The position numbers were made by a program, and so were the translations under genes. The notes below the pieces were generated by a model that was not told where the DNA came from, searched no databases, and worked only from the letters and a program-made list of their open reading frames with translations. From contig JACCLO010000007.1 of assembly GCA_029448655.1 (NCBI GenBank), positions 2,232,001 through 2,296,000 on the forward strand: a stretch of 64,000 nt of DNA, given 5' to 3'. Of the stretch, positions 1 through 64,000 are shown piece by piece; within the stretch, counting starts at the first letter, position 1, and the number at the start of each line of letters is the position of its first letter. The stretch comes from Wolfiporia cocos (lineage: Eukaryota > Basidiomycota > Agaricomycetes > Polyporales > Phaeolaceae).

Positions 1-170
1 TAATCTTGGGATACACCCCAAGAGGATTCCCAGACTATGACAGAGTAGGGAATGTCCCGGCAGCTGTCGACAGGATCAAGAAGATCAAGGAGGCGCGAAA
101 GATGGCATTCATCGTGCATGAATTAGCCCAGAAAAGAATGGCAGGGCGATTTCTTAGGGAACTGCCCAGG
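1..170 (+). pseudogene. Gypsy element G: pol fragment upstream of copy A
   Basis: An open frame enters from outside the window and runs to 170, where copy A begins. The peptide has the sense of the linker between integrase core and GPY/F module of gypsy Pol (VPAAVDRIKKIKEARK, then ELAQKRM, ending ELPR). The missing continuation lies on the minus strand from 19833 downward. Joining ..CTGCCCAGG with CTCGAGAAAGG.. keeps the frame (ELPR then LEKGDKVWLDAKNL, a typical integrase C-terminal motif). The 5-bp CCAGG at 166-170 is the target duplication shared with 19829-19833. The integrase core, RT and Gag would lie left of the window. The link to 19833 rests on frame, TSD and motif together and is strong; the family assignment of this short piece alone would be weaker. 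Confidence 0.75.
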
Positions 171-1103
171 TGTCACAGATTTATCTGGGGCTTACAGCAT
201 TTTTCCCTACGATTATAGCAATTTATCCGGGATTTATACGTCTAACTACAAGTTATCTACGGGTTAACTCCCATTGCCACCACGACAAGCTCTTTACTGG
301 ACTTATCAACCACATGACCAGCTTACATAACGCTACGGTACCTTCCGGTCCAATAGCAACACTACAGCTACGTCATAGGTCTCGCCCGTTAGAGCAAGAC
401 CAGCCACATCATAAGATCTTAGATCATAATGATAGGCCGAGCGCGGCACGCTCGCATAATAAATGTCCACAACACCAAACATCGCCACCAAGCAATGTTC
501 TATTGGGTCGGCCTCCTCGGCTTCCCACCGTCATAAGATCCTTGATCATAATGACACCTCAGGCGCGGCACGCCTTCGCATAATTATGTCAACACGACCA
601 TACAGCACTATATTAGCAACAAGGCAATATCGTTGTTGGTCCGGCCTTATCGGCCATCAATACCCGGGCTGTGCCCGCGTTTATCACAGATAATAATAAA
701 CCTCCTCTCTTACTATTGGTGCGGCAATTACCGGCCCACACGGCCATTGTAGATAGGATCATAAACACATAGATAAGATAAGCTTCGCCCATTGGCAAAG
801 CCGCATAACCCGGAAAGGTAATACTATACAGTATCACATGACCTCTCCGCATACATGTATTTAAGTAGGAGCCAAGCGCTCCATACTTCAGTTCTATTCT
901 ATCGTCGTTACCACGAATGCCCACACGCGGAGTACCATCGGTACTCCCAGTGGACTACCATTGGTAGTCCCAAGCTTCGCCTGGTTTGCGGCTGCGCTAC
1001 TACTTCCACTTGCAACTGCTGCACTGGATCCGTCTTCCTCGTCTAGTCGCCCTAGTACCTCAGGATAGCGACTAGGTGAGTCCCACAGGATAGATCTGTG
1101 TCA
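171..1103 (+). repeat. Copy A 5' LTR (933 bp allele)
   Basis: Starts TGTCACAGATTTATCTGG and ends GATCTGTGTCA. A TATA-like TATTTAAG near 857 precedes the likely start of transcription at AGTTCTATTCT (890). It carries the same diagnostic variants as the LTR at 19834-20766 (an extra GTA triplet, and CATCGGTACTCC), and not those of the 3' LTR of A. Many short GC hairpins are visible, for example GAGCG..CGCTC near 440. Confidence 0.9.
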
Positions 1104-1104
1104 T

Positions 1105-1116
1105 AAGAATAGAACT
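1105..1116 (+). promoter_or_regulatory. Copy A self-priming primer binding site
   Basis: One T after the LTR end, AAGAATAGAACT is complementary over 11 nt to AGTTCTATTCT inside the LTR at 890-900, about 30 bp after the TATA-like box. This is the arrangement of Tf1/sushi-type elements, where the 5' end of the RNA folds back to prime reverse transcription. No tRNA-type TGG start is present. Confidence 0.75.
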
Positions 1117-4100
1117 TCCTACCCCCCTGCGCCTCCTTAACTGGTTGCGCCTGGGGTTTTTCCTCCTGCAGGTGTCTGAGATGCGCGTCCGCTCAGCCTC
1201 TGCATTCCTGGCAAGGGATGTATGCTAAATGGTATGGGATCTAGGGGGATACTCGGCGGGGGTTTGATTCCCCTGCCACCCAGTGGGGCTGCGCCTGCCT
1301 AATCAGCGGTGCGGCTCTGCGAACCTGGACTCCAGGGTTAAGGAGAGGCGGCCCATCCTGACAAGGATTGTGGCTGCCTGCGGTTGAGACCCGCCTATTG
1401 GGAAAAGGGGACGGTCTGCCTGTGTGCGCCCAACCCCCTGACATGGCAATCCCTGTTCAGGGACCCATCTCTACCAGTAGGGTCGCCATTATGGCGGCAA
1501 GGGAATCTTCCAAGCCGTTCCCTAGGCGTAAGGGGGCCCGCTTTGCCGTCCCTTGTGGACTAAAGCGGTGGGGTGGTGCGACTCGCAAGGTCGTGCCGGC
1601 CTAGGTCACTGAGCGGTAGCCAATAGCGTCAGTCCTCCGGGCGGCTTGGCGTGCTCACCTCGGGAAACTGGATCTGAGGGTCCCTCTGGAAGCCTGCGGC
1701 GTAGCCCACCATCCTAGATGCGTGGAGCGCTCGTTAAAGCGCGATCTTTGATCGACAGAGGAGTTGCCCTTGATGGACACAAGAGGGGCCTAACATGGCA
1801 AGCCTCGCCGTTGAGGCGTGGAAAGGATCGCGGTGCAATACTGCAATCCACTTTCCGGCTCGCCCTTGAGAAAGGCGGGTCGTGTATCTCTCTCCTGTAC
1901 CATTCCTCCAACCCTACCCCAGGAGCGAGCGCCTCTGCTTCAAGATGCATGCGAATATCTCCGCCTTTTGGCACTGGGTTATGCGCATCCACGAAGGCAC
2001 CTGCAGGGCTACTTCCGCGCGGCAACGTTCAAAAGTTGCCCCTAACCATGCCCCCGTTCTTCTTGTGTTAGACATGACCACTCAGCGTTGATCGCTGATG
2101 ACTCGCTCTTTTTTAGGTTCCTTGGTATCCCAATCAAATCAGTAGTTAAGATGTAGTCTAGGCGGCTCCTTAGATAGCAATACTTGTATTAGCTTTAGTA
2201 ACCGCTTGTTTGCAATGTATATAACCTTTGGACTCCTACGTCACCGTCTGGTTCCCAGGTTATCTAACCTGGTTAGGGTCGCTATGCACATAGATAAGCA
2301 ACCCTTTACGTCTTAGGTACAATAAGTCAATCGAAAAACAATACTAGTACCTTTCTTCGACGTAGGAACATGTACGTTAGGTATAATATACGCATTCACT
2401 ACCATTACTGTGGGAATACCTATTACCAAGTCGATTAAGATTCACATAATCTATCGGCGCCCGTTTGACCTCACGGTCTTCGCTCCTGAAAAGGGGATTC
2501 GGGTTATTGAGCATTAGTCATTTGGTCACATGTCATAAGAACCTTTGAACGGGGGCACCCCTTTCGGTAATGGAATCTCCTGACAAGGAAATTACCATCC
2601 GTTTGGGAAGAGACGTTTGACAAGCGTCTATAAATAATTGGGTACAGCGCTGTTTCCACCAGCCACCCACGTACAAACAGATCGCAATAGATTACTCAAT
2701 TGAATCTTGCAATCTGGGTTAGAGGAAAGGAAAACAAGGGACAAATGCTATTGATACGCATTCCCTTGAAGTGTAGCGGAGGTCGTCAAGACTTCCAGAC
2801 ATCACACTTCATTCGGCATTCACCGCATTCATTGCCGAATCATCACACCGGTCCCAAACCGGTTACCCCCCCCGAATTGAAATCGACAAATTCGCACGCC
2901 AACCGCAAATATTGTCACGAGACTAGCTATCTCACTTACGATTTCACTCCAATACGACCTCTTCTCTGTGGGGAGAAAAAACTGTATTTGGAAATTCACA
3001 CTAGCAATAAAATGCGATCGTCCGCAAAAGGTCTCGAAGAAGTACTAGAACCCTTCCAGAGATAACAAGGGAACCCCCCTTATTAGGACAATCAAGCCGA
3101 TTTGGCAATCGGTTATCATTTCATTGCTTGGTTTACGGAAACCTGCGCCGTCGAGACGCGCAATAAATAAATCCGGATCTGTATCCTTACGACAAGAAAG
3201 GATTACATCTCGTCACTACATCGAATATGGGCCTGGAAAACCCTTCGATTCCGACAAACTAGGGCTTGGAAACCTTAGTATAAAAATCTGGTCGCATATG
3301 CGAGCGACTACTGGATACAGCCTTATATGGATATACGACAAGAATACCTTAGGCCCACATCCACCCACCCTTATCTGGGTATAGAGGCGGTTTAACCTCT
3401 TTAAAAACCAAAACCATCTGGATAGGTTCGATCGGGAGATCAAACGTGAAAGAGGGGGTGGAAACCCTAATTTCGCACCTAGGACCTTAAAAAGTCCACT
3501 ATCCCACGCTTACAACAGTACCTTACGGTCTTGAAAGCACCAAACGACATGCACTAAGAGGCCTGATTACCCTCATTCATGCTCGTACTGCCCTATTCGT
3601 ATACGGACGACAACCCTGTAATAGGAATTATAGTAGCTAGCCCATCCACTAGTGAAATATATCCTTCCCCAACGTTCATCCCAGTTCCCACGCTTACAAT
3701 GCCATACTCAATCGAACAACGACTTTAACGGCATACAAGCACATTGGAAACTACCGTCATCGCCATCACGTGACCTCAACCCTTACGGGATATACCTATA
3801 CGAGACAACTCCTGACAAGGATGTATGTTCTCACGGTTACCCAATAAAGGCCTCACTACGGCAACGACATTACAGTATTAGGGAATACAATCATAAGCAT
3901 TGACCATAATGCACGATGATTAGTACCTATACACTGGGGTTATATACGAGAAGCCTACTCGTTAATAAATAGTGCATACAACCACGACTACACAGAGTCA
4001 TACCGGAACCTTACGAATCCGAAGAGATCGCTACAAAGCAATCTAACTAGGGGACACAACCCCTGTAACAAATGGGCATTGAAATAATGTCTCACGCTTA

Positions 4101-4690
4101 GTACTTGCGATGCTAAGGAGGCGACGCCTCATAAACGTTCATAAGGCAACGTCCTTTAATAACCGTTCAACCGCATAAGTCGTACAAAGTAGGATTACCT
4201 CTGTACAAGCACAAAGCCTAAGACACCCGCCACGCGAATGAAGGAACTTGCAATCCCATTCACCGCTAGGCAATAGAAGTCGAAAAAGCACCGCTATGTC
4301 ACATTCAATGGGTACTACAGCATAAGCCATTATAACCGCAAAAGGACTCGAAAAGGAACTAGAAAACCTTCAGAGTTAACAGTGAAGCCCTCACTTATAG
4401 GTATCCGGCACAATGCTTATCCGAAAATCGTACAACGACATAATGCACCCTCTAATAAGCTTTGGCAAAAGCTATTGGAGTACAGATTACTAGTAGACTC
4501 AAAGGCACTATATGATGACCATTTCCATATCGCCTTCTACTACGAGTAACGTCATAAGCAAAAGCAACAATCCAACAAAGGTCACGAAAAGGCACTAGAA
4601 AACCTTCAGCGATAACAGGAGAGCCCCTCCTATTAGGATCCGCTAGCACAATGACAATACACTCAAGTAACAAGACTATCCATCCCCAAC

Positions 4691-4909
4691 AACGGCATTT
4701 GACCTTTCGGTCATCACGCGTTGATAATCGCTAGTAACGGCATTTAGCACTTCGCTATCACGCGTTACAAATCACAATAAGGAATAAAATCGCTATCCCA
4801 TTCAACGCTCAGGTTCCAACACTAAGTCCTGAAACCTCATCTTATCCCTGTACACTTGACAAAGTGTAGCAGCACCTTAACGGCATTAGACATTTCGTCT
4901 TCACGCGTT
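4691..4909 (+). repeat. Triple ACGGCAT hairpin array, copy A
   Basis: Three ~32-nt units at 4691-4722, 4736-4766 and 4879-4909 share the outer parts AACGGCATT and TCACGCGTT (AACG pairs with CGTT) around different inner stems: TGACC/GGTCA, TAGC/GCTA and AGAC/GTCT. In copies B and E the third inner stem is TGAC/GTCA, a compensatory change. The same array is at 10906-11125 (B), 20835-21053 (C, reversed) and 51519-51728 (E). Confidence 0.8.
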
Positions 4910-4977
4910 ATACAGCTCTTGGGATGCATAAGAATGAATCGTTTCACCAGGGACGGTGAAACCTAAAGCGGGGGTAA

Positions 4978-5906
4978 TGTCACAGATTTATCTGGGGCTT
5001 ACAGCATTTTTCCCTACGATTATAGCAATTTATCCGGGATTTATACGTCTAACTACAAGTTATCTACGGGTTAACTCCCATTGCCACCACGACAAGCTCT
5101 TTACTGGACTTATCAACCACATGACCAGCTTACATAACGCTACGGTACCTTCCGGTCCAATAGCAACACTACAGCTACGTCATAGGTCTCGCCCGTTAGA
5201 GCAAGACCAGCCACATCATAAGATCTTAGATCATAATGATAGGCCGAGCGCGGCACGCTCGCATAATAATGTCCACAACACCAAACATCGCCACCAAGCA
5301 ATGTTCTATTGGGTCGGCCTCCTCGGCTTCCCACCGTCATAAGATCCTTGATCATAATGACACCTCAGGCGCGGCACGCCTTCGCATAATTATGTCAACA
5401 CGACCATACAGCACTATATTAGCAACAAGGCAATATCGTTGTTGGTCCGGCCTTATCGGCCATCAATACCCGGGCTGTGCCCGCGTTTATCACAGATAAT
5501 AATAAACCTCCTCTCTTACTATTGGTGCGGCAATTACCGGCCCACACGGCCATTGTAGATAGGATCATAAACACATAGATAAGATAAGCTTCGCCCATTG
5601 GCAAAGCCGCATAACCCGGAAAGGTAATACTATACAGTATCACATGACCTCTCCGCATACATGTATTTAAGTAGGAGCCAAGCGCTCCATACTTCAGTTC
5701 TATTCTATCGTCGTTACCACGAATGCCCACCCGCGGAGTACCATAGGTACTCCCAGTGGACTACCATTGGTAGTCCCAAGCTTCGTCTGGTTTGCGGCTG
5801 CGCTACTTCCACTAGCAACTGCTGCACTGGGTCCATCTTCCTCGTCTAGTCGCCCTAGTACCTCAGGATAGCGACTAGGTGAGTCCCACAGGATAGATCT
5901 GTGTCA
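4978..5906 (+). repeat. Copy A 3' LTR (929 bp allele)
   Basis: Shares its diagnostic variants (CATAGGTACTCC, the shorter GCGCTACTTCC, CACCCGCGG) with the LTR at 24642-25570 and not with the 5' LTR of the same element. Followed directly by CTTAT (5907-5911), the reverse complement of ATAAG at 25571-25575. Confidence 0.9.
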
Positions 5907-6173
5907 CTTATCTGTTGTTTAGTTACTCTATCTAGAATGGCCGTGGAAGGCCCTAATGGCCGACCCAATCATAATAGAGGGATTATGTCTTATCTGTGAT
6001 ACTAACGCGGGCGCAGCCCGGGTATAGGTGAAGCCGGTTGCCGGATACCTTGCGGCATAATGGCGATTGGCCGTGCTTCGTTGGATGACCAAGGCGAGAC
6101 GCCGAGGTCATTATGCTATTGGACCGACAGGTACCGTAGCATGTGATATGTCCGGACCGGAGGGTAACCGGGA
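5907..6173 (-). repeat. Solo LTR D, middle piece
   Basis: Reverse-strand LTR sequence of the same family. It continues at 12290-12867 (its 5' part) across the insertion of B, and at 25576-25826 (its 3' part) across the inversion and copy C. The three pieces total about 1096 bp, close to the 1089-bp LTR of B. Outer duplications are ATTTT at 12868-12872 and AAAAT at 25827-25831. Confidence 0.85.
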
Positions 6174-7262
6174 TGTCACAGATTTATCTGGGACTTACAG
6201 CATTTTTCCTATGATTATAGCAATTTACCTGGGATTTATACGTCTACCTACCAGTTATCTACGGGTTAACTCCCATTGCCACCACGACAAGCTCTTAACT
6301 GGGCTTATCAACCACATGACTAGCTTACGTAATGCTACGGTACAACCACGTCCAATAGCAACACTACAGCATACGTCATAAGTCTTGCCCGTCAGAGCAA
6401 GACCAGCCACGTCATAGATCTTAGATCATAATGATAGGCCGAGCGCGGCACGCTCGCATAATAATGTCCACATGTACAAACAGTGCCTCGCGGCCTTGTA
6501 CTATTGGGTCGGCCTTCATGGCTTCCCACCGCCATAAGATCCTTGACCACAATGGCACCTCAGGCGCGCCACGCCTTCGCATAATAATGGCAACACGACC
6601 ATACAGCATTATAATAGCATCAAGGCTATATCGCTATAGGTCACGGCCTTCTCGGCCTCCCACGGACTCGGTGTTCTCCAAGTCCCGGGCTTCTGCCATC
6701 ACGGCGTTGCCCAAACACCGGACCTCGCCTCACGGCTAAGTCCAACACATGCCCCGGTAACCATCCGGACCGGGCTGTAACACATGCCACGGAACTTCCC
6801 GTCCAATGGCATAACGACCTCGGCGTCTCGCCTTGGTCATCCAACGAAGCACGGCCAATCGCCATTATACCTCACGGTATCCGGCAACCGGCTTCCCATA
6901 TACCCGGGCTGCGCCCGCGTTCATATGATAACATACACAAATCCCTCTCATACGATTGGTTCGGCCATTAGGGCCTTGCCACGGCCATTCTATGTAGAGT
7001 CCATAAACAGTAGATAAGATAAGCTTCGCCACTTGGCAAAGCCACATAACCCGGAAAGGTAACAGCTAGTTAGTAGCACGTGACCTTCCCATAAACATGT
7101 ATATAACTAGGGGCTTGACGCCCTATAACTCTAGTTCTATTATTCTCGGCTTGCGCCGTAGAATAACCTCTCACATCCTGCTGCGCTGGTATTGCCTCCT
7201 CTCTAAGTCGCCTTATCTCAACAATATAGGCACTTGGTGAGTCCCACAGGCATACTGTGTCA
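6174..7262 (+). repeat. Copy B 5' LTR
   Basis: TGTCACAG..CTGTGTCA, 1089 bp. TATA box TGTATATAACTA near 7098, predicted transcription start AGTTCTATTATT at 7133. A perfect splice-donor-like GGTGAGT lies about 25 bp before the end and recurs in the LTRs of A, C, D and E. Confidence 0.9.
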
Positions 7263-10200
7263 TAATAATAGAACTTCCTACCCCCCCGCCCTTCCTTAAC
7301 TGGTTGGGCCTGGGGTTTTTCCCCCCACAGGTGTCTGAGATTGCGCCCCTCTCTGCCTCTGCAGCCCTGACAAGGGTTGTATGCTTAATGGTTGGGTTCT
7401 GGGGGATACTAGCGGCGGGGGTTTGATCCCCCTGCCACCCAGTGGGGCTGCGCCTGCCTAATCAGTGGTGCGGTCCTGCAAACCCGGACTCCAGGGTTAA
7501 GGAGAGGCGCCCCATCCTGACAAGGATTGTGGGTGCCAGCGGTTGAGACCCGCCTGTTGGGAAAAGGGGACGGTCTGCCTGTGCGCGCCCAACCCCCTGT
7601 CATGGCAATCCCTGTTTAGGGACCCATCACTACCAATAGGATCCCCATAGGGATATGCGTTTCGGCGTATTCCCTTAGCAGGGTGTGGGAATCTTCCATC
7701 GCCGATCCTCAGGCGTAAGAGGCCCGCTTTGGATCCTTAATTGGATTAAAGTGGTGAGGTGGCGTGGCTCGCAAGGCTGCGCCGGCCTAGGTCATTGAGC
7801 GGTACCCAATAGCGTCAGTCCTCCGGGCGGCTCGGGGTGCTCACCACGGGAAACTGGATCTGAGGGTCCCTCTGGAAGCCTGCGGCGTAGCCCACCATCT
7901 TAGATGCGTGGAGCGCTCGTTAAAGCGCGATCTTTGATCGACAGAGGAGTTGCCCTTGATGGACACAAGTGGGGCCTAATACGGCAAGCCTTGCCATTGA
8001 GGCGTGGACAGGGTCGCGGTGTAATACTGCAACCCACTTTCCCGCTCTCCTCCTGTTTAGGGGAAGGGCGGTGTATCTTCTTCCCAACCATGTGATCCAG
8101 CCGATCAAATGCTGGCAATCACCGACCCTACCCCTGGAGCGAGCGCCTCTGTTACAAGCACAAGCGAATATCTCCGCCTCTTGGCACAGGGTCATGCGCA
8201 TCTATGAAGACACCTGGAGGTTTAATTCCGCGCAGCAACCCCCAAGAGGTTGCCCCTAACCATGCCCCTGTTCTTATTGTGTTCAATGAATATGACCACT
8301 CAGCGATAGTTCGCTGATGACTCGCTCTTCTAGGTACCCTGGTATCCCAGTCAAAAGTAGATAAATATATAGTTTTAGCGGCGGCTCCAGTAGTTTACTT
8401 ACCTTGTAAAGTAGCTTAGTAACTGCCCAATAGCATTTGTATTCAACCTTGGACATCCTGCGTCACCGTCTGGTTCCCAGGTTATCTAGCCTGGTTAAGG
8501 TCGCTTATGTACTTAAAAAGCAACCTTTCTCGTCTTAGGTACACTTAGTTAATCGAACAACGATACTAGTACCTTGCCCGACGTAGGAACGTGTACGCTA
8601 TGGTTAAATATATGCTTATAACTATCATTACTGTGGGAAATACCTATTACCAAGTCGATAAGGATTACCCATAATCCGTCGGCGCCCGTTTGACTTTGGT
8701 CTTCGCTCCTGAAAAGGGGATTCGGGTTATTGAGCATTAGTCACGGTCATTTCATTCGTTAAGAACCTTAGAACGGGGGCACCCCTTTCGGTAATGGAAT
8801 TCCTGACAAGGAAATTACCATCCGTTTGGGAAGAGACGTCTGACAAGCGTCTATAAATAATTGGAAACACTGCCGTTCTCACCGGCGTTCCATGTACAAA
8901 CAGATCGCAATAGATTACTTAATTGAATCTCGCAATCTGGGTTAGAGGAAGGGAAAACAAGGGACACACGCTATTGATACGCGTTCCCTTGAAGTGTAGC
9001 GGAGGTCATCAAGACTTCCAGAATCACACTTCATTCGGCATCTTCGCACATCGCCAAATTCACACCGGTCCCAAACCGGTCCCCCCCGAATTGAAATCGA
9101 CAAATTCGCACGCCATCCGCAAATATTGTCACGAGACTCGCTATCTCATTTACGATTTCACTCCAATACGACATCACTTCTCTGTGGGGAGAACAACTGT
9201 ATCTGGAAAATTCACACTAGCAGAAAAATGCGATCGTCCGCAAAAGGCTTCAAAAGGAAACTCGAAAATCCTCCGAAGTAACAGATGAACCCCATCTTTT
9301 AGGACAATCACTCCGATTTGGCAATCGGTTATCATTGCAATTGCTTGGTTTACGGAAACCTACGTCGTCGAGACACGTAATAAATAAATCCGGATCTGTT
9401 TCCTATCTCCCGATTAGGAATACATCTCGTCACTACACCGAACAAGAGCCTGAGAAACTCTTCGGTATCGACAAACTAGGGCATGGGAAACCTTAGTATA
9501 AAAAATCTGGTCGCATATGCGAGCGACCTGGATAAAGCCTTACATGGATATACGACAATAATACCTTAGGCCCACATCCACCCACCCTTATTTGGGTTAT
9601 AGAGGCGGTTTAACCTCTTTAAAAACCAAAACCAACGGAATAGGTTTGATCGGGAGATCAAACGTGGAAGAGGGGGTGAGAACCCTAAATCCGCATTCTG
9701 AACCTTCAAAAGTCCGCTATCCCATGCTTACAAATGTACCTCACGGTCATTAAAGCAACAAACGACATGCACTAAGAGGCCTGATTACCCTCATTCATGT
9801 TCGTACTGTCCTATTCGTATATGGACGACAACCTTGTAATAGGAATATAGTAGCTATCTATCCAATAGCAAAATATATCCTCCCCCAACGTTCATCACAG
9901 TTCCCACGCTTACAACGCCACACTTAATCGAACAACGACTTTAACAGCATACAAGCACATTGGAAACTACCGTCATCGCCACCACGTGACTTCAGCCCTT
10001 ACGGGATATACCTTTACGAGACAACTCCTGACAAGGATATATGTTCTCACGGTTACCCAATAAGGCCTCACTACGGCAACGACACTACAGTCTAGGGAAT
10101 ACAATCATAAGCATTGACCATAAGGCACAATGATTAGTACCTATACTATGGGGTTTTACACGAGAAGCCTACTCGTTAAATAAATAGTGCATACAACCAC

Positions 10201-11195
10201 GAAGGCACAGCTTCATTCCGGAACTTACGACTCCGAAGAGATCGCTACTAAGAAGCAATCTAACTAGGGGACACAACCCCTGTAACAAATGGGCATTGAC
10301 AAATGTCACACGCTTAGCACTTGCGATGCTAGGGAGGCGACGCCTCATAAACGTTCATAAGGCGACGTCCTTTAATAAACCGTTCAACCGCATAAGTCGT
10401 ACAAAGTAGGATTACCCCTGTACAAGCACCAAGCCTAAGACACCCGCCACGCGAATGAAGGAACTTGCAATCCCATTCACCGCTAGGCAATAGACGTCGA
10501 AAAAGCACCGCTATGCTACATTCAAAGGGTACTACGCATAAGCCATTATAACCGCAAAAGGGCTCGAAGAGAAACTTGAACATCTCTAGAGCTAACAGTG
10601 AAGCCCTCACTTCTAGGTATCCGGCACAATGCTTATCCGAAATACGTACAACAACACAATGCACCCTCTAATACGCTTGGCAAGCTATTGGAGACACAGA
10701 TTACTAGTAGACTCCAAAGGCACTATATGATGAACATTTCCATATCGCCTTCTACTACGAATAACGTCATAAGCAAAAGCAACAATCCGACCAAGGTCGC
10801 GAAAAGGCACTAGAAAACCTTCAGCGATAACAGGAGAGCCCCTCCTTCTAGGATCCGCGTGCATAATGACAATACACTCAAGTAACAAGACTACCCTTCC
10901 CCAACAACGGCATTTGACCTTTCGGTCATCACGCGTTGATAATCGCTAGTAACGGCATTTAGCACTTCGCTATCACGCGTTACAAATCGCAATAAGGAAT
11001 ACAATCGCTATCCCATTCAACGCTCAGGTTCCACTACAAAGTACTGAAACTCCCATTTATCCCTGTTCAATTAACAAAATTGAAGCAGCACCTTAACGGC
11101 ATTTGACACTTCGTCATCACGCGTTATACCGCTCTTGGGACGTACACAATGAGGAATAGTTTCATCAGGGACGATGAAACCTAAAGCGGGGGTAA
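7263..11195 (+). ncRNA. Copy B internal region, structured non-coding
   Basis: Homologous along its whole length to the internal regions of A, C and E. Paired changes against A include GCCC/GGGC (7288-7291 with 7306-7309) for GCGC/GCGC, TTCAATT/AATTGAA (11066-11084) for TACACTT/AAGTGTA, GTTTCATC/GATGAAAC (11159-11180) for GTTTCACC/GGTGAAAC, and AGATG/CATCT around the AACCC loop (9283-9297) for AAGGG/CCCTT. Confidence 0.7.
7264..7275 (+). promoter_or_regulatory. Copy B self-priming primer binding site
   Basis: AATAATAGAACT, one T after the LTR, is a perfect 12-nt complement of AGTTCTATTATT in the LTR (7133-7144). Compared with copy A, the PBS changes T to G where the LTR changes A to C, a paired change that keeps the duplex. 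Confidence 0.8.
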
Positions 11196-12284
11196 TGTCA
11201 CAGATTTATCTGGGACTTACAGCATTTTTCCTATGATTATAGCAATTTACCTGGGATTTATACGTCTACCTACCAGTTATCTACGGGTTAACTCCCATTG
11301 CCACCACGACAAGCTCTTAACTGGGCTTATCAACCACATGACTAGCTTACGTAATGCTACGGTACAACCACGTCCAATAGCAACACTACAGCATACGTCA
11401 TAAGTCTTGCCCGTCAGAGCAAGACCAGCCACGTCATAGATCTTAGATCATAATGATAGGCCGAGCGCGGCACGCTCGCATAATAATGTCCACATGTACA
11501 AACAGTGCCTCGCGGCCTTGTACTATTGGGTCGGCCTTCATGGCTTCCCACCGCCATAAGATCCTTGACCACAATGGCACCTCAGGCGCGCCACGCCTTC
11601 GCATAATAATGGCAACACGACCATACAGCATTATAATAGCATCAAGGCTATATCGCTATAGGTCACGGCCTTCTCGGCCTCCCACGGACTCGGTGTTCTC
11701 CAAGTCCCGGGCTTCTGCCATCACGGCGTTGCCCAAACACCGGACCTCGCCTCACGGCTAAGTCCAACACATGCCCCGGTAACCATCCGGACCGGGCTGT
11801 AACACATGCCACGGAACTTCCCGTCCAATGGCATAACGACCTCGGCGTCTCGCCTTGGTCATCCAACGAAGCACGGCCAATCGCCATTATACCTCACGGT
11901 ATCCGGCAACCGGCTTCCCATATACCCGGGCTGCGCCCGCGTTCATATGATAACATACACAAATCCCTCTCATACGATTGGTTCGGCCATTAGGGCCTTG
12001 CCACGGCCATTCTATGTAGAGTCCATAAACAGTAGATAAGATAAGCTTCGCCACTTGGCAAAGCCACATAACCCGGAAAGGTAACAGCTAGTTAGTAGCA
12101 CGTGACCTTCCCATAAACATGTATATAACTAGGGGCTTGACGCCCTATAACTCTAGTTCTATTATTCTCGGCTTGCGCCGTAGAATAACCTCTCACATCC
12201 TGCTGCGCTGGTATTGCCTCCTCTCTAAGTCGCCTTATCTCAACAATATAGGCACTTGGTGAGTCCCACAGGCATACTGTGTCA
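11196..12284 (+). repeat. Copy B 3' LTR
   Basis: No difference seen from 6174-7262 at offset 5022. Followed by the CGGGA duplication at 12285-12289. Confidence 0.9.
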
Positions 12285-12289
12285 CGGGA

Positions 12290-12867
12290 CATGTGTTGGT
12301 CTTAGCCGTGAGGCGAGGACCGGTGTTTGGGCAGCGCCGTGATGGCAGAAGCCCGGGACTTGGAGACCGCCGAGTCCGTGGGAGGCCGAGGAGGCCGTAG
12401 CCTATAGCGATATTGCCTTGGTGCTAATATAGTGCTATTTGGCCGTGTTGCCATTATTATGCGAAGGCGTGGCACGCCTGAGGTGCCATTGTGATCAAGG
12501 ATCTTATGGCGGTGGGAAGCCGGGAAGGCCGACCCAATAGTACAAGGCCGCGAGGCACTGTTTGTACATGTGGACATTATTATGCGAGCGTGCCGCGCTC
12601 GGCCTATCATTATGATCTACGATCTATGACGTGGCTGGTCTTGCTCTGACGGGCGAGACCTGTATGACGAAGCTGTAACTATGCTATTGGACCGGAAGGT
12701 GCCGTAGCGTTATGTAAGCTGGTCATGTGGTGATAAGCCCAGTTAAGAGCTTGTTGTGGTGGCAATGGGAGTTAACCCGTAGATAACTTGTAGGTAGACG
12801 TATAAATCCCAGGTAAATTGCTATAATCATAGGAAAAATGCTGTAAGCCCCAGATAAATCTGTGACA
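12290..12867 (-). repeat. Solo LTR D, 5' piece
   Basis: On the minus strand this starts TGTCACAGATTTATCTGG at 12867 and runs to the B insertion site. It is flanked by ATTTT (12868-12872), the complement of the AAAAT that ends LTR D at 25827-25831, on the other side of the inversion. Confidence 0.85.
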
Positions 12868-12872
12868 ATTTT

Positions 12873-12998
12873 CAATGATGCAATCGTTAATACCACTCAA
12901 TACATGGAGAAGCTCACAATGGAGCCTCACTGGCAAGACCCTCACTGCATTGTGCTGACAGTCATCAGAGGCGATATCATTCACTCTGCTTTGGCATC
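12873..12998. other. Unidentified older sequence between LTRs
   Basis: On the minus strand a frame stays open from the solo LTR at 12999 through this stretch and, with the inversion undone, through one AAAAT into 25832. It may be part of a broken host or transposon gene. Not recognised. Confidence 0.3.
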
Positions 12999-13352
12999 TG
13001 TCACAGGCTGATTTTCTCACCTCAGACATATACTAAGTCAACACCCTAACTCATTATCTTATCTAAGTGCCCGCTCCCCAGTCACACACAAGACCCCAAA
13101 TACCCCATATGGTTACCATGACCCGGACACCCTTGTGCCATGTACTTATAGGGCTACCACGATATATCGGACCAGTAGCTGTACAGCAGCCAAACATGTA
13201 CAAACAGTAGAGTAGCATATATACTGGCTGACGAGCAGGGTAGTACCCCAGAATTGTCTTGGCCTTATACACCTTGAGTAGCCTCAGATCAGGAATACAC
13301 CCTTGTGTGAGTTCTATTCCCCTGAGTTGTTGCTTGGTTGTTGCTTGTGTCA
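12999..13352 (+). repeat. Solo LTR related to element F
   Basis: 354 bp, TGTCACAGGCTG..TTGTGTCA, target duplication GCATC at 12994-12998 and 13353-13357. It shares ACATGTACAAACAG, a TATATAC box and a CCCCAGA..GTCTTGGCC start-site motif with the 366-bp LTR of F but is clearly diverged, so it is an older relative. Confidence 0.85.
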
Positions 13353-13514
13353 GCATCCCTTACTTCACATTCAACATTCGCACCTGTTGCCTTCTCCTTC
13401 AGATGGATCGCATATTCATTCTTGGCATTACCATTGAAAGTTGGTGACAGACACTTCATGCCTGCTCCAGACTGCAGTGTGATACTCGTGAATGCACACA
13501 GCGGCTACTCCAGA

Positions 13515-13984
13515 TGACCCAAATACTCTGGGGTCATCCCTCTTTATGCATCACCCAACTCCTTTAGCCAGTGCCCTACCGACCAAGTCGACATAGAGGT
13601 GACAAGGCCCTAGTCGAGGTCAAGGTGCTTTAGACTAGCGAGTAGAGTCATGCAGCAGAGATGGAGTATAAGTGCCCTAAGGCATGGTACAAATTGATGA
13701 GTCTGAGGTTTGCCTCAGACTCTAGGGTTTATATACATGATAGTAGCGCGGTAGTACTAAGTGACTATCCTTGCCCTAAAGCAACATGGCCTGTGCGCAT
13801 GCACCTAACAATCACGGTACTTCTAAGGTTTACATAATCTATCATGTGTTAGTTTGCTAGCCACGCGCTAACTATTTAGGGGTGGTGACACTGTAAGATG
13901 TCACCTGACGATGTATCCAGGAAGTCGAGAGTTTGACCCCTGGTGTAACCGTATATGTGAGGCATCACAGAAATTGTTGTGACA
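13515..13984 (-). repeat. Solo LTR, 470 bp family
   Basis: Target duplication CCAGA at 13510-13514 and 13985-13989. On the minus strand it runs TGTCACAACAATTT..GGGTCA with a TATATAAA box near 13728. No full element of this family is in the window. Confidence 0.75.
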
Positions 13985-14024
13985 CCAGAGCAATCAACTC
14001 ATGGCTGCTTGCCCACATTGTGCG

Positions 14025-14603
14025 TGTCACAGAATGCCCAGTGGGGTGTTCTACGATGTCCCTTGTTTGTATTGCAAAGGCGCCCCTAGGTGTGGGGCCA
14101 ACTCCTTACTTACTTACTTCCTCCACGTCGCGCCTTGTATTTCTTACTAGACCACCTGACCTATTAGATTAGCACTGTAGGGTAGTGTGTGCCTCAGGTA
14201 CTCACATGATGGTCACACTAGTTACATGAATGTTACAGTAGTTACATAGTCATGTGCTCTCTTAGTTACGGTGCACAGGCCCATACTTTAGGGCGGCCAT
14301 TACTGGCCAGCTACACATGTATAAGTACAATGGAATGGGGACTTACATCCTCATTCCTAAGATTCTCGACAATGGGGCTTGCCCCCCTTTCTTCTAGTTT
14401 GTGCAACACTGGCATGTGACGGCACCGACCCTCTCTCTCTCTCACCTCGCTAGTCTGGTTATGTCGACACTTGGGCATGGGTAGGAAGTAATGCACCCTA
14501 TACCACCACCCTTCGTTCACCGCTGCTGGGCACGCTTGTGCGCTGCGGGTGTTATGGGCCCCCCGTCCTTTGGCCGGTCCCACAGACCAGTAAGTCTGTG
14601 TCA
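14025..14603 (+). repeat. Solo LTR, 579 bp family, copy 1
   Basis: TGTCACAGAATGCC..TCTGTGTCA with duplication GTGCG at 14020-14024 and 14604-14608. The second copy at 26266-26844 has the same length. Confidence 0.85.
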
Positions 14604-14608
14604 GTGCG

Positions 14609-15451
14609 TGATCATCAGCCGCTGCCCAATAACAGCCAGGATGGACTTACCATCACATTCTACCAGACACGCTCTACTGGACACGCACCAATAAAGCCAT
14701 GGGTGTGCCAGATCAGGATGGAGTGTACTACTTTGGCGTGCTGGTAATCGTGATGCAATTTGCTGTCACAAGTATGCCGGGTGTGCTGCAGTGCTGTACG
14801 GCAGCTGGACTGTTTTCATCATCACTCTGTTTGGAGTGCAGATGAATAGTTTTCTCAGACAATGGTATGATGAAAAATGGAGCAGACGAAGTGTACAGAA
14901 GGGTAGTGAGGTTGTATGCATCATGAGAGGAAATGGCAACAGGACTGCACAGGTCACTTGAGGTTAATGTTAATGCCCAGTGAGAAAACCCTGTATCAGG
15001 GCCTATCAGAAGATAACAGGTATGATCTGATACAAAACCGAACGGTTGATAGCTCCAGGTAAGGTTTTAAGCGCCCAGCATCCTAACAGTAGCTACCGTA
15101 CAATACCTATCAGAGTAGAATTTGATATGTAGCATTTATACCCCAATATACATAATATTTTTTCAGCATACTGGGAGCTGCCACAAAATACTCATGCCTA
15201 GTGGTCTTGCTTGTCAATCAATCAGAACATATGAATACATGTTGAAGTCTATTTTCTCAGCTACTACGATCTATCAATGGTTACCAGAGTATATTGTTAA
15301 CATTACAATGCAGGTTTCACATCATACCGAATCCTCCCATAGCACCATGTGCGCATACTTACAGACTTAACAGAAATATCTGGTTCCTTGCATTACAGTG
15401 CATGTGGTGCCACTGGTGTTAGTGAGCAATCTGCAGGCATGTGGAAATTTT
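14609..15451. other. Intergenic remnant with a dispersed TATCAG repeat
   Basis: No gene recognised. From about 14978 to 15115 a sequence rich in TATCAG/CTGATA words (TGTATCAGG..TATGATCTGATAC..TTTTAAG..GCCC) recurs in diverged form at 44127-44260. The ends are not resolved. Confidence 0.45.
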
Positions 15452-15456
15452 CACAC

Positions 15457-16906
15457 TGTCACAATCCTTGTGACGTCTCAGGCTGCCGGCACAGAGTCCA
15501 AAGGGGAGCCCTAAGTAAAGGGCCATAGGCCAGTGGGGCGCATGTCGAAACAGCGGGAGTGTCACAGATTTATCTGTTCTCTAATTTTCCCTGTATTTTT
15601 CACTATTTCTTCGCATTTATTCCGAATTGTTCCTCAACATCTGCACTTATCCTGTATCTAAGCTATACTTAAGCTATCGTGCCGCTGTACCGAACCATAA
15701 CCTCGTAGATCACTCATGTGACCATTCCCACACTAAACGTCTTATCTTATCTCTCGACCACGTTACCTATTCATCACATGATACTATCTCCAGCACCATT
15801 AGCGCTGCCACGTCATAACTGACATCACCGTTCCAGACTCTGGGCAGAGTCCGGACCCACATCACGTTTCCAACGTAGACGCCTTACTCACGCATCGTCA
15901 TACTAATGACATATCCCGATCGGCCTACGACTCAGCCCGGGATCCCCATATCACAAGCTACGGACACTTCGTTAGCACCGCCATTACCGGCCTGTGCCCT
16001 ACGCCCTACTGTATCGTTAGTCCTACTTAGAGTACCAGGGGTCCTATACCACATGTATATAAGCTTGCATTCTCTGGCGGCTATTGCCCCAGAACTATCA
16101 ACTTCGTTACCCAGCGATAACACTCTTGCCTAACAAGCAACCACTACTTAGTCTTTTAGCTTCGTCTAACCACAAGACTTTACAAGTAAGTCTTTCGTTA
16201 CAGGGAGTCGTGTCTTCAGAGGAAAGGACAGGGAATCGCCCCCAAAGCATTTTGTCTTTACTTCTTAGATTGCTAAGTCTAAGGCCTTCAGGGCGCTTAG
16301 ACCTACTGCTTATATACATGCAAGACCCTAATCTACTAGTCAATAAGTATTACCCTAAAGTAGAGGTCTGTGCGCATGGTACGGCGCCATAATGCCAGTA
16401 ATGGCGGCGCATCTGTGTTATGATGGCGCCACAGTAATGTAGGTGCCTGCTTGGTAAAATGACTTTATATGTCATATGTCAATAGTCAGCGGGCCGCTTT
16501 ATAATACCTCTCTGGTAAGCGGGCCGCACTAAGAATAACCTATGAAGTCATATTCTAGACCAGTAATGGTCTAGAGTTGAGATGAGGTCATTAGTCCTAT
16601 TTTTAAGGGATGACATCATTGAGTGGGAGGCCAGTGACAACCAACTATTTACTTAGATAAGATAGTAACCTGGGACATAGCCACCTGTGATGGTAGATAG
16701 TCCCACTATCTAATCTAGAAAGTTAGTAGGTCACGTGATCTCTATTCAGTAGATCACGTGATCCGATAATCTTCTACCGCCTTCCAGGGACTGGGGTGTG
16801 GTAGATGCTGATGTGCTGGGTGCTGTAGGTCAATAGTACGACCACTGCATGAGTTTTATTCTGAAATAGTAAAAGAGGAGGAAATGCCCCGGATAAATCT
16901 GTGACA
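15457..16906 (-). repeat. Solo LTR (about 802 bp), interrupted
   Basis: Duplication CACAC at 15452-15456 and 16907-16911. On the minus strand the LTR starts TGTCACAGATTTATCC at 16906, has a TATATAAG box near 16318, and ends GGATTGTGACA at 15457. The solo LTR at 15560-16202 is inserted in it; without that insert it is 802 bp. Confidence 0.8.
15560..16202 (+). repeat. Solo LTR (643 bp) nested in a reversed LTR
   Basis: TGTCACAGATTTATCTG..TTCGTTACA with duplication GGGAG at 15555-15559 and 16203-16207. TATATAAG box near 16052. Confidence 0.8.
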
Positions 16907-16911
16907 CACAC

Positions 16912-17149
16912 ATAGCCACAAAATCTTGATGGCAGGTGGCAAGGATGTGCTGTGTGTCGTCCTACCTGTCCCAAAATTGACTTTCTGAGTGCCCCTTGAT
17001 GCTGCTGACCAAGTCTGCCAGCCAAGATTCAAGGGAAGCGAGGTATCAGAAAGCTTACCATTATCCCACTTTTGCTTGTCAGGGCTGCTGGGGTTGCCAG
17101 CCATGGCCAATATCCACACAGAGCAGCTTGTCATTAATCATCTTGACCT
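16912..17149. other. Unidentified remnant
   Basis: A stretch between LTRs with an open minus-strand frame of about 90 codons (16856-17134, partly LTR). Probably the same disrupted older sequence that lies left of 15452. Not recognised. Confidence 0.3.
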
Positions 17150-17546
17150 GGTCTCACAGATCTGACATAAAGTCACATTTTTCCGCTATTTCTAGCAATT
17201 TATCCAGTATTGTTACACATACCTACGAGTTATCCCATACTTAACAGGTACATGCCACCTAAGATATTAACCTTACAGTTATTATCTACAAGTCACACTT
17301 CACTACACACTAGTAAGCATATATGACACAGTGTCTACACGCTAGTCATTACAAATGACCTGTTCGGCCTAATGGCGAATATACGTCATTACCTATGTGA
17401 TGGACTAGACCTACGGTCTTGCCCAGACTATGATTTCACCATGATATCACCACGATGTCATAAGGTCTAGCCTATGGCTATACCTAGACTTTGACATCAT
17501 TCTGATGTCATTCCTATGTCATATGGCCCAGACTACAGTCTGGCCT
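17150..17546 (+). repeat. Degenerate LTR fragment next to element G
   Basis: Matches the first part of the TGTCACAG LTR family in order (CACAGATCTG, TTTTTCC, TAGCAATTTATCC, ACGAGTTATC) but is strongly diverged, and it is cut by the LTR of G at 17547. The exact start is uncertain. Confidence 0.5.
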
Positions 17547-18254
17547 TGTTACGGGTCGAATACCCGTTCGTATATTCGAGTTACGAATATAAATCGTTCT
17601 TCTGCACTTAGGCACGTCGCCGTATGCAAGGCAAATACTCGTTAGATGCCTTCAGATCCTAAGTGAAGTCCTTAGGAGATCGGTTAATATCCAATGCGCG
17701 TTAGAGGATATAATCTGTTCAGGTGCCAGTCAAATGGAATATAAGACTGGCCTAAGTCCGAGAAGTCAGTGTGCCCTTCGAGGACTTAGTCGTTCGGTTG
17801 CTCGAGTGAGAAATACTGAGCGTAGTTTCCTACGTTTGAGAACGAGTATAAGACTTCTTGTTTGTACAACAAGGTCCAGCTGAAGAGCCTTGCCAGTATG
17901 TACATTAGTTTATATACTACGTTGGGTTTCAGGGGTCAAGTCCGTCCCAGATGTCACCGATACTATCTACGCTATAGTACCAAACGTTTGATAGGTATGT
18001 AGTGATATACCTGAGACGATAGATAGGAATGATGGCGGTTGAACGCCATCTATCAGCTAATAAATGTTGAGCATGAAACGGTGGCAGAGTTGGATCTGCC
18101 AAAGATGAAACGCGCCCTATAGACTAGTACAACTGGGGATGCGCCCAGTAGAGTCACGAGTAGCCAGGGGATTTGGTTGCGCAACAAGTCCCTGTATCGT
18201 ATTCGACCGGTGGTGAGTTCTGTAGATATTCGAAAAATCGAAATAACCGTAACA
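17547..18254 (-). repeat. 3' LTR of gypsy element G
   Basis: 708 bp, on the minus strand TGTTACGG..CCGTAACA, with an 8-bp terminal inverted repeat. A purine tract (AGGGAGGGGCTGA) precedes it at 18255-18267. The solo copy at 27063-27772 confirms the boundaries. The paired 5' LTR is left of the window. Confidence 0.88.
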
Positions 18255-18265
18255 TCAGCCCCTCC

Positions 18266-19833
18266 CTAAGCATTCGTCGGCCTCGACGAATTCTCCAAGT
18301 TCCCCTCTTCAGAGTGCCTCGGCGTCCTGTTCGTTGTAGATGTCACCGTTCCCACTGAGGGACGGGGTCGTAGGAGTTCGCCATACGAAGTGTTGGCGGC
18401 ATTCATTCTGTCGATGACCTGGTTGATTGAGCCCACAAGTTCTGCAAATATAATCGGGGCAGTCGAGGATCCAGTGGTTAGCGGAGCCACATTGTCGACA
18501 TGGCTGCTCAGGTGAGGGCCTCGCTGGTACCCGTAGGGAAGGGATATCGCGGAGGTATTCGTTATGCCGATACCTCCAGTGGTGTGCGGCTTGGTGGAGG
18601 TTTCGTGCGGCCCACGTTGGTAGGGAGGCGGTGTCTCGTTCGTGCTCCCTCGCACCTCGCTCAAACTCCTCGCGGGTAATACTCTGCACTGAAGGAGATC
18701 GTCGAATAGGCGGCGTGCTATTCGCTCTTCGCTGTCGCGCTGGGGTAGCCCTAGGGCTCGTCGGGCGTGCAGGTGGTTCACGTCTCCCGTTGTCTCCCAT
18801 ACCAGAAATACGTGTCGTCGGGTCTCTAACTCCTGTTCGGCGGGCCCTCTGAGTCTCGGTAGGCAGCGGAAATAATACTCTATCGCCCTCCATAAAATCA
18901 AACGGCCTTGCAACTCGGCGTCGTTCGTCGGAGGTGAAAAAGCGGGCGGGTCGCGGTGTGTATTCGGGTCGACTGGGAGCAACGTGCTCGCGATCCTCGA
19001 AGTCGTTGAGTGCGTGTCGTAGTCAGGCCGTCGTGGTGGCGGCCAGTCGGTCGATAAGTCTGTCGGTGAGTAGCTCGAGTCCCTCTCTCTGTGCTCTGAT
19101 CTGCCCCTCCATTCGGACGAGGTCCTCGGTGATGTTCTGGTACGAGCTGTAAACGTGGGTGAGGTCCTGCGCGATGTCGAAGAGGGCCGACCAGCCATCG
19201 GCTCGGCCAGCAAAGGGTCCCTCGGCCCTGTACCAGAGGAGGGCGTGTCTAATCTGCAGATGCTGGGGGGAGTACCTTCTTGGTGGCGTACCTCGCGGTC
19301 GGCCTTCTCGACGATTTGCCTCGTCGGGGGTCGCGGTACGGTGGGGAAGCTGGTGGCGAGTCGTCGACATACTATTACTGTTCTGTTTTCGAGTGTCGGG
19401 GTTGTCCTGACTCTGGTCCTGTGGTAGTCTTTTATCAGTTCCTTGGAATGCTCCAAGTTCGCCTCGTCTTCCCATGAGTTGTCAGCCGTGGCATAGCCTT
19501 TCCACTTGACGAAGTATTGATGCTTCTTTCTTTGCCATCTGTCAGCCAAGATGGCTTCGACTTCGTATTCTTCTTGCCCCTTGATGATATCAGGTGGCGG
19601 TCGTAGGTAATTGGGTCCGTGTACCCTTGTTTCTTTGAACGGTTTTAGTAAGGCAGCGTGGAATACCGGATGAATTTTCCAATTCGCTGGTAACTGCAGC
19701 CGGTACGTCGTGGGTCCCATCTTTTCTGTGATGGTGAAGGGTCCTTCTCTTTTTGGTGCCAATTTGTTCGATTCATAGGGGATTGTTAGGTTCTTGGCGT
19801 CGAGCCATACCTTGTCCCCTTTCTCGAGCCTGG
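18266..19833 (-). pseudogene. Element G pol 3' part: integrase C-terminus and chromodomain
   Basis: Read on the minus strand from the junction at 19833: the GPY/F-like module of integrase (EKGDKVWLDAKNL, GPFTI, YRLQLPANWKIHPVFH), then a chromodomain at about 19570-19411 (EEYEVEAILADR, YFVKWKGY, NSWE). The frame stays open to 18266, next to the 3' LTR. The part after the chromodomain (about 370 residues) looks low-complexity, and a better protein lies in an overlapping frame (see 18309-19370). It is separated from its upstream half (1-170) by copy A and the inversion, so it cannot be expressed as one polyprotein. Confidence 0.85.
18309..19370 (-). pseudogene. Element G zinc-knuckle ORF overlapping pol
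   Basis: In a different frame from pol, a protein starting MSTTRHQ near 19370 has an Arg/Pro-rich part, a helical stretch (YQNITEDLVRMEGQIRAQRE) that could form a coiled coil, and near its end two zinc-knuckle motifs: C-X2-C-X4-H-X4-C (about 18500-18459) and C-X2-C-X6-H-X4-C just after it. It ends at 18309. One TGA at 19023-19025 breaks the frame into 150 and 194+ residues. Such knuckles normally sit in Gag; here they are 3' of integrase and the chromodomain. It could be a nucleocapsid-like accessory ORF or a frameshifted pol extension. Confidence 0.6.
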
Positions 19834-20766
19834 TGACACAGATCTATCCTGTGGGACTCACCTAGTCGCTATCCTGAGGTACTAGGGCGACTAGACGAGG
19901 AAGACGGATCCAGTGCAGCAGTTGCAAGTGGAAGTAGTAGCGCAGCCGCAAACCAGGCGAAGCTTGGGACTACCAATGGTAGTCCACTGGGAGTACCGAT
20001 GGTACTCCGCGTGTGGGCATTCGTGGTAACGACGATAGAATAGAACTGAAGTATGGAGCGCTTGGCTCCTACTTAAATACATGTATGCGGAGAGGTCATG
20101 TGATACTGTATAGTATTACCTTTCCGGGTTATGCGGCTTTGCCAATGGGCGAAGCTTATCTTATCTATGTGTTTATGATCCTATCTACAATGGCCGTGTG
20201 GGCCGGTAATTGCCGCACCAATAGTAAGAGAGGAGGTTTATTATTATCTGTGATAAACGCGGGCACAGCCCGGGTATTGATGGCCGATAAGGCCGGACCA
20301 ACAACGATATTGCCTTGTTGCTAATATAGTGCTGTATGGTCGTGTTGACATAATTATGCGAAGGCGTGCCGCGCCTGAGGTGTCATTATGATCAAGGATC
20401 TTATGACGGTGGGAAGCCGAGGAGGCCGACCCAATAGAACATTGCTTGGTGGCGATGTTTGGTGTTGTGGACATTTATTATGCGAGCGTGCCGCGCTCGG
20501 CCTATCATTATGATCTAAGATCTTATGATGTGGCTGGTCTTGCTCTAACGGGCGAGACCTATGACGTAGCTGTAGTGTTGCTATTGGACCGGAAGGTACC
20601 GTAGCGTTATGTAAGCTGGTCATGTGGTTGATAAGTCCAGTAAAGAGCTTGTCGTGGTGGCAATGGGAGTTAACCCGTAGATAACTTGTAGTTAGACGTA
20701 TAAATCCCGGATAAATTGCTATAATCGTAGGGAAAAATGCTGTAAGCCCCAGATAAATCTGTGACA
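19834..20766 (-). repeat. Copy C 3' LTR (933 bp allele)
   Basis: Same variants as the 5' LTR of A (171-1103); its flank CCTGG is the complement of CCAGG at 166-170. These two were the LTR pair of one element before the inversion. Confidence 0.88.
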
Positions 20767-23700
20767 TTACCCCCGCTTTAGGTTTCACCGTCCCTGGTGA
20801 AACGATTCATTCTTGTGCATCCCAAGAGCTGTATAACGCGTGAAGACGAAATGTCTAATGCCGTTAAGGTGCTGCTACACTTTGTCAAGTGTACAGGGAT
20901 AAGATGAGGTTTCAGGACTTAGTGTTGGAACCTGAGCGTTGAATGGGATAGTGATTTTATTCCTTATTGTGATTTGTAACGCGTGATAGCGAAGTGCTAA
21001 ATGCCGTTACTAGCGATTATCAACGCATGATGACCGAAAGGTCAAATGCCGTTGTTGGGGAGGGATAGTCTTGTTACTTGAGTGTATTGTCATTGTGCTA
21101 GCGGATCCTAATAGGAGGGGCTCTCCTGTTATCGCTGAAGGTTTTCTAGTGCCTTTTCGTGACCTTTGTTGGATTGTTGCTTTTGCTTATGACGTTACTC
21201 TTAGTAGAAGGCGATATGGAAATGGTCATCATATAGTGCCTTTGAGTCTACTAGTAATCTGTATCTCTAATAGCTTTTGCCAAAGCTTATTAGAGGGTGC
21301 ATTGTGTCGTTGTACGATTTTCGGATAAGCATTGTGCCGGATACCTATAAGTGAGGGCTTCACTGTTAACTCTGAAGGTTTTCTAGTTCCTTTTCGAGTC
21401 CTTTTGCGGTTATAATGGCTTATGCTGTAGTACCCGTTGAATGTAGCATAGCGGTGCTTTTTCGACTTCTATTGCCTAGCAGTGAAAGGGGTTGCAAGTT
21501 CCTTCATTTGCGTGGCGGGTGTCTTAGGCTTGTTGCTTGTACAGGGGTAATCCTACTTTGTACGACTTATGCAGTTGAACGGTTATTAAAGGTCGTCGCC
21601 TTATGAACGTTTATGAGGCGTCGCCTCCCTAGTATCGCAAGTACTAAGCGTGAGACATTTGTCAATGCCCATTTGTTACAGGGGTTGTGTCCCCTAGTTA
21701 GATTGCTTCTAAGTAGCGATCTCTTCGGAGTCGTAAGTTCCGGAATGAAGCTGTGCCTTCGTTGTTGTATACACTATTTTATTAACGAGTAGGCTTCTCG
21801 TGTATAACCCCATAGTACAGGTACTAATCATTGTGCATTATGGTTAATGCTTATGATTGTATTCCCTAGACTGTAATGTCGTTGCCGTAGTGAGGCCTTA
21901 TTGGGTAACCGTGAGAACATACATCCTTGTCAGGAGTTGTCTCGTATAGGTGTATCCCGTAAGGGCTGAAGTCACGTGGTGGCAATGACGGTAGTTTCCA
22001 ATGTGCTTGTATGCCGTTAAAGTCGTTGTTCGATTGAGTATGGCATTGTAAGCGTGGGAACTGGGATGAACGTTGGGGAAGGATATATTTCACTAGTGGA
22101 TGGGCTAGCTACTATAATTTCTATTACAGGGTTGTCGTCCGTATACGAATAGGGCAGTACGAGCATGAATGAGGGTAATCAGGCCTCTTAGTGCATGTCG
22201 TTTGGTGCTTTCAAGACCGCAAGGTACTGTTGTAAGCGTGGGATAGTGGACTTTTTAAGGTCCTAGGTGCGAAATTAGGGTTTCCACCCCCTCTTTCACG
22301 TTTGATCTCCCGATCGAACCTATCCAGATGGTTTTGGTTTTTAAAGAGGTTAAACCGCCTCTATACCCAGATAAGGGTGGGTGGATGTGGGCCTAAGGTA
22401 TTCTTGTCGTATATCCATATAAGGCTGTATCCAGTAGTCGCTCGCATATGCGACCAGATTTTTATACTAAGATTTCCAAGCCCTAGTTTGTCGGAATCGA
22501 AGGGTTTTCCAGGCCCATATTCGATGTAGTGACGAGATGTAATCCTTTCTTGTCGTAAGGATACAGATCCGGATTTATTTATTGCGCGTCTCGACGGCGC
22601 AGGTTTCCGTAAACCAAGCAATGAAATGATAACCGATTGCCAAATCGGCTTGATTGTCCTAATAAGGGGGGTTCCCTTGTTATCTCTGGAAGGGTTCTAG
22701 TACTTCTTCGAGACCTTTTGCGGACGATCGCATTTTATTGCTAGTGTGAATTTCCAAATACAGTTTTTTCTCCCCACAGAGAAGAGGTCGTATTGGAGTG
22801 AAATCGTAAGTGAGATAGCTAGTCTCGTGACAATATTTGCGGTTGGCGTGCGAATTTGTCGATTTCAATTCGGGGGGGGTAACCGGTTTGGGACCGGTGT
22901 GATGATTCGGCAATGAATGCGGTGAATGCCGAATGAAGTGTGATGTCTGGAAGTCTTGACGACCTCCGCTACACTTCAAGGGAATGCGTATCAATAGCAT
23001 TTGTCCCTTGTTTTCCTTTCCTCTAACCCAGATTGCAAGATTCAATTGAGTAATCTATTGCGATCTGTTTGTACGTGGGTGGCTGGTGGAAACAGCGCTG
23101 TACCCAATTATTTATAGACGCTTGTCAAACGTCTCTTCCCAAACGGATGGTAATTTCCTTGTCAGGAGATTCCATTACCGAAAGGGGTGCCCCCGTTCAA
23201 AGGTTCTTATGACATGTGACCAAATGACTAATGCTCAATAACCCGAATCCCCTTTTCAGGAGCGAAGACCGTGAGGTCAAACGGGCGCCGATAGATTATG
23301 TGAATCTTAATCGACTTGGTAATAGGTATTCCCACAGTAATGGTAGTGAATGCGTATATTATACCTAACGTACATGTTCCTACGTCGAAGAAAGGTACTA
23401 GTATTGTTTTTCGATTGACTTATTGTACCTAAGACGTAAAGGGTTGCTTATCTATGTGCATAGCGACCCTAACCAGGTTAGATAACCTGGGAACCAGACG
23501 GTGACGTAGGAGTCCAAAGGTTATATACATTGCAAACAAGCGGTTACTAAAGCTAATACAAGTATTGCTATCTAAGGAGCCGCCTAGACTACATCTTAAC
23601 TACTGATTTGATTGGGATACCAAGGAACCTAAAAAAGAGCGAGTCATCAGCGATCAACGCTGAGTGGTCATGTCTAACACAAGAAGAACGGGGGCATGGT

Positions 23701-24641
23701 TAGGGGCAACTTTTGAACGTTGCCGCGCGGAAGTAGCCCTGCAGGTGCCTTCGTGGATGCGCATAACCCAGTGCCAAAAGGCGGAGATATTCGCATGCAT
23801 CTTGAAGCAGAGGCGCTCGCTCCTGGGGTAGGGTTGGAGGAATGGTACAGGAGAGAGATACACGACCCGCCTTTCTCAAGGGCGAGCCGGAAAGTGGATT
23901 GCAGTATTGCACCGCAATCCTTTCCACGCCTCAACGGCGAGGCTTGCCATGTTAGGCCCCTCTTGTGTCCATCAAGGGCAACTCCTCTGTCGATCAAAGA
24001 TCGCGCTTTAACGAGCGCTCCACGCATCTAGGATGGTGGGCTACGCCGCAGGCTTCCAGAGGGACCCTCAGATCCAGTTTCCCGAGGTGAGCACGCCAAG
24101 CCGCCCGGAGGACTGACGCTATTGGCTACCGCTCAGTGACCTAGGCCGGCACGACCTTGCGAGTCGCACCACCCCACCGCTTTAGTCCACAAGGGACGGC
24201 AAAGCGGGCCCCCTTACGCCTAGGGAACGGCTTGGAAGATTCCCTTGCCGCCATAATGGCGACCCTACTGGTAGAGATGGGTCCCTGAACAGGGATTGCC
24301 ATGTCAGGGGGTTGGGCGCACACAGGCAGACCGTCCCCTTTTCCCAATAGGCGGGTCTCAACCGCAGGCAGCCACAATCCTTGTCAGGATGGGCCGCCTC
24401 TCCTTAACCCTGGAGTCCAGGTTCGCAGAGCCGCACCGCTGATTAGGCAGGCGCAGCCCCACTGGGTGGCAGGGGAATCAAACCCCCGCCGAGTATCCCC
24501 CTAGATCCCATACCATTTAGCATACATCCCTTGCCAGGAATGCAGAGGCTGAGCGGACGCGCATCTCAGACACCTGCAGGAGGAAAAACCCCAGGCGCAA
24601 CCAGTTAAGGAGGCGCAGGGGGGTAGGAAGTTCTATTCTTA
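20767..24641 (-). ncRNA. Copy C internal region, structured non-coding
   Basis: Reverse-complement homologue of 1104-4977. The ACGGCAT hairpin array is at 20835-21053, with one unit carrying AACGCATG in place of AACGCGTG. No gene. Confidence 0.65.
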
Positions 24642-25570
24642 TGACACAGATCTATCCTGTGGGACTCACCTAGTCGCTATCCTGAGGTACTAGGGCGACT
24701 AGACGAGGAAGACGGACCCAGTGCAGCAGTTGCTAGTGGAAGTAGCGCAGCCGCAAACCAGACGAAGCTTGGGACTACCAATGGTAGTCCACTGGGAGTA
24801 CCTATGGTACTCCGCGGGTGGGCATTCGTGGTAACGACGATAGAATAGAACTGAAGTATGGAGCGCTTGGCTCCTACTTAAATACATGTATGCGGAGAGG
24901 TCATGTGATACTGTATAGTATTACCTTTCCGGGTTATGCGGCTTTGCCAATGGGCGAAGCTTATCTTATCTATGTGTTTATGATCCTATCTACAATGGCC
25001 GTGTGGGCCGGTAATTGCCGCACCAATAGTAAGAGAGGAGGTTTATTATTATCTGTGATAAACGCGGGCACAGCCCGGGTATTGATGGCCGATAAGGCCG
25101 GACCAACAACGATATTGCCTTGTTGCTAATATAGTGCTGTATGGTCGTGTTGACATAATTATGCGAAGGCGTGCCGCGCCTGAGGTGTCATTATGATCAA
25201 GGATCTTATGACGGTGGGAAGCCGAGGAGGCCGACCCAATAGAACATTGCTTGGTGGCGATGTTTGGTGTTGTGGACATTATTATGCGAGCGTGCCGCGC
25301 TCGGCCTATCATTATGATCCAAGATCTTATGATGTGGCTGGTCTTGCTCTAACGGGCGAGACCTATGACGTAGCTGTAGTGTTGCTATTGGACCGGAAGG
25401 TACCGTAGCGTTATGTAAGCTGGTCATGTGGTTGATAAGTCCAGTAAAGAGCTTGTCGTGGTGGCAATGGGAGTTAACCCGTAGATAACTTGTAGTTAGA
25501 CGTATAAATCCCGGATAAATTGCTATAATCGTAGGGAAAAATGCTGTAAGCCCCAGATAAATCTGTGACA
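24642..25570 (-). repeat. Copy C 5' LTR (929 bp allele)
   Basis: Matches the 3' LTR of A (4978-5906) except for a few single-base differences (for example near 24715 and 25320). Followed by ATAAG at 25571-25575. Confidence 0.88.
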
Positions 25571-25575
25571 ATAAG

Positions 25576-25826
25576 ATAAGCTTCGCCACTTGGCAAAGCC
25601 ACATAACCCGGAAAGGACATAGCTAGCTAGTAGCACGTGACCTTCCCGTACACATGTATATAAGTAGGAGCCAAGCGCTCTTTAACTTCAGTTCTATTCT
25701 TCTCGGCGTACGCCGTAGAAGAACCTCCTACCTCCTATTGCGTCTGATAACCTCTTCCTCACCTAAGTCGCCTTAGTTCATCGCAAGGATACTGGCTTGG
25801 TGAGTCCCACAGAGCCATCTGTGTCA
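25576..25826 (+). repeat. Solo LTR D, 3' piece
   Basis: Carries the TATATAAG box, AGTTCTATTCTT start motif and CTGTGTCA end of the LTR whose other parts are at 5907-6173 and 12290-12867. Followed by the AAAAT duplication at 25827-25831. Confidence 0.85.
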
Positions 25827-25874
25827 AAAATGAACAGCGACAGATGCCTTCATCAGCAAAAGGTGAGATAGTAG

Positions 25875-26918
25875 TGTCACAGTTTTTGTGACGTTAGGCT
25901 AACTGCCATCCCCCGGGCTCGATCCCGGTCCTTCTTCGCTTATAGTCACCTGACCCGCGCTCCCTTGTAGCATAGTGGGTACGTTCACATACTTTATCTC
26001 TTAGGTCACGCGTAGCTACGGACCGCCTTATCTTATCTACAGTAGTCACATGCTTGATGACCATGCGCTAGGACCACCTTTAGGGTGGGCCTCTACTTAG
26101 ATGCTTCGGCGGCTACCTTGTGTATATAGTTACTGCGCTTGAGGTCTTATACCTCAAGCTTGTTAATCTCAGACGTTGGGGCGTGTCCCTTGGTCTTACT
26201 CCACTTCCACTGTGTGCAGCCCGTCTTCGACGCCCTCTAGCCTCTCTCTCAGCCTTGCTAGTCTGTGTCACAGAATATCCAGGGGGATATAGTAACAACC
26301 CTCGCTATAGGTTATACGGGTGGCGCTAGGCGTACGCCACTCCTCTTTGCCTCACGCTTCCCTCACGTTACGCTCACGATACTGTTTGGTCACCTGACTG
26401 TTAGGTTAGCGCTGTAGGATAGCGCGCGCCTCAGGTACTCACGTTAAGGTCACACTATGTATCACATGTCTCGCTTACGTACTTACTTACCTCAGCCGCT
26501 AGGGCGGTGCTGCGCACAGGCCAGCACTTAAGGGTAGACACATATAGCGTACCGATCTTGCATGTATATAAGATACGCCAGGATGAGGCTTACTCCTCAT
26601 CCTTAAGATTCTAGACTTTGGGCCTATGGCTCCTCTCTCACACTGCGTGCTGTGCGACTCGCCTTAGGGCGTCCTCTACTGCTCGACTGGTAGCGACAGC
26701 CTTGGTGCAAGTATCCTGTACGACGACCAACTCATTCCGAGGGAATGCCTCTGCACCTACGCCTGATCGTCACCGTCTTGTAGCAAGACCTTGGGGGTTA
26801 TCCCCTGCCTATAGCAGGTCCCACAACCGTGTAAGTCTGTGTCAGTCTGAGGATCCCTTGCACTGCGCTTGGGCCCTAGGGGGGCACCTTTGGATGTCAC
26901 GTTGAGTATTCCGTGTCA
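25875..26918 (+). repeat. Solo LTR (about 460 bp), interrupted
   Basis: TGTCACAGTTTTTG..CCGTGTCA with duplication AGTAG at 25870-25874 and 26919-26923. A 579-bp solo LTR is inserted at 26266-26844. Confidence 0.8.
26266..26844 (+). repeat. Solo LTR, 579 bp family, copy 2
   Basis: TGTCACAGAATATCC..TCTGTGTCA, duplication GTCTG at 26261-26265 and 26845-26849. Same family and length as 14025-14603, and nested in another solo LTR. Confidence 0.85.
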
Positions 26919-26997
26919 AGTAGATAAGCATAGATAAAGTGATGTCAGACTGGTATACATTATCAGATCGATTTAGGCCGATGAAATATGTTTTGTA

Positions 26998-27880
26998 TTT
27001 TGACCTCTGGGAAAATACTGAGGCATCTGGTAAACTGTTGCAAAGTCACGGATGGCATCTGGTGTTACGGTTATTCCAGCTTTTCAAACGATAGCAGAAC
27101 TCACCATTGGGCAAATATGATACAGGGACTTGTTGAACCACCACACCCTGGCTACTCGTGACTCTACTGGGTGCATCCCCAGTTGTACTAGCATATAGGA
27201 CACGTTTCGACTTTGGCAGATCCAACTCTGCCCCCATTTCATGTTTATCATTTATTAGCAGATAGATGGTGTTCAACCACCATCATCATTCCTATCTATC
27301 ATCTCAGATATATCACTACATACTTTCAAACATCTCGTACTATAGCATAGATAGTATCGGTGACATCTGGGACAGACTTGACCCCTGAAACCCAACGTAG
27401 TATATAAACTCATGTACTTATTGTCGAGGCTCTTCAGCTCGACCTTGTTGTACAAACAAGAAGTCTTATACTCGTTCTCAAACGTAGGAAACTACGCTCA
27501 GGATTTCTCGCTCGAGCAACCGAACGACTAAGTCCTCGAAGTGCACATTGACTTCTCGGACTTAAGCGAGTCTTATATTCTATTTCGACTCGCATACCGA
27601 ACAGATTATATCCTCTAACGCGTATTGGATATTAACCGATCTCCTAAGGACTTCACTTAGGACTTGAAGGCATCTAAGGAATATTTGCCTTGCATACGGC
27701 AACGAGCCTACGTGCAGAAGAACGATCTATGTTCGTGACTCGAATATACGAATGGGTATTTGACCCGTAACATCTGGTGAACACTGGGAAACTCACAAAG
27801 GCATCTGGTGAATTGTTGCAAACTTACAAGGGCCCCCAGTGAATGGTTTCCAATCAGCCACCAGATGCCAGGCCTGATGG
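26998..27880. repeat. Minisatellite (~31 bp unit) split by an LTR
   Basis: Degenerate units built on GCATCTGGTGAA..TTGCAAACTCACAAAG occur at 27022-27062 and 27773-27880, about five units in all, on both sides of the solo LTR of G. Confidence 0.55.
27063..27772 (+). repeat. Solo LTR of gypsy G family
   Basis: 710 bp, TGTTACGG..CCGTAACA, duplication TCTGG at 27058-27062 and 27773-27777. Clearly homologous to the G 3' LTR (17547-18254) but diverged. Confidence 0.88.
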
Positions 27881-28064
27881 TCTACCATGGGCCAGAATAT
27901 ATTGACTCAGGTATTATATTGGGGCAAATTGCCCAGACTGATGATAGCTACAGGGCACTCGAGGTACATCAAATTGGGATTTAATTGGTGCACGTGAATA
28001 CAATACACAGTAGAATCTTGCAACACCACACACTACACCTACATGCACCCCTCGCCAATCTCAT

Positions 28065-28766
28065 TCACCAGTCCACGCAATTGAGCTCGATGACACCGCC
28101 CCATCCGCACCACACCCCATCCACGCTCACACCACTGACCTTGTTCCTGAGCCCGGCTGTGCCCATCTGCACGAGCACAATGCCCCAGTCCTTGTGGTCC
28201 CACTTCCCCCAGACCACCCATCCATTGCCATCACCATCATCGCCGTCGCCACCGTCCACGGGGAGCCAGCGCTGCATGCGGCCCTTGGTGAGCAGCTGGT
28301 GGGCCCATGGCAAGATAATGAATGGGAAACTCACCAAGCTCGAGGGGGCTACCTTTGTAGCCTTTTTGAATGGGGGGAATCGGTGTGACCTTGCCGTCGT
28401 CGGTGCTGCCGCACGCACCGCCGCTAGCTCCTCCAGTGACACAAACAGATTTGTGACAGGTAGGGCCAGGAAGCCCAAGGCATGGGCCGGGGGCTTGCCC
28501 ACAAGAGGGGGGAGCGCTGCAGGATGTGCAGCAGGGGGGGGGGCAATAGGCACCAGAACCTGCTCAGTGAGCGGGGGAATGGCCCCGGCTGTGGCGCGTG
28601 CTGCATTGCCTGCTGGCACTGGTGGTAGGACAGGTGTGGTGGGGGCAGGAACGTGGGGAGCATCCGCTACATCTTGAGCGGGTGTGGGGGCTGCATTGAC
28701 CTGGTGCACAGCAAGGTTGATGCACAAGTGGCGTGGGGGAAGCACAGGTGGAGGTGTGTCGAGCAT
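28065..28766 (-). CDS. Hypothetical Pro/Ala-rich protein
   Basis: A 233-codon frame whose first half is low-complexity Pro/Ala-rich and whose second half is more ordinary (QRWLPVDGGDGDDGDGNGWVVWGKWDHK). A plausible 43-bp intron (GTGAGT..CACCAG, about 28343-28301) lies inside; splicing keeps the second half in frame. An even longer frame overlaps on the same strand (28564-29322) but is Cys/Ser-rich and looks like a shadow. The family is not recognised. The segment is GC-rich unlike its surroundings, so it may be a duplicated or captured gene piece. Confidence 0.35.
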   Translation of the reverse strand: MLDTPPPVLPPRHLCINLAVHQVNAAPTPAQDVADAPHVPAPTTPVLPPVPAGNAARATAGAIPPLTEQVLVPIAPPPAAHPAALPPLVGKPPAHALGFLALPVTNLFVSLEELAAVRAAAPTTARSHRFPPFKKATKVAPSSLVSFPFIILPWAHQLLTKGRMQRWLPVDGGDGDDGDGNGWVVWGKWDHKDWGIVLVQMGTAGLRNKVSGVSVDGVWCGWGGVIELNCVDW

Positions 28767-29322
28767 GAGGAAGAGAGAGCAGCTTCGCGAAGGAAAGAAA
28801 TGACAACGACTGCATCGCTAACAGCAGGATGGTAAGTGATGCAAAGAGGAGGAAGGGGCACAGGGTGTAGCCATGTGGTAGAAATTGCTTGCTCACCCAG
28901 ACATTGGGGCCGGCCTCTCCCGGCTGCACGAGGGATCGGCCAGCCCCACCACTAATTGCCAGAAAGTGCCAGAGGGAGTGCCTGATGGGGTACTCAGCTG
29001 GTGACGACTGGGGCACACAGCAGGGCGCCGGGGACTGGGCGACGAGGCACCAGGGAACAGGGCCGGAGCAGGAACATGCCACGCCTGCACCGCAAGGGGA
29101 TGCATGGGATAGCAAGTACGACCAATGACGATGAATGCCATGGGCCACGCAGGATAGCAAGTGCAAGCACAAGCCCCCGGAGGGACCACAGAGCCAGCCA
29201 ACAAGGGTGGTGTGGAAACGGACGGATACGGGGGACTTGAACAAGAAAAAGTGGAAGATGTATGTGTGCCAATTTGCCATGAGCATGTTTATGTGTGCTT
29301 GGGAATAAAGTTGAAGAGGCAA

Positions 29323-30635
29323 CAGAATGAGTGAAAAAACCTAAACAAAGCCACTGACACAAAATGACATTAGACATAGTAATTCTGCCAATCTAAGTAA
29401 CAATATTACCATAACGGGATTGTGGCTGAAGAGCAATGTGAAAAAGAACAGGAGCCACGTTATCGGCACTATATTACATCAGCCTTGAGGCACCTCATGA
29501 CAATTCTATACCAGTCTGATGATTAGTTTACCAGTCTGGTGATTAATTTCCCAGTCACACGTTGAGTTTGACTGACGCTGATAAGATACCTTCAGAGTGG
29601 CGATTGAATGCCACTCTGCTGTCGATCTCATCAGCGCTTATCTACAGAGATCAGATCCTTCCCCGATTGGCAAGTACCTCCAGCACAGATAAATCACCTC
29701 CAGCACTGGTAAGTCATCTCGCGTTTTGCTGATGTTATGCTGGCAAACTGTACATGTAAGCACTGAGAGGAACATCGTCACTATATCTGCATCTCCAAAA
29801 TGGCAAAAGGAATATGTACGCCTATGAGTGGACGGTTTCGCTGGAAGGCCAGTGCACACTCTGCGATGAAGCTTATAATGAGATAGGTCACCCAGACTAG
29901 CCATCCTGGATCACTGCACGTCATCAGACTATCGGACAGCGGGCGGTCCGCCCATGTACTGGGACATCAACCAATGCCACCAGAATTGAAACACTATCTC
30001 TTACAACATGCACACACGGCAAACCAATCGCATAAGACAACGTTAAGCACAAGGTCGGCGACACGCGCCGTCGCTTTTGTACACAGATGACGATGACGAC
30101 GATGAGGGGTCGGGATGGGAAATAATCATGTCCTGTGGGATGCAGGCACTCTACTACACGCAAACGGAATCAGGGGTGTGCGCGGACGGGGCGAGGGTAG
30201 CGATAGACGTGGGGTGGTGGTGGCGCGGGGCGGTAACGGTAACGAGTGCGCACTTCTAAATCATGCAACGACGGGCCAGCACTGTCCGAATGGAGAACCT
30301 CTATAGACGTGAAGTAGAATCAATGCAGTGTACGATAGGTGACGCGTATGTAGGTGGGTGGTATGCTATGGATGCGGCGGCGCGGGCACGGCGCGGAGCG
30401 TTCGTTTCTACCAAGACGAGAGCAAGCCGGGACGAGATGGTGAGGGTAGATGGAAGGGGTGGAGGAGGAAAGGGAGAACGGGTAGGAGAGCAGGGCGCGA
30501 GACGCAATGGGGCCGAGACTTCTAGATGCACGGGACATTTTATGGGAGATGAAGCACGACAAACGGGGCACAGCACAGAGGCAGAGGCGGCGGACATAGG
30601 ATGCGCGACGGGGAGCAGCGTCGCCAGCGGTGTTT
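29323..30635. other. Intergenic, no gene recognised
   Basis: Turns from AT-rich to GC-rich near 30,100. Short ORFs on both strands have no recognisable content. A stem GAGTGGC..GCCACTC is visible near 29597-29620. Confidence 0.4.
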
Positions 30636-31907
30636 TTACAAGGAGAAGATCCCTCCGGCTCTACGATGCGACTGGACGGGATGGACGATGACGAGCGAGA
30701 TGCCGAGGCCGACGGTGAGCCCGATCGAGACCGAGACGAGCTGCAGGGCGGTGTCGAACCCGGAGAGGTACGAGTCGTTCGCGGATGTGCCGCTCGTCTC
30801 GTCCGACACGAACGAGAACAGGCCGCCGTTCGCCAGACCCGATGGCAGCTGGAACAGAATGCCAGTGATCTACACGCGTGCATCAGCGACAGTCGCGACA
30901 GCCAAGAGACAGAGCACTGACCATGACGACGAACGCGTTCCCTCTGAAGAAGCGGCCGTACACGTTGGAGACAAAGCCGACGGCAAGCCCACCGACCGCA
31001 GCAGAGATGTTGCTCTGGTTCGGGAACTTTGTGCCGGTAAAGTGGTTGCACACCCAGCCGATGCACGAAACGGCCACCGCGAGGAGCTGAAAGATCTGAT
31101 TAGAACACGGCTTGTCAGCCTTCCACAATTTGCGCTCACAGTCTCTATCCGGTAGTACGGAGCCTGGTTGCGTGCGCAAGCTCAATGATAACGAGTACAG
31201 CGGCACCGTGAGGAACGCTGTCGCCCGAGGTCAGAATCGACTCCATCGGACGCAAGCGAGACACGTACCCCACCAGAGCGACGGCGTGCGCTGGTACCAC
31301 GGCCCATCGAGATGGTGGCTCGATCGGCGCGTCATGTCGTCCGCGCCAGCCAACCGATGCTGCGTGATCTTCGAGTACGCCGTGGCGCCGATCGACAGTC
31401 CAAAGCCGAGGAAGAGCGAGTAGATGATCGAGAAGCACGCGCGCACCGCGCCGGAGACGATATTGCGCGACGCGAGGTCGAGGCTTCCGCACAGGACGAT
31501 GAGCCCTGCGACAAACATGAAGTGGTGAGCCGCGGCCGGACCAGCGTGCGCGGGGAGACGTACGGGCAGGATGAGCACGATCGACGTGGCGCCGATCGCG
31601 GTGTAGCAGAACTTGTGCGAGTCCGCGAGCGCCGCGGCGATGAAGCTGAACAGGAGCGTGACCGTGATCCTGGCGAAGGATGCGGGCGTCGGCACGCGTC
31701 GGCAGCGGCAGAAGAAGGGGAGATTGCTGGGCGGAGGCGAAAGCGCGGACACCTACTCGAAGATGTTCAAGTACAGCTCGTTGCGCGCCGCGAACACCTG
31801 GATGACGATCAGCAGGCAGCCGAGCGGGAACGAGATGAGCGAGTCGACGAAGGAGCCGTTGAACGACACGCTGCAGATCGACGCGGAGCAGAAGCCGCCG
31901 ATGATGA
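30636..31907 (-). pseudogene. PRM10/ThrE-like membrane protein, 3' half
   Basis: Minus-strand exons encode the transporter-like domain of the fungal PRM10 (DUF1212/ThrE) family: SVSFNGSFVDSLISFPLG and AARNELYLNIFE (near 31,750-31,880), then a GT-AG intron, then YTAIGATSIVLILP, a second intron, then VLCGSLDLASRNIV, YSLFLGFGLSIGA, HFTGTKFPNQSNISAAVG, NVYGRFFRGNAFVVM and the ending GLGISLVIVHP with TAA at 30636. Several hydrophobic membrane segments are visible. The homologous 5' half is at 36013-37404, beyond an inserted transposon; removing the insert joins the halves in frame (..FWQLV then IIGGFCSAS..). In its present state it cannot make the normal protein. Confidence 0.85.
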
Positions 31908-34900
31908 CATCAGCAAAAAAGCAGGATAATTGCATGTGCATATAAGGCATGCAGGTGTTTGCAACAGTTTGAGTGTTATGTATGCATATGTAAGGCATCA
32001 CATGCCACCACAATGGTTGCGACAACTTGCATGTCCTCAAATGTATCATAGGTATAATATATGAGCATGTGTGTGCATATATGTGACTCGATGATACATG
32101 GAGGACTTGTATTAATATATCTTGTTGATACATGTAGTCTCAGATATCAGATGCGTATATAATTGGTTCACAGTGCTGCATCCTGGATGCTTTGACATAT
32201 AAGTGCATCATAATATTGCATGCGCATATATGATGCATACATCACTACCATATGCCCATATATGCTAAGAACAAACAGTGTCGGTAATGCTCGGTTTACC
32301 GGGCATTGCAATATACACTGGGGTACTAAATGAGAAAGATTACTAACTATCTTATGACTTATGAAACAAAAGTAATAGAAAGAAAGCTGTAAGCAGATCA
32401 TGCCGCTATTCTGCTATAGCATATCTTACCGGGTCATATGTTTTAGAGTGATCAGTAGCTGGGATCTCAGAGTCCACAATGTATAGCATGAGCAGCCCAA
32501 GCTCTGTGACGACGCAACGCGTAAGACAGGTTGGGTCACGTGCCGTCAGGGCGCACTGATGATTAAATTCTAAAACAAGCAATCGACATTCTATAGCTCA
32601 GAATGTGATGCCAATATATCATGTATGATGTTTTAACTCATATTAAAGTAGTGTCTAAGCCTAGCAGATGTAGGTCCATCCATAAAGCACAGTTTAATAC
32701 TCACTTACCCACAAATTGTTTCGGAGCCTCAAACGTCACATGTCAGGTAAGAGACTGTGGCGATCCCACACTACCAGCTACTGGTTTACATGCTTGTGAC
32801 TCTCTTCCTGCCTTTGTTCCAAGCTTTGAGGCATAATATAGCACCATTGAATATATCTGTTACTCTGGATGCACTCTGTATGTATATATTTGCTCAAGTC
32901 ATGGACATCGGTTGTGTCCTTGCTTCTTCACCTAAGATAATTGAATAAAAATTGGATCACAGTATATCACAACCTCTGTTGCAATGTAATATATTATTCA
33001 CTGTACATATTATACATTTATAAGCTCGATGATAGTTTATAGTCCTGATATAGAACCCTACATGAATTATCGGGTCATTCTCAATGGCATGCTCTTCGAA
33101 GGTCAGAATCTAATACAATTCGTATAATTCTTATTGATGATATTCATTAACATATGAATAGTGTGCAAACATATAATGGTGATTTTATGCTGGACAGTTC
33201 TGGAGATGTAAGCCGTACAATTGTATGGTGTACCAAATACAAGCAACTTTCTATGTGCTTGCAGAAAAACTAGGCTCTTGGATCTATTGGGAGGAATTCC
33301 ATAGTTATAATAAAAAGTATGTGTAATATGTATATATAAAATTTTGAAGCCATATGATTATTCGATCTTCTGCTGTGCATGGATTCTGAACGATAGTCTG
33401 TCTGATCACTGACTTCGTCATATTTATGATGTCATTGACAAGCAAGCAATACAGATATCCATATATACACTGCTGAAAAGTAAACTATAGAACATAGAGA
33501 GAGTCTGATAGCAGTACCGTAATTTATAATGAGATGTGGCAAGAGCTATAGCCAGTAGTACCTGGGAGATGCCAAAACAGCCGTCAGCCACAGCAGCCAC
33601 CGAGACGAAGGTTTAAGGTTTCGGAGTTTAGACATTGTTTGAGAGCAATCGCTGAACCGTTTTTGGAAGGAATTAAGGAAAAGTGTGGGCACGTGACGCA
33701 AGCAGACGCGTCTGACCGACCGAGTTTTTTGCTGCATCGTCCCACTTTTCCCTTAGCCTCATCACTGTTCTACACCAATCATGCTTTCTCGACCACAGCC
33801 TCATTCTGCCCCATCTCCTGAGCCCATTTCCCGTGACCATGAGAACGAGGATCCCCTTGAAGACTATGAGTCCTTCAAGAGATTCCTCAGCAAGCTTGAA
33901 ATGATTAAGAGCGCAGCGTAAGTCCAACTTTATATGTGATGAGACCTGCTAATATGTTATACTTAGACTCAAGACCCCAACTCTTGTGCCTTTTGTGAAG
34001 GCTGCAAAATCGCTTCCTCGCACAATCAGCCCCTACAGTCCTTTCGAAGATGCACTGGAGGTCGGTCATTTTCGGGAGAGCCTTAATGTTCATGAGATGC
34101 CAGAGATTGGGGTGTTTTTAGAGGCATTTCCTGCAATGTAAGTCAGATTCACCTGCTCTAGTTGCACCGGCAAGCTGTTGCCTGGGCCCGGTCACTATAT
34201 GTGCATACATACCAGCATAACTACTCCCATAGGGACAAATACAGGATTAGGCTAGCATTAGAAGTCTACAGAAAATACTTGCGAATGATTGGTAGACCAC
34301 TTCGCCGGCGAATCAAAGAGTGCAACCTCCATGAGCTTCGGCCGCTTCACCACTTTGTAAGTATATGCCATTCTAAAATTGCTAGCTGACGAGGTGCCTT
34401 TAAGTTGATGATTTTTCGAAGCAAGCCAGAACAGAGGATGTGAGTGCCCTCAAGGACCGTGGCATATCGTTTGCTCCTCACAACGTCAATACCGATAATG
34501 TGGTCCCACCGATGCCTGCTGGTACACGGTCTAAGGCTGGACGTGGTTGGCACCATCATGTTACAGCTCGCCTCCTTTGCCCACGTCATATGCTTACAGA
34601 ATTTGATGCTGATCCTGACCAGTGAGTCTTCTGTTGAATCATTACTCCCACGAATTCATTTGCAGATTCTGTGAGGATGTTTTGAAGGTAAAATCAGGAT
34701 CAATGCAGGAGACTGGCCCACATTCCTTTATGATGAAGATACTCCATACAACCCTGACCATATCGACAACGGTCTATGTCGTGGGTATATCATCCAGCGT
34801 GTAAGTTTCCTATTTCTCAACAGCTCTATGCATTTCACTGTCGCTTGTTATAGGCTTTCCGCTGCATATTTACTGGACCCCGCATGGCAAAGAAGGATAT

Positions 34901-36012
34901 GCCTGGCCCATCCTCCGGAAAAACATCCAAGTCGAAGCTTGGTGGCATCTCACATGTTACTGGATGAGCAATTGCATATATATGTGTTCAGGTAAGCTAC
35001 TGCTGTCTCGTAATTGCAATCTACCCAGACAAACACACTGCTCCTGGCACACAGACTCGTCGTTTCCTATCAGAACAGGATTCATGGGGTCTATCTGATG
35101 GTGACTTTGAATATACTGAGTTCTTTTACAAGATTGTCAAGCTGTTCGAGGATGATCCGGAGGATGATTGGGCTGTAGAGACTCTTGAATGGTGGAATTA
35201 GTACATCTTCTCCAATGGTCATTACTATAGCTGATAACTTCCATACATTAGCTGGGTCTATGGTGCGAAGGAACCCTCTAGTGCTCCGCAAGTAAACAAT
35301 ACCGGCCCCACTCTTGCCGAGAAACTTGCTGAACAACGTCGTGCCCATCGCAATGCGCGCATTGCAACACCGCCTATGTGACATCCGCTGCAATATCAGC
35401 TTTGTACTATTTCTCTGACTTGAGCTATGTCGATGACTCCCTCTACATATGCTCTCCGCATTACTCTTCTATACTTGCAGCTTTCTCTTGCACCTCATTG
35501 CCGTCATACATTAAGTCCTGCTATCTGCTTGCTCACTATGCATTTTCCCCTGTTATTCACTCTCTAGGTTCATTTCTTGCGCATTCTTGCTGATTATATA
35601 TCGATGTATGTGGCCTTGCATATGCTTGATGCCTGCTTAAATCAATTTGTGTGTTTGCTCGACCATTGTATTGGTTGACTGATTGCTACGTTTAATACAT
35701 GCTGTCTGACGTATTTTATGGCCACTGGTAACAGATATGTGCATGTGTTTCATTTGTACCTAGCTACAATGCATACAATGTTCAAAGCATAATATATTCA
35801 CTCGCAATCATGCATGCATATATATGTCGAATTATATTCTAGCATGCATCATATATACACTGCAATACTTGCTAGCATTGGCAATGTCGTAGGAGCCTGA
35901 CGTGGGCATACAATGCACCGCAATACTTTTGATACCATTTAGTGCATGCAGAGAATACATGTACATGTATGTATATAAATTTCTATATATATAACCTGGG
36001 TTTTTGCTGATG
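31908..36012. mobile_element. TIR DNA transposon inserted in the PRM10-like gene
   Basis: 4105 bp bounded by inverted ends CATCAGCAAAAA (31908-31919) and TTTTTGCTGATG (36001-36012); with mismatches the match extends to about 20 bp (..CAGG.TA). It has a 2-bp duplication GA at 31906-31907 and 36013-36014. Taking out the insert and one GA restores the host reading frame exactly. Both subterminal regions are AT-rich with many TGCATATA/ATGCAT words, as in CACTA-type elements, but the TIR is not CACTA. The only gene seen is at 33781-35381, which is not an obvious transposase, so the element is probably non-autonomous. Superfamily uncertain. Confidence 0.85.
33781..35381 (+). CDS. Fungal protein of unknown function (DUF6698-like) carried by the transposon
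   Basis: Starts MLSRPQPH at 33781 with short GT-AG introns, for example 33918-33966, 34139 to about 34227, and GTACAT..TTAG at about 35201-35250. Exons read: an acidic N-terminus (DHENEDPLEDYESFKRFLS); TEDVSALKDRGISF; GRGWHHHVTARLLCPR; GDWPTFLYDEDTPYNPD; GLCRGYIIQRAFRCIFTGP; DGDFEYTEFFYKIVKLF; WAVETLEWWNYWVYGA; and a basic end stopping at 35381. This resembles the large fungal family expanded in Agaricomycetes that I associate with DUF6698; the name is from memory. It looks intact over its exons. Its position inside the TIRs makes it cargo, or an accessory protein, of the transposon. Function unknown. Confidence 0.65.
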
Positions 36013-37404
36013 GACCAGCTGCCAGAACTTGTACAGCTGCGGCTTGCACATCAGGTCGTCAAGCGCGATGCTCGCGTCCTTGACCGAGATGTCGTCGTGG
36101 ATGACCTTCCAGTAGAGCGCGTACGCGTCCTGCGGCTTACCGATGTCTCGCGCGGAGCCCCGGCGGATGAACTTGATGTGGGACGTGCTCGTCGTCGCAT
36201 CTTCGAACGAGATGAGCATCACGTCCGGGAGGTACGTGCACGAGAGCGGGATGTCGAGCAGGTGCCTTGCCCGTCGCCTGTATCTGCGCCTGCAGCCGGT
36301 ACGTCCTCGTCGCGCGCGCGAGCTTGAGGATGAACTCCTGCCGCTGCACGATCTCCGCTACATGGGGCGTAATCTGCGCCGCGCACTCCGTCAGCCCCCG
36401 CACAAAAAGCACACGCAGCACGCACGTAGATCTCGGCCTTCTTGAGCTCCTTCTTCCGCCGCTCGCGCTCCTCCGCCCGCTTGATGCGCTCCTTCTCGCG
36501 CTCGAGCCACTCGTCGTCGCTCGTCGCGGGCGTGCCGCGCGTGCTCGGCGTCCCCGCGCGGCTCCACCCGCGCTTCGGCAGGTCGCGCAGCACGCCCGTT
36601 CACTTGGCGCCCCCGCTCTTGGTGCTCTGCGGCGAGTCGTCCTCCTCCTCCGTGATGAAGTTCATCGGCAGCGACGACGTGCGCAGGTGCGACGGGTGCC
36701 CGGGCTCGTCAAGGTGCATGCCCAGCTCGGGCTCCGCGACGGTCTCCTTCGTCTGCGGGAGGTTGCTCTCGAGCGAGTACCTGCGCCCGCATCAGCGTCA
36801 GCGCCGCCTGTCCACACGTCAGCATGCACATTCACTGCGAGAGATGGTACCCGGGCCGCTTCACGCTCGGCGCGAGCGTCGAGTGCTGCGGCGGCGCCGC
36901 GCCCGCGATGTTGCCCGTGCTCGCGATCAGCGGGCCAAACACGCCCGCGGCGTTCCGCGTCTGCGGCGGCCTTGAGTCGCCCCACGGCTTCGGGATGCTG
37001 ATCTTTGGGAGCGTGAGCGACACCGCGGACCTATTCGCGGAGCCTGCCCAGCGCGGGCGCTCGCCCTCCGCCGCCTTCGCGCGCCGGCGCTCCTCCTTCT
37101 CGCGCGCGCGCCGCTCCGCCTTCTCGCGCTTGAGATCGCGCTCTGTCGGCGGGAGCAGAACGTCCGTCGTTGCCGTCGACTCCGTCGTGACCGTGCGCGT
37201 TGCGGGGAAGTACGAGCCGCCCCCGCCGTCGAAGCTGCTCCGCGTGCTCGTCAGCGCGAGCGTGTGGCTCGACACGTCCGCCGCGTCGTACAGCTGCAGC
37301 AACACGCTCAGCACACCGCCCCCGCGCGGCTGCACAAGCGCATACGAGCGCGCCGCGCCGCGCTCCACGTCGTCCGCCTCGCGTTTGTGCTGGTCTGTTT
37401 CCAT
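36013..37404 (-). pseudogene. PRM10/ThrE-like membrane protein, 5' half
   Basis: Minus-strand homologue of the N-terminal half. Near the start are KREADDVERGAARSY and QPRGGGVLSVLLQLY (from 37404), then a Lys/Arg/Glu-rich stretch, GVFGPLIASTGNIAG, LAPSVKRPGYHLS, a charged region, EIVQRQEFILKLARA, RLQAQIQATGK, and MLISFEDATTSTSHIKFIRR to FWQLV at the transposon. A frameshift near 36270 is needed to go from IQATGK to the MLISFEDA part, and the usual residues between KLARA and RLQAQ are shortened. The damage besides the transposon suggests an already decaying copy. The true start could be slightly upstream. Confidence 0.75.
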
Positions 37405-37506
37405 AGCACCTTTGTCGCGTGTGCGAGCGCCGCCTCCCGCCTCTGCGGTTGTTCTGTCCCGTTATCGGCCAGTCTCTTCGTCTTTGACACCTTCTATCCG
37501 ACTCTC

Positions 37507-38075
37507 GTCCCCCCTTTCTGCATCCCCCATGCGTCTACGACGCGCTCGCGCCCCGCGTCGTCGCTGCTGCTCTCGAAGCCGTTCAAATGTCTGAAGGCGA
37601 ACTGCAATAAGTTGTATAAGCACGCGAACGGGCTCACGTACTACATGACGCACGGGAGCTGCAACTTTGCGCTGCCGAAGGACCTCGAGCAACTCCAGGC
37701 GCTGCTCACGCAGACGCGCGGCGGGCAGGATGCGGACGATCAACGACGCGAAGATGCGCGAGGTCGAGCGCGAGACGGAGCGCAGGCTTCGCCCGTACGT
37801 GTGCGGCGTCGGCGAGTGCGAGCAGCGATACAAGAATATGAACGGGTCCAGTTAAGTTCAGCTCAAACGTCGAGTAGGATGATGCTGACGCAGCCGCAGG
37901 GTACCACTACCAGCACTCGGGCGACCACGGCGGGATCGGACTCGCGCTGCTCGCAACCCATCTCATTGTCTCGAAGGCATGCCGGCTCGCAGACATTCGT
38001 GTTTCCGCAAGCTGCGGCCGCGAACACGAATCGTGCCGCGTCGACCGCACCCGTTGTCGCGTGGCGGCGTGTGGT
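37507..38075 (+). pseudogene. SFP1-like C2H2 zinc-finger remnant
   Basis: The plus strand encodes a fragment like the DNA-binding part of fungal SFP1 regulators: LSKPFKCLKANCNKLYKHANGL, then THGSCNF and DLEQLQALL (37570-37720). After an apparent frameshift near 37730 follow REVERETERRLRPYVCGVG and QRYKNMNG (to 37853), a short intron (about 37856-37900), and YHYQHSGDHGGIGLALL. In the first finger YYMTHGSC follows the usual order of the family. The N-terminal part of the protein is not found. It is arranged head to head with the PRM10-like pseudogene. Truncation plus frameshift argue for a pseudogene or captured fragment. Confidence 0.6.
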
Positions 38076-40372
38076 CATGGATGAGCACAACGACGTGTTT
38101 ATGAACGGGACGTACCGCCACAACGTGCAATGCAGAAAACAGCGTGGTCTGAGGCGGCAACATGGCGCTTCCGCGTTCCAGGTATGTCATCCCTCCTGTC
38201 TTGTTAGCATCGAGTCCTTCCTGACTCGTCGTGCGCAGCTCCTTCACTTCGTACGCGTCGGTGCGCGCGTACGCGGGGCGGCCCCTTGGCTGACATCTCT
38301 CCCCGCGCATGTTCCAATTCCTGCTCCGTGCTCTCGTTGCGAGGTGGACAGGACCGCCACCGACTGCGACCGACCATCCGATGTTGACGGTCCGTTGAAG
38401 GCTCTTCCTGCCCGCGGTCGACGTGAGCATTCGTTCACACGTCGTCGGGGGTGCAACGCTCCTTAAGCCCCATTCCACGCGTACGTCACACTGGAAGGTA
38501 CGCGCTCACATTCGACCGATGCTCACTTCGGGCAATGCAGCAGGCGACACTCGCTCTCGCCGCCCAGTGCACGGTCGCGTCGCGGCGCCATCTTCTGTCA
38601 TGTACCGCGCGCGACGCTGCAACGCAGACCACCCTACACCTCAGCTCTACACGCCCGCGCATCCAGCGAAAAGAGGAGGTCCATGGGCCGTGCACCCTCT
38701 AACCGGGCAACGCTCGCACTCGCCCGCATCGACGACGCGCCGCAAGAGTTGTACGTTGGGCTGGTCAACATTTCGATGCATCGAGCTCATACTTCGTCGA
38801 CCGCCGCACAGCTCCTGACCGTCGCTCGAGGCCAGCACCGATCCGTGCATCGTGAGCGGGTTTATCATATGAATTTCATTGATGACTCGAGTACATACAT
38901 GCATCGTTTAGTTAAAACGACGTTCAGATTCCATCCACCGTTCGTCGCGGGCATTCGAGGGCATGTGGCGCTTCGCGCACACCCCGCCGGGAGCGTGACA
39001 TGCCCTAGGCTTCATGCCACGATACCGCGGCGCGATGAGAGGGACACTCACCGTAGAGCGAGAGTTGTGTTCTCCCGTGTCGGTACGTGTCGGACGCGCG
39101 GTACTTGACGTGCGTCCTTCCGTGTGCACCGTCGATAGTTTGCTGGCGCTGACTCGTCGAGAGTAGGCGTAGGCTTCCTTGCGGATGGCATGCTTGCGCG
39201 CGCATGCCTCGTCGTTCCTCGCTGCCGTTCAGGGCTTTCCCTTAACCTCACCTGCTCCCCATGCGAGAGCACGAGCGGTGTGTCCAGATCCGCACGCGGC
39301 ATGTCGTCCATCGAGACGTGGAGGGTGCGCGCACGCTCGCCCGCGCCTGCGTACGGGGCTCTAGGTGCGTCGAGCGCTGTCCGTCTCGCCGCCGTCCATT
39401 CTTGCTGACTGAGCGAGCACAGCGCCGCCGCCGTAGTGCGCGTGCGCAATGACCCAGCGTGGGCCTACCTTTGCTCGCTGTGAGCTGCCATATCGGCGCG
39501 CTCCTCGCCTTGTCGACGCTCTCGCTGCCCCTCTGCGCACTGTCCGCTTCTGGCATCCTCCCCGTTTTCTAGCAGCTCTCCCCGAATCTCGACCTCCCCT
39601 CCTCTTCTCCTGGCGGCCGCCCGCGAGCGAACATCTGCGTCGCCATGCCCACTCAGGCTGTTCACGCAATGCGCCCACGGCTGACCCTCGGTCTGTCATC
39701 ACCGTACATGCACGCACTCACCTTCACTCACTCTGCATCTCCGTGTCCTCCAGAACGACTCACATTTCCTTCGCGCCCTCTTCGATGACGGGCGCGCCCC
39801 GTTATCGGCACGAAATTTGCCCCGTCACTCTGCGTCTCCTGCCTCATACCGTCTCCTCTCCGCATGCTCCCCCAGCTCGTCAGCCGACGACGCGGGAAAC
39901 GGCGGGAGACCCAGGCAAGTGGTCGCGAGCCCGCCAAGAGGGCTCTGAGGCGGTGTGGCGGTGTGCCTGAGGCGGCAGCTCGTGAGCGAGATGGTACGCG
40001 GTGGGCGCGCTCACCGTGATCGTCATCGGGTGGATGGATGCGGCCTTGCGGCAGGGGCGCACGGTGGTTAGGGGTGGGAATGCGGGGTGCATCTGGCGGC
40101 TGGACGGCGAGGAAGGGCGGAGCGAACGTCGTGTGCTGTTTGGCGGGAACAGGCGATCGGACTCCCGTACGGTACCCATGTAGATGCAGATTGTCGACAT
40201 TCGTACGTGTGCCGTCACGATTGATCTGTGCGCTGGGAGTGGGGATACGAGATGGTCAGAAACACGGCCAATGAGAAGTGAAGGCCGCTAGAGAGGGGCA
40301 TGGAGTGGGTGCAAGGAGAATGAAGCCTCCTTGTCCCTCTCTACTCTGTCTCTATACTCTCCAAACCTCTCC
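38076..40372. other. GC-rich stretch, no gene recognised
   Basis: High GC gives long open frames on both strands (for example 39449-39970 plus, 39361-39717 minus), but none shows a recognisable domain or a clear exon pattern. A short segment near 38080-38180 (MDEHNDVF, NGTYRHNVQC, RRQHG) reads like a real exon start but was not identified. Confidence 0.35.
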
Positions 40373-42357
40373 CTATCTTACGAACGTATCGCTGGAGTCT
40401 TGCGTGGATCTCGCCGCACAAGCCGGGGATCGCCCAGATGCGCGGCTCGCGAGGCGAGAGCCAGCGCAAGGGAAAGACGCACCCTTGTAGATCCGCTCCC
40501 AATGGCGCATGCACGAGTATCCATGGTAGTCTGTACCGTGCGCAATGATCAGCACGGCTGGGGAAAAGGGGAGGAGGGGGAGTGCTCAGCGAAGCTGCGC
40601 CACCCGCGGCACGTACACTGCTTCTTCTTAATCAAGCCGGGGCCGTGCGAGCAGTGCGTGAACGGGTTATGCTCGTACCCGATCTCGTGGATCTGGTCCT
40701 CGCGCAGGAACAGCGACGCGGCAATGCTGTGCACGGGCGCGTCGCCCCACCGCTGTGCGTGCGTCAGCGGCTATATCCGAGTCGGGGGAATACGCGACGG
40801 ACCTCGTAGTAGAAACCGCCCTTTGAGTCGAGGTAGTCAAAGTACTGCGAGTACGCCTCGCTGCGCCAGAAGTCCATATTCGCGATTTCGAAGTTGCTCC
40901 AGACTGCCGCGCGCCGTTAGCTCCCGACGGTCATGTGCAGGGCGGCAGAATAGGAGCAGACGCACAGTGGCAGAGGTTGTACGTGTTCCCGCCGTCCTCG
41001 GAGAGGTAGCCCATCGAATTGTTCGGCGCGACGAAGTGCGGGTTCTCCTCGATGAAATCTGCCGTCGTAGATATCCATAAGGCATGACGTTGGAATGCGA
41101 GGAGAATGTGCGAGCTTACCCTTGGTGGTCTGCCAGAGCGTCTTGATAGTTTTCTCGAACTCGAGGAGGGTGATGGTAAATCCTGATGGCACAACGGTCG
41201 ATCAGCACAAAGCCTACGTGCGACAATCATGAGGGAATACAAACGCACCGTACATCTTATCATTTTGCTCCATGAATAGGAATGGATCCTCATCTATGAC
41301 GCAGTGGAAGTGCACATCTGGTCTGAAGTTCGGCTCAGCTCCAACTGGGATGAATCATGTGGAACTGGAACTTACTCCACGCGCCAATACCACTTGTACT
41401 TTTGCAAGAGCGGATGGCGGTAGAAGAACTGTGAACTCCGATGAGACCTAGCGACAGTAGTGGGGAAGCCGACTTACGCCCGAGTTGAAGCGGCACATAT
41501 TACGGTAGCTGGGATATGGAGGTATTACGTCAAAGTGTGGTCTGCCTGTCATTCACGATATAACGTACGATACGCTGCCTTGAACGCGGCGGCGTCAATA
41601 ATTTTCCTGTTACATAAGAACCGATGACATACCTCCATAAATGATGTTCTGCGCTACCATGTCGTCCCGACTGGCAGAAGCCTTCTCTTCATCAATCCAG
41701 TCTGGTTGGTACCAATGGGCGGGCGGGATCATAGCAAAGGTGACCGGGCCCGAGACAATAGCGCTCATCTTCCTGCGGTGGATCGATGAAATGTCAGCAC
41801 GCACGTTCTCGGCGAGGTCACTCCGGGTCATGAGTAAAAATGGCACACGCACTCCTTGAACTCCGCAGAGAACGGCACGTTGTTGAGGAAGAGCCACGGG
41901 TACCCAAACTGCTTATTGAACTTCTCCTCGAGCTCGCGCACGCTCTGCATCGCCTTTTCGAGCTCACTGTTGCGTGCGAGCATGAGCAGCGTCGCGTTCG
42001 CGCGCCGCGTGCCGTTGCCGTACTCTCCAGTGTGGCCCGCGCCGCTGCTGTCTCCCTTCACAAGCGACGCGACGTTCTCCATGATGTGTGGCATGTTAGC
42101 GAAGCTCCCGTTCGTGTCCACGGCGTTGATGGAGATGTCTGAATGCATGTCCGATAGGAAATTTGAGCCGCTTTAGTTCGTGTACGAGAATGTAAAGATA
42201 GAGTACAGTGCGATCTGTCCGTTCGAGTAGATGGGTCGACTGGAGAACAGGGTTTATAGAAGCGACTCACGAAGCTGAGCACAAACAGCAGGATGGCGCG
42301 GGTGGTCCTGTTGAGCTGTACCGCTCGCAGGCGCGAAGTAATCGCTGGAAGAGACAT
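40373..42357 (-). CDS. Alpha-1,2-mannosyltransferase, GT15 (KRE2/MNT1 family)
   Basis: A type II Golgi membrane protein of the family that adds alpha-1,2 mannose to glycoproteins. Start MSLPAITSR at 42357, with a signal-anchor helix (RAILLFVLSF) before the first intron at about 42270. Then RANATLLMLARNSEL, EKFNKQFGYPWLFLNN, HWYQPDWIDEEKASASR, YRNMCRFNSG, WYWRVE/PDVHFHC (the conserved EPDV region), SEDGGNTYNLCHFWSNFE, GGFYYE, MHSIAASLFL, EIGYEHNPFTHC and DYHGYSCMRHW. Introns have proper sites; for example the one after NLCH (GTGCGT..GGCAG) restores H-F-W-S-N. No frameshift was found. The C-terminal end (40373) is the first in-frame stop and could be refined. This is the clearest intact host gene in the window. 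Confidence 0.88.
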
Positions 42358-43107
42358 TCCTGGATAGGATATAGGTGGGATAATATTCAAGGGAGGTGGG
42401 GGAAAGTCCGTGGTGATAATGAAGGTATCGGAAGATGCGTGAGGGCCCTGCCCACTTCTCACACGTAGACTGCGGCTTGAAACAGTTCCGCGCGTGAAGT
42501 CAAATATGTGTTACCTGTCGCAGGCACCGCCCACAGCGAACGCAGGCACTGTGAGACTCGAGAAGAAAATGAAGGGAGCAGTGCTCACCAGTATACGCCG
42601 TGAGCAGAAAAGTAGTCGAGTTGGCATGGTAAGACGCTATATACTGGCTGCGGAGCCAGAGCCACTTGCACATTTGGCGCTGCGCATGACTGCGCACTGC
42701 GCAGGTCGGCTGCACAAATCAAGATTCGCCCCACCGGCTGTCCCCGACCATTGATCGAGCGGCCCGGACATTGAATTTTCGACGTGAGCGTAGTGGCTGC
42801 CTGCCAACATCGCCGTAGGATTATCTTCGAGCTTGCAACACAGGGTGCAATATGCATGAATGATATTATCAAGAAATAAGCACCCGGAGTAGATCTCGAT
42901 GCATTTTGATGTAGCTCATTTCGACACGAGTCGATCAGCAAGCATGTGGCTTGGCATGTGAGCCTTTCGGTCTGCACCCACAACTCCGGCACTGGTCACC
43001 GTTTCTGCCCCCCTCGCAGCGGTTCCGCCACCCCCGGTTTTTGGTTCACATCCACCGCACACTGTATCCAGCGGGGCTGACCGCAAGCACAGCGTGCCTT
43101 AGTCACC
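42358..43107. other. Intergenic between divergent GT15 and EMI1-like genes
   Basis: Likely holds the promoters of both neighbours. No other gene seen. Confidence 0.5.
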
Positions 43108-43616
43108 ATGTCCACGACCACCTTCGAGACCGCGATAAAACAAGAGGAGGAATACCTGCGTGCGGTCCACCCGGCCCCCGAGGATATTCCCGGGTGCATG
43201 AAGCTGTTCGACGACTTCCTCTCGTGCAATAGTGAGCGAGATGACGCAGCTGGCCTTGTGACGCCCCACGCTGACCATGCGATAGTCCTAGGACCGCAGC
43301 TCAAGTCTCTCTATCGCTATGGCCATATCTCGAAGTGCGGCCCGAAGCTCGATGACTTCAAATTCTGCATGAGTATCAAATCGCTGCACCCGGAGGAGAA
43401 ACGAGACGCGTGGATTAGGCGGAGAGCGGAGTGGTGGGCGCATCGGCGACTTGGCAAGAGCAGTGAGGACGTGTGGGATATCAGAACGTGAGCAGGTCGA
43501 CGTCTTCTGTACCTAATGGCCCTCTGACGTAGATTGACTGTCTCAGCGAGCCATTGAGAGATTTTCCACCAGCGCGAACCGCACCTATTCTCGGAGATAG
43601 TGCCACAATTGATTGA
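43108..43616 (+). CDS. EMI1-like protein (DUF3128 family)
   Basis: Small fungal protein related to yeast early meiotic induction protein 1, a Cys-motif family linked to mitochondria. Exon 1 is MSTTTFETAIKQEEE to FLSCN, followed by a ~62-bp intron (GTGAGC..TCCTAG). Exon 2 is PQLKSLYRYGHISKCGPK, FKFCMSIKSLHPEEKR and WIRRRAEWWAHRR to DVWDIR. A second intron (GTGAGC..TCTCAG) leads to TEPLRDFPPARTAP and TGA at 43614-43616. The cysteines in FLSCN, SKCG and KFC fit the family. Spliced length is about 130 residues, as expected. It looks intact. Confidence 0.85.
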
Positions 43617-44126
43617 TGTCATGCTTGGAAGCTCTCCAGCATACGGTGTGATTCTCGTCGTCCGGCAAGGTTACCCAGTGGCCAAGGTGAGCCGTCCCTC
43701 GGAATATATACTATAGTCATTGTAACCATATTGTATGGATCGCCGACTGAAGTTCATAGTGAGTACTCAGTGCGTGTGACAGTGGAGCATGCCGTACATT
43801 GGTCCTGAAGCTGGAAGATCAACTTCGGCGACACACAGCGTGACTCTGTAAATCGAAAGAATGCCTAGTGATTAGGGATAGCATCCTGCGGATGACGATG
43901 GCTTACATGAGCAGATATAACGGCTTCGAAGTCCCGAAATTTTCGCTTCACTACATCATTGGGTCAGTTCTACGTATATATGAACGCAGGACCAGATATC
44001 GATTCTTTAGTTGTATCATGATTATAGGGTTCATCCGATCGCTAGCGAAGCTATGGAAAGTCGACCGGGCAATCTCCATGTTTGTGAAGTCGGCTGATCC
44101 AGCCAACAAGCTGCTTTTGCCTCCCC
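43617..44126 (+). other. Possible exons of an unidentified gene
   Basis: Frames such as AYGVILVVRQGYPVAK (43640-43690) and MTMAYMSRYNGFEVPKFSLHY (43890-43960), each followed by GT-AG-like sites, suggest a gene or gene remnant. I do not recognise it. Confidence 0.3.
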
Positions 44127-45738
44127 AGTGAAAGTACCTTGTATCAGGTCTTATCAGTAGCTACCCGATATGATCTGATACTAAAGTTGGACTCTTCATA
44201 GAATGCGCTATTTTTTAAGGTGCCCGGCAGTATACTAGAAGCTGCTGTGATGTACCAAACACTAGTAGGATAGCATTCCAATATACTACTAGTTATCAGA
44301 AGATACCAGACGGCCCTGTCTGAAAATGTAGCGACTATCCCAAGATACTCGGTCATACCAGAATGCAGAGGCTCGCTCAATCAGGGCATGCTCATACATA
44401 TCGGGCTCCATTCTTTGAATCGCTTCAATTTATCAACAGCTACCAGAAAATACCGAAATACACCGAAACCATCCACATCCACATTTTGCGTCGTACCAGA
44501 AAATAAACGAACCTATCAGCAGAGACTCTAAGCATGCACCAGAAAATTTGTGAATCCAACAGGGTGATCGTATGTGTGTATCAGGATCTACTGAAATAAA
44601 TTGCTCTAGTAAGCATGTGACTCAACCAAAAAAGGGCAGATTACTTCTTCTTTCTCTTCAGAGCAAGTCAATATAGCTTCACGAACCAAGTAGAGTGGGA
44701 AAAAACTATACCAGCTCCTTCTCCATGTCTTTGTATTGCTATGAGAGGTTGAGTATGCGACGAGGAGCTATGAAGAATATATTCTCACCTGAAGCACTGT
44801 CACGGGCAAAAGCTTTCCCTAACGACAATGAGTCCGATCCGGTTCCCCGGGTCCCCAAGCCCAGCGAGGCCCGGATCATACCATGGAAGGAGCCAGACAA
44901 CGTCTAGATAACGACACAAGGCCCGGTTCCCACATGGCCACGATGACCGCTACGTATTTGATATATTACTACGCTTCTATGTTTCAGAGTCTGGCTTAGA
45001 CCCCTATCCTAGTCTCGCACCAGACTCCCTAGTTACCCTATATGGTCATTATAGTACAAGCATGTACAAACAGCCTGATAGTATAATAGCAGGCCTCGTT
45101 CAGCTGGTAACCCCAGTCTGAACTTGGCGTTCATCCACTTCGCTCCCCTCAGTTCGCTCTAAGGTTTTAGTGGCCTTGTCAAGCACCTCTTTCGATAAAG
45201 TGTGAATGTACCTTCAAGATTCTTGCTGTGCCACTCCTTCCCATACAGATTCCTGAGAGGCATCAGGAAAATTATTTTGTGGCATACTTAGCAGTTATAG
45301 CCTTCCTAGGTCTGTAGCAGTGACCCCGTGAAGCCTTGGTAGCAGCCACAGTTGTCGGGGCAGTTGAGGAATCAGAGGTGCTGGGCACTGGCATATCCGT
45401 TGAGGTTGCATTGTTCGTAGCCTCCGATTCTTAAATTGGGTCTTTGTCGCCTACATTGTGGACGATGTCAGAAAAATTGCCATGGTATAAACAGACATGT
45501 ACCTGGTTCAGTTTGTGTGACAATGAGGGAACCTGTAAATAGAAATGCTCAAAATATTGTAAAGCTGAAGAGGAAAAAATGACTCACCCGCATTGTCTTT
45601 GTTAGCTGTGGTGGATGTGTCCATTCTCGAATGCATTGTGGCACCTCTTTGAGGCCAACTCCTACTCATCATGGTTAGTGAAGAACAGGAAAGAAAGAAA
45701 AACATATAGAGCTGATATGATTACAAGCATGGCATGGT
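44127..45738. other. Repeat-rich intergenic stretch
   Basis: 44127-44260 is a diverged copy of the TATCAG-rich repeat seen at 14978-15115. A sequence at about 44982-45175 (ACATGTACAAACAG, CAGTCTGAACTTGGC) resembles a decayed LTR of the F group. Minus-strand sequence from about 45,140 to 45,743 may continue the hypothetical protein at 60,022-60,906. Confidence 0.4.
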
Positions 45739-45743
45739 GTTTG

Positions 45744-46109
45744 TGTCACAAGCCGATTTTCTCCAACTTGCTTGCGACTAGGAACAACCCTTATCTAAGC
45801 GCCCGCCTATGCGTCACGTGCAAGGACCCCGAACACCCCACACGTGCCTACACAGACCCCGGACACCCTTGATGTGGCTCTACACCTACGATAGGGTTTA
45901 CCATACTCTAAACGGTCTATCAGCTTACGTAATACTGTATAGTAGCCAAACATGTACAAACAGCCTACGAGCATATATACCAGCCAGACGAGCAGGGAGC
46001 ACCCCAGACTCGTCTTGGCCTTTGTTGCCTTGAGTAGCCTCAGACTAGGAATACGCTTTCACGCGAGTAATATTCCCCTGAGTAGTTGCTTGAGAATACG
46101 CTTGTGTCA
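45744..46109 (+). repeat. Element F 5' LTR
   Basis: TGTCACAAGCCG..TTGTGTCA. ATATATA box at 45973-45979 and predicted start of transcription at AGACTCGTCTT (46006), giving U3 of about 262 bp and R-U5 of about 104 bp. Confidence 0.9.
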
Positions 46110-46815
46110 TAAGACGAGTCTCCACCCCGTTCTGAGTTCATTCCAGAACAACCCCGGCGCACTAGGGGCAAAGTGCACTGTTTCATCGCCCTCGAATTGA
46201 CTTCGGTCGATTCGGGTGTATAAACTTTTACCCTCCCGTATCCCAGGGACAAGGGACTGGGTTCTGGGGGTATACACTTGTGAACAGCGTGTAGGGGACC
46301 TCTCCTACCGTTGCTTCTAAGCTACTGGGCCACCGTCGTGCAACGCGGCGTAAAGGCTTTGGGTTTCATCCCCACCGTAGTAGTTGTGCACCCGACGCGA
46401 AATAATCAAAGGCGTTAAGGGGCCCTACGGCAGATTACAGAGGCACTGGGCACCTATATACGCGCATTACCGCGCCGACTATACGGGCATTACCGCCCCC
46501 CGATTACTATACAACCCAGCGCCCTACAAGGCGGCTGAAGGAGCGCGACACAGCTCACACTATACGGCCACTTGGCCCAAATACGATAGTTTTTAGACCC
46601 TCCATCACAAGGGTTTAGATCCCGTGCCCCCGGTATCCCGAATTAGCTTCGGGGCTGGACGAGGTTTCGGAGGCAGGAATTTCTAGCCGGCTTTGGGAAG
46701 AAAACCCCTTAGCGTTTCTTGGCACATCTCCGAAAAGAGGTGGTTCCTGAATAGAGTGGACATCGACTGTTCATAGTTACCACCCCGATCGCAGCTATAG
46801 GCTGATCCACAGTGG
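46110..46815 (+). other. Element F leader, split by copy E
   Basis: The leader continues at 52896-52958 after copy E and one AGTGG duplication. It has no long ORF. Hairpin-like and GC-rich tracts (for example CACCCGACGCG near 46388) may serve packaging, which is only a guess. Confidence 0.5.
46111..46121 (+). promoter_or_regulatory. Element F self-priming primer binding site
   Basis: AAGACGAGTCT lies one T after the LTR and is the perfect complement of AGACTCGTCTT at 46006-46016, about 30 bp after the TATA box. This fits Tf1/sushi-like self-priming; no tRNA-type TGG start is present. Confidence 0.8.
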
Positions 46816-47907
46816 TGTCACAGATTTATCTGGGACTTATAGCATTTTTCCTACGATTATAGCAATTTACCTGGGATTTATACGTCTACCTACAAGTTAT
46901 CTACGGGTTAACTCCCATTGCCACCACGACAAGCTCTTAACTGGGCTCGTCAAACACATGACCAGCTTACATAACGCTACGGCACCTTCCGGTCCAATAG
47001 CATAGTTACAGCTACGTCATACAGGTCTCGCCCGTCAGAGCAAGACCAGCCACGTCATAGATCCTAGATCATAATGATAGGCCGAGCGCGGCACGCTCGC
47101 ATAATAATGTCCACATGTACAAACAGTGCCTCGCGGCCTTGTACTATTGGGTCGGCCTTCCCGGCTTCCCACCGCCATAAGATCCTTGATCACAATGGCA
47201 TCTCAGGCGCGCCACGCCTTCGCATAATAATGGCAACACGGCCAAATAGCACTATATTAGCACCAAGGCAATATCGCTATAGGTTCGGCCTTCTCGGCCA
47301 TCCCACGGACTCGGCGTTCTCCAAGTCCCGGGCTTCTGCCATCACGGCGTTGCCCAAACACCGGTCCTCGCCTCACGGCTAAGACCAATACATGCCCCGG
47401 TAACCATCCGGTCCGGGCTGTAACACATGCCACGGTACTTCCCGTCCAATGGCATAACGACCTCGGCGCCTCGCCTTGGTCATCACACGAAGACCGGCCA
47501 ATCGCCATTATACCTCACGGTATCCGGCAACCGGCTTCCCATATACCCGGGCTGCGCCCGCGTTCATATGATAATATACACAAATCCCTCTCCTACGATT
47601 GGTGCGGCCATTAGGGCCCATCACGGCCATTGTAGATAGAGTCCATAAACATCAGATAAGACAGCGCTTCGCCTCTTGGCAAAAGCCACATAACCCGGAA
47701 TGGTAGTACTAGCTAGTAGCACGCGCCATCCGCATAAACATGTATATAAGTAGGGGCTTGACGCCCTTTAACCTTAGTTCTATTATTCTCTCGGCTTGCG
47801 CCGTAGAATAATCTCTCACATCCTGCTGCGCTGGTACTGCCTCCTCTCTAAGCCGCCTTATCTCAACAATATAGGCACTTGGTGAGTCCCACAGGCGTAC
47901 TGTGTCA
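46816..47907 (+). repeat. Copy E 5' LTR
   Basis: 1092 bp. Followed by T and the PBS AATAATAGAACT (47909-47920), complementary to AGTTCTATTATT in the LTR. Confidence 0.9.
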
Positions 47908-50900
47908 TAATAATAGAACTTCCTACCCCCCCGCCCTTCCTTAATTGGTTGGGCCTGGGGTTTTTCCCCCCACAGGTGTCTGAGATTGCGCCCCTCTCTG
48001 CCTCTGCAGCCCTGACAAGGGTTGTATGCTTAATGGTTGGGTTCTGGGGGATACTAGCGGCGGGGGTTTGATCCCCCTGCCACCCAGTGGGGCTGCGCCT
48101 GCCTAATCAGCGGTGCGGTCCTGCAAACCCGGACTCCAGGGTTAAGGAGAGGCGCCCCATCCTGACAAGGATTGTGGGTGCCAGCGTTTGAGACCCATCT
48201 ACTGGGAAGAGGGGACGGTCTGCCTGTGCGCGCCCAACCCCCTGACATGGCAAGCGCTGTTCAGCGCCCCATCTCTACCAGTAGAGTCGCCATTATGGCG
48301 GCGTGGGAATCTTGCAAGCCGATCCCCAGGCGTAAGGGGCCCGCTTTGGATCCTTAATTGGATTAAAGTGGTGAGGTGGCGCGGCTCGCAAGGCCGCGCC
48401 GGCCTAGGTCACTGAGCGGTAGCCAATAGCGTCAGTCCTCCGGGCGGCTCGGCGTGCTCACCACGGGAAACTGGATCTGAGGGTCCCTCTGGAAGCCTGC
48501 GGCGTGGCCCACCATCTTAGATGTGTGGAGCGCTCGTTAAAGCGCGATCTTTGATCGACAGAGGAGCTGCCCTTGATGGACACAAGTGGGGCCTAATACG
48601 GCAAGCCTTGCCATTGAGGCGTGGTAAGGACTGCGGTGAAATACTGCGGTCCACTTTCCGGTCTGCTCCTTAGGGGATGCGGGCCGTGTATCTTCTTCCC
48701 AACCATGTGGTCCAGACGATCAAATTCTGGCAACCACCGACCCTACCCCTGGAGCGAGCGCCTCTGTTACAAGCACAAGCGAATATCTCCGCCTCTTGGC
48801 ACAGGGTCTGCGCATCTATGAAGACACCTGGCGGTTTAATTCCGCGCGGCAACCCTCAAGAGGTTGCCCCTAACCATGCCCCCGTTCTTATTGTGTTCAA
48901 TGAATATGACCACTCAGCGATAGTTCGCTGATGACTCGCTCTTCTAGGTACCCTGGTATCCCAGTCAATAGTAGTTAATATATGGTTTTAGCGGCGGCTC
49001 CAGTAGTTTACTTACTTTGTAAAGTAGCTTAGTAACCGCCCAATAGCATTTGTATTCAACCTTGGACATCCTGCGTCACCGTCTGGTTCCCAGGTTATCT
49101 AGCCTGGTTAAGGTCGCTTATGTACATAAAAAAGCAACCTTTCTCGTCTTAGGTACACTTAGTTAATCGAACAACGATACTAGTACCTTGCCCGACGTAG
49201 GAACGTGTACGCTATGGTTAATATATGCTTATAACTATCATTACTGTGGGAAATACCTATTACCAAGTCGATAAGGATTACCCATAAATCCGTCGGCGCC
49301 CGTTTGACTTCGGTCTTCGCTCCTGAAAAGGGGATTCGGGTTATTGAGCATTAGTCACGGTCATTTCATTCGTTAAGAACCTTAGAACGGGGGCACCCCT
49401 TTCGGTAACGGAATTCCTGGCAAGGAAATTACCGTCCGTTTGGGAAGAGACGTCTGACAAGCGTCTATAAATAATTGGAAACACTGCCGTTCTCACCGGC
49501 GTTCCACGTACAAACAGATCGCAATAGATTACTTAATTGAATCTCGCAATCTGGGTTAGAGGAAGGGAAAACAAGGGACACACGCTATTGATACGCGTTC
49601 CCTTGAAGTGTAGCGGAGGTCGTCAAGACTTCCAGAATCACACTTCATTCGGCATTTTCGCACATCGCCGAATTCACACCGGTCCCAAACCGGTCCCCCC
49701 CCCCCGAATCGAAATCGACAAATTCGCACGCCACTCGCAAATATTGTCACGAGACTAGCTATCTCACTTACGATTTCACTCCAATACGACATCTTTTCTC
49801 TGTGGGGAGAACAACTGTATTTGGAAATTCACACTAGCAATAAAATGCGATCGTCCGCAAAAGGCTTCAAAAGGAAACTCGAAAATCCTCCGAAGTAACA
49901 GATGAGCCCCATCTTATAGGACAATCACTCCGATTTGGCAATCGGATATCATTACAATTGCTTGGTTTACGGAAACCTACGTCGTCGAGACACGTAATAA
50001 ATAAATCCGGATCTGTTTCCTATATTCCGATTAGGAATACATCTCGTCACTACACCAAACAAGAGCCTGAGAAACTCTTCGGTATCGACAAACTAGGGCA
50101 TGGGAAACCTTAGTATAAAAAATCTGGTCGCATATGCGAGCGACCTGGATACAGCCGTACATGGATATATGTCAAATAATACCCTCGGCCCACATCCACC
50201 CACCCTTATTTGGGTTATAGAGGCGGTTTAACCTCTTTAAAAACCAAAACCAACGGAATAGGTTTGATCGGGAGATCAAACGTGGAAGAGGGGGTGAGAA
50301 CCCTAAATCCGCATTCTGGACCTTCAAAAGTCCGCTATCCCACGCTTACAACAGTACCTCACGGTCTTGAAAGCACCAAACGACATGCACTAAGAGGCCT
50401 GATTACCCTCATTCATGCTCGTACTGTCCTATTCGTATATGGACGACAACCCTGTAATAGGAATATAGTAGCTATCTATCCAATAGCGAAATATATCCTC
50501 CCCCACGATCATCCCAGTTCCCACGCTTACAATGTCATACTCAATCGAAGAACGACTTTAACGACATACAAGCACATTGGAAACTACCGTCATCGACATC
50601 ACGTGACCTCAGCCCTTACGGGATATACCTTTACGAGACAACTCCTGACAAGGATGTATGTTCTCACGGTTACCCAATAAGGCCTCACTACGGCAACGAC
50701 ACTACAGTCTAGGGAATACAATCATAAGCATTGACCATAATGCACAATGATCAGTACCTATACTATGGGGTTTTACACGAGAAGCCTACTCGTTAATAAA
50801 TAGTGCATACAACCACGAAGGCACAGCTTCATTCCGGAACTTACGACTCCGAAGAGATCGCTACGTAGAAGCAATCTAACTAGGGGACACAACCCCTGTA

Positions 50901-51798
50901 ACAAATGGGCATTGACAAATGTCACACGCTTAGTACTTGCGATACTAGGGAGGCGACGCCTCATAAACGTTCATAAGGCGACGCCCTTTAATAACCGTTC
51001 AAACCGCATAAGTCGTACAAAGTAGGATTACCCCTGTACAAGCAACAAGCCTAAGACACCCGCCACGCGAATGAAGGAACTTGCAATCCCATTCACCGCT
51101 AGGCAATAGACGTCGAAAAAGCACCGCTATGTTACACTCAATGGGTACTACGCATAAGCAACATATCCGCCAAAGGGCTCGAAGAGACACTAGAAAATCT
51201 CCAGAGCTAACAGTGAAGCCCTCACTCTAAGGAATATCGCACAATGCTATCCGAAACACGTACAACGACACAATGCACCCTCTAATATGCTTGGCAAGCT
51301 ATTGGAGTACAGATTACTAGTAGACTTCAAAGGCACTATAGGAGGAACATTTCCATATCGCCTTCTACTACGAGTAACGTCATAAGCAAAAGCAACAATC
51401 CGACAAAGGTCGCGAAAAGGCACTTGAACACCTTCAGCGATAACAGGAAAGCCCTTCCTCTTAGGATCCGCGTGCACAATGACAATACACTCTAGTAACA
51501 CGACTACACCTCCCTAACAACGGCATTTGACCTCTCGGTCATCACGCGTTGATAATCGCTAGTAACGGCATTTAGCACTCTGCTATCACGCGTTACAAAT
51601 CAATAAGGAATAAATCGCCTTCCACGCTCAGGCTCCATCCACAAGTCCTGAAACTCCCATTTATCCCTGTTCAATTGACAAATTGAAGCAGCTCCATAAC
51701 GGCATTTGACACATCGTCATCACGCGTTATACCGCTCTTGGGACGTACACAATAAGGAATAGTTTCATCAGGGACGATGAAACCTAAAGCGGGGGTAA
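47908..51798 (+). ncRNA. Copy E internal region, structured non-coding
   Basis: Hairpin set as in copy B: GCCC/GGGC next to the PBS, TAACA-hairpin-TTAGG boxes near 49897, 51208 and 51441, ACGGCAT array at 51519-51728, GTTTCATC/GATGAAAC at 51762-51783, then the polypurine tract. Confidence 0.7.
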
Positions 51799-52890
51799 TG
51801 TCACAGATTTATCTGGGACTTATAGCATTTTTCCTACGATTATAGCAATTTACCTGGGATTTATACGTCTACCTACAAGTTATCTACGGGTTAACTCCCA
51901 TTGCCACCACGACAAGCTCTTAACTGGGCTCGTCAAACACATGACCAGCTTACATAACGCTACGGCACCTTCCGGTCCAATAGCATAGTTACAGCTACGT
52001 CATACAGGTCTCGCCCGTCAGAGCAAGACCAGCCACGTCATAGATCCTAGATCATAATGATAGGCCGAGCGCGGCACGCTCGCATAATAATGTCCACATG
52101 TACAAACAGTGCCTCGCGGCCTTGTACTATTGGGTCGGCCTTCCCGGCTTCCCACCGCCATAAGATCCTTGATCACAATGGCATCTCAGGCGCGCCACGC
52201 CTTCGCATAATAATGGCAACACGGCCAAATAGCACTATATTAGCACCAAGGCAATATCGCTATAGGTTCGGCCTTCTCGGCCATCCCACGGACTCGGCGT
52301 TCTCCAAGTCCCGGGCTTCTGCCATCACGGCGTTGCCCAAACACCGGTCCTCGCCTCACGGCTAAGACCAATACATGCCCCGGTAACCATCCGGTCCGGG
52401 CTGTAACACATGCCACGGTACTTCCCGTCCAATGGCATAACGACCTCGGCGCCTCGCCTTGGTCATCACACGAAGACCGGCCAATCGCCATTATACCTCA
52501 CGGTATCCGGCAACCGGCTTCCCATATACCCGGGCTGCGCCCGCGTTCATATGATAATATACACAAATCCCTCTCCTACGATTGGTGCGGCCATTAGGGC
52601 CCATCACGGCCATTGTAGATAGAGTCCATAAACATCAGATAAGACAGCGCTTCGCCTCTTGGCAAAAGCCACATAACCCGGAATGGTAGTACTAGCTAGT
52701 AGCACGCGCCATCCGCATAAACATGTATATAAGTAGGGGCTTGACGCCCTTTAACCTTAGTTCTATTATTCTCTCGGCTTGCGCCGTAGAATAATCTCTC
52801 ACATCCTGCTGCGCTGGTACTGCCTCCTCTCTAAGCCGCCTTATCTCAACAATATAGGCACTTGGTGAGTCCCACAGGCGTACTGTGTCA
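51799..52890 (+). repeat. Copy E 3' LTR, placed as a promoter for F gag-pol
   Basis: TATATAAG box near 52729 and start motif AGTTCTATTATT at 52759-52770 lie about 200 bp before the F start codon. No ATG occurs between that start motif and 52959, so a transcript from this LTR would have the gag ATG as its first AUG. A GGTGAGT donor-like site is near 52865. Promoter use is inferred. Confidence 0.75.
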
Positions 52891-52958
52891 AGTGGGCGGG
52901 TAGCGCAGTCACACGTCGCGACTCTACTTTTTACACATACATTTTCAATACAACTACA

Positions 52959-55900
52959 ATGGCCTCCCCACACCACGACCTCGACTACATCCGGAATCCC
53001 CGACCCGAGAACATACCACTCCCCGGTGGCACCATGATCGGCACCCCCACCGTCACCAATAACCCGTTCCACCCAGGGCAGTGGGTGAACTACCAGGTAC
53101 ACGGATTGCCCGACGACTTCGCCCTGCTCTCAGTAGCAGACAGCATCCACGCCCCGCGTCAGCAGGTAGAAGTCGCCTCCGTCCACACCGGAACCTTTGA
53201 CGGCCACCCACCCGCTCGATCACTCGCATATGGTGCATCGCAGGAGGACCAAGGTCCCGGTATGGAAAGGTTGGAACAGGCTTTCCACCTGGCAAGGGAA
53301 CAGTCGAACACAATTCGCGGAGCGAGCCCCCTCGCTCACATCGACTCGCCCCTAGCCATGCAGTGGGCATTCCCCCCCAACCCGACCACGGCAGACTTCG
53401 GTTTTCGGTGTCAAACGGTAGCCGCGACAATGGTTCAAACCGGTGTGTGGAACGCCGACATGGGAGCACGATTCCTGCGGGAGGCACAACGTCTCCAAGC
53501 GGATGCAATCGCGGCGGGAGATGCGGCCTCGTTACACAGCCAGCACTCCGCCCCCCGTCGGTCAGTACCATCGGTTCCGGAAGAACGTTTCCGGCCGGTC
53601 GAAAATTGGGTGAGGTCCGTCCACATGGGATCTCCCCCCCCGGTGAATTCGGCAACCCGTCCGGCATCGAACGCGGGCACCCGGCAGACGAACCCCTTCC
53701 TGCCAGGATACACTCCCCCGGTCATCACACCCCAGGTTCCTTTTTCGGTCATGGCAGCACAGCCCCCGGTCCCTCCGTCGGTAGCACCGCAGACAGCGCA
53801 TGTGAACACCTGGAGAGCCGCGCCTCTCCCGGGAACGCGTGCGTCTATGTGGCGGCCCGAGAAACCGGCGAGCTCGCAATGGGACGCGTACTCGATGCTC
53901 CCGGAGCCGCAGCCTGACCCCCGGTACAAATCTAAGGTGCGCGAACCCGAACCCTTCACCGGCGAGAACTTCATCGCCTGGGTCATGCGCCTCAAGCTGT
54001 ACATCGACGACAACCGGCCGCTGCTCTTCACGGACAGCAAAAAGATCGGCACGGCCATCTCGTTGATACGGGGACCGAAGGTGGACGCATGGGTAATGGC
54101 TTTTACGCGGGAACATTACCGTGACGGACAATGGCACTTGAGCTGGCTTCGCTTCATCTGGGAACTCCACCAGAAGTTCGATGACCCCGATTTGGAAAAG
54201 AAATCGGCGGTCGCAGCGGAGAAACTCACTATGACCATCGGTAAGGGCGAAGAGTACTTCCAGGAGCTGGAAAGACTTCTTTCGGAAGCCAAGTATGACA
54301 AGGAGAACCAGATCGTCCATCGCTGGGTCACCTCTGCCATCCCGAAAGAGATCTACACGGCAGTACACTCCGCCTTTGTCGCCGCCACGGTAAACGACAA
54401 ATCGCAACGCGGATACAACGTCTCGATCCCCGAGGACTACGAATCCTGGAAACAGGCTATCCTCAGGACGGACAATGCGATGCGACGTCTCCGCGACGAA
54501 GAAAAGCTGCGCCATGGTCGAGACACGGGTAAGGGCGTTGCCGACAAGGGAAAAGGTCGGGCAACAACATCGTCATCGGGAACCACGCGGCCGGAGCCCA
54601 CCGCGGAAGAACGGGCCAACTTGCTCAAGAGGAAGTGCCACTCTTGCAGCAAGACACAAGCAGAGGCACCAGGGAAGGGCTGCAACAAGCCCGTCTGGCA
54701 CCAACCCAACTGGAAGCCCCGAGCAGCTACCAGTGGAGGAAACACCGGTGCCGGACCCTCACAACCGGCGCGCACCCGCCAGGCCGTCGAGGCACCACCA
54801 GCAGAAAAAGTCCTTGGGGAAGTATCCCAGGAGGACTTCGTGCGAATGGTGTCCGCATGGGCCAAGGGAAATCCGGAGGCTGCGAAGGAAGCCGGATTCA
54901 CTCAGGTACGTCCCCTCTCTAATAATAAATTTTCAGTTCTGGAGATCGAGGAACCAGTAAATGTCTCTATCTCCGAATCTGCCTCGGAGGGTAACGAACC
55001 GGTGGATGGACTATATGGGATAGGAACCGGGGCCCCGATATTTGACTATGTATCTGTACCACGTTCAGTAGACTTGGCGCCTGGTGACGACGACGGAGCT
55101 TCAACATGCTCCGACGATTCGTTTGTAACAGCCTCAGAGGAGCCTCCCACCGGAGCTTGGCGGGAGGATAAAACCGTGCTTAATTCCTCTATTGTAAACA
55201 ATGTAAACTATGTGCCAATGGACGTAGACCCGGTTGTAGACTCAGATGTGCAGATGGCAGACGCATCTAAGCCTACAGTCCAGAAAAAGACGGAAAAGAA
55301 AGTGCGGCGTCGACGAGCCAAGAAGAAGGCTGTCACGCTCGACATATATTTAGACCACCCGCGGGCAATCCCCCCTGAGCGCAAAAGCGAAGGAGCCGCG
55401 GGTTACGATCTTCACTCTGCGGAGGAAGTCGTTATACCTAATGGGAAGCGCATCACCGTGGACACAGGCATAATGATCCGAATGCCACCCGGTGTATATG
55501 GCCGCATAGCTCCACGATCCGGACTCGCTTTAAAAGGAGTGGACGTGGAGGCCGGTGTAGTCGATGAAGACTACACCGGTCGGTTAAAAGTCATACTGAA
55601 TAATCAAACCGGAACAGATTATCAGGTCGAGTATGGGGACAGAATCGCCCAGTTCATACTCGAATGCAATATGACACCAGACACGCGCATAGTAAAAAGC
55701 ATCAGGGAAACCAGACGCGGAACACAGGGGTTCGGCTCTACTGGTGAGAAACTCAGAGGGAATGTAGTGGTAATCCAGACGGGAAAACGGGGACGGCAGA
55801 TCGAAGTACCGATCACCCTCCACCGCCCTGACGGACGTGCCCTCTTCACAAAGGCACTGATAGACTCCGGTTCAACGGGATCGGTCATCAGTCGTGCCTA

Positions 55901-58900
55901 CGTGGAGGAACACAAACTCGAGCAACTCCCACTAGACCGACCCGTCAAACTGTACAATGCTGACGGTAGTACCAACGCTGCGGGCAAAATGACGCACTAT
56001 GTCGAACTCCAGATGCAGATCGACACGCATCTGGAAACGCGCAAGTTCCACGTCACCGAGCTGAGCTCGGCCAACATATTCCTCGGCTTCGATTGGTTGG
56101 AAGACCACAATCCCACCATCGACTGGAAGAAACGCCGAATCACCTTCACCTGCGACTGCGAACACGAGCAGATCGAGGACGGTGATCATATTTATTACAT
56201 CTTTGCTGACGCTTGGATACGAAACAGGGAAGAGTGCCGGGCCGACATCGCTGAGCGAGTCCGCGCGACAAAGGCAACCGAGATCGCCATCGCCACCGGC
56301 AAAACCACGGAAGCCAAGACTTTCGAGGAAGTGGTCCCCGAGTACTTACACGAATTCGAAGACGTGTTTAAGGAAACGGAATTCGACCAACTCCCTGAAA
56401 GACGTCCGTGGGATCACGCCATAGAACTCCTACCGAACTCCGAACCCTACGCCGGCAAGATCTATGCCCTATCGCCACGAGAACAAGAGGCGTTAGACGA
56501 CTTTCTAGAAGAACAGCTACGGACTGGACGAATACGACCATCCAAGTCACCATGGGGGGCACCATTCTTCTTCGTCAAGAAGAAGGATGGGAAACTGAGA
56601 CCCATTCAGGACTATCGGAAACTGAACCAAATGACCAAGAAGAATCGGTACCCGCTCCCCTTGATCACGGAGCTGCTCAACAAGTTGAAACGAGCTAAGT
56701 ACTTTTCTAAATTGGACATTCGTTGGGGGTACACGAACGTCAGGATCAAGGAAGGCGACGAGGAAAAAGCCGCCTTCATCACTAATAGGGGATTGTACGA
56801 ACCCTTAGTGATGTTCTTCGGAATGTGCAACGCACCGGGCACGTTCCAGACCTTGATGAATGACATTTTCCGAGACCTAATAATGACTGGAAAGGTCATT
56901 GTATATCTAGACGACATACTTGTTTTCACGGAGACCGAGGCAGAACACAAAGAGATCCTGCGCAAGGTTCTGCTCGCTCTCCGTCAAAATAAGTTGACTT
57001 GTAAACCAGAGAAATGCGAGTTTATGAAGTCGGAAGTAGAATACTTAGGACATATAATCTCTCACGGGGAAATCCGCATGGATCCCGCGAAGGTGGCGGC
57101 AGTGGCAGAATGGCCCGCACCTCGGAACAAGAAGGAAGTGCAATCCTTCATTGGATTCGCAAACTTCTACCGGAGATTTATACCTAAGTTTTCCACGGTA
57201 GCACGCCCACTGATAAACCTAACCAAGGACACGCCTTGGCAGTGGGGTACGGCGGAACAAGAGTGTTTCGATAAGTTAAAGAAAATATTTATCGAAGCAC
57301 CCGTGTTAGGGATACCAAACGACGACGACCCTTTCCGCATCGAGGCAGACTCCTCAGACTTTGCAACCGGAGCCTGCCTCATGCAGAAACAGGACGGTGT
57401 CTGGAAACCCATCGCCTACCAGAGTAAGACGATGCTACCGGCAGAACGGAACTACGAAATCTACGACAGAGAACTCCTCGCCATCATGCGCGCACTTGAT
57501 GAATGGCGGCATTTCGTAATGGGTGGCAAACACCCTGTAGAAGTACTGACGGACCACAAGAACCTAGAATATTTTAAGACCCCGCAGAAAATTAATCCGC
57601 GACAAGCCCGGTGGATGACGGAACTCGCCGAGTATGACCTACAACTCGTGCACATCCCCGGGAAGACCAATGGAAGGGCCGACGGGCTTTCCCGAAGAAG
57701 TGATCACGGAAACGACAAGGATCACCTCGAAGGGCAAGTCGTCCTGAAGCCACACCTCTTCGTCCAAGATAGCGCAGAAAGGCTGCGATCCTCATTCTAT
57801 ACTGTAGTCAAGGGTATCACCCACGACGAAGTAAAAGAGAGGGTCAAAGCGGAAGCCGCTCTCTACGATGGAAAGGAAGGAGTAGAAGTAGGGGAAACGA
57901 CCGAGGACGGTCTGCGATATAGGAGGGGGAGGTTAATTATCCCTCGGGACGAAGAATTAATCGGAAAAATCATTTCTTCGTTCCACGACACCGTCTCAGC
58001 GGGACACCCTGGCACCGAAAACACGTACACAGCAATACATCGACACTACTGGTGGCCCAAGATGCGCTCAGACATCCGCCAGTACGTCAAAGCCTGTATC
58101 AAGTGCCAGGCCGCTAAGCCGGACCGATCCAAACGCGCGGCTCCACTCAACCCGAACCCGACTCCAGCACACAACTGGGAGAACATTTCCGTTGACATGA
58201 TCACGGGACTCCCCACTTCCAAGGGTCGCGACGCAATAATTGTAGTAGTAGATATGAAATCCAAGGACTACATAGCTGTACCAACAACGACTAAACTATC
58301 GGCCGAAGGATGGGCCAACATATTTATAGACAAAGTATATACACAACACGGACTACCAAAAAAAATATTTAGCGACAGAGGACCACAATTTGTAGCAGAA
58401 TTCATAAAGGACGTATATCGTAGACTAGGCATACAGGGAAACCCGAGTACCGCGTTCCACCCACAGACAGACGGGCAGACGGAGCGTATGAACCAGGAAC
58501 TCGAGGTCTACCTTAGGTTATTTATTAACGATACTCATACGAACTGGCCGGACTTACTCCCGCTGGCAAGCTTTGCGTACAAGACACACGTACACAGTAG
58601 CACGGGATATAGTCCCTTTTACCTTACGCACGGATACCACCCTTTCACAGGTGTAGAGGCGCCGGAACAAGAAGAGGGGGCAGCACGGGATTGGGTCGAA
58701 CACATGCACACCATATCCAAACTCGCTTCACAGAACCTGGAGAAAGCTAAACTACGCATGAAGGAGTACTACGATAGGAAACGGGCATCGCCACTATCGT
58801 ACTCCGAAGGCGACTTGGTCTGGGTTGATGGCCGTAACATAAACATGGGCCACCCAACCAAAAAGCTGGACTCCAAGCGGTTTGGACCGTACAAGGTCAC

Positions 58901-59693
58901 AAAGAAGGTCGGGCATGGAGCATACGAACTAGACCTCCCCGCAGACATGCGCGGGATATACCCAGTATTCAACGAGGTCTTACTCCTACCATACACGCCG
59001 CCCGCCTTCCCCAATCAGGACCATAGTAAAGTGACGGAAGGCAATGACGTTCGCAGGCCTCTCAGGATCCTCGAATCCAGGGAAGACCGAGGGCGAATCG
59101 AGCTAGAAGTCGAGTGGTCTGACGGGACTAAAACATGGGAACGAAAACGTGGATTGAACCATTACCAAGAGCTGGTCACAAAGTTCTTCGAAGCTAGACC
59201 ATCCGCCCCAGGCAACCAGTGGAAAAACAGAAACACTGGCTGGGACCACTCCGACACCAAATGGGACCCAGAGTGGGAGGACTTCGAACGAAAAGCTCAG
59301 GAAATGGGACTCAGGCAGAACCCGAAGGAGTTCATAATATACGACGACATAGACACTACGCTTCTTGTCAAAGGCAGTATACCATTCTACGCCTACGAAA
59401 AGAAGCTCGTCGCTCGTAACTTCTGGTTCTGCGATCCACGAACACGGGTCATGCAATACGGAATACGCGTTGGAACACCGATAGAATCCACTATACCTGA
59501 ATCGATAGGATACTGGATCTACCCGGTCTTAAACACACTCCAATTGGCGCACCCACACATTTGCACCAAAACCGTAGACCACCCGTGCCATGTTGACCAA
59601 ACTATGTACAAAGTGATTGCTGGGCGTGGGGACACGCAGCTAGAAGAGGGGGTACTGTCACAAGCCGATTTTCTCCAACTTGCTTGCGACTAG
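52959..59693 (+). CDS. Element F Gag-dUTPase-PR-RT-RH-IN-chromo polyprotein
   Basis: 2244 residues in one frame; start context ACAATGG. Order (approximate residues): Pro-rich N-terminus; retrotransposon Gag domain 325-520 (PFTGENFIAWVMRLKLYI); Cys/His cluster 558-585 (CHSC..C..H), not a canonical CCHC knuckle; dUTPase 790-931 with all five motifs (AGYDLHS, GRIAPRSGLA, GVVDEDYTGRL, GDRIAQFI, RGTQGFGSTG); aspartic protease 960-1060 (DSGSTGS); RT 1147-1414 with YLDD near 1315; RNase H 1458-1582 (EADSSDFATGA, TDHKNLEYF); integrase H2C2 zinc finger 1674-1722, DDE core 1740-1894 (VDMITGLP, SDRGPQF, TDGQTERMNQE), GPY/F module; chromodomain-like segment 2028-2085; and a 160-residue tail. The stop lies 38 bp inside the 3' LTR. 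No broken catalytic residue was seen. Confidence 0.95.
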   Translation: MASPHHDLDYIRNPRPENIPLPGGTMIGTPTVTNNPFHPGQWVNYQVHGLPDDFALLSVADSIHAPRQQVEVASVHTGTFDGHPPARSLAYGASQEDQGPGMERLEQAFHLAREQSNTIRGASPLAHIDSPLAMQWAFPPNPTTADFGFRCQTVAATMVQTGVWNADMGARFLREAQRLQADAIAAGDAASLHSQHSAPRRSVPSVPEERFRPVENWVRSVHMGSPPPVNSATRPASNAGTRQTNPFLPGYTPPVITPQVPFSVMAAQPPVPPSVAPQTAHVNTWRAAPLPGTRASMWRPEKPASSQWDAYSMLPEPQPDPRYKSKVREPEPFTGENFIAWVMRLKLYIDDNRPLLFTDSKKIGTAISLIRGPKVDAWVMAFTREHYRDGQWHLSWLRFIWELHQKFDDPDLEKKSAVAAEKLTMTIGKGEEYFQELERLLSEAKYDKENQIVHRWVTSAIPKEIYTAVHSAFVAATVNDKSQRGYNVSIPEDYESWKQAILRTDNAMRRLRDEEKLRHGRDTGKGVADKGKGRATTSSSGTTRPEPTAEERANLLKRKCHSCSKTQAEAPGKGCNKPVWHQPNWKPRAATSGGNTGAGPSQPARTRQAVEAPPAEKVLGEVSQEDFVRMVSAWAKGNPEAAKEAGFTQVRPLSNNKFSVLEIEEPVNVSISESASEGNEPVDGLYGIGTGAPIFDYVSVPRSVDLAPGDDDGASTCSDDSFVTASEEPPTGAWREDKTVLNSSIVNNVNYVPMDVDPVVDSDVQMADASKPTVQKKTEKKVRRRRAKKKAVTLDIYLDHPRAIPPERKSEGAAGYDLHSAEEVVIPNGKRITVDTGIMIRMPPGVYGRIAPRSGLALKGVDVEAGVVDEDYTGRLKVILNNQTGTDYQVEYGDRIAQFILECNMTPDTRIVKSIRETRRGTQGFGSTGEKLRGNVVVIQTGKRGRQIEVPITLHRPDGRALFTKALIDSGSTGSVISRAYVEEHKLEQLPLDRPVKLYNADGSTNAAGKMTHYVELQMQIDTHLETRKFHVTELSSANIFLGFDWLEDHNPTIDWKKRRITFTCDCEHEQIEDGDHIYYIFADAWIRNREECRADIAERVRATKATEIAIATGKTTEAKTFEEVVPEYLHEFEDVFKETEFDQLPERRPWDHAIELLPNSEPYAGKIYALSPREQEALDDFLEEQLRTGRIRPSKSPWGAPFFFVKKKDGKLRPIQDYRKLNQMTKKNRYPLPLITELLNKLKRAKYFSKLDIRWGYTNVRIKEGDEEKAAFITNRGLYEPLVMFFGMCNAPGTFQTLMNDIFRDLIMTGKVIVYLDDILVFTETEAEHKEILRKVLLALRQNKLTCKPEKCEFMKSEVEYLGHIISHGEIRMDPAKVAAVAEWPAPRNKKEVQSFIGFANFYRRFIPKFSTVARPLINLTKDTPWQWGTAEQECFDKLKKIFIEAPVLGIPNDDDPFRIEADSSDFATGACLMQKQDGVWKPIAYQSKTMLPAERNYEIYDRELLAIMRALDEWRHFVMGGKHPVEVLTDHKNLEYFKTPQKINPRQARWMTELAEYDLQLVHIPGKTNGRADGLSRRSDHGNDKDHLEGQVVLKPHLFVQDSAERLRSSFYTVVKGITHDEVKERVKAEAALYDGKEGVEVGETTEDGLRYRRGRLIIPRDEELIGKIISSFHDTVSAGHPGTENTYTAIHRHYWWPKMRSDIRQYVKACIKCQAAKPDRSKRAAPLNPNPTPAHNWENISVDMITGLPTSKGRDAIIVVVDMKSKDYIAVPTTTKLSAEGWANIFIDKVYTQHGLPKKIFSDRGPQFVAEFIKDVYRRLGIQGNPSTAFHPQTDGQTERMNQELEVYLRLFINDTHTNWPDLLPLASFAYKTHVHSSTGYSPFYLTHGYHPFTGVEAPEQEEGAARDWVEHMHTISKLASQNLEKAKLRMKEYYDRKRASPLSYSEGDLVWVDGRNINMGHPTKKLDSKRFGPYKVTKKVGHGAYELDLPADMRGIYPVFNEVLLLPYTPPAFPNQDHSKVTEGNDVRRPLRILESREDRGRIELEVEWSDGTKTWERKRGLNHYQELVTKFFEARPSAPGNQWKNRNTGWDHSDTKWDPEWEDFERKAQEMGLRQNPKEFIIYDDIDTTLLVKGSIPFYAYEKKLVARNFWFCDPRTRVMQYGIRVGTPIESTIPESIGYWIYPVLNTLQLAHPHICTKTVDHPCHVDQTMYKVIAGRGDTQLEEGVLSQADFLQLACD

Positions 59694-60021
59694 GAACAAC
59701 CCTTATCTAAGCGCCCGCCTATGCGTCACGTGCAAGGACCCCGAACACCCCACACGTGCCTACACAGACCCCGGACACCCTTGATGTGGCTCTACACCTA
59801 CGATAGGGTTTACCATACTCTAAACGGTCTATCAGCTTACGTAATACTGTATAGTAGCCAAACATGTACAAACAGCCTACGAGCATATATACCAGCCAGA
59901 CGAGCAGGGAGCACCCCAGACTCGTCTTGGCCTTTGTTGCCTTGAGTAGCCTCAGACTAGGAATACGCTTTCACGCGAGTAATATTCCCCTGAGTAGTTG
60001 CTTGAGAATACGCTTGTGTCA
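59656..60021 (+). repeat. Element F 3' LTR
   Basis: No difference seen from 45744-46109 at offset 13912. The last codons of the polyprotein overlap its first 38 bp. Followed by GTTTG (60022-60026). Confidence 0.92.
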
Positions 60022-60906
60022 GTTTGCTCATGCATTCCCCACAGTGGATGGGCTCTGAGGGATGCTTCTTGCCATGAATGGGTTCCATGGCATGTTGTAC
60101 CTCAGAGGTGGATGTCTGTGCCACAGTTGCATCTGTAGTTGTATTGGGGATCATCGAGGAAGGTTGGTCTTGATATTCGAGCTCAGAGGGCTGCCAAGGA
60201 CTCAGAGCAGAGGGTGTAGGTGGATATGGTGAAGCAGGTCTAGGAGCATCCTCAGAAGCAATGGACAGGGCAGACACAGTCTCTGTAGTGCTCATGCTCT
60301 TGGAGCACTGGTCTTCCATTCTGAGGTCTGCACTTTGCAAAATCAAATTCTTCGTTCTTTGCAAAGTCAAATTCTTCATGCGATCAGTCGAAGCAGCATT
60401 TGGTGCCTGGTCCTTGTTAATGCATCTCCAAGCCATAGGAAGAGCAAATCAAAGACTAACTGCTGCTGTAGTGTGCATGTGCTTCTGCTTCCAAGATGGA
60501 TAGACAGCCTTGGCACATGTTTTGGTCTTCCAGTGTCCCTTGCATAAGGCAATCTCCGGGTACACCTCTTCTAGCCTTCGTCGCAGCTTGTCATGCCTCT
60601 CCTGGCAGATCTTAGTCCAGCATTCTGGTGCATGGCCACATTCTGAGAGATCTAAAAAGACCTCCCTGATCAACATCCTGATGCCACTGAGGTGCGATAT
60701 GCTAAATGGGGTGCTGTCTTCATTTTCCAACCATGACCACAACTCCACCTTTTTTTGCCACATTGTTTCAGCCCATCTGACATTGGGTCCACATCGTAGC
60801 AGCATTTGGAGGCTCGCCAATCCACCTCATTCCAGAATTTGATGTTAAGGTGTTGTTCCCTCTTAGGCATCAGCAAAGCTACGATTCCTGAATCTGTTCT
60901 GATCAC
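60022..60906 (-). pseudogene. Hypothetical protein fragment interrupted by F
   Basis: Minus-strand frames read GIVALLMPKREQHLNIKFWNEVDW (to 60906), then in another frame RWAETMWQKKVELWSWLENEDSTPF, IRMLIREVFLDLSECGHAPECW and CKGHWKTKTCAKAVYPSWKQ. A third part, rich in Ser/Pro/Thr (59957-60436), runs into the F insertion site, after which the frame would continue at 45738 leftward. The text looks like a real fungal protein, perhaps transposon-associated, but I do not recognise the family. Introns or frameshifts are needed between parts. Confidence 0.45.
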
Positions 60907-63081
60907 TCTTAATTTTCTGAGTTTGGACTTGGATGCCTAAGCCGGACTTAATTGTCTGAAGCCTCAGTAAATCAAGATCAAGGTGGTTTCAACCAGACAT
61001 TCTCAGTTAGCTCGTAATCTGTGCATTCATACATTCTAGACAATGTTGATGCTCCTACATACTAGCTACTAGAAAGCAATTGCACGAGCATAATCATCAG
61101 CATATTCATTCACATCCAAGGAGTCTGTAAGTTGCAGATTCTGACTCGACGGTGCACACGCATGGGCATGTTATCTCGGAATTAGAGGATAGACAGAGTG
61201 GTGCAACATGTGACTAGTCCCTAAAGGTCGTATTCATCATGGAATGCCATCACAGTGACCCGGACTCATGCTTCACTCTAACAGTGCATGATCACATTTG
61301 CGCCACAGTCCCATATGCTGGAAGGTTCGCTTATTGCATAGAATGCCGCCATAGCTGTGTGATGCAGACATCAGCCAGTGCTAGTAGGAAGCATTGGGAT
61401 GATCTGCATGTTTGTAATATTGAAGAAACTTGTAAATCAGGGACGCAGAAAGAAACGTCATGTGTATATCCATAAGATTTGGGGCGTGTAACAGCTGGTA
61501 AGCCACAAACCTTAAACTGTATGGTACTAATCGGATCCACAAACCTTTAGTCATTTGGATGCTCACATACTCTACCAGTCTTGTCTTCTGGCATATGTGT
61601 CACTAGAACCTTACTGTTTGCTGCTCTGACTAGTTTATTTGAATCTCGAAAATGCTGCCATATGGCACATGTGCAAAAAATCCACTGAACGCCTGGTGAT
61701 TTTCTGGTCATATATCTGCAAGGTATTCTTTTCACATTGGCATGTGATGCCTGTACTTGATGCCTCTCCTGTAGAAAGTATTGGCTCACATCTTACCAGC
61801 CCATCTCATTGTCGAAATTCACGGGAAGGCGCCCGCTCGTGAGGCTACGTGCTCCCTTTCGGACTCCAGGGACTTCGTCTGGATGGGTTACAAACGCACG
61901 GCGTAGGTACGTACAATCCGTCCCGTTTTATACTAGCGGTGACTCATCTACCCGTACTGCCCCGATTATCAGCCCCCTGACTCCCGCTGCGCCCGCCATT
62001 TCCGCCTTGGTGCACTATTGACTCCGATCGATGTGTGACTCCGATTGCACCATCACGCGCCGAGCGCGTCGACTTCCAACACTCATGAACGGCACAGGCC
62101 TGACAGTTGGGTTTGCATTCCACTTCAAGTAGCCACACACAACATAATTAACTATGTATGTGCTCTCATCTGCTACTGACCCAAAGCTAACACCCACCTT
62201 TTGTGCAGGTCACACTCGATGCTGTGCCAGTGGTGGATCTGCAGGTCCCGGAGGCTTTCAAAACCAGTACGCATTTGGTGTGGCATTGTTGTCTGTGACT
62301 TTATACGATATCCCTTAAGCACAAAACCTTGCTTAGCATTCTCGATGCTGCAGTGACCGCACAGCATCAATCCAATGTTATCAGTGATATGTCACTGAAG
62401 TTGCACATGCCGAGCTGGGCAGGCGACAAGGAGTTCTCGAGATGCAACCTCAAAGGACAGGGACCAAGGTAGGTGGTTATGGTTACAAACTGGTGAGGCG
62501 ACTGTGCGCCTGCCGCACTGCTTATATACATGTACAGGTAACCAGGGACTGCGCGAAAACGGTACTCCCAGCGCCGTCCCGAGAGTTCCCCTGTATTGTA
62601 CCATCAATTACACCCCCTCGCATCATGACTGATACTGATAGTAGAGAGTTTGTTAATATGAAAAAGTGTAGTACTACCGGTGTGTAAATGTACAAGTATG
62701 AGCTATTAGTGATAGATCACTACTGTGCGTACCTGAGCTACCTGTGTTTGCGTCATAATTGCAATCTTAACTCGTCTGAATCATGTCTTGATCTGTCTGA
62801 ATCAGCTGACTTAAGAAGTGAATCTACTGGAATAAGTCGTCCATAACTGAGTGACTTTACATCTTGATTGTCTGAAACAAGGCGATTAAGGCAGATTAAG
62901 GACATTGTAGTTTTGCTGATGCTAGAAAGAGATCGGATGTCGGGTAGGCTAGCATTGCCTCTAGAGCCCCTGTAAAAACTCGATTTGTATTTTTGTTTGA
63001 AGATATAATACGATGGAGTAGATACCTATTGTGTTGTGCACTAACAAGTGGCTGTATGCCTGTAGCAACCTGAGTCAAGGT
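60907..63081. other. Sparse region with two possible exons
   Basis: A plus-strand frame at 61239-61475 holds a Cys/His pattern (YCIECRHSC..H..H.C), and a minus-strand frame at 62173-62370 reads like an exon (MLCGHCSIENAKQGFVLKGYRIK) ending at a GTGGGT donor-like site. Neither is recognised. A TATA-like TATATACATG is near 62522. Nothing else seen. Confidence 0.3.
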
Positions 63082-63696
63082 TAGTGATGTGCAAAGCACA
63101 GCTCGGCTCAAAGCCCGGGGCTTGGGCCCGGCTTTGAAGGGCTTGGGCTCACCGGAATGTCAAGCCGGGCCCTCCTTGACGGCTCAGGCCGGCTTGGGCC
63201 CAGCTCAGGCTCAGGCCGGGGCTTATGGGTAATCATGTAGGACCTCGAAATTATTGGCATGTGCAGCTCAAATGGCAGCACAACATATTCAGAATGCTTA
63301 TATGTCTACTATTTGTTGTTATTCTGATCTACAAGTGTTTTTACAGCTGCTTATGATGTTGACCGAAAATCCAGATCTCAATCACAACCCCGATCGCAAC
63401 AGTAGTCACAACGTTCCAAACCGTGTTAGCAGATCACAAGTCATTGTAATGGTCATTGAGATCATATAAGGTGAATTGATGCAAAATCTTAACCAAAGGG
63501 CCCATTTTCGCTAATTCTAACAACACCACAGCTGCACGCCTAAAGCCGCCAGCTCAGGGCTCGGCTACGGCCGGCTCACGATCCAAGCCAGGCCCTGAGC
63601 CGTCTTAAGCCGCCCCCCCAGGCTTGGCTCGGCCCGGCTTAAGTCGGCTCGGCCAGGCCCAGCTCACGGCTTTGAGCCGTGCTTTGCACATCACTA
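63082..63696. mobile_element. hAT-type MITE (615 bp)
   Basis: Inverted ends TAGTGATGTGCAAAGCAC at 63082-63099 and 63679-63696, extending with mismatches through GGCTCAAAGCC. An 8-bp duplication GTCAAGGT lies at 63074-63081 and 63697-63704, as produced by hAT transposases. Arms are GC-rich with many GGCTTGGGCC-like words and the centre is AT-rich and non-coding. Non-autonomous. Confidence 0.88.
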
Positions 63697-63704
63697 GTCA
63701 AGGT

Positions 63705-64000
63705 TGTCCTTTGTGGAGAAGTAGTCTGTAGCACTGGAACTAGAATACGAGGCACATATACTCACTCCATAAGCATAAAGTGTATATTTTCTTCAGTAAG
63801 CTTGGCCATTGCTTCCATGAGCATCTGGTTCGTATGATTGTCTGAGCAGATCACTGTCTGTTGATCTGTGTCGGAGATATGCTAGTTGGGGTGCCAAATG
63901 AAATAAGCTAGTGACCTGCGCTGCAATTCTAGCTCATACCACAGGATCATTTGTCCCTATTGGGGAACCCCTTGCAAACTCCCTGATAAAAGGTTTGAGC
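63705..64000. other. No feature seen
   Basis: Short end stretch without a recognisable gene or repeat boundary. Confidence 0.4.

Follow-up and report, generated by a model that had tools for sequence, protein, structure and literature searches.

Four full copies of one LTR element family, here called A, B, C and E, lie in the stretch of Wolfiporia cocos DNA that was analyzed (64 kb; the window), together with an LTR fragment of the same family and a coding Ty3/gypsy element whose leader contains E (Table 1). Family LTRs are ~0.8 to 1.2 kb long, with the ends TGTCACAG...CTGTGTCA, the internal region measures 3.85 to 3.93 kb, and the polypurine tract (PPT) is GCGGGGGTAA in most copies. The coordinates that an earlier note on this DNA had given for the internal region of A hold, as do its count of four full copies and its internal length of ~3.9 kb. 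Perfect 5-bp target duplications (TSDs) were found in 17 of the 19 copies having both flanks (CGGGA for B and AGTGG for E); in the remaining two, A and C, the flanks are exchanged. Within each of the 17 TSD-bearing copies the two LTRs differ by 0 to 1 bases (L012 additionally has a 12-nt gap), and those of B (1089/1089) and E (1092/1092) are identical. With these LTR ends and TSDs, a primer-binding site (PBS) matching a putative self-primer, and a PPT, the family is a young, non-coding LTR element.

Table 1. Features of the element family and of the coding neighbor in the window
Feature	Positions	Strand	Remarks
A, 5′ LTR	171..1103	+	933 bp, TGTCACAG...CTGTGTCA
A, TATA-like box TATTTAAG	858..865	+	32 nt upstream of presumed RNA start
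A, presumed RNA 5′ end and self-primer AGTTCTATTCT	890..900	+	transcription start inferred
A, structured internal region without coding	1104..4977	+	
A, PBS AGAATAGAACT	1106..1116	+	complementary to 890-900
A, covarying hairpin adjoining PBS	1129..1150	+	
A, module M1	3022..3093	+	
A, module M2	4335..4408	+	
A, module M3	4572..4643	+	
A, first AACGGCAT...CACGCGTT hairpin	4691..4722	+	stem TGACC/GGTCA
A, second AACGGCAT...CACGCGTT hairpin	4736..4766	+	stem TAGC/GCTA
A, hairpin with four different stems across copies	4850..4870	+	
A, third AACGGCAT...CACGCGTT hairpin	4879..4909	+	AGAC/GTCT in A; most copies TGAC/GTCA
A, covarying hairpin adjoining PPT	4941..4962	+	
A, PPT CCTAAAGCGGGGGTAA	4962..4977	+	
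A, 3′ LTR	4978..5906	+	929 bp
B, full copy	6174..12284	+	internal 7263-11195
B, putative self-primer AGTTCTATTATT	7133..7144	+	complementary to AATAATAGAACT after LTR
B, module M1	9238..9309	+	
B, module M2	10552..10623	+	
B, module M3	10787..10858	+	
LTR fragment, same family	12285..12867	-	
C, full copy	19834..25570	-	internal 20767-24641
C, three modules	22652-22723, 21338-21409, 21101-21172		C on - strand
Coding Ty3/gypsy element	45744..60021	+	LTRs 45744-46109, 59656-60021; flanks GTTTG
E, full copy	46816..52890	+	internal 47908-51798
E, putative self-primer AGTTCTATTATT	47776..47787	+	
E, module M1	49855..49926	+	
E, module M2	51167..51238	+	
E, module M3	51400..51471	+	

The alignment was built from 44 copies or pieces (L numbers) from the same 64-Mb genome, and 42 rows were used; L037 (~570 bases of element) and L043a (a short piece; L043 yielded two) were dropped. 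Some copies called full are without one end (L017, L029 and others), L021 is E again, and L001 to L008 repeat other loci. The PBS pattern has 195 matches in the genome. The copies resemble mosaics.

Coding capacity and priming

No reading frame is conserved among copies, in agreement with the earlier note, and no long ORF is common to them; an intact one in other copies had been named there beforehand as refuting a non-coding family. The longest ATG-started ORF was 84 to 203 aa (21 copies scanned). In a set of 32 copies that are complete or almost so, the longest stop-free stretch (L035, 282 codons) was longer than in any of 200 shuffles of L035 (maximum, 257), and its frame was kept in 1/32 copies, as were those of two other stretches tested (L009, 213 codons; L023, 204 codons; 1/32 each). 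Observed N/S counts in the L035, L009 and L023 stretches (182/85, 131/49 and 111/35; expected, 195/72, 128/52 and 105/41) are those of sequence without constraint; this test covered these three, and a 228-codon stop-free stretch in L031 overlaps that of L035. A hidden protein was rejected, since frames are unshared, N/S counts are unconstrained, and no Pfam family scored above cut-off in the three longest stop-free stretches. Codon phase of differences was nearly even in most of 12 intervals and uneven in 3204-3503 (30/10/32) and 3804-4103 (24/14/6), the latter, mostly outside the stretches covered by the N/S test, being nearest to a coding pattern. The family encodes no Ty3/gypsy reverse transcriptase or integrase; the nearby coding element has them.

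Directly after the 5′ LTR, 11 to 12 nt are complementary to LTR sequence 32 to 33 nt past a TATA-like box, and the start of the RNA is predicted from TATA spacing at AGTTCTATT, which would place the PBS complement at the RNA 5′ end; the family thus looks self-priming, like Tf1. Exact LTR complements of 11 to 12 nt were present in 32/39 junction rows matching the border pattern (L021 there repeats E). The primer duplex contains a single mismatch in L043 and in L048, and at one L016 junction only 7 nt of it are present. The match is preserved between subfamilies via changes on both sides, and the duplex appeared in the minimum-energy fold of 7/7 leaders tested. Six of the 157 TGTCA sites in the window have an LTR complement of at least 10 nt, and five of these belong to A, B, C, E and the coding Ty3/gypsy element, all with the primer 32 to 33 nt past a TATA-like box; in reversed controls, 0/111 sites had a complement. 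A tRNA-derived PBS or tRNA-like domain was rejected, since ARAGORN detected no tRNA in the window and self-priming explains the PBS.

Covariation and the repeated module

Base pairs were predicted by folding one reference copy alone (A, B or L031) and were then scored in the alignment. Two-sided compensatory changes occurred in 110/572 pairs with A folded (mean of 120 column shuffles, 27/358; maximum, 45), 83/478 with B (shuffle mean, 25.5/367; maximum, 37) and 106/555 with L031 (shuffle mean, 26.8/363; maximum, 45). Clade-fixed two-sided Watson-Crick exchanges in the helices of A numbered 11 (A/B), 5 (A/L031) and 10 (B/L031), against 0.2, 1.0 and 1.0 in slid controls, where helix partners were moved by 2 to 3 columns. 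A tree-based test returned 14/572 pairs at E<0.05, and only 9 of the best 14 column pairs of any kind were complementary. Breaks were found in at least one copy for 221/572 pairs (null, 202) and in >10% of cells for 14/81 helices of at least 4 bp; 28/81 helices are without two-sided change and are uninformative on selection. Because covariation exceeds both shuffled and slid controls, we read the internal region as an RNA fold under selection in an RNA without coding, and the claim to that effect in the earlier note, which had proposed collecting and aligning genomic copies, is supported by the 42-row alignment. A lack of covariation above the phylogenetic background, which the earlier note had listed as its other ground for refutation, is contradicted by the comparison with these controls.

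All five paired exchanges listed there are real when counted over the 42 rows. Beside the PBS, GCGC/GCGC occurs in 20 rows and GCCC/GGGC in 19 (single side changed, 2; missing, 1). The 4850-4870 stem is TTCAATT/AATTGAA in 20 rows and TACACTT/AAGTGTA in 6, with the further versions CATAC/GTATG in 3 and CACAATT/AATTGTG in 1 (damaged, 1; missing, 11). Next to the PPT (4941-4962), GTTTCATC/GATGAAAC was counted 19 times and GTTTCACC/GGTGAAAC 9 times (half-changed, 2; missing, 12). The third AACGGCAT stem (4888-4900) is TGAC/GTCA in 24 rows and AGAC/GTCT in 6 (missing, 12), and stem 4617-4631 is AGGAG/CTCCT in 22 and AGGAA/TTCCT in 10 (missing, 10).

A 72-nt module is present three times in each of A, B, C and E and nowhere else in the window; it consists of three helices with covarying stems and has invariant letters in the unpaired junction and loop. 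In its alignment (44 rows, one per distinct sequence, from 18 chosen copies, without L042 and the short L030 M1), 98.7% of 616 cells were paired, and the covariation score was 0.671, versus 0.055 to 0.135 slid and 0.251 shuffled. RNAalifold gave the same 14 pairs. Two of five module measures fail to exceed letter shuffles; the observed level was reached by 69/500 shuffles for pairs with two-sided change and by 500/500 for the number of pair types. All module pairs are kept in L075, an old relative that was not part of the training set, and its third stem (AGCCG/CGGCU) has a sequence absent from that set. The core pattern has 526 matches in the genome, against 1 in the reversed control. Rfam searches of window positions 1-26000 and of L032, L051 and L075 returned nothing at gathering score; the sole matches at E≤1 (psbT-asRNA, mir-4510 and PreQ1) were all below gathering scores and were rejected.

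Paired changes might instead come from DNA, through quasi-palindrome correction or template switching that copies one hairpin arm onto the other without function, a process with which whole-stem differences between copies (the four versions of 4850-4870) and mosaic-like copies would agree. It would also suit the lack of a preference for G.U over A.C, the change types being about equal in well-kept covarying helices (51 versus 47) and in pairs found on both strands (6 versus 7 in at least three copies; 42 versus 48 in one or two), and the commoner A.C interruptions in a strand-neutral stem scan of A (24, versus 10 for G.U; shuffled, 7 and 8). Parsimony counts, in which ties were broken by letter order, were left out of the G.U and A.C comparison; decay after insertion is an unproven reading of the near-equality. 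Correction would, however, make Watson-Crick pairs, and one module G.U pair is kept in 44/44 sequences; the invariant junction letters of the module and a primer/PBS pairing that spans ~120 to 220 nt over the LTR border also speak against it. Covariation moreover fits the sense strand better, with 44/259 plus-only pairs covarying versus 8/173 minus-only pairs, and we regard an origin in DNA correction as improbable. The plus fold yielded more covarying pairs in 13/13 references (narrowly in L017, L042 and L048), and its broken fraction was lower in only 9/13. Antisense-strand structure, prompted by the A.C excess in the stem scan, is disfavored by the 13/13 result, with which the plus-only and minus-only counts agree.

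Relation to known elements and interpretation

Sukkula of barley was reportedly described as a LARD (large retrotransposon derivative) by Kalendar et al. in 2004. LARD LTRs are 4.4 kb long, and LARDs use a tRNA primer; the W. cocos family, in contrast, is fungal, with LTRs of ~0.8 to 1.2 kb and a putative self-primer. LARDs likewise have LTRs, a PBS and a PPT around a kilobase-scale gene-free internal domain, and one source credits both LARDs and TRIMs with "well-conserved RNA secondary structures" (PMC7215508). Both traits are found here, in an internal domain of 3.85 to 3.93 kb without coding and in the covariation tests, LARD being used for a structural class and not for a lineage shared with Triticeae LARDs; in the W. 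cocos family, structure is backed by compensatory change tested against controls and by a module that occurs repeatedly. TRIMs, including Cassandra, are likewise LTR elements without coding and occur in tandem LTR-internal arrays as well, but have short LTRs and an almost absent internal domain (PMC7215508), against 0.8 to 1.2 kb and 3.9 kb here. Retrozymes carry LTR hammerhead ribozymes, ~0.7 kb RNAs, a tRNA-Met PBS and 4-bp TSDs, and are likewise non-coding, structured, LTR-flanked and thought to be mobilized by Ty3/gypsy elements (PMC4918200); no ribozyme was found at E≤1 in window positions 1-26000, L032, L051 and L075. Tf1 and Tj1, self-priming Ty3/gypsy elements of fungi, likewise have a PBS that is complementary to the 5′ end of their RNA (PMC4600332), whereas the W. 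cocos family is entirely without gag-pol. Judged by titles and abstract openings, in a search with subscription papers mostly outside it, no paper dealt with this RNA module or with a non-autonomous self-priming LTR element. The statement of the earlier note that no description was known stands for the family and its motifs within that literature and falls for structure in LARDs and TRIMs, claimed earlier (PMC7215508).

The family is probably a LARD-like, protein-free satellite of Tf1-type self-priming Ty3/gypsy elements that keeps its fold as cis-acting signals. Its RNA would begin in the LTR, directly past the TATA box; the first 11 to 12 nt would fold back onto post-LTR sequence and prime the minus strand, the RNA presumably being cleaved behind the primer, and the G-rich PPT would serve as plus-strand primer. 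The element would be copied, and inserted with a 5-bp target duplication, by Gag, reverse transcriptase and integrase that another element presumably supplies in trans. The local hairpins, numerous along the 3.9-kb internal region, and the three modules may be cis-acting signals for entry into, and copying in, the particles of that other element. As the RNA makes no protein, the fold would be what selection keeps. A packaging or reverse-transcription role, which the earlier note had offered as an example, has a definite basis at the primer site, in the would-be self-primer, and elsewhere is conjectural. The module might also be a new RNA motif that recruits, or is recognized by, foreign Ty3/gypsy replication or packaging machinery, and the whole 3.9-kb region a protein-free RNA genome with fold and self-primer as its only heritable phenotype, a proposal that we make tentatively and think somewhat unlikely to hold in full.

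We give little credence to an ordinary LARD, a deletion derivative moving by its LTR ends alone with hairpins as a by-product of composition: the proteins on which LARDs and TRIMs depend are assumed to come in trans (PMC7215508), for which a structured interior is unneeded, and the helices without two-sided change are compatible with it, but shuffled and slid controls were exceeded and the module is repeated three times with covarying stems. For single invariant hairpins a by-product of composition is possible; for the hairpins taken together, the controls speak against it. That the region is a host-domesticated long non-coding or chromosome-structural RNA, selected for the host, is very unlikely: a tandem LTR-internal-LTR order was read in L049 and is implied on other small contigs by the spacing of matches, and several family loci lie within ~120 kb of contig ends, but clades A and B (the clades covered by the LTR-pair comparison, the third being that of L031) consist for the most part of dispersed copies that have 5-bp TSDs and whose LTRs match fully or almost fully, and their differences are compensated ones, as expected for the element's own replication.

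A gene-free retroelement that has young insertions and continues to diverge offers a natural experiment on what RNA alone must supply, and its compensated pairs can be read as the answer: a self-primer, hairpins at each end and a triplicate module whose fixed unpaired letters and free stems resemble a protein or RNA contact site. The 195 primer-site matches in one genome are a large data set for retroelement RNA structure and recombination.

The coding Ty3/gypsy element has a putative self-primer of its own (46006-46016, AGACTCGTCTT, versus 46111-46121) and is of the right class for a helper, as a candidate; the genome yielded 1459 RT candidates, and scoring covered 150 of them. Of the 195 genomic PBS matches a minority was read, and the pieces read from 32 further PBS loci (12 + 20) contained no recognized coding sequence, so that a coding partner sharing the primer site was not found among them; the piece at L074 is too short to judge coding content. 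Almost throughout, 17 of the 20 PBS-pattern loci align with the non-coding family. L062 is an older relative, likewise non-coding, and in L072 a family LTR is inserted directly after the PBS.

Four full copies of the non-coding LTR element family (A, B, C and E) lie in the window (contig 67, 2,232,001-2,296,000; table), and a 1-kb piece of the internal region has at least 40 matches (76 to 100% identity) across the genome (64.4 Mb, 76 contigs). With at most one mismatch allowed, a 17-base pattern for the LTR/internal border was found 195 times, a count that takes in fragments and nested copies, versus 0 times in a reversed control. Internal regions start with TAAGAATAGAACTTCC or TAATAATAGAACTTCC and end with CCTAAAGCGGGGGTAA (one base different in copy L013), followed by TGTCACAG. 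Ends and LTRs were examined in 21 copies, with both flanks visible in 19; perfect 5-bp target duplications flank 17 of these, whose LTR pairs have 0 or 1 differences (plus a 12-nt gap in copy L012), and the element is young. The two exceptions are A and C, each with the other's flanks (CCAGG, CTTAT). The 5' LTR of A is identical (100%) to the 3' LTR of C, and the 3' LTR of A is 99.8% identical to the 5' LTR of C; because the flanks are swapped and the LTR versions match crosswise, recombination between A and C most likely inverted the intervening DNA (about 14 kb).

Coordinates of the elements, of the modules in copy A and of example copies near contig ends
Feature	Position	Strand	Remark
A	171-5906		full copy of LTR element
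B	6174-12284		full copy of LTR element
C	19834-25570	minus	full copy of LTR element
E	46816-52890		full copy of LTR element
Coding Ty3/gypsy element	45744-60021		E in its leader
Module copies in A	3022-3093, 4335-4408, 4572-4643		also three each in B, C and E
Copies near contig ends	C3:35-68 kb, C1:5261124, C2:3158503, C23:5180610, C75:40556		examples

The family codes for nothing, as the earlier note had proposed. The longest ATG-started open reading frame (ORF) per copy was 84 to 203 amino acids (21 copies), and in the B and L031 clades length changes or stops disrupt the 117-codon ORF of A. For three of the longest stop-free stretches, the frame is kept in 1 of the 32 copies compared in each case, with nonsynonymous and synonymous differences at the unconstrained expectation, and a Pfam search of these stretches returned no family at its cutoff. 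Codon phase of the differences was near even in most of 12 windows and uneven at 3204-3503 (30/10/32) and 3804-4103 (24/14/6); no ORF was found that accounts for the latter. The stretch at 3804-4103 is among the best conserved, and its differences are between clades.

The RNA of the element is structured. Covariation was assessed on an alignment of 32 complete or almost complete internal regions plus 12 pieces (42 rows used; L037 and L043a dropped), testing pairs from the fold of one copy alone, with no input from other copies, against 120 column shuffles inside 80-column blocks, which preserve relatedness and local composition. With A as reference, 110 of 572 pairs (19%) had pairing-preserving two-sided changes (shuffled mean, 27.1 of 358 [7.6%]; SD, 6.2; maximum, 45); values were 83/478 for B (mean, 25.5/367; maximum, 37) and 106/555 for L031 (mean, 26.8/363; maximum, 45). 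Pairs of the A fold broken in at least one copy were not rarer than shuffled (221 versus 202); broken cells were (1,317/20,363 versus 1,756/12,663). Among the 407 well-kept pairs of A, single-branch two-sided Watson-Crick exchanges numbered 58 (inner branches) and 71 (terminal branches), versus 0 to 2 and 0 to 5 with partners slid 2 or 3 columns, and clade-fixed exchanges in its helices numbered 11, 5, and 10 in the three comparisons among clades A, B and L031, versus 0.2, 1.0, and 1.0 when slid. The covariation first read from the four copies exceeds both controls in this larger alignment. The suggested R-scape check was approximated by a tree-based G-test (tree null of 20 replicates), which 14 of 572 pairs passed at E<0.05. 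Of the 14 best column pairs of any kind (null expectation, 0.55), complementarity in at least 90% of copies holds for 9, and 3 lie in the A fold; the noncomplementary ones are linked columns, and linked blocks therefore weaken this test. At scores of at least 38, 15/32 pairs were complementary, versus 63/1,127 random pairs of variable columns. Eleven of 462 250-column windows (in internal regions of L011, L012, L013, L014, L028 and L031) were closer to another clade by at least 2 points, as expected for template switching between co-copied RNAs, or gene conversion.

Both strands were tested, because plus-strand A.C corresponds to minus-strand G.U. The plus fold had more covarying pairs in 13/13 reference copies (narrowly in three) and a lower broken fraction in 9/13, whereas the minus fold was more stable in 13/13. 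Among pairs that 6 or more of the 12 references gave, 44/259 plus-only, 8/173 minus-only, and 20/250 both-strand pairs covaried. Against the plus strand are base changes without G.U preference and an A.C excess in a strand-neutral scan, counts that composition and postinsertion decay may explain.

Modules share AAGG, AA, ACTnGAA (one departure), TAACA, a C-rich loop, and AGG, with three varying stems (H1 to H3) between. In 44 distinct sequences (three positions, 18 copies), 608/616 cells were paired (98.7%), 11/14 pairs had two-sided changes, and one pair was G.U in 44/44. The covariation score was 0.671, versus 0.055 to 0.135 with slid partners and 0.251 with shuffled letters; neither pairs with two-sided changes (11 versus 9.3) nor pair types (20 versus 24.8) exceeded letter shuffles. 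RNAalifold, unaided, gave the same structure. A covariance model trained on the 44 sequences matched 12 times in the window, three per copy on its sense strand, with nothing outside A, B, C, and E at E≤1, and 93 times across 37 loci searched (one match partial); genome-wide, the core pattern was counted 526 times, versus once in the control. The fold is kept in old relatives outside the training set: L075 has 0 broken pairs, its third stem (AGCCG/CGGCU) being absent from the training set and its other stems having precedents; L051 has two broken pairs; and L050 has intact H1 and H2 stems with a shortened H3. Near the 3' end, another hairpin, AACGGCAT-stem-CACGCGTT, is also repeated, with a maximum of three per element (0 to 3 exact matches per copy; 32 copies).

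The start of the internal region, previously read as a primer-binding site (PBS), is complementary to the element's own LTR; we know of no tRNA 3' end fitting TAAGAATAGAAC. In A, AGTTCTATTCT (890-900) is complementary to AGAATAGAACT (1106-1116), and in B and E, AGTTCTATTATT is complementary to AATAATAGAACT; where the subfamilies differ in the PBS, the LTR differs to match, and the primer duplex is compensated. The LTR complement (11 or 12 nt) was present in 32 of 39 junction rows found by exact border pattern. In the other seven, the fetched piece was without an LTR (L029, L030, L036), other DNA stood at the expected place (L041), the duplex had one mismatch (L043, L048), or one junction retained 7 nt of match (L016). 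TGTCA sites with a complement of at least 10 nt numbered 6/157 in the window (both strands), versus 0/111 in the reversed window: those of A, B, C, E, and the coding element (46110), where the match begins 32 to 33 nt past a TATA-like box; the sixth, at 63163, has no TATA-like box and lies 39 nt from its complement. The primer duplex lay within the minimum-energy fold in 7/7 leaders tested, the coding one among them. PMC4600332 describes this arrangement for Tf1 and Tj1; here it is also present in a non-coding family.

The coding element encodes protease, reverse transcriptase (RT), RNase H, integrase zinc-binding, Tf2-type SH3, and dUTPase domains; in the domain search its integrase core was under the cutoff and no chromodomain matched. 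Its termini (TGTCACA/TGTGTCA) have the same letters as those of the non-coding family, a G-rich polypurine tract adjoins the LTR, and GTTTG stands at both flanks. Its self-primer differs in sequence, and the module model did not match it. Among the listed 120 of 3,538 matches, its RT was 61 to 64% identical to those of Lyophyllum shimeji, Ganoderma boninense, and Phlebia brevispora. For a 496-aa ORF, Wolfiporia cocos was the first match (62% identity over 59%). The named fungal matches indicate Agaricomycetes, with a polypore-like source likely. The dUTPase domain (E 6e-36) precedes protease and RT in the ORF (52869-59693), and the listed matches include a dUTPase-containing protein of P. brevispora. 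This element is of the right class of helper, a candidate; E lies in its leader, which places a non-coding copy inside an element of that candidate class. RNA would start at the self-primer and be cut behind it, proteins would come from coding Ty3/gypsy elements, and, as a first guess, modules might be recognized during packaging or copying.

Non-coding LTR elements are known as LARDs, TRIMs, and retrozymes. PMC7215508 already claims conserved RNA structure for LARDs and TRIMs, and self-priming is known from Tf1 (PMC4600332). The literature search, with comparison drawn from these two papers, PMC3562529, and PMC4918200, found among the papers listed no description joining a non-coding LTR element with self-priming, or of the three-helix module.

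Much older relatives (L075, C4:336500-342900; L038/L042), with pieces mostly at 66 to 81% identity, have a self-primer of the same kind and a recognizable module; the family is therefore long-lived in this lineage. Several copies, mostly of an L046/L048-like subfamily, lie less than about 120 kb from contig ends. One locus (L049, contig 39) reads LTR-internal-LTR-internal in tandem, and match spacing on contigs 10, 21, 22, 31, 36, and 53 and at C1:4742111-4752033 points to the same arrangement, with a period of about 4.86 to 5.05 kb. Small contigs carry many family matches of identical score.
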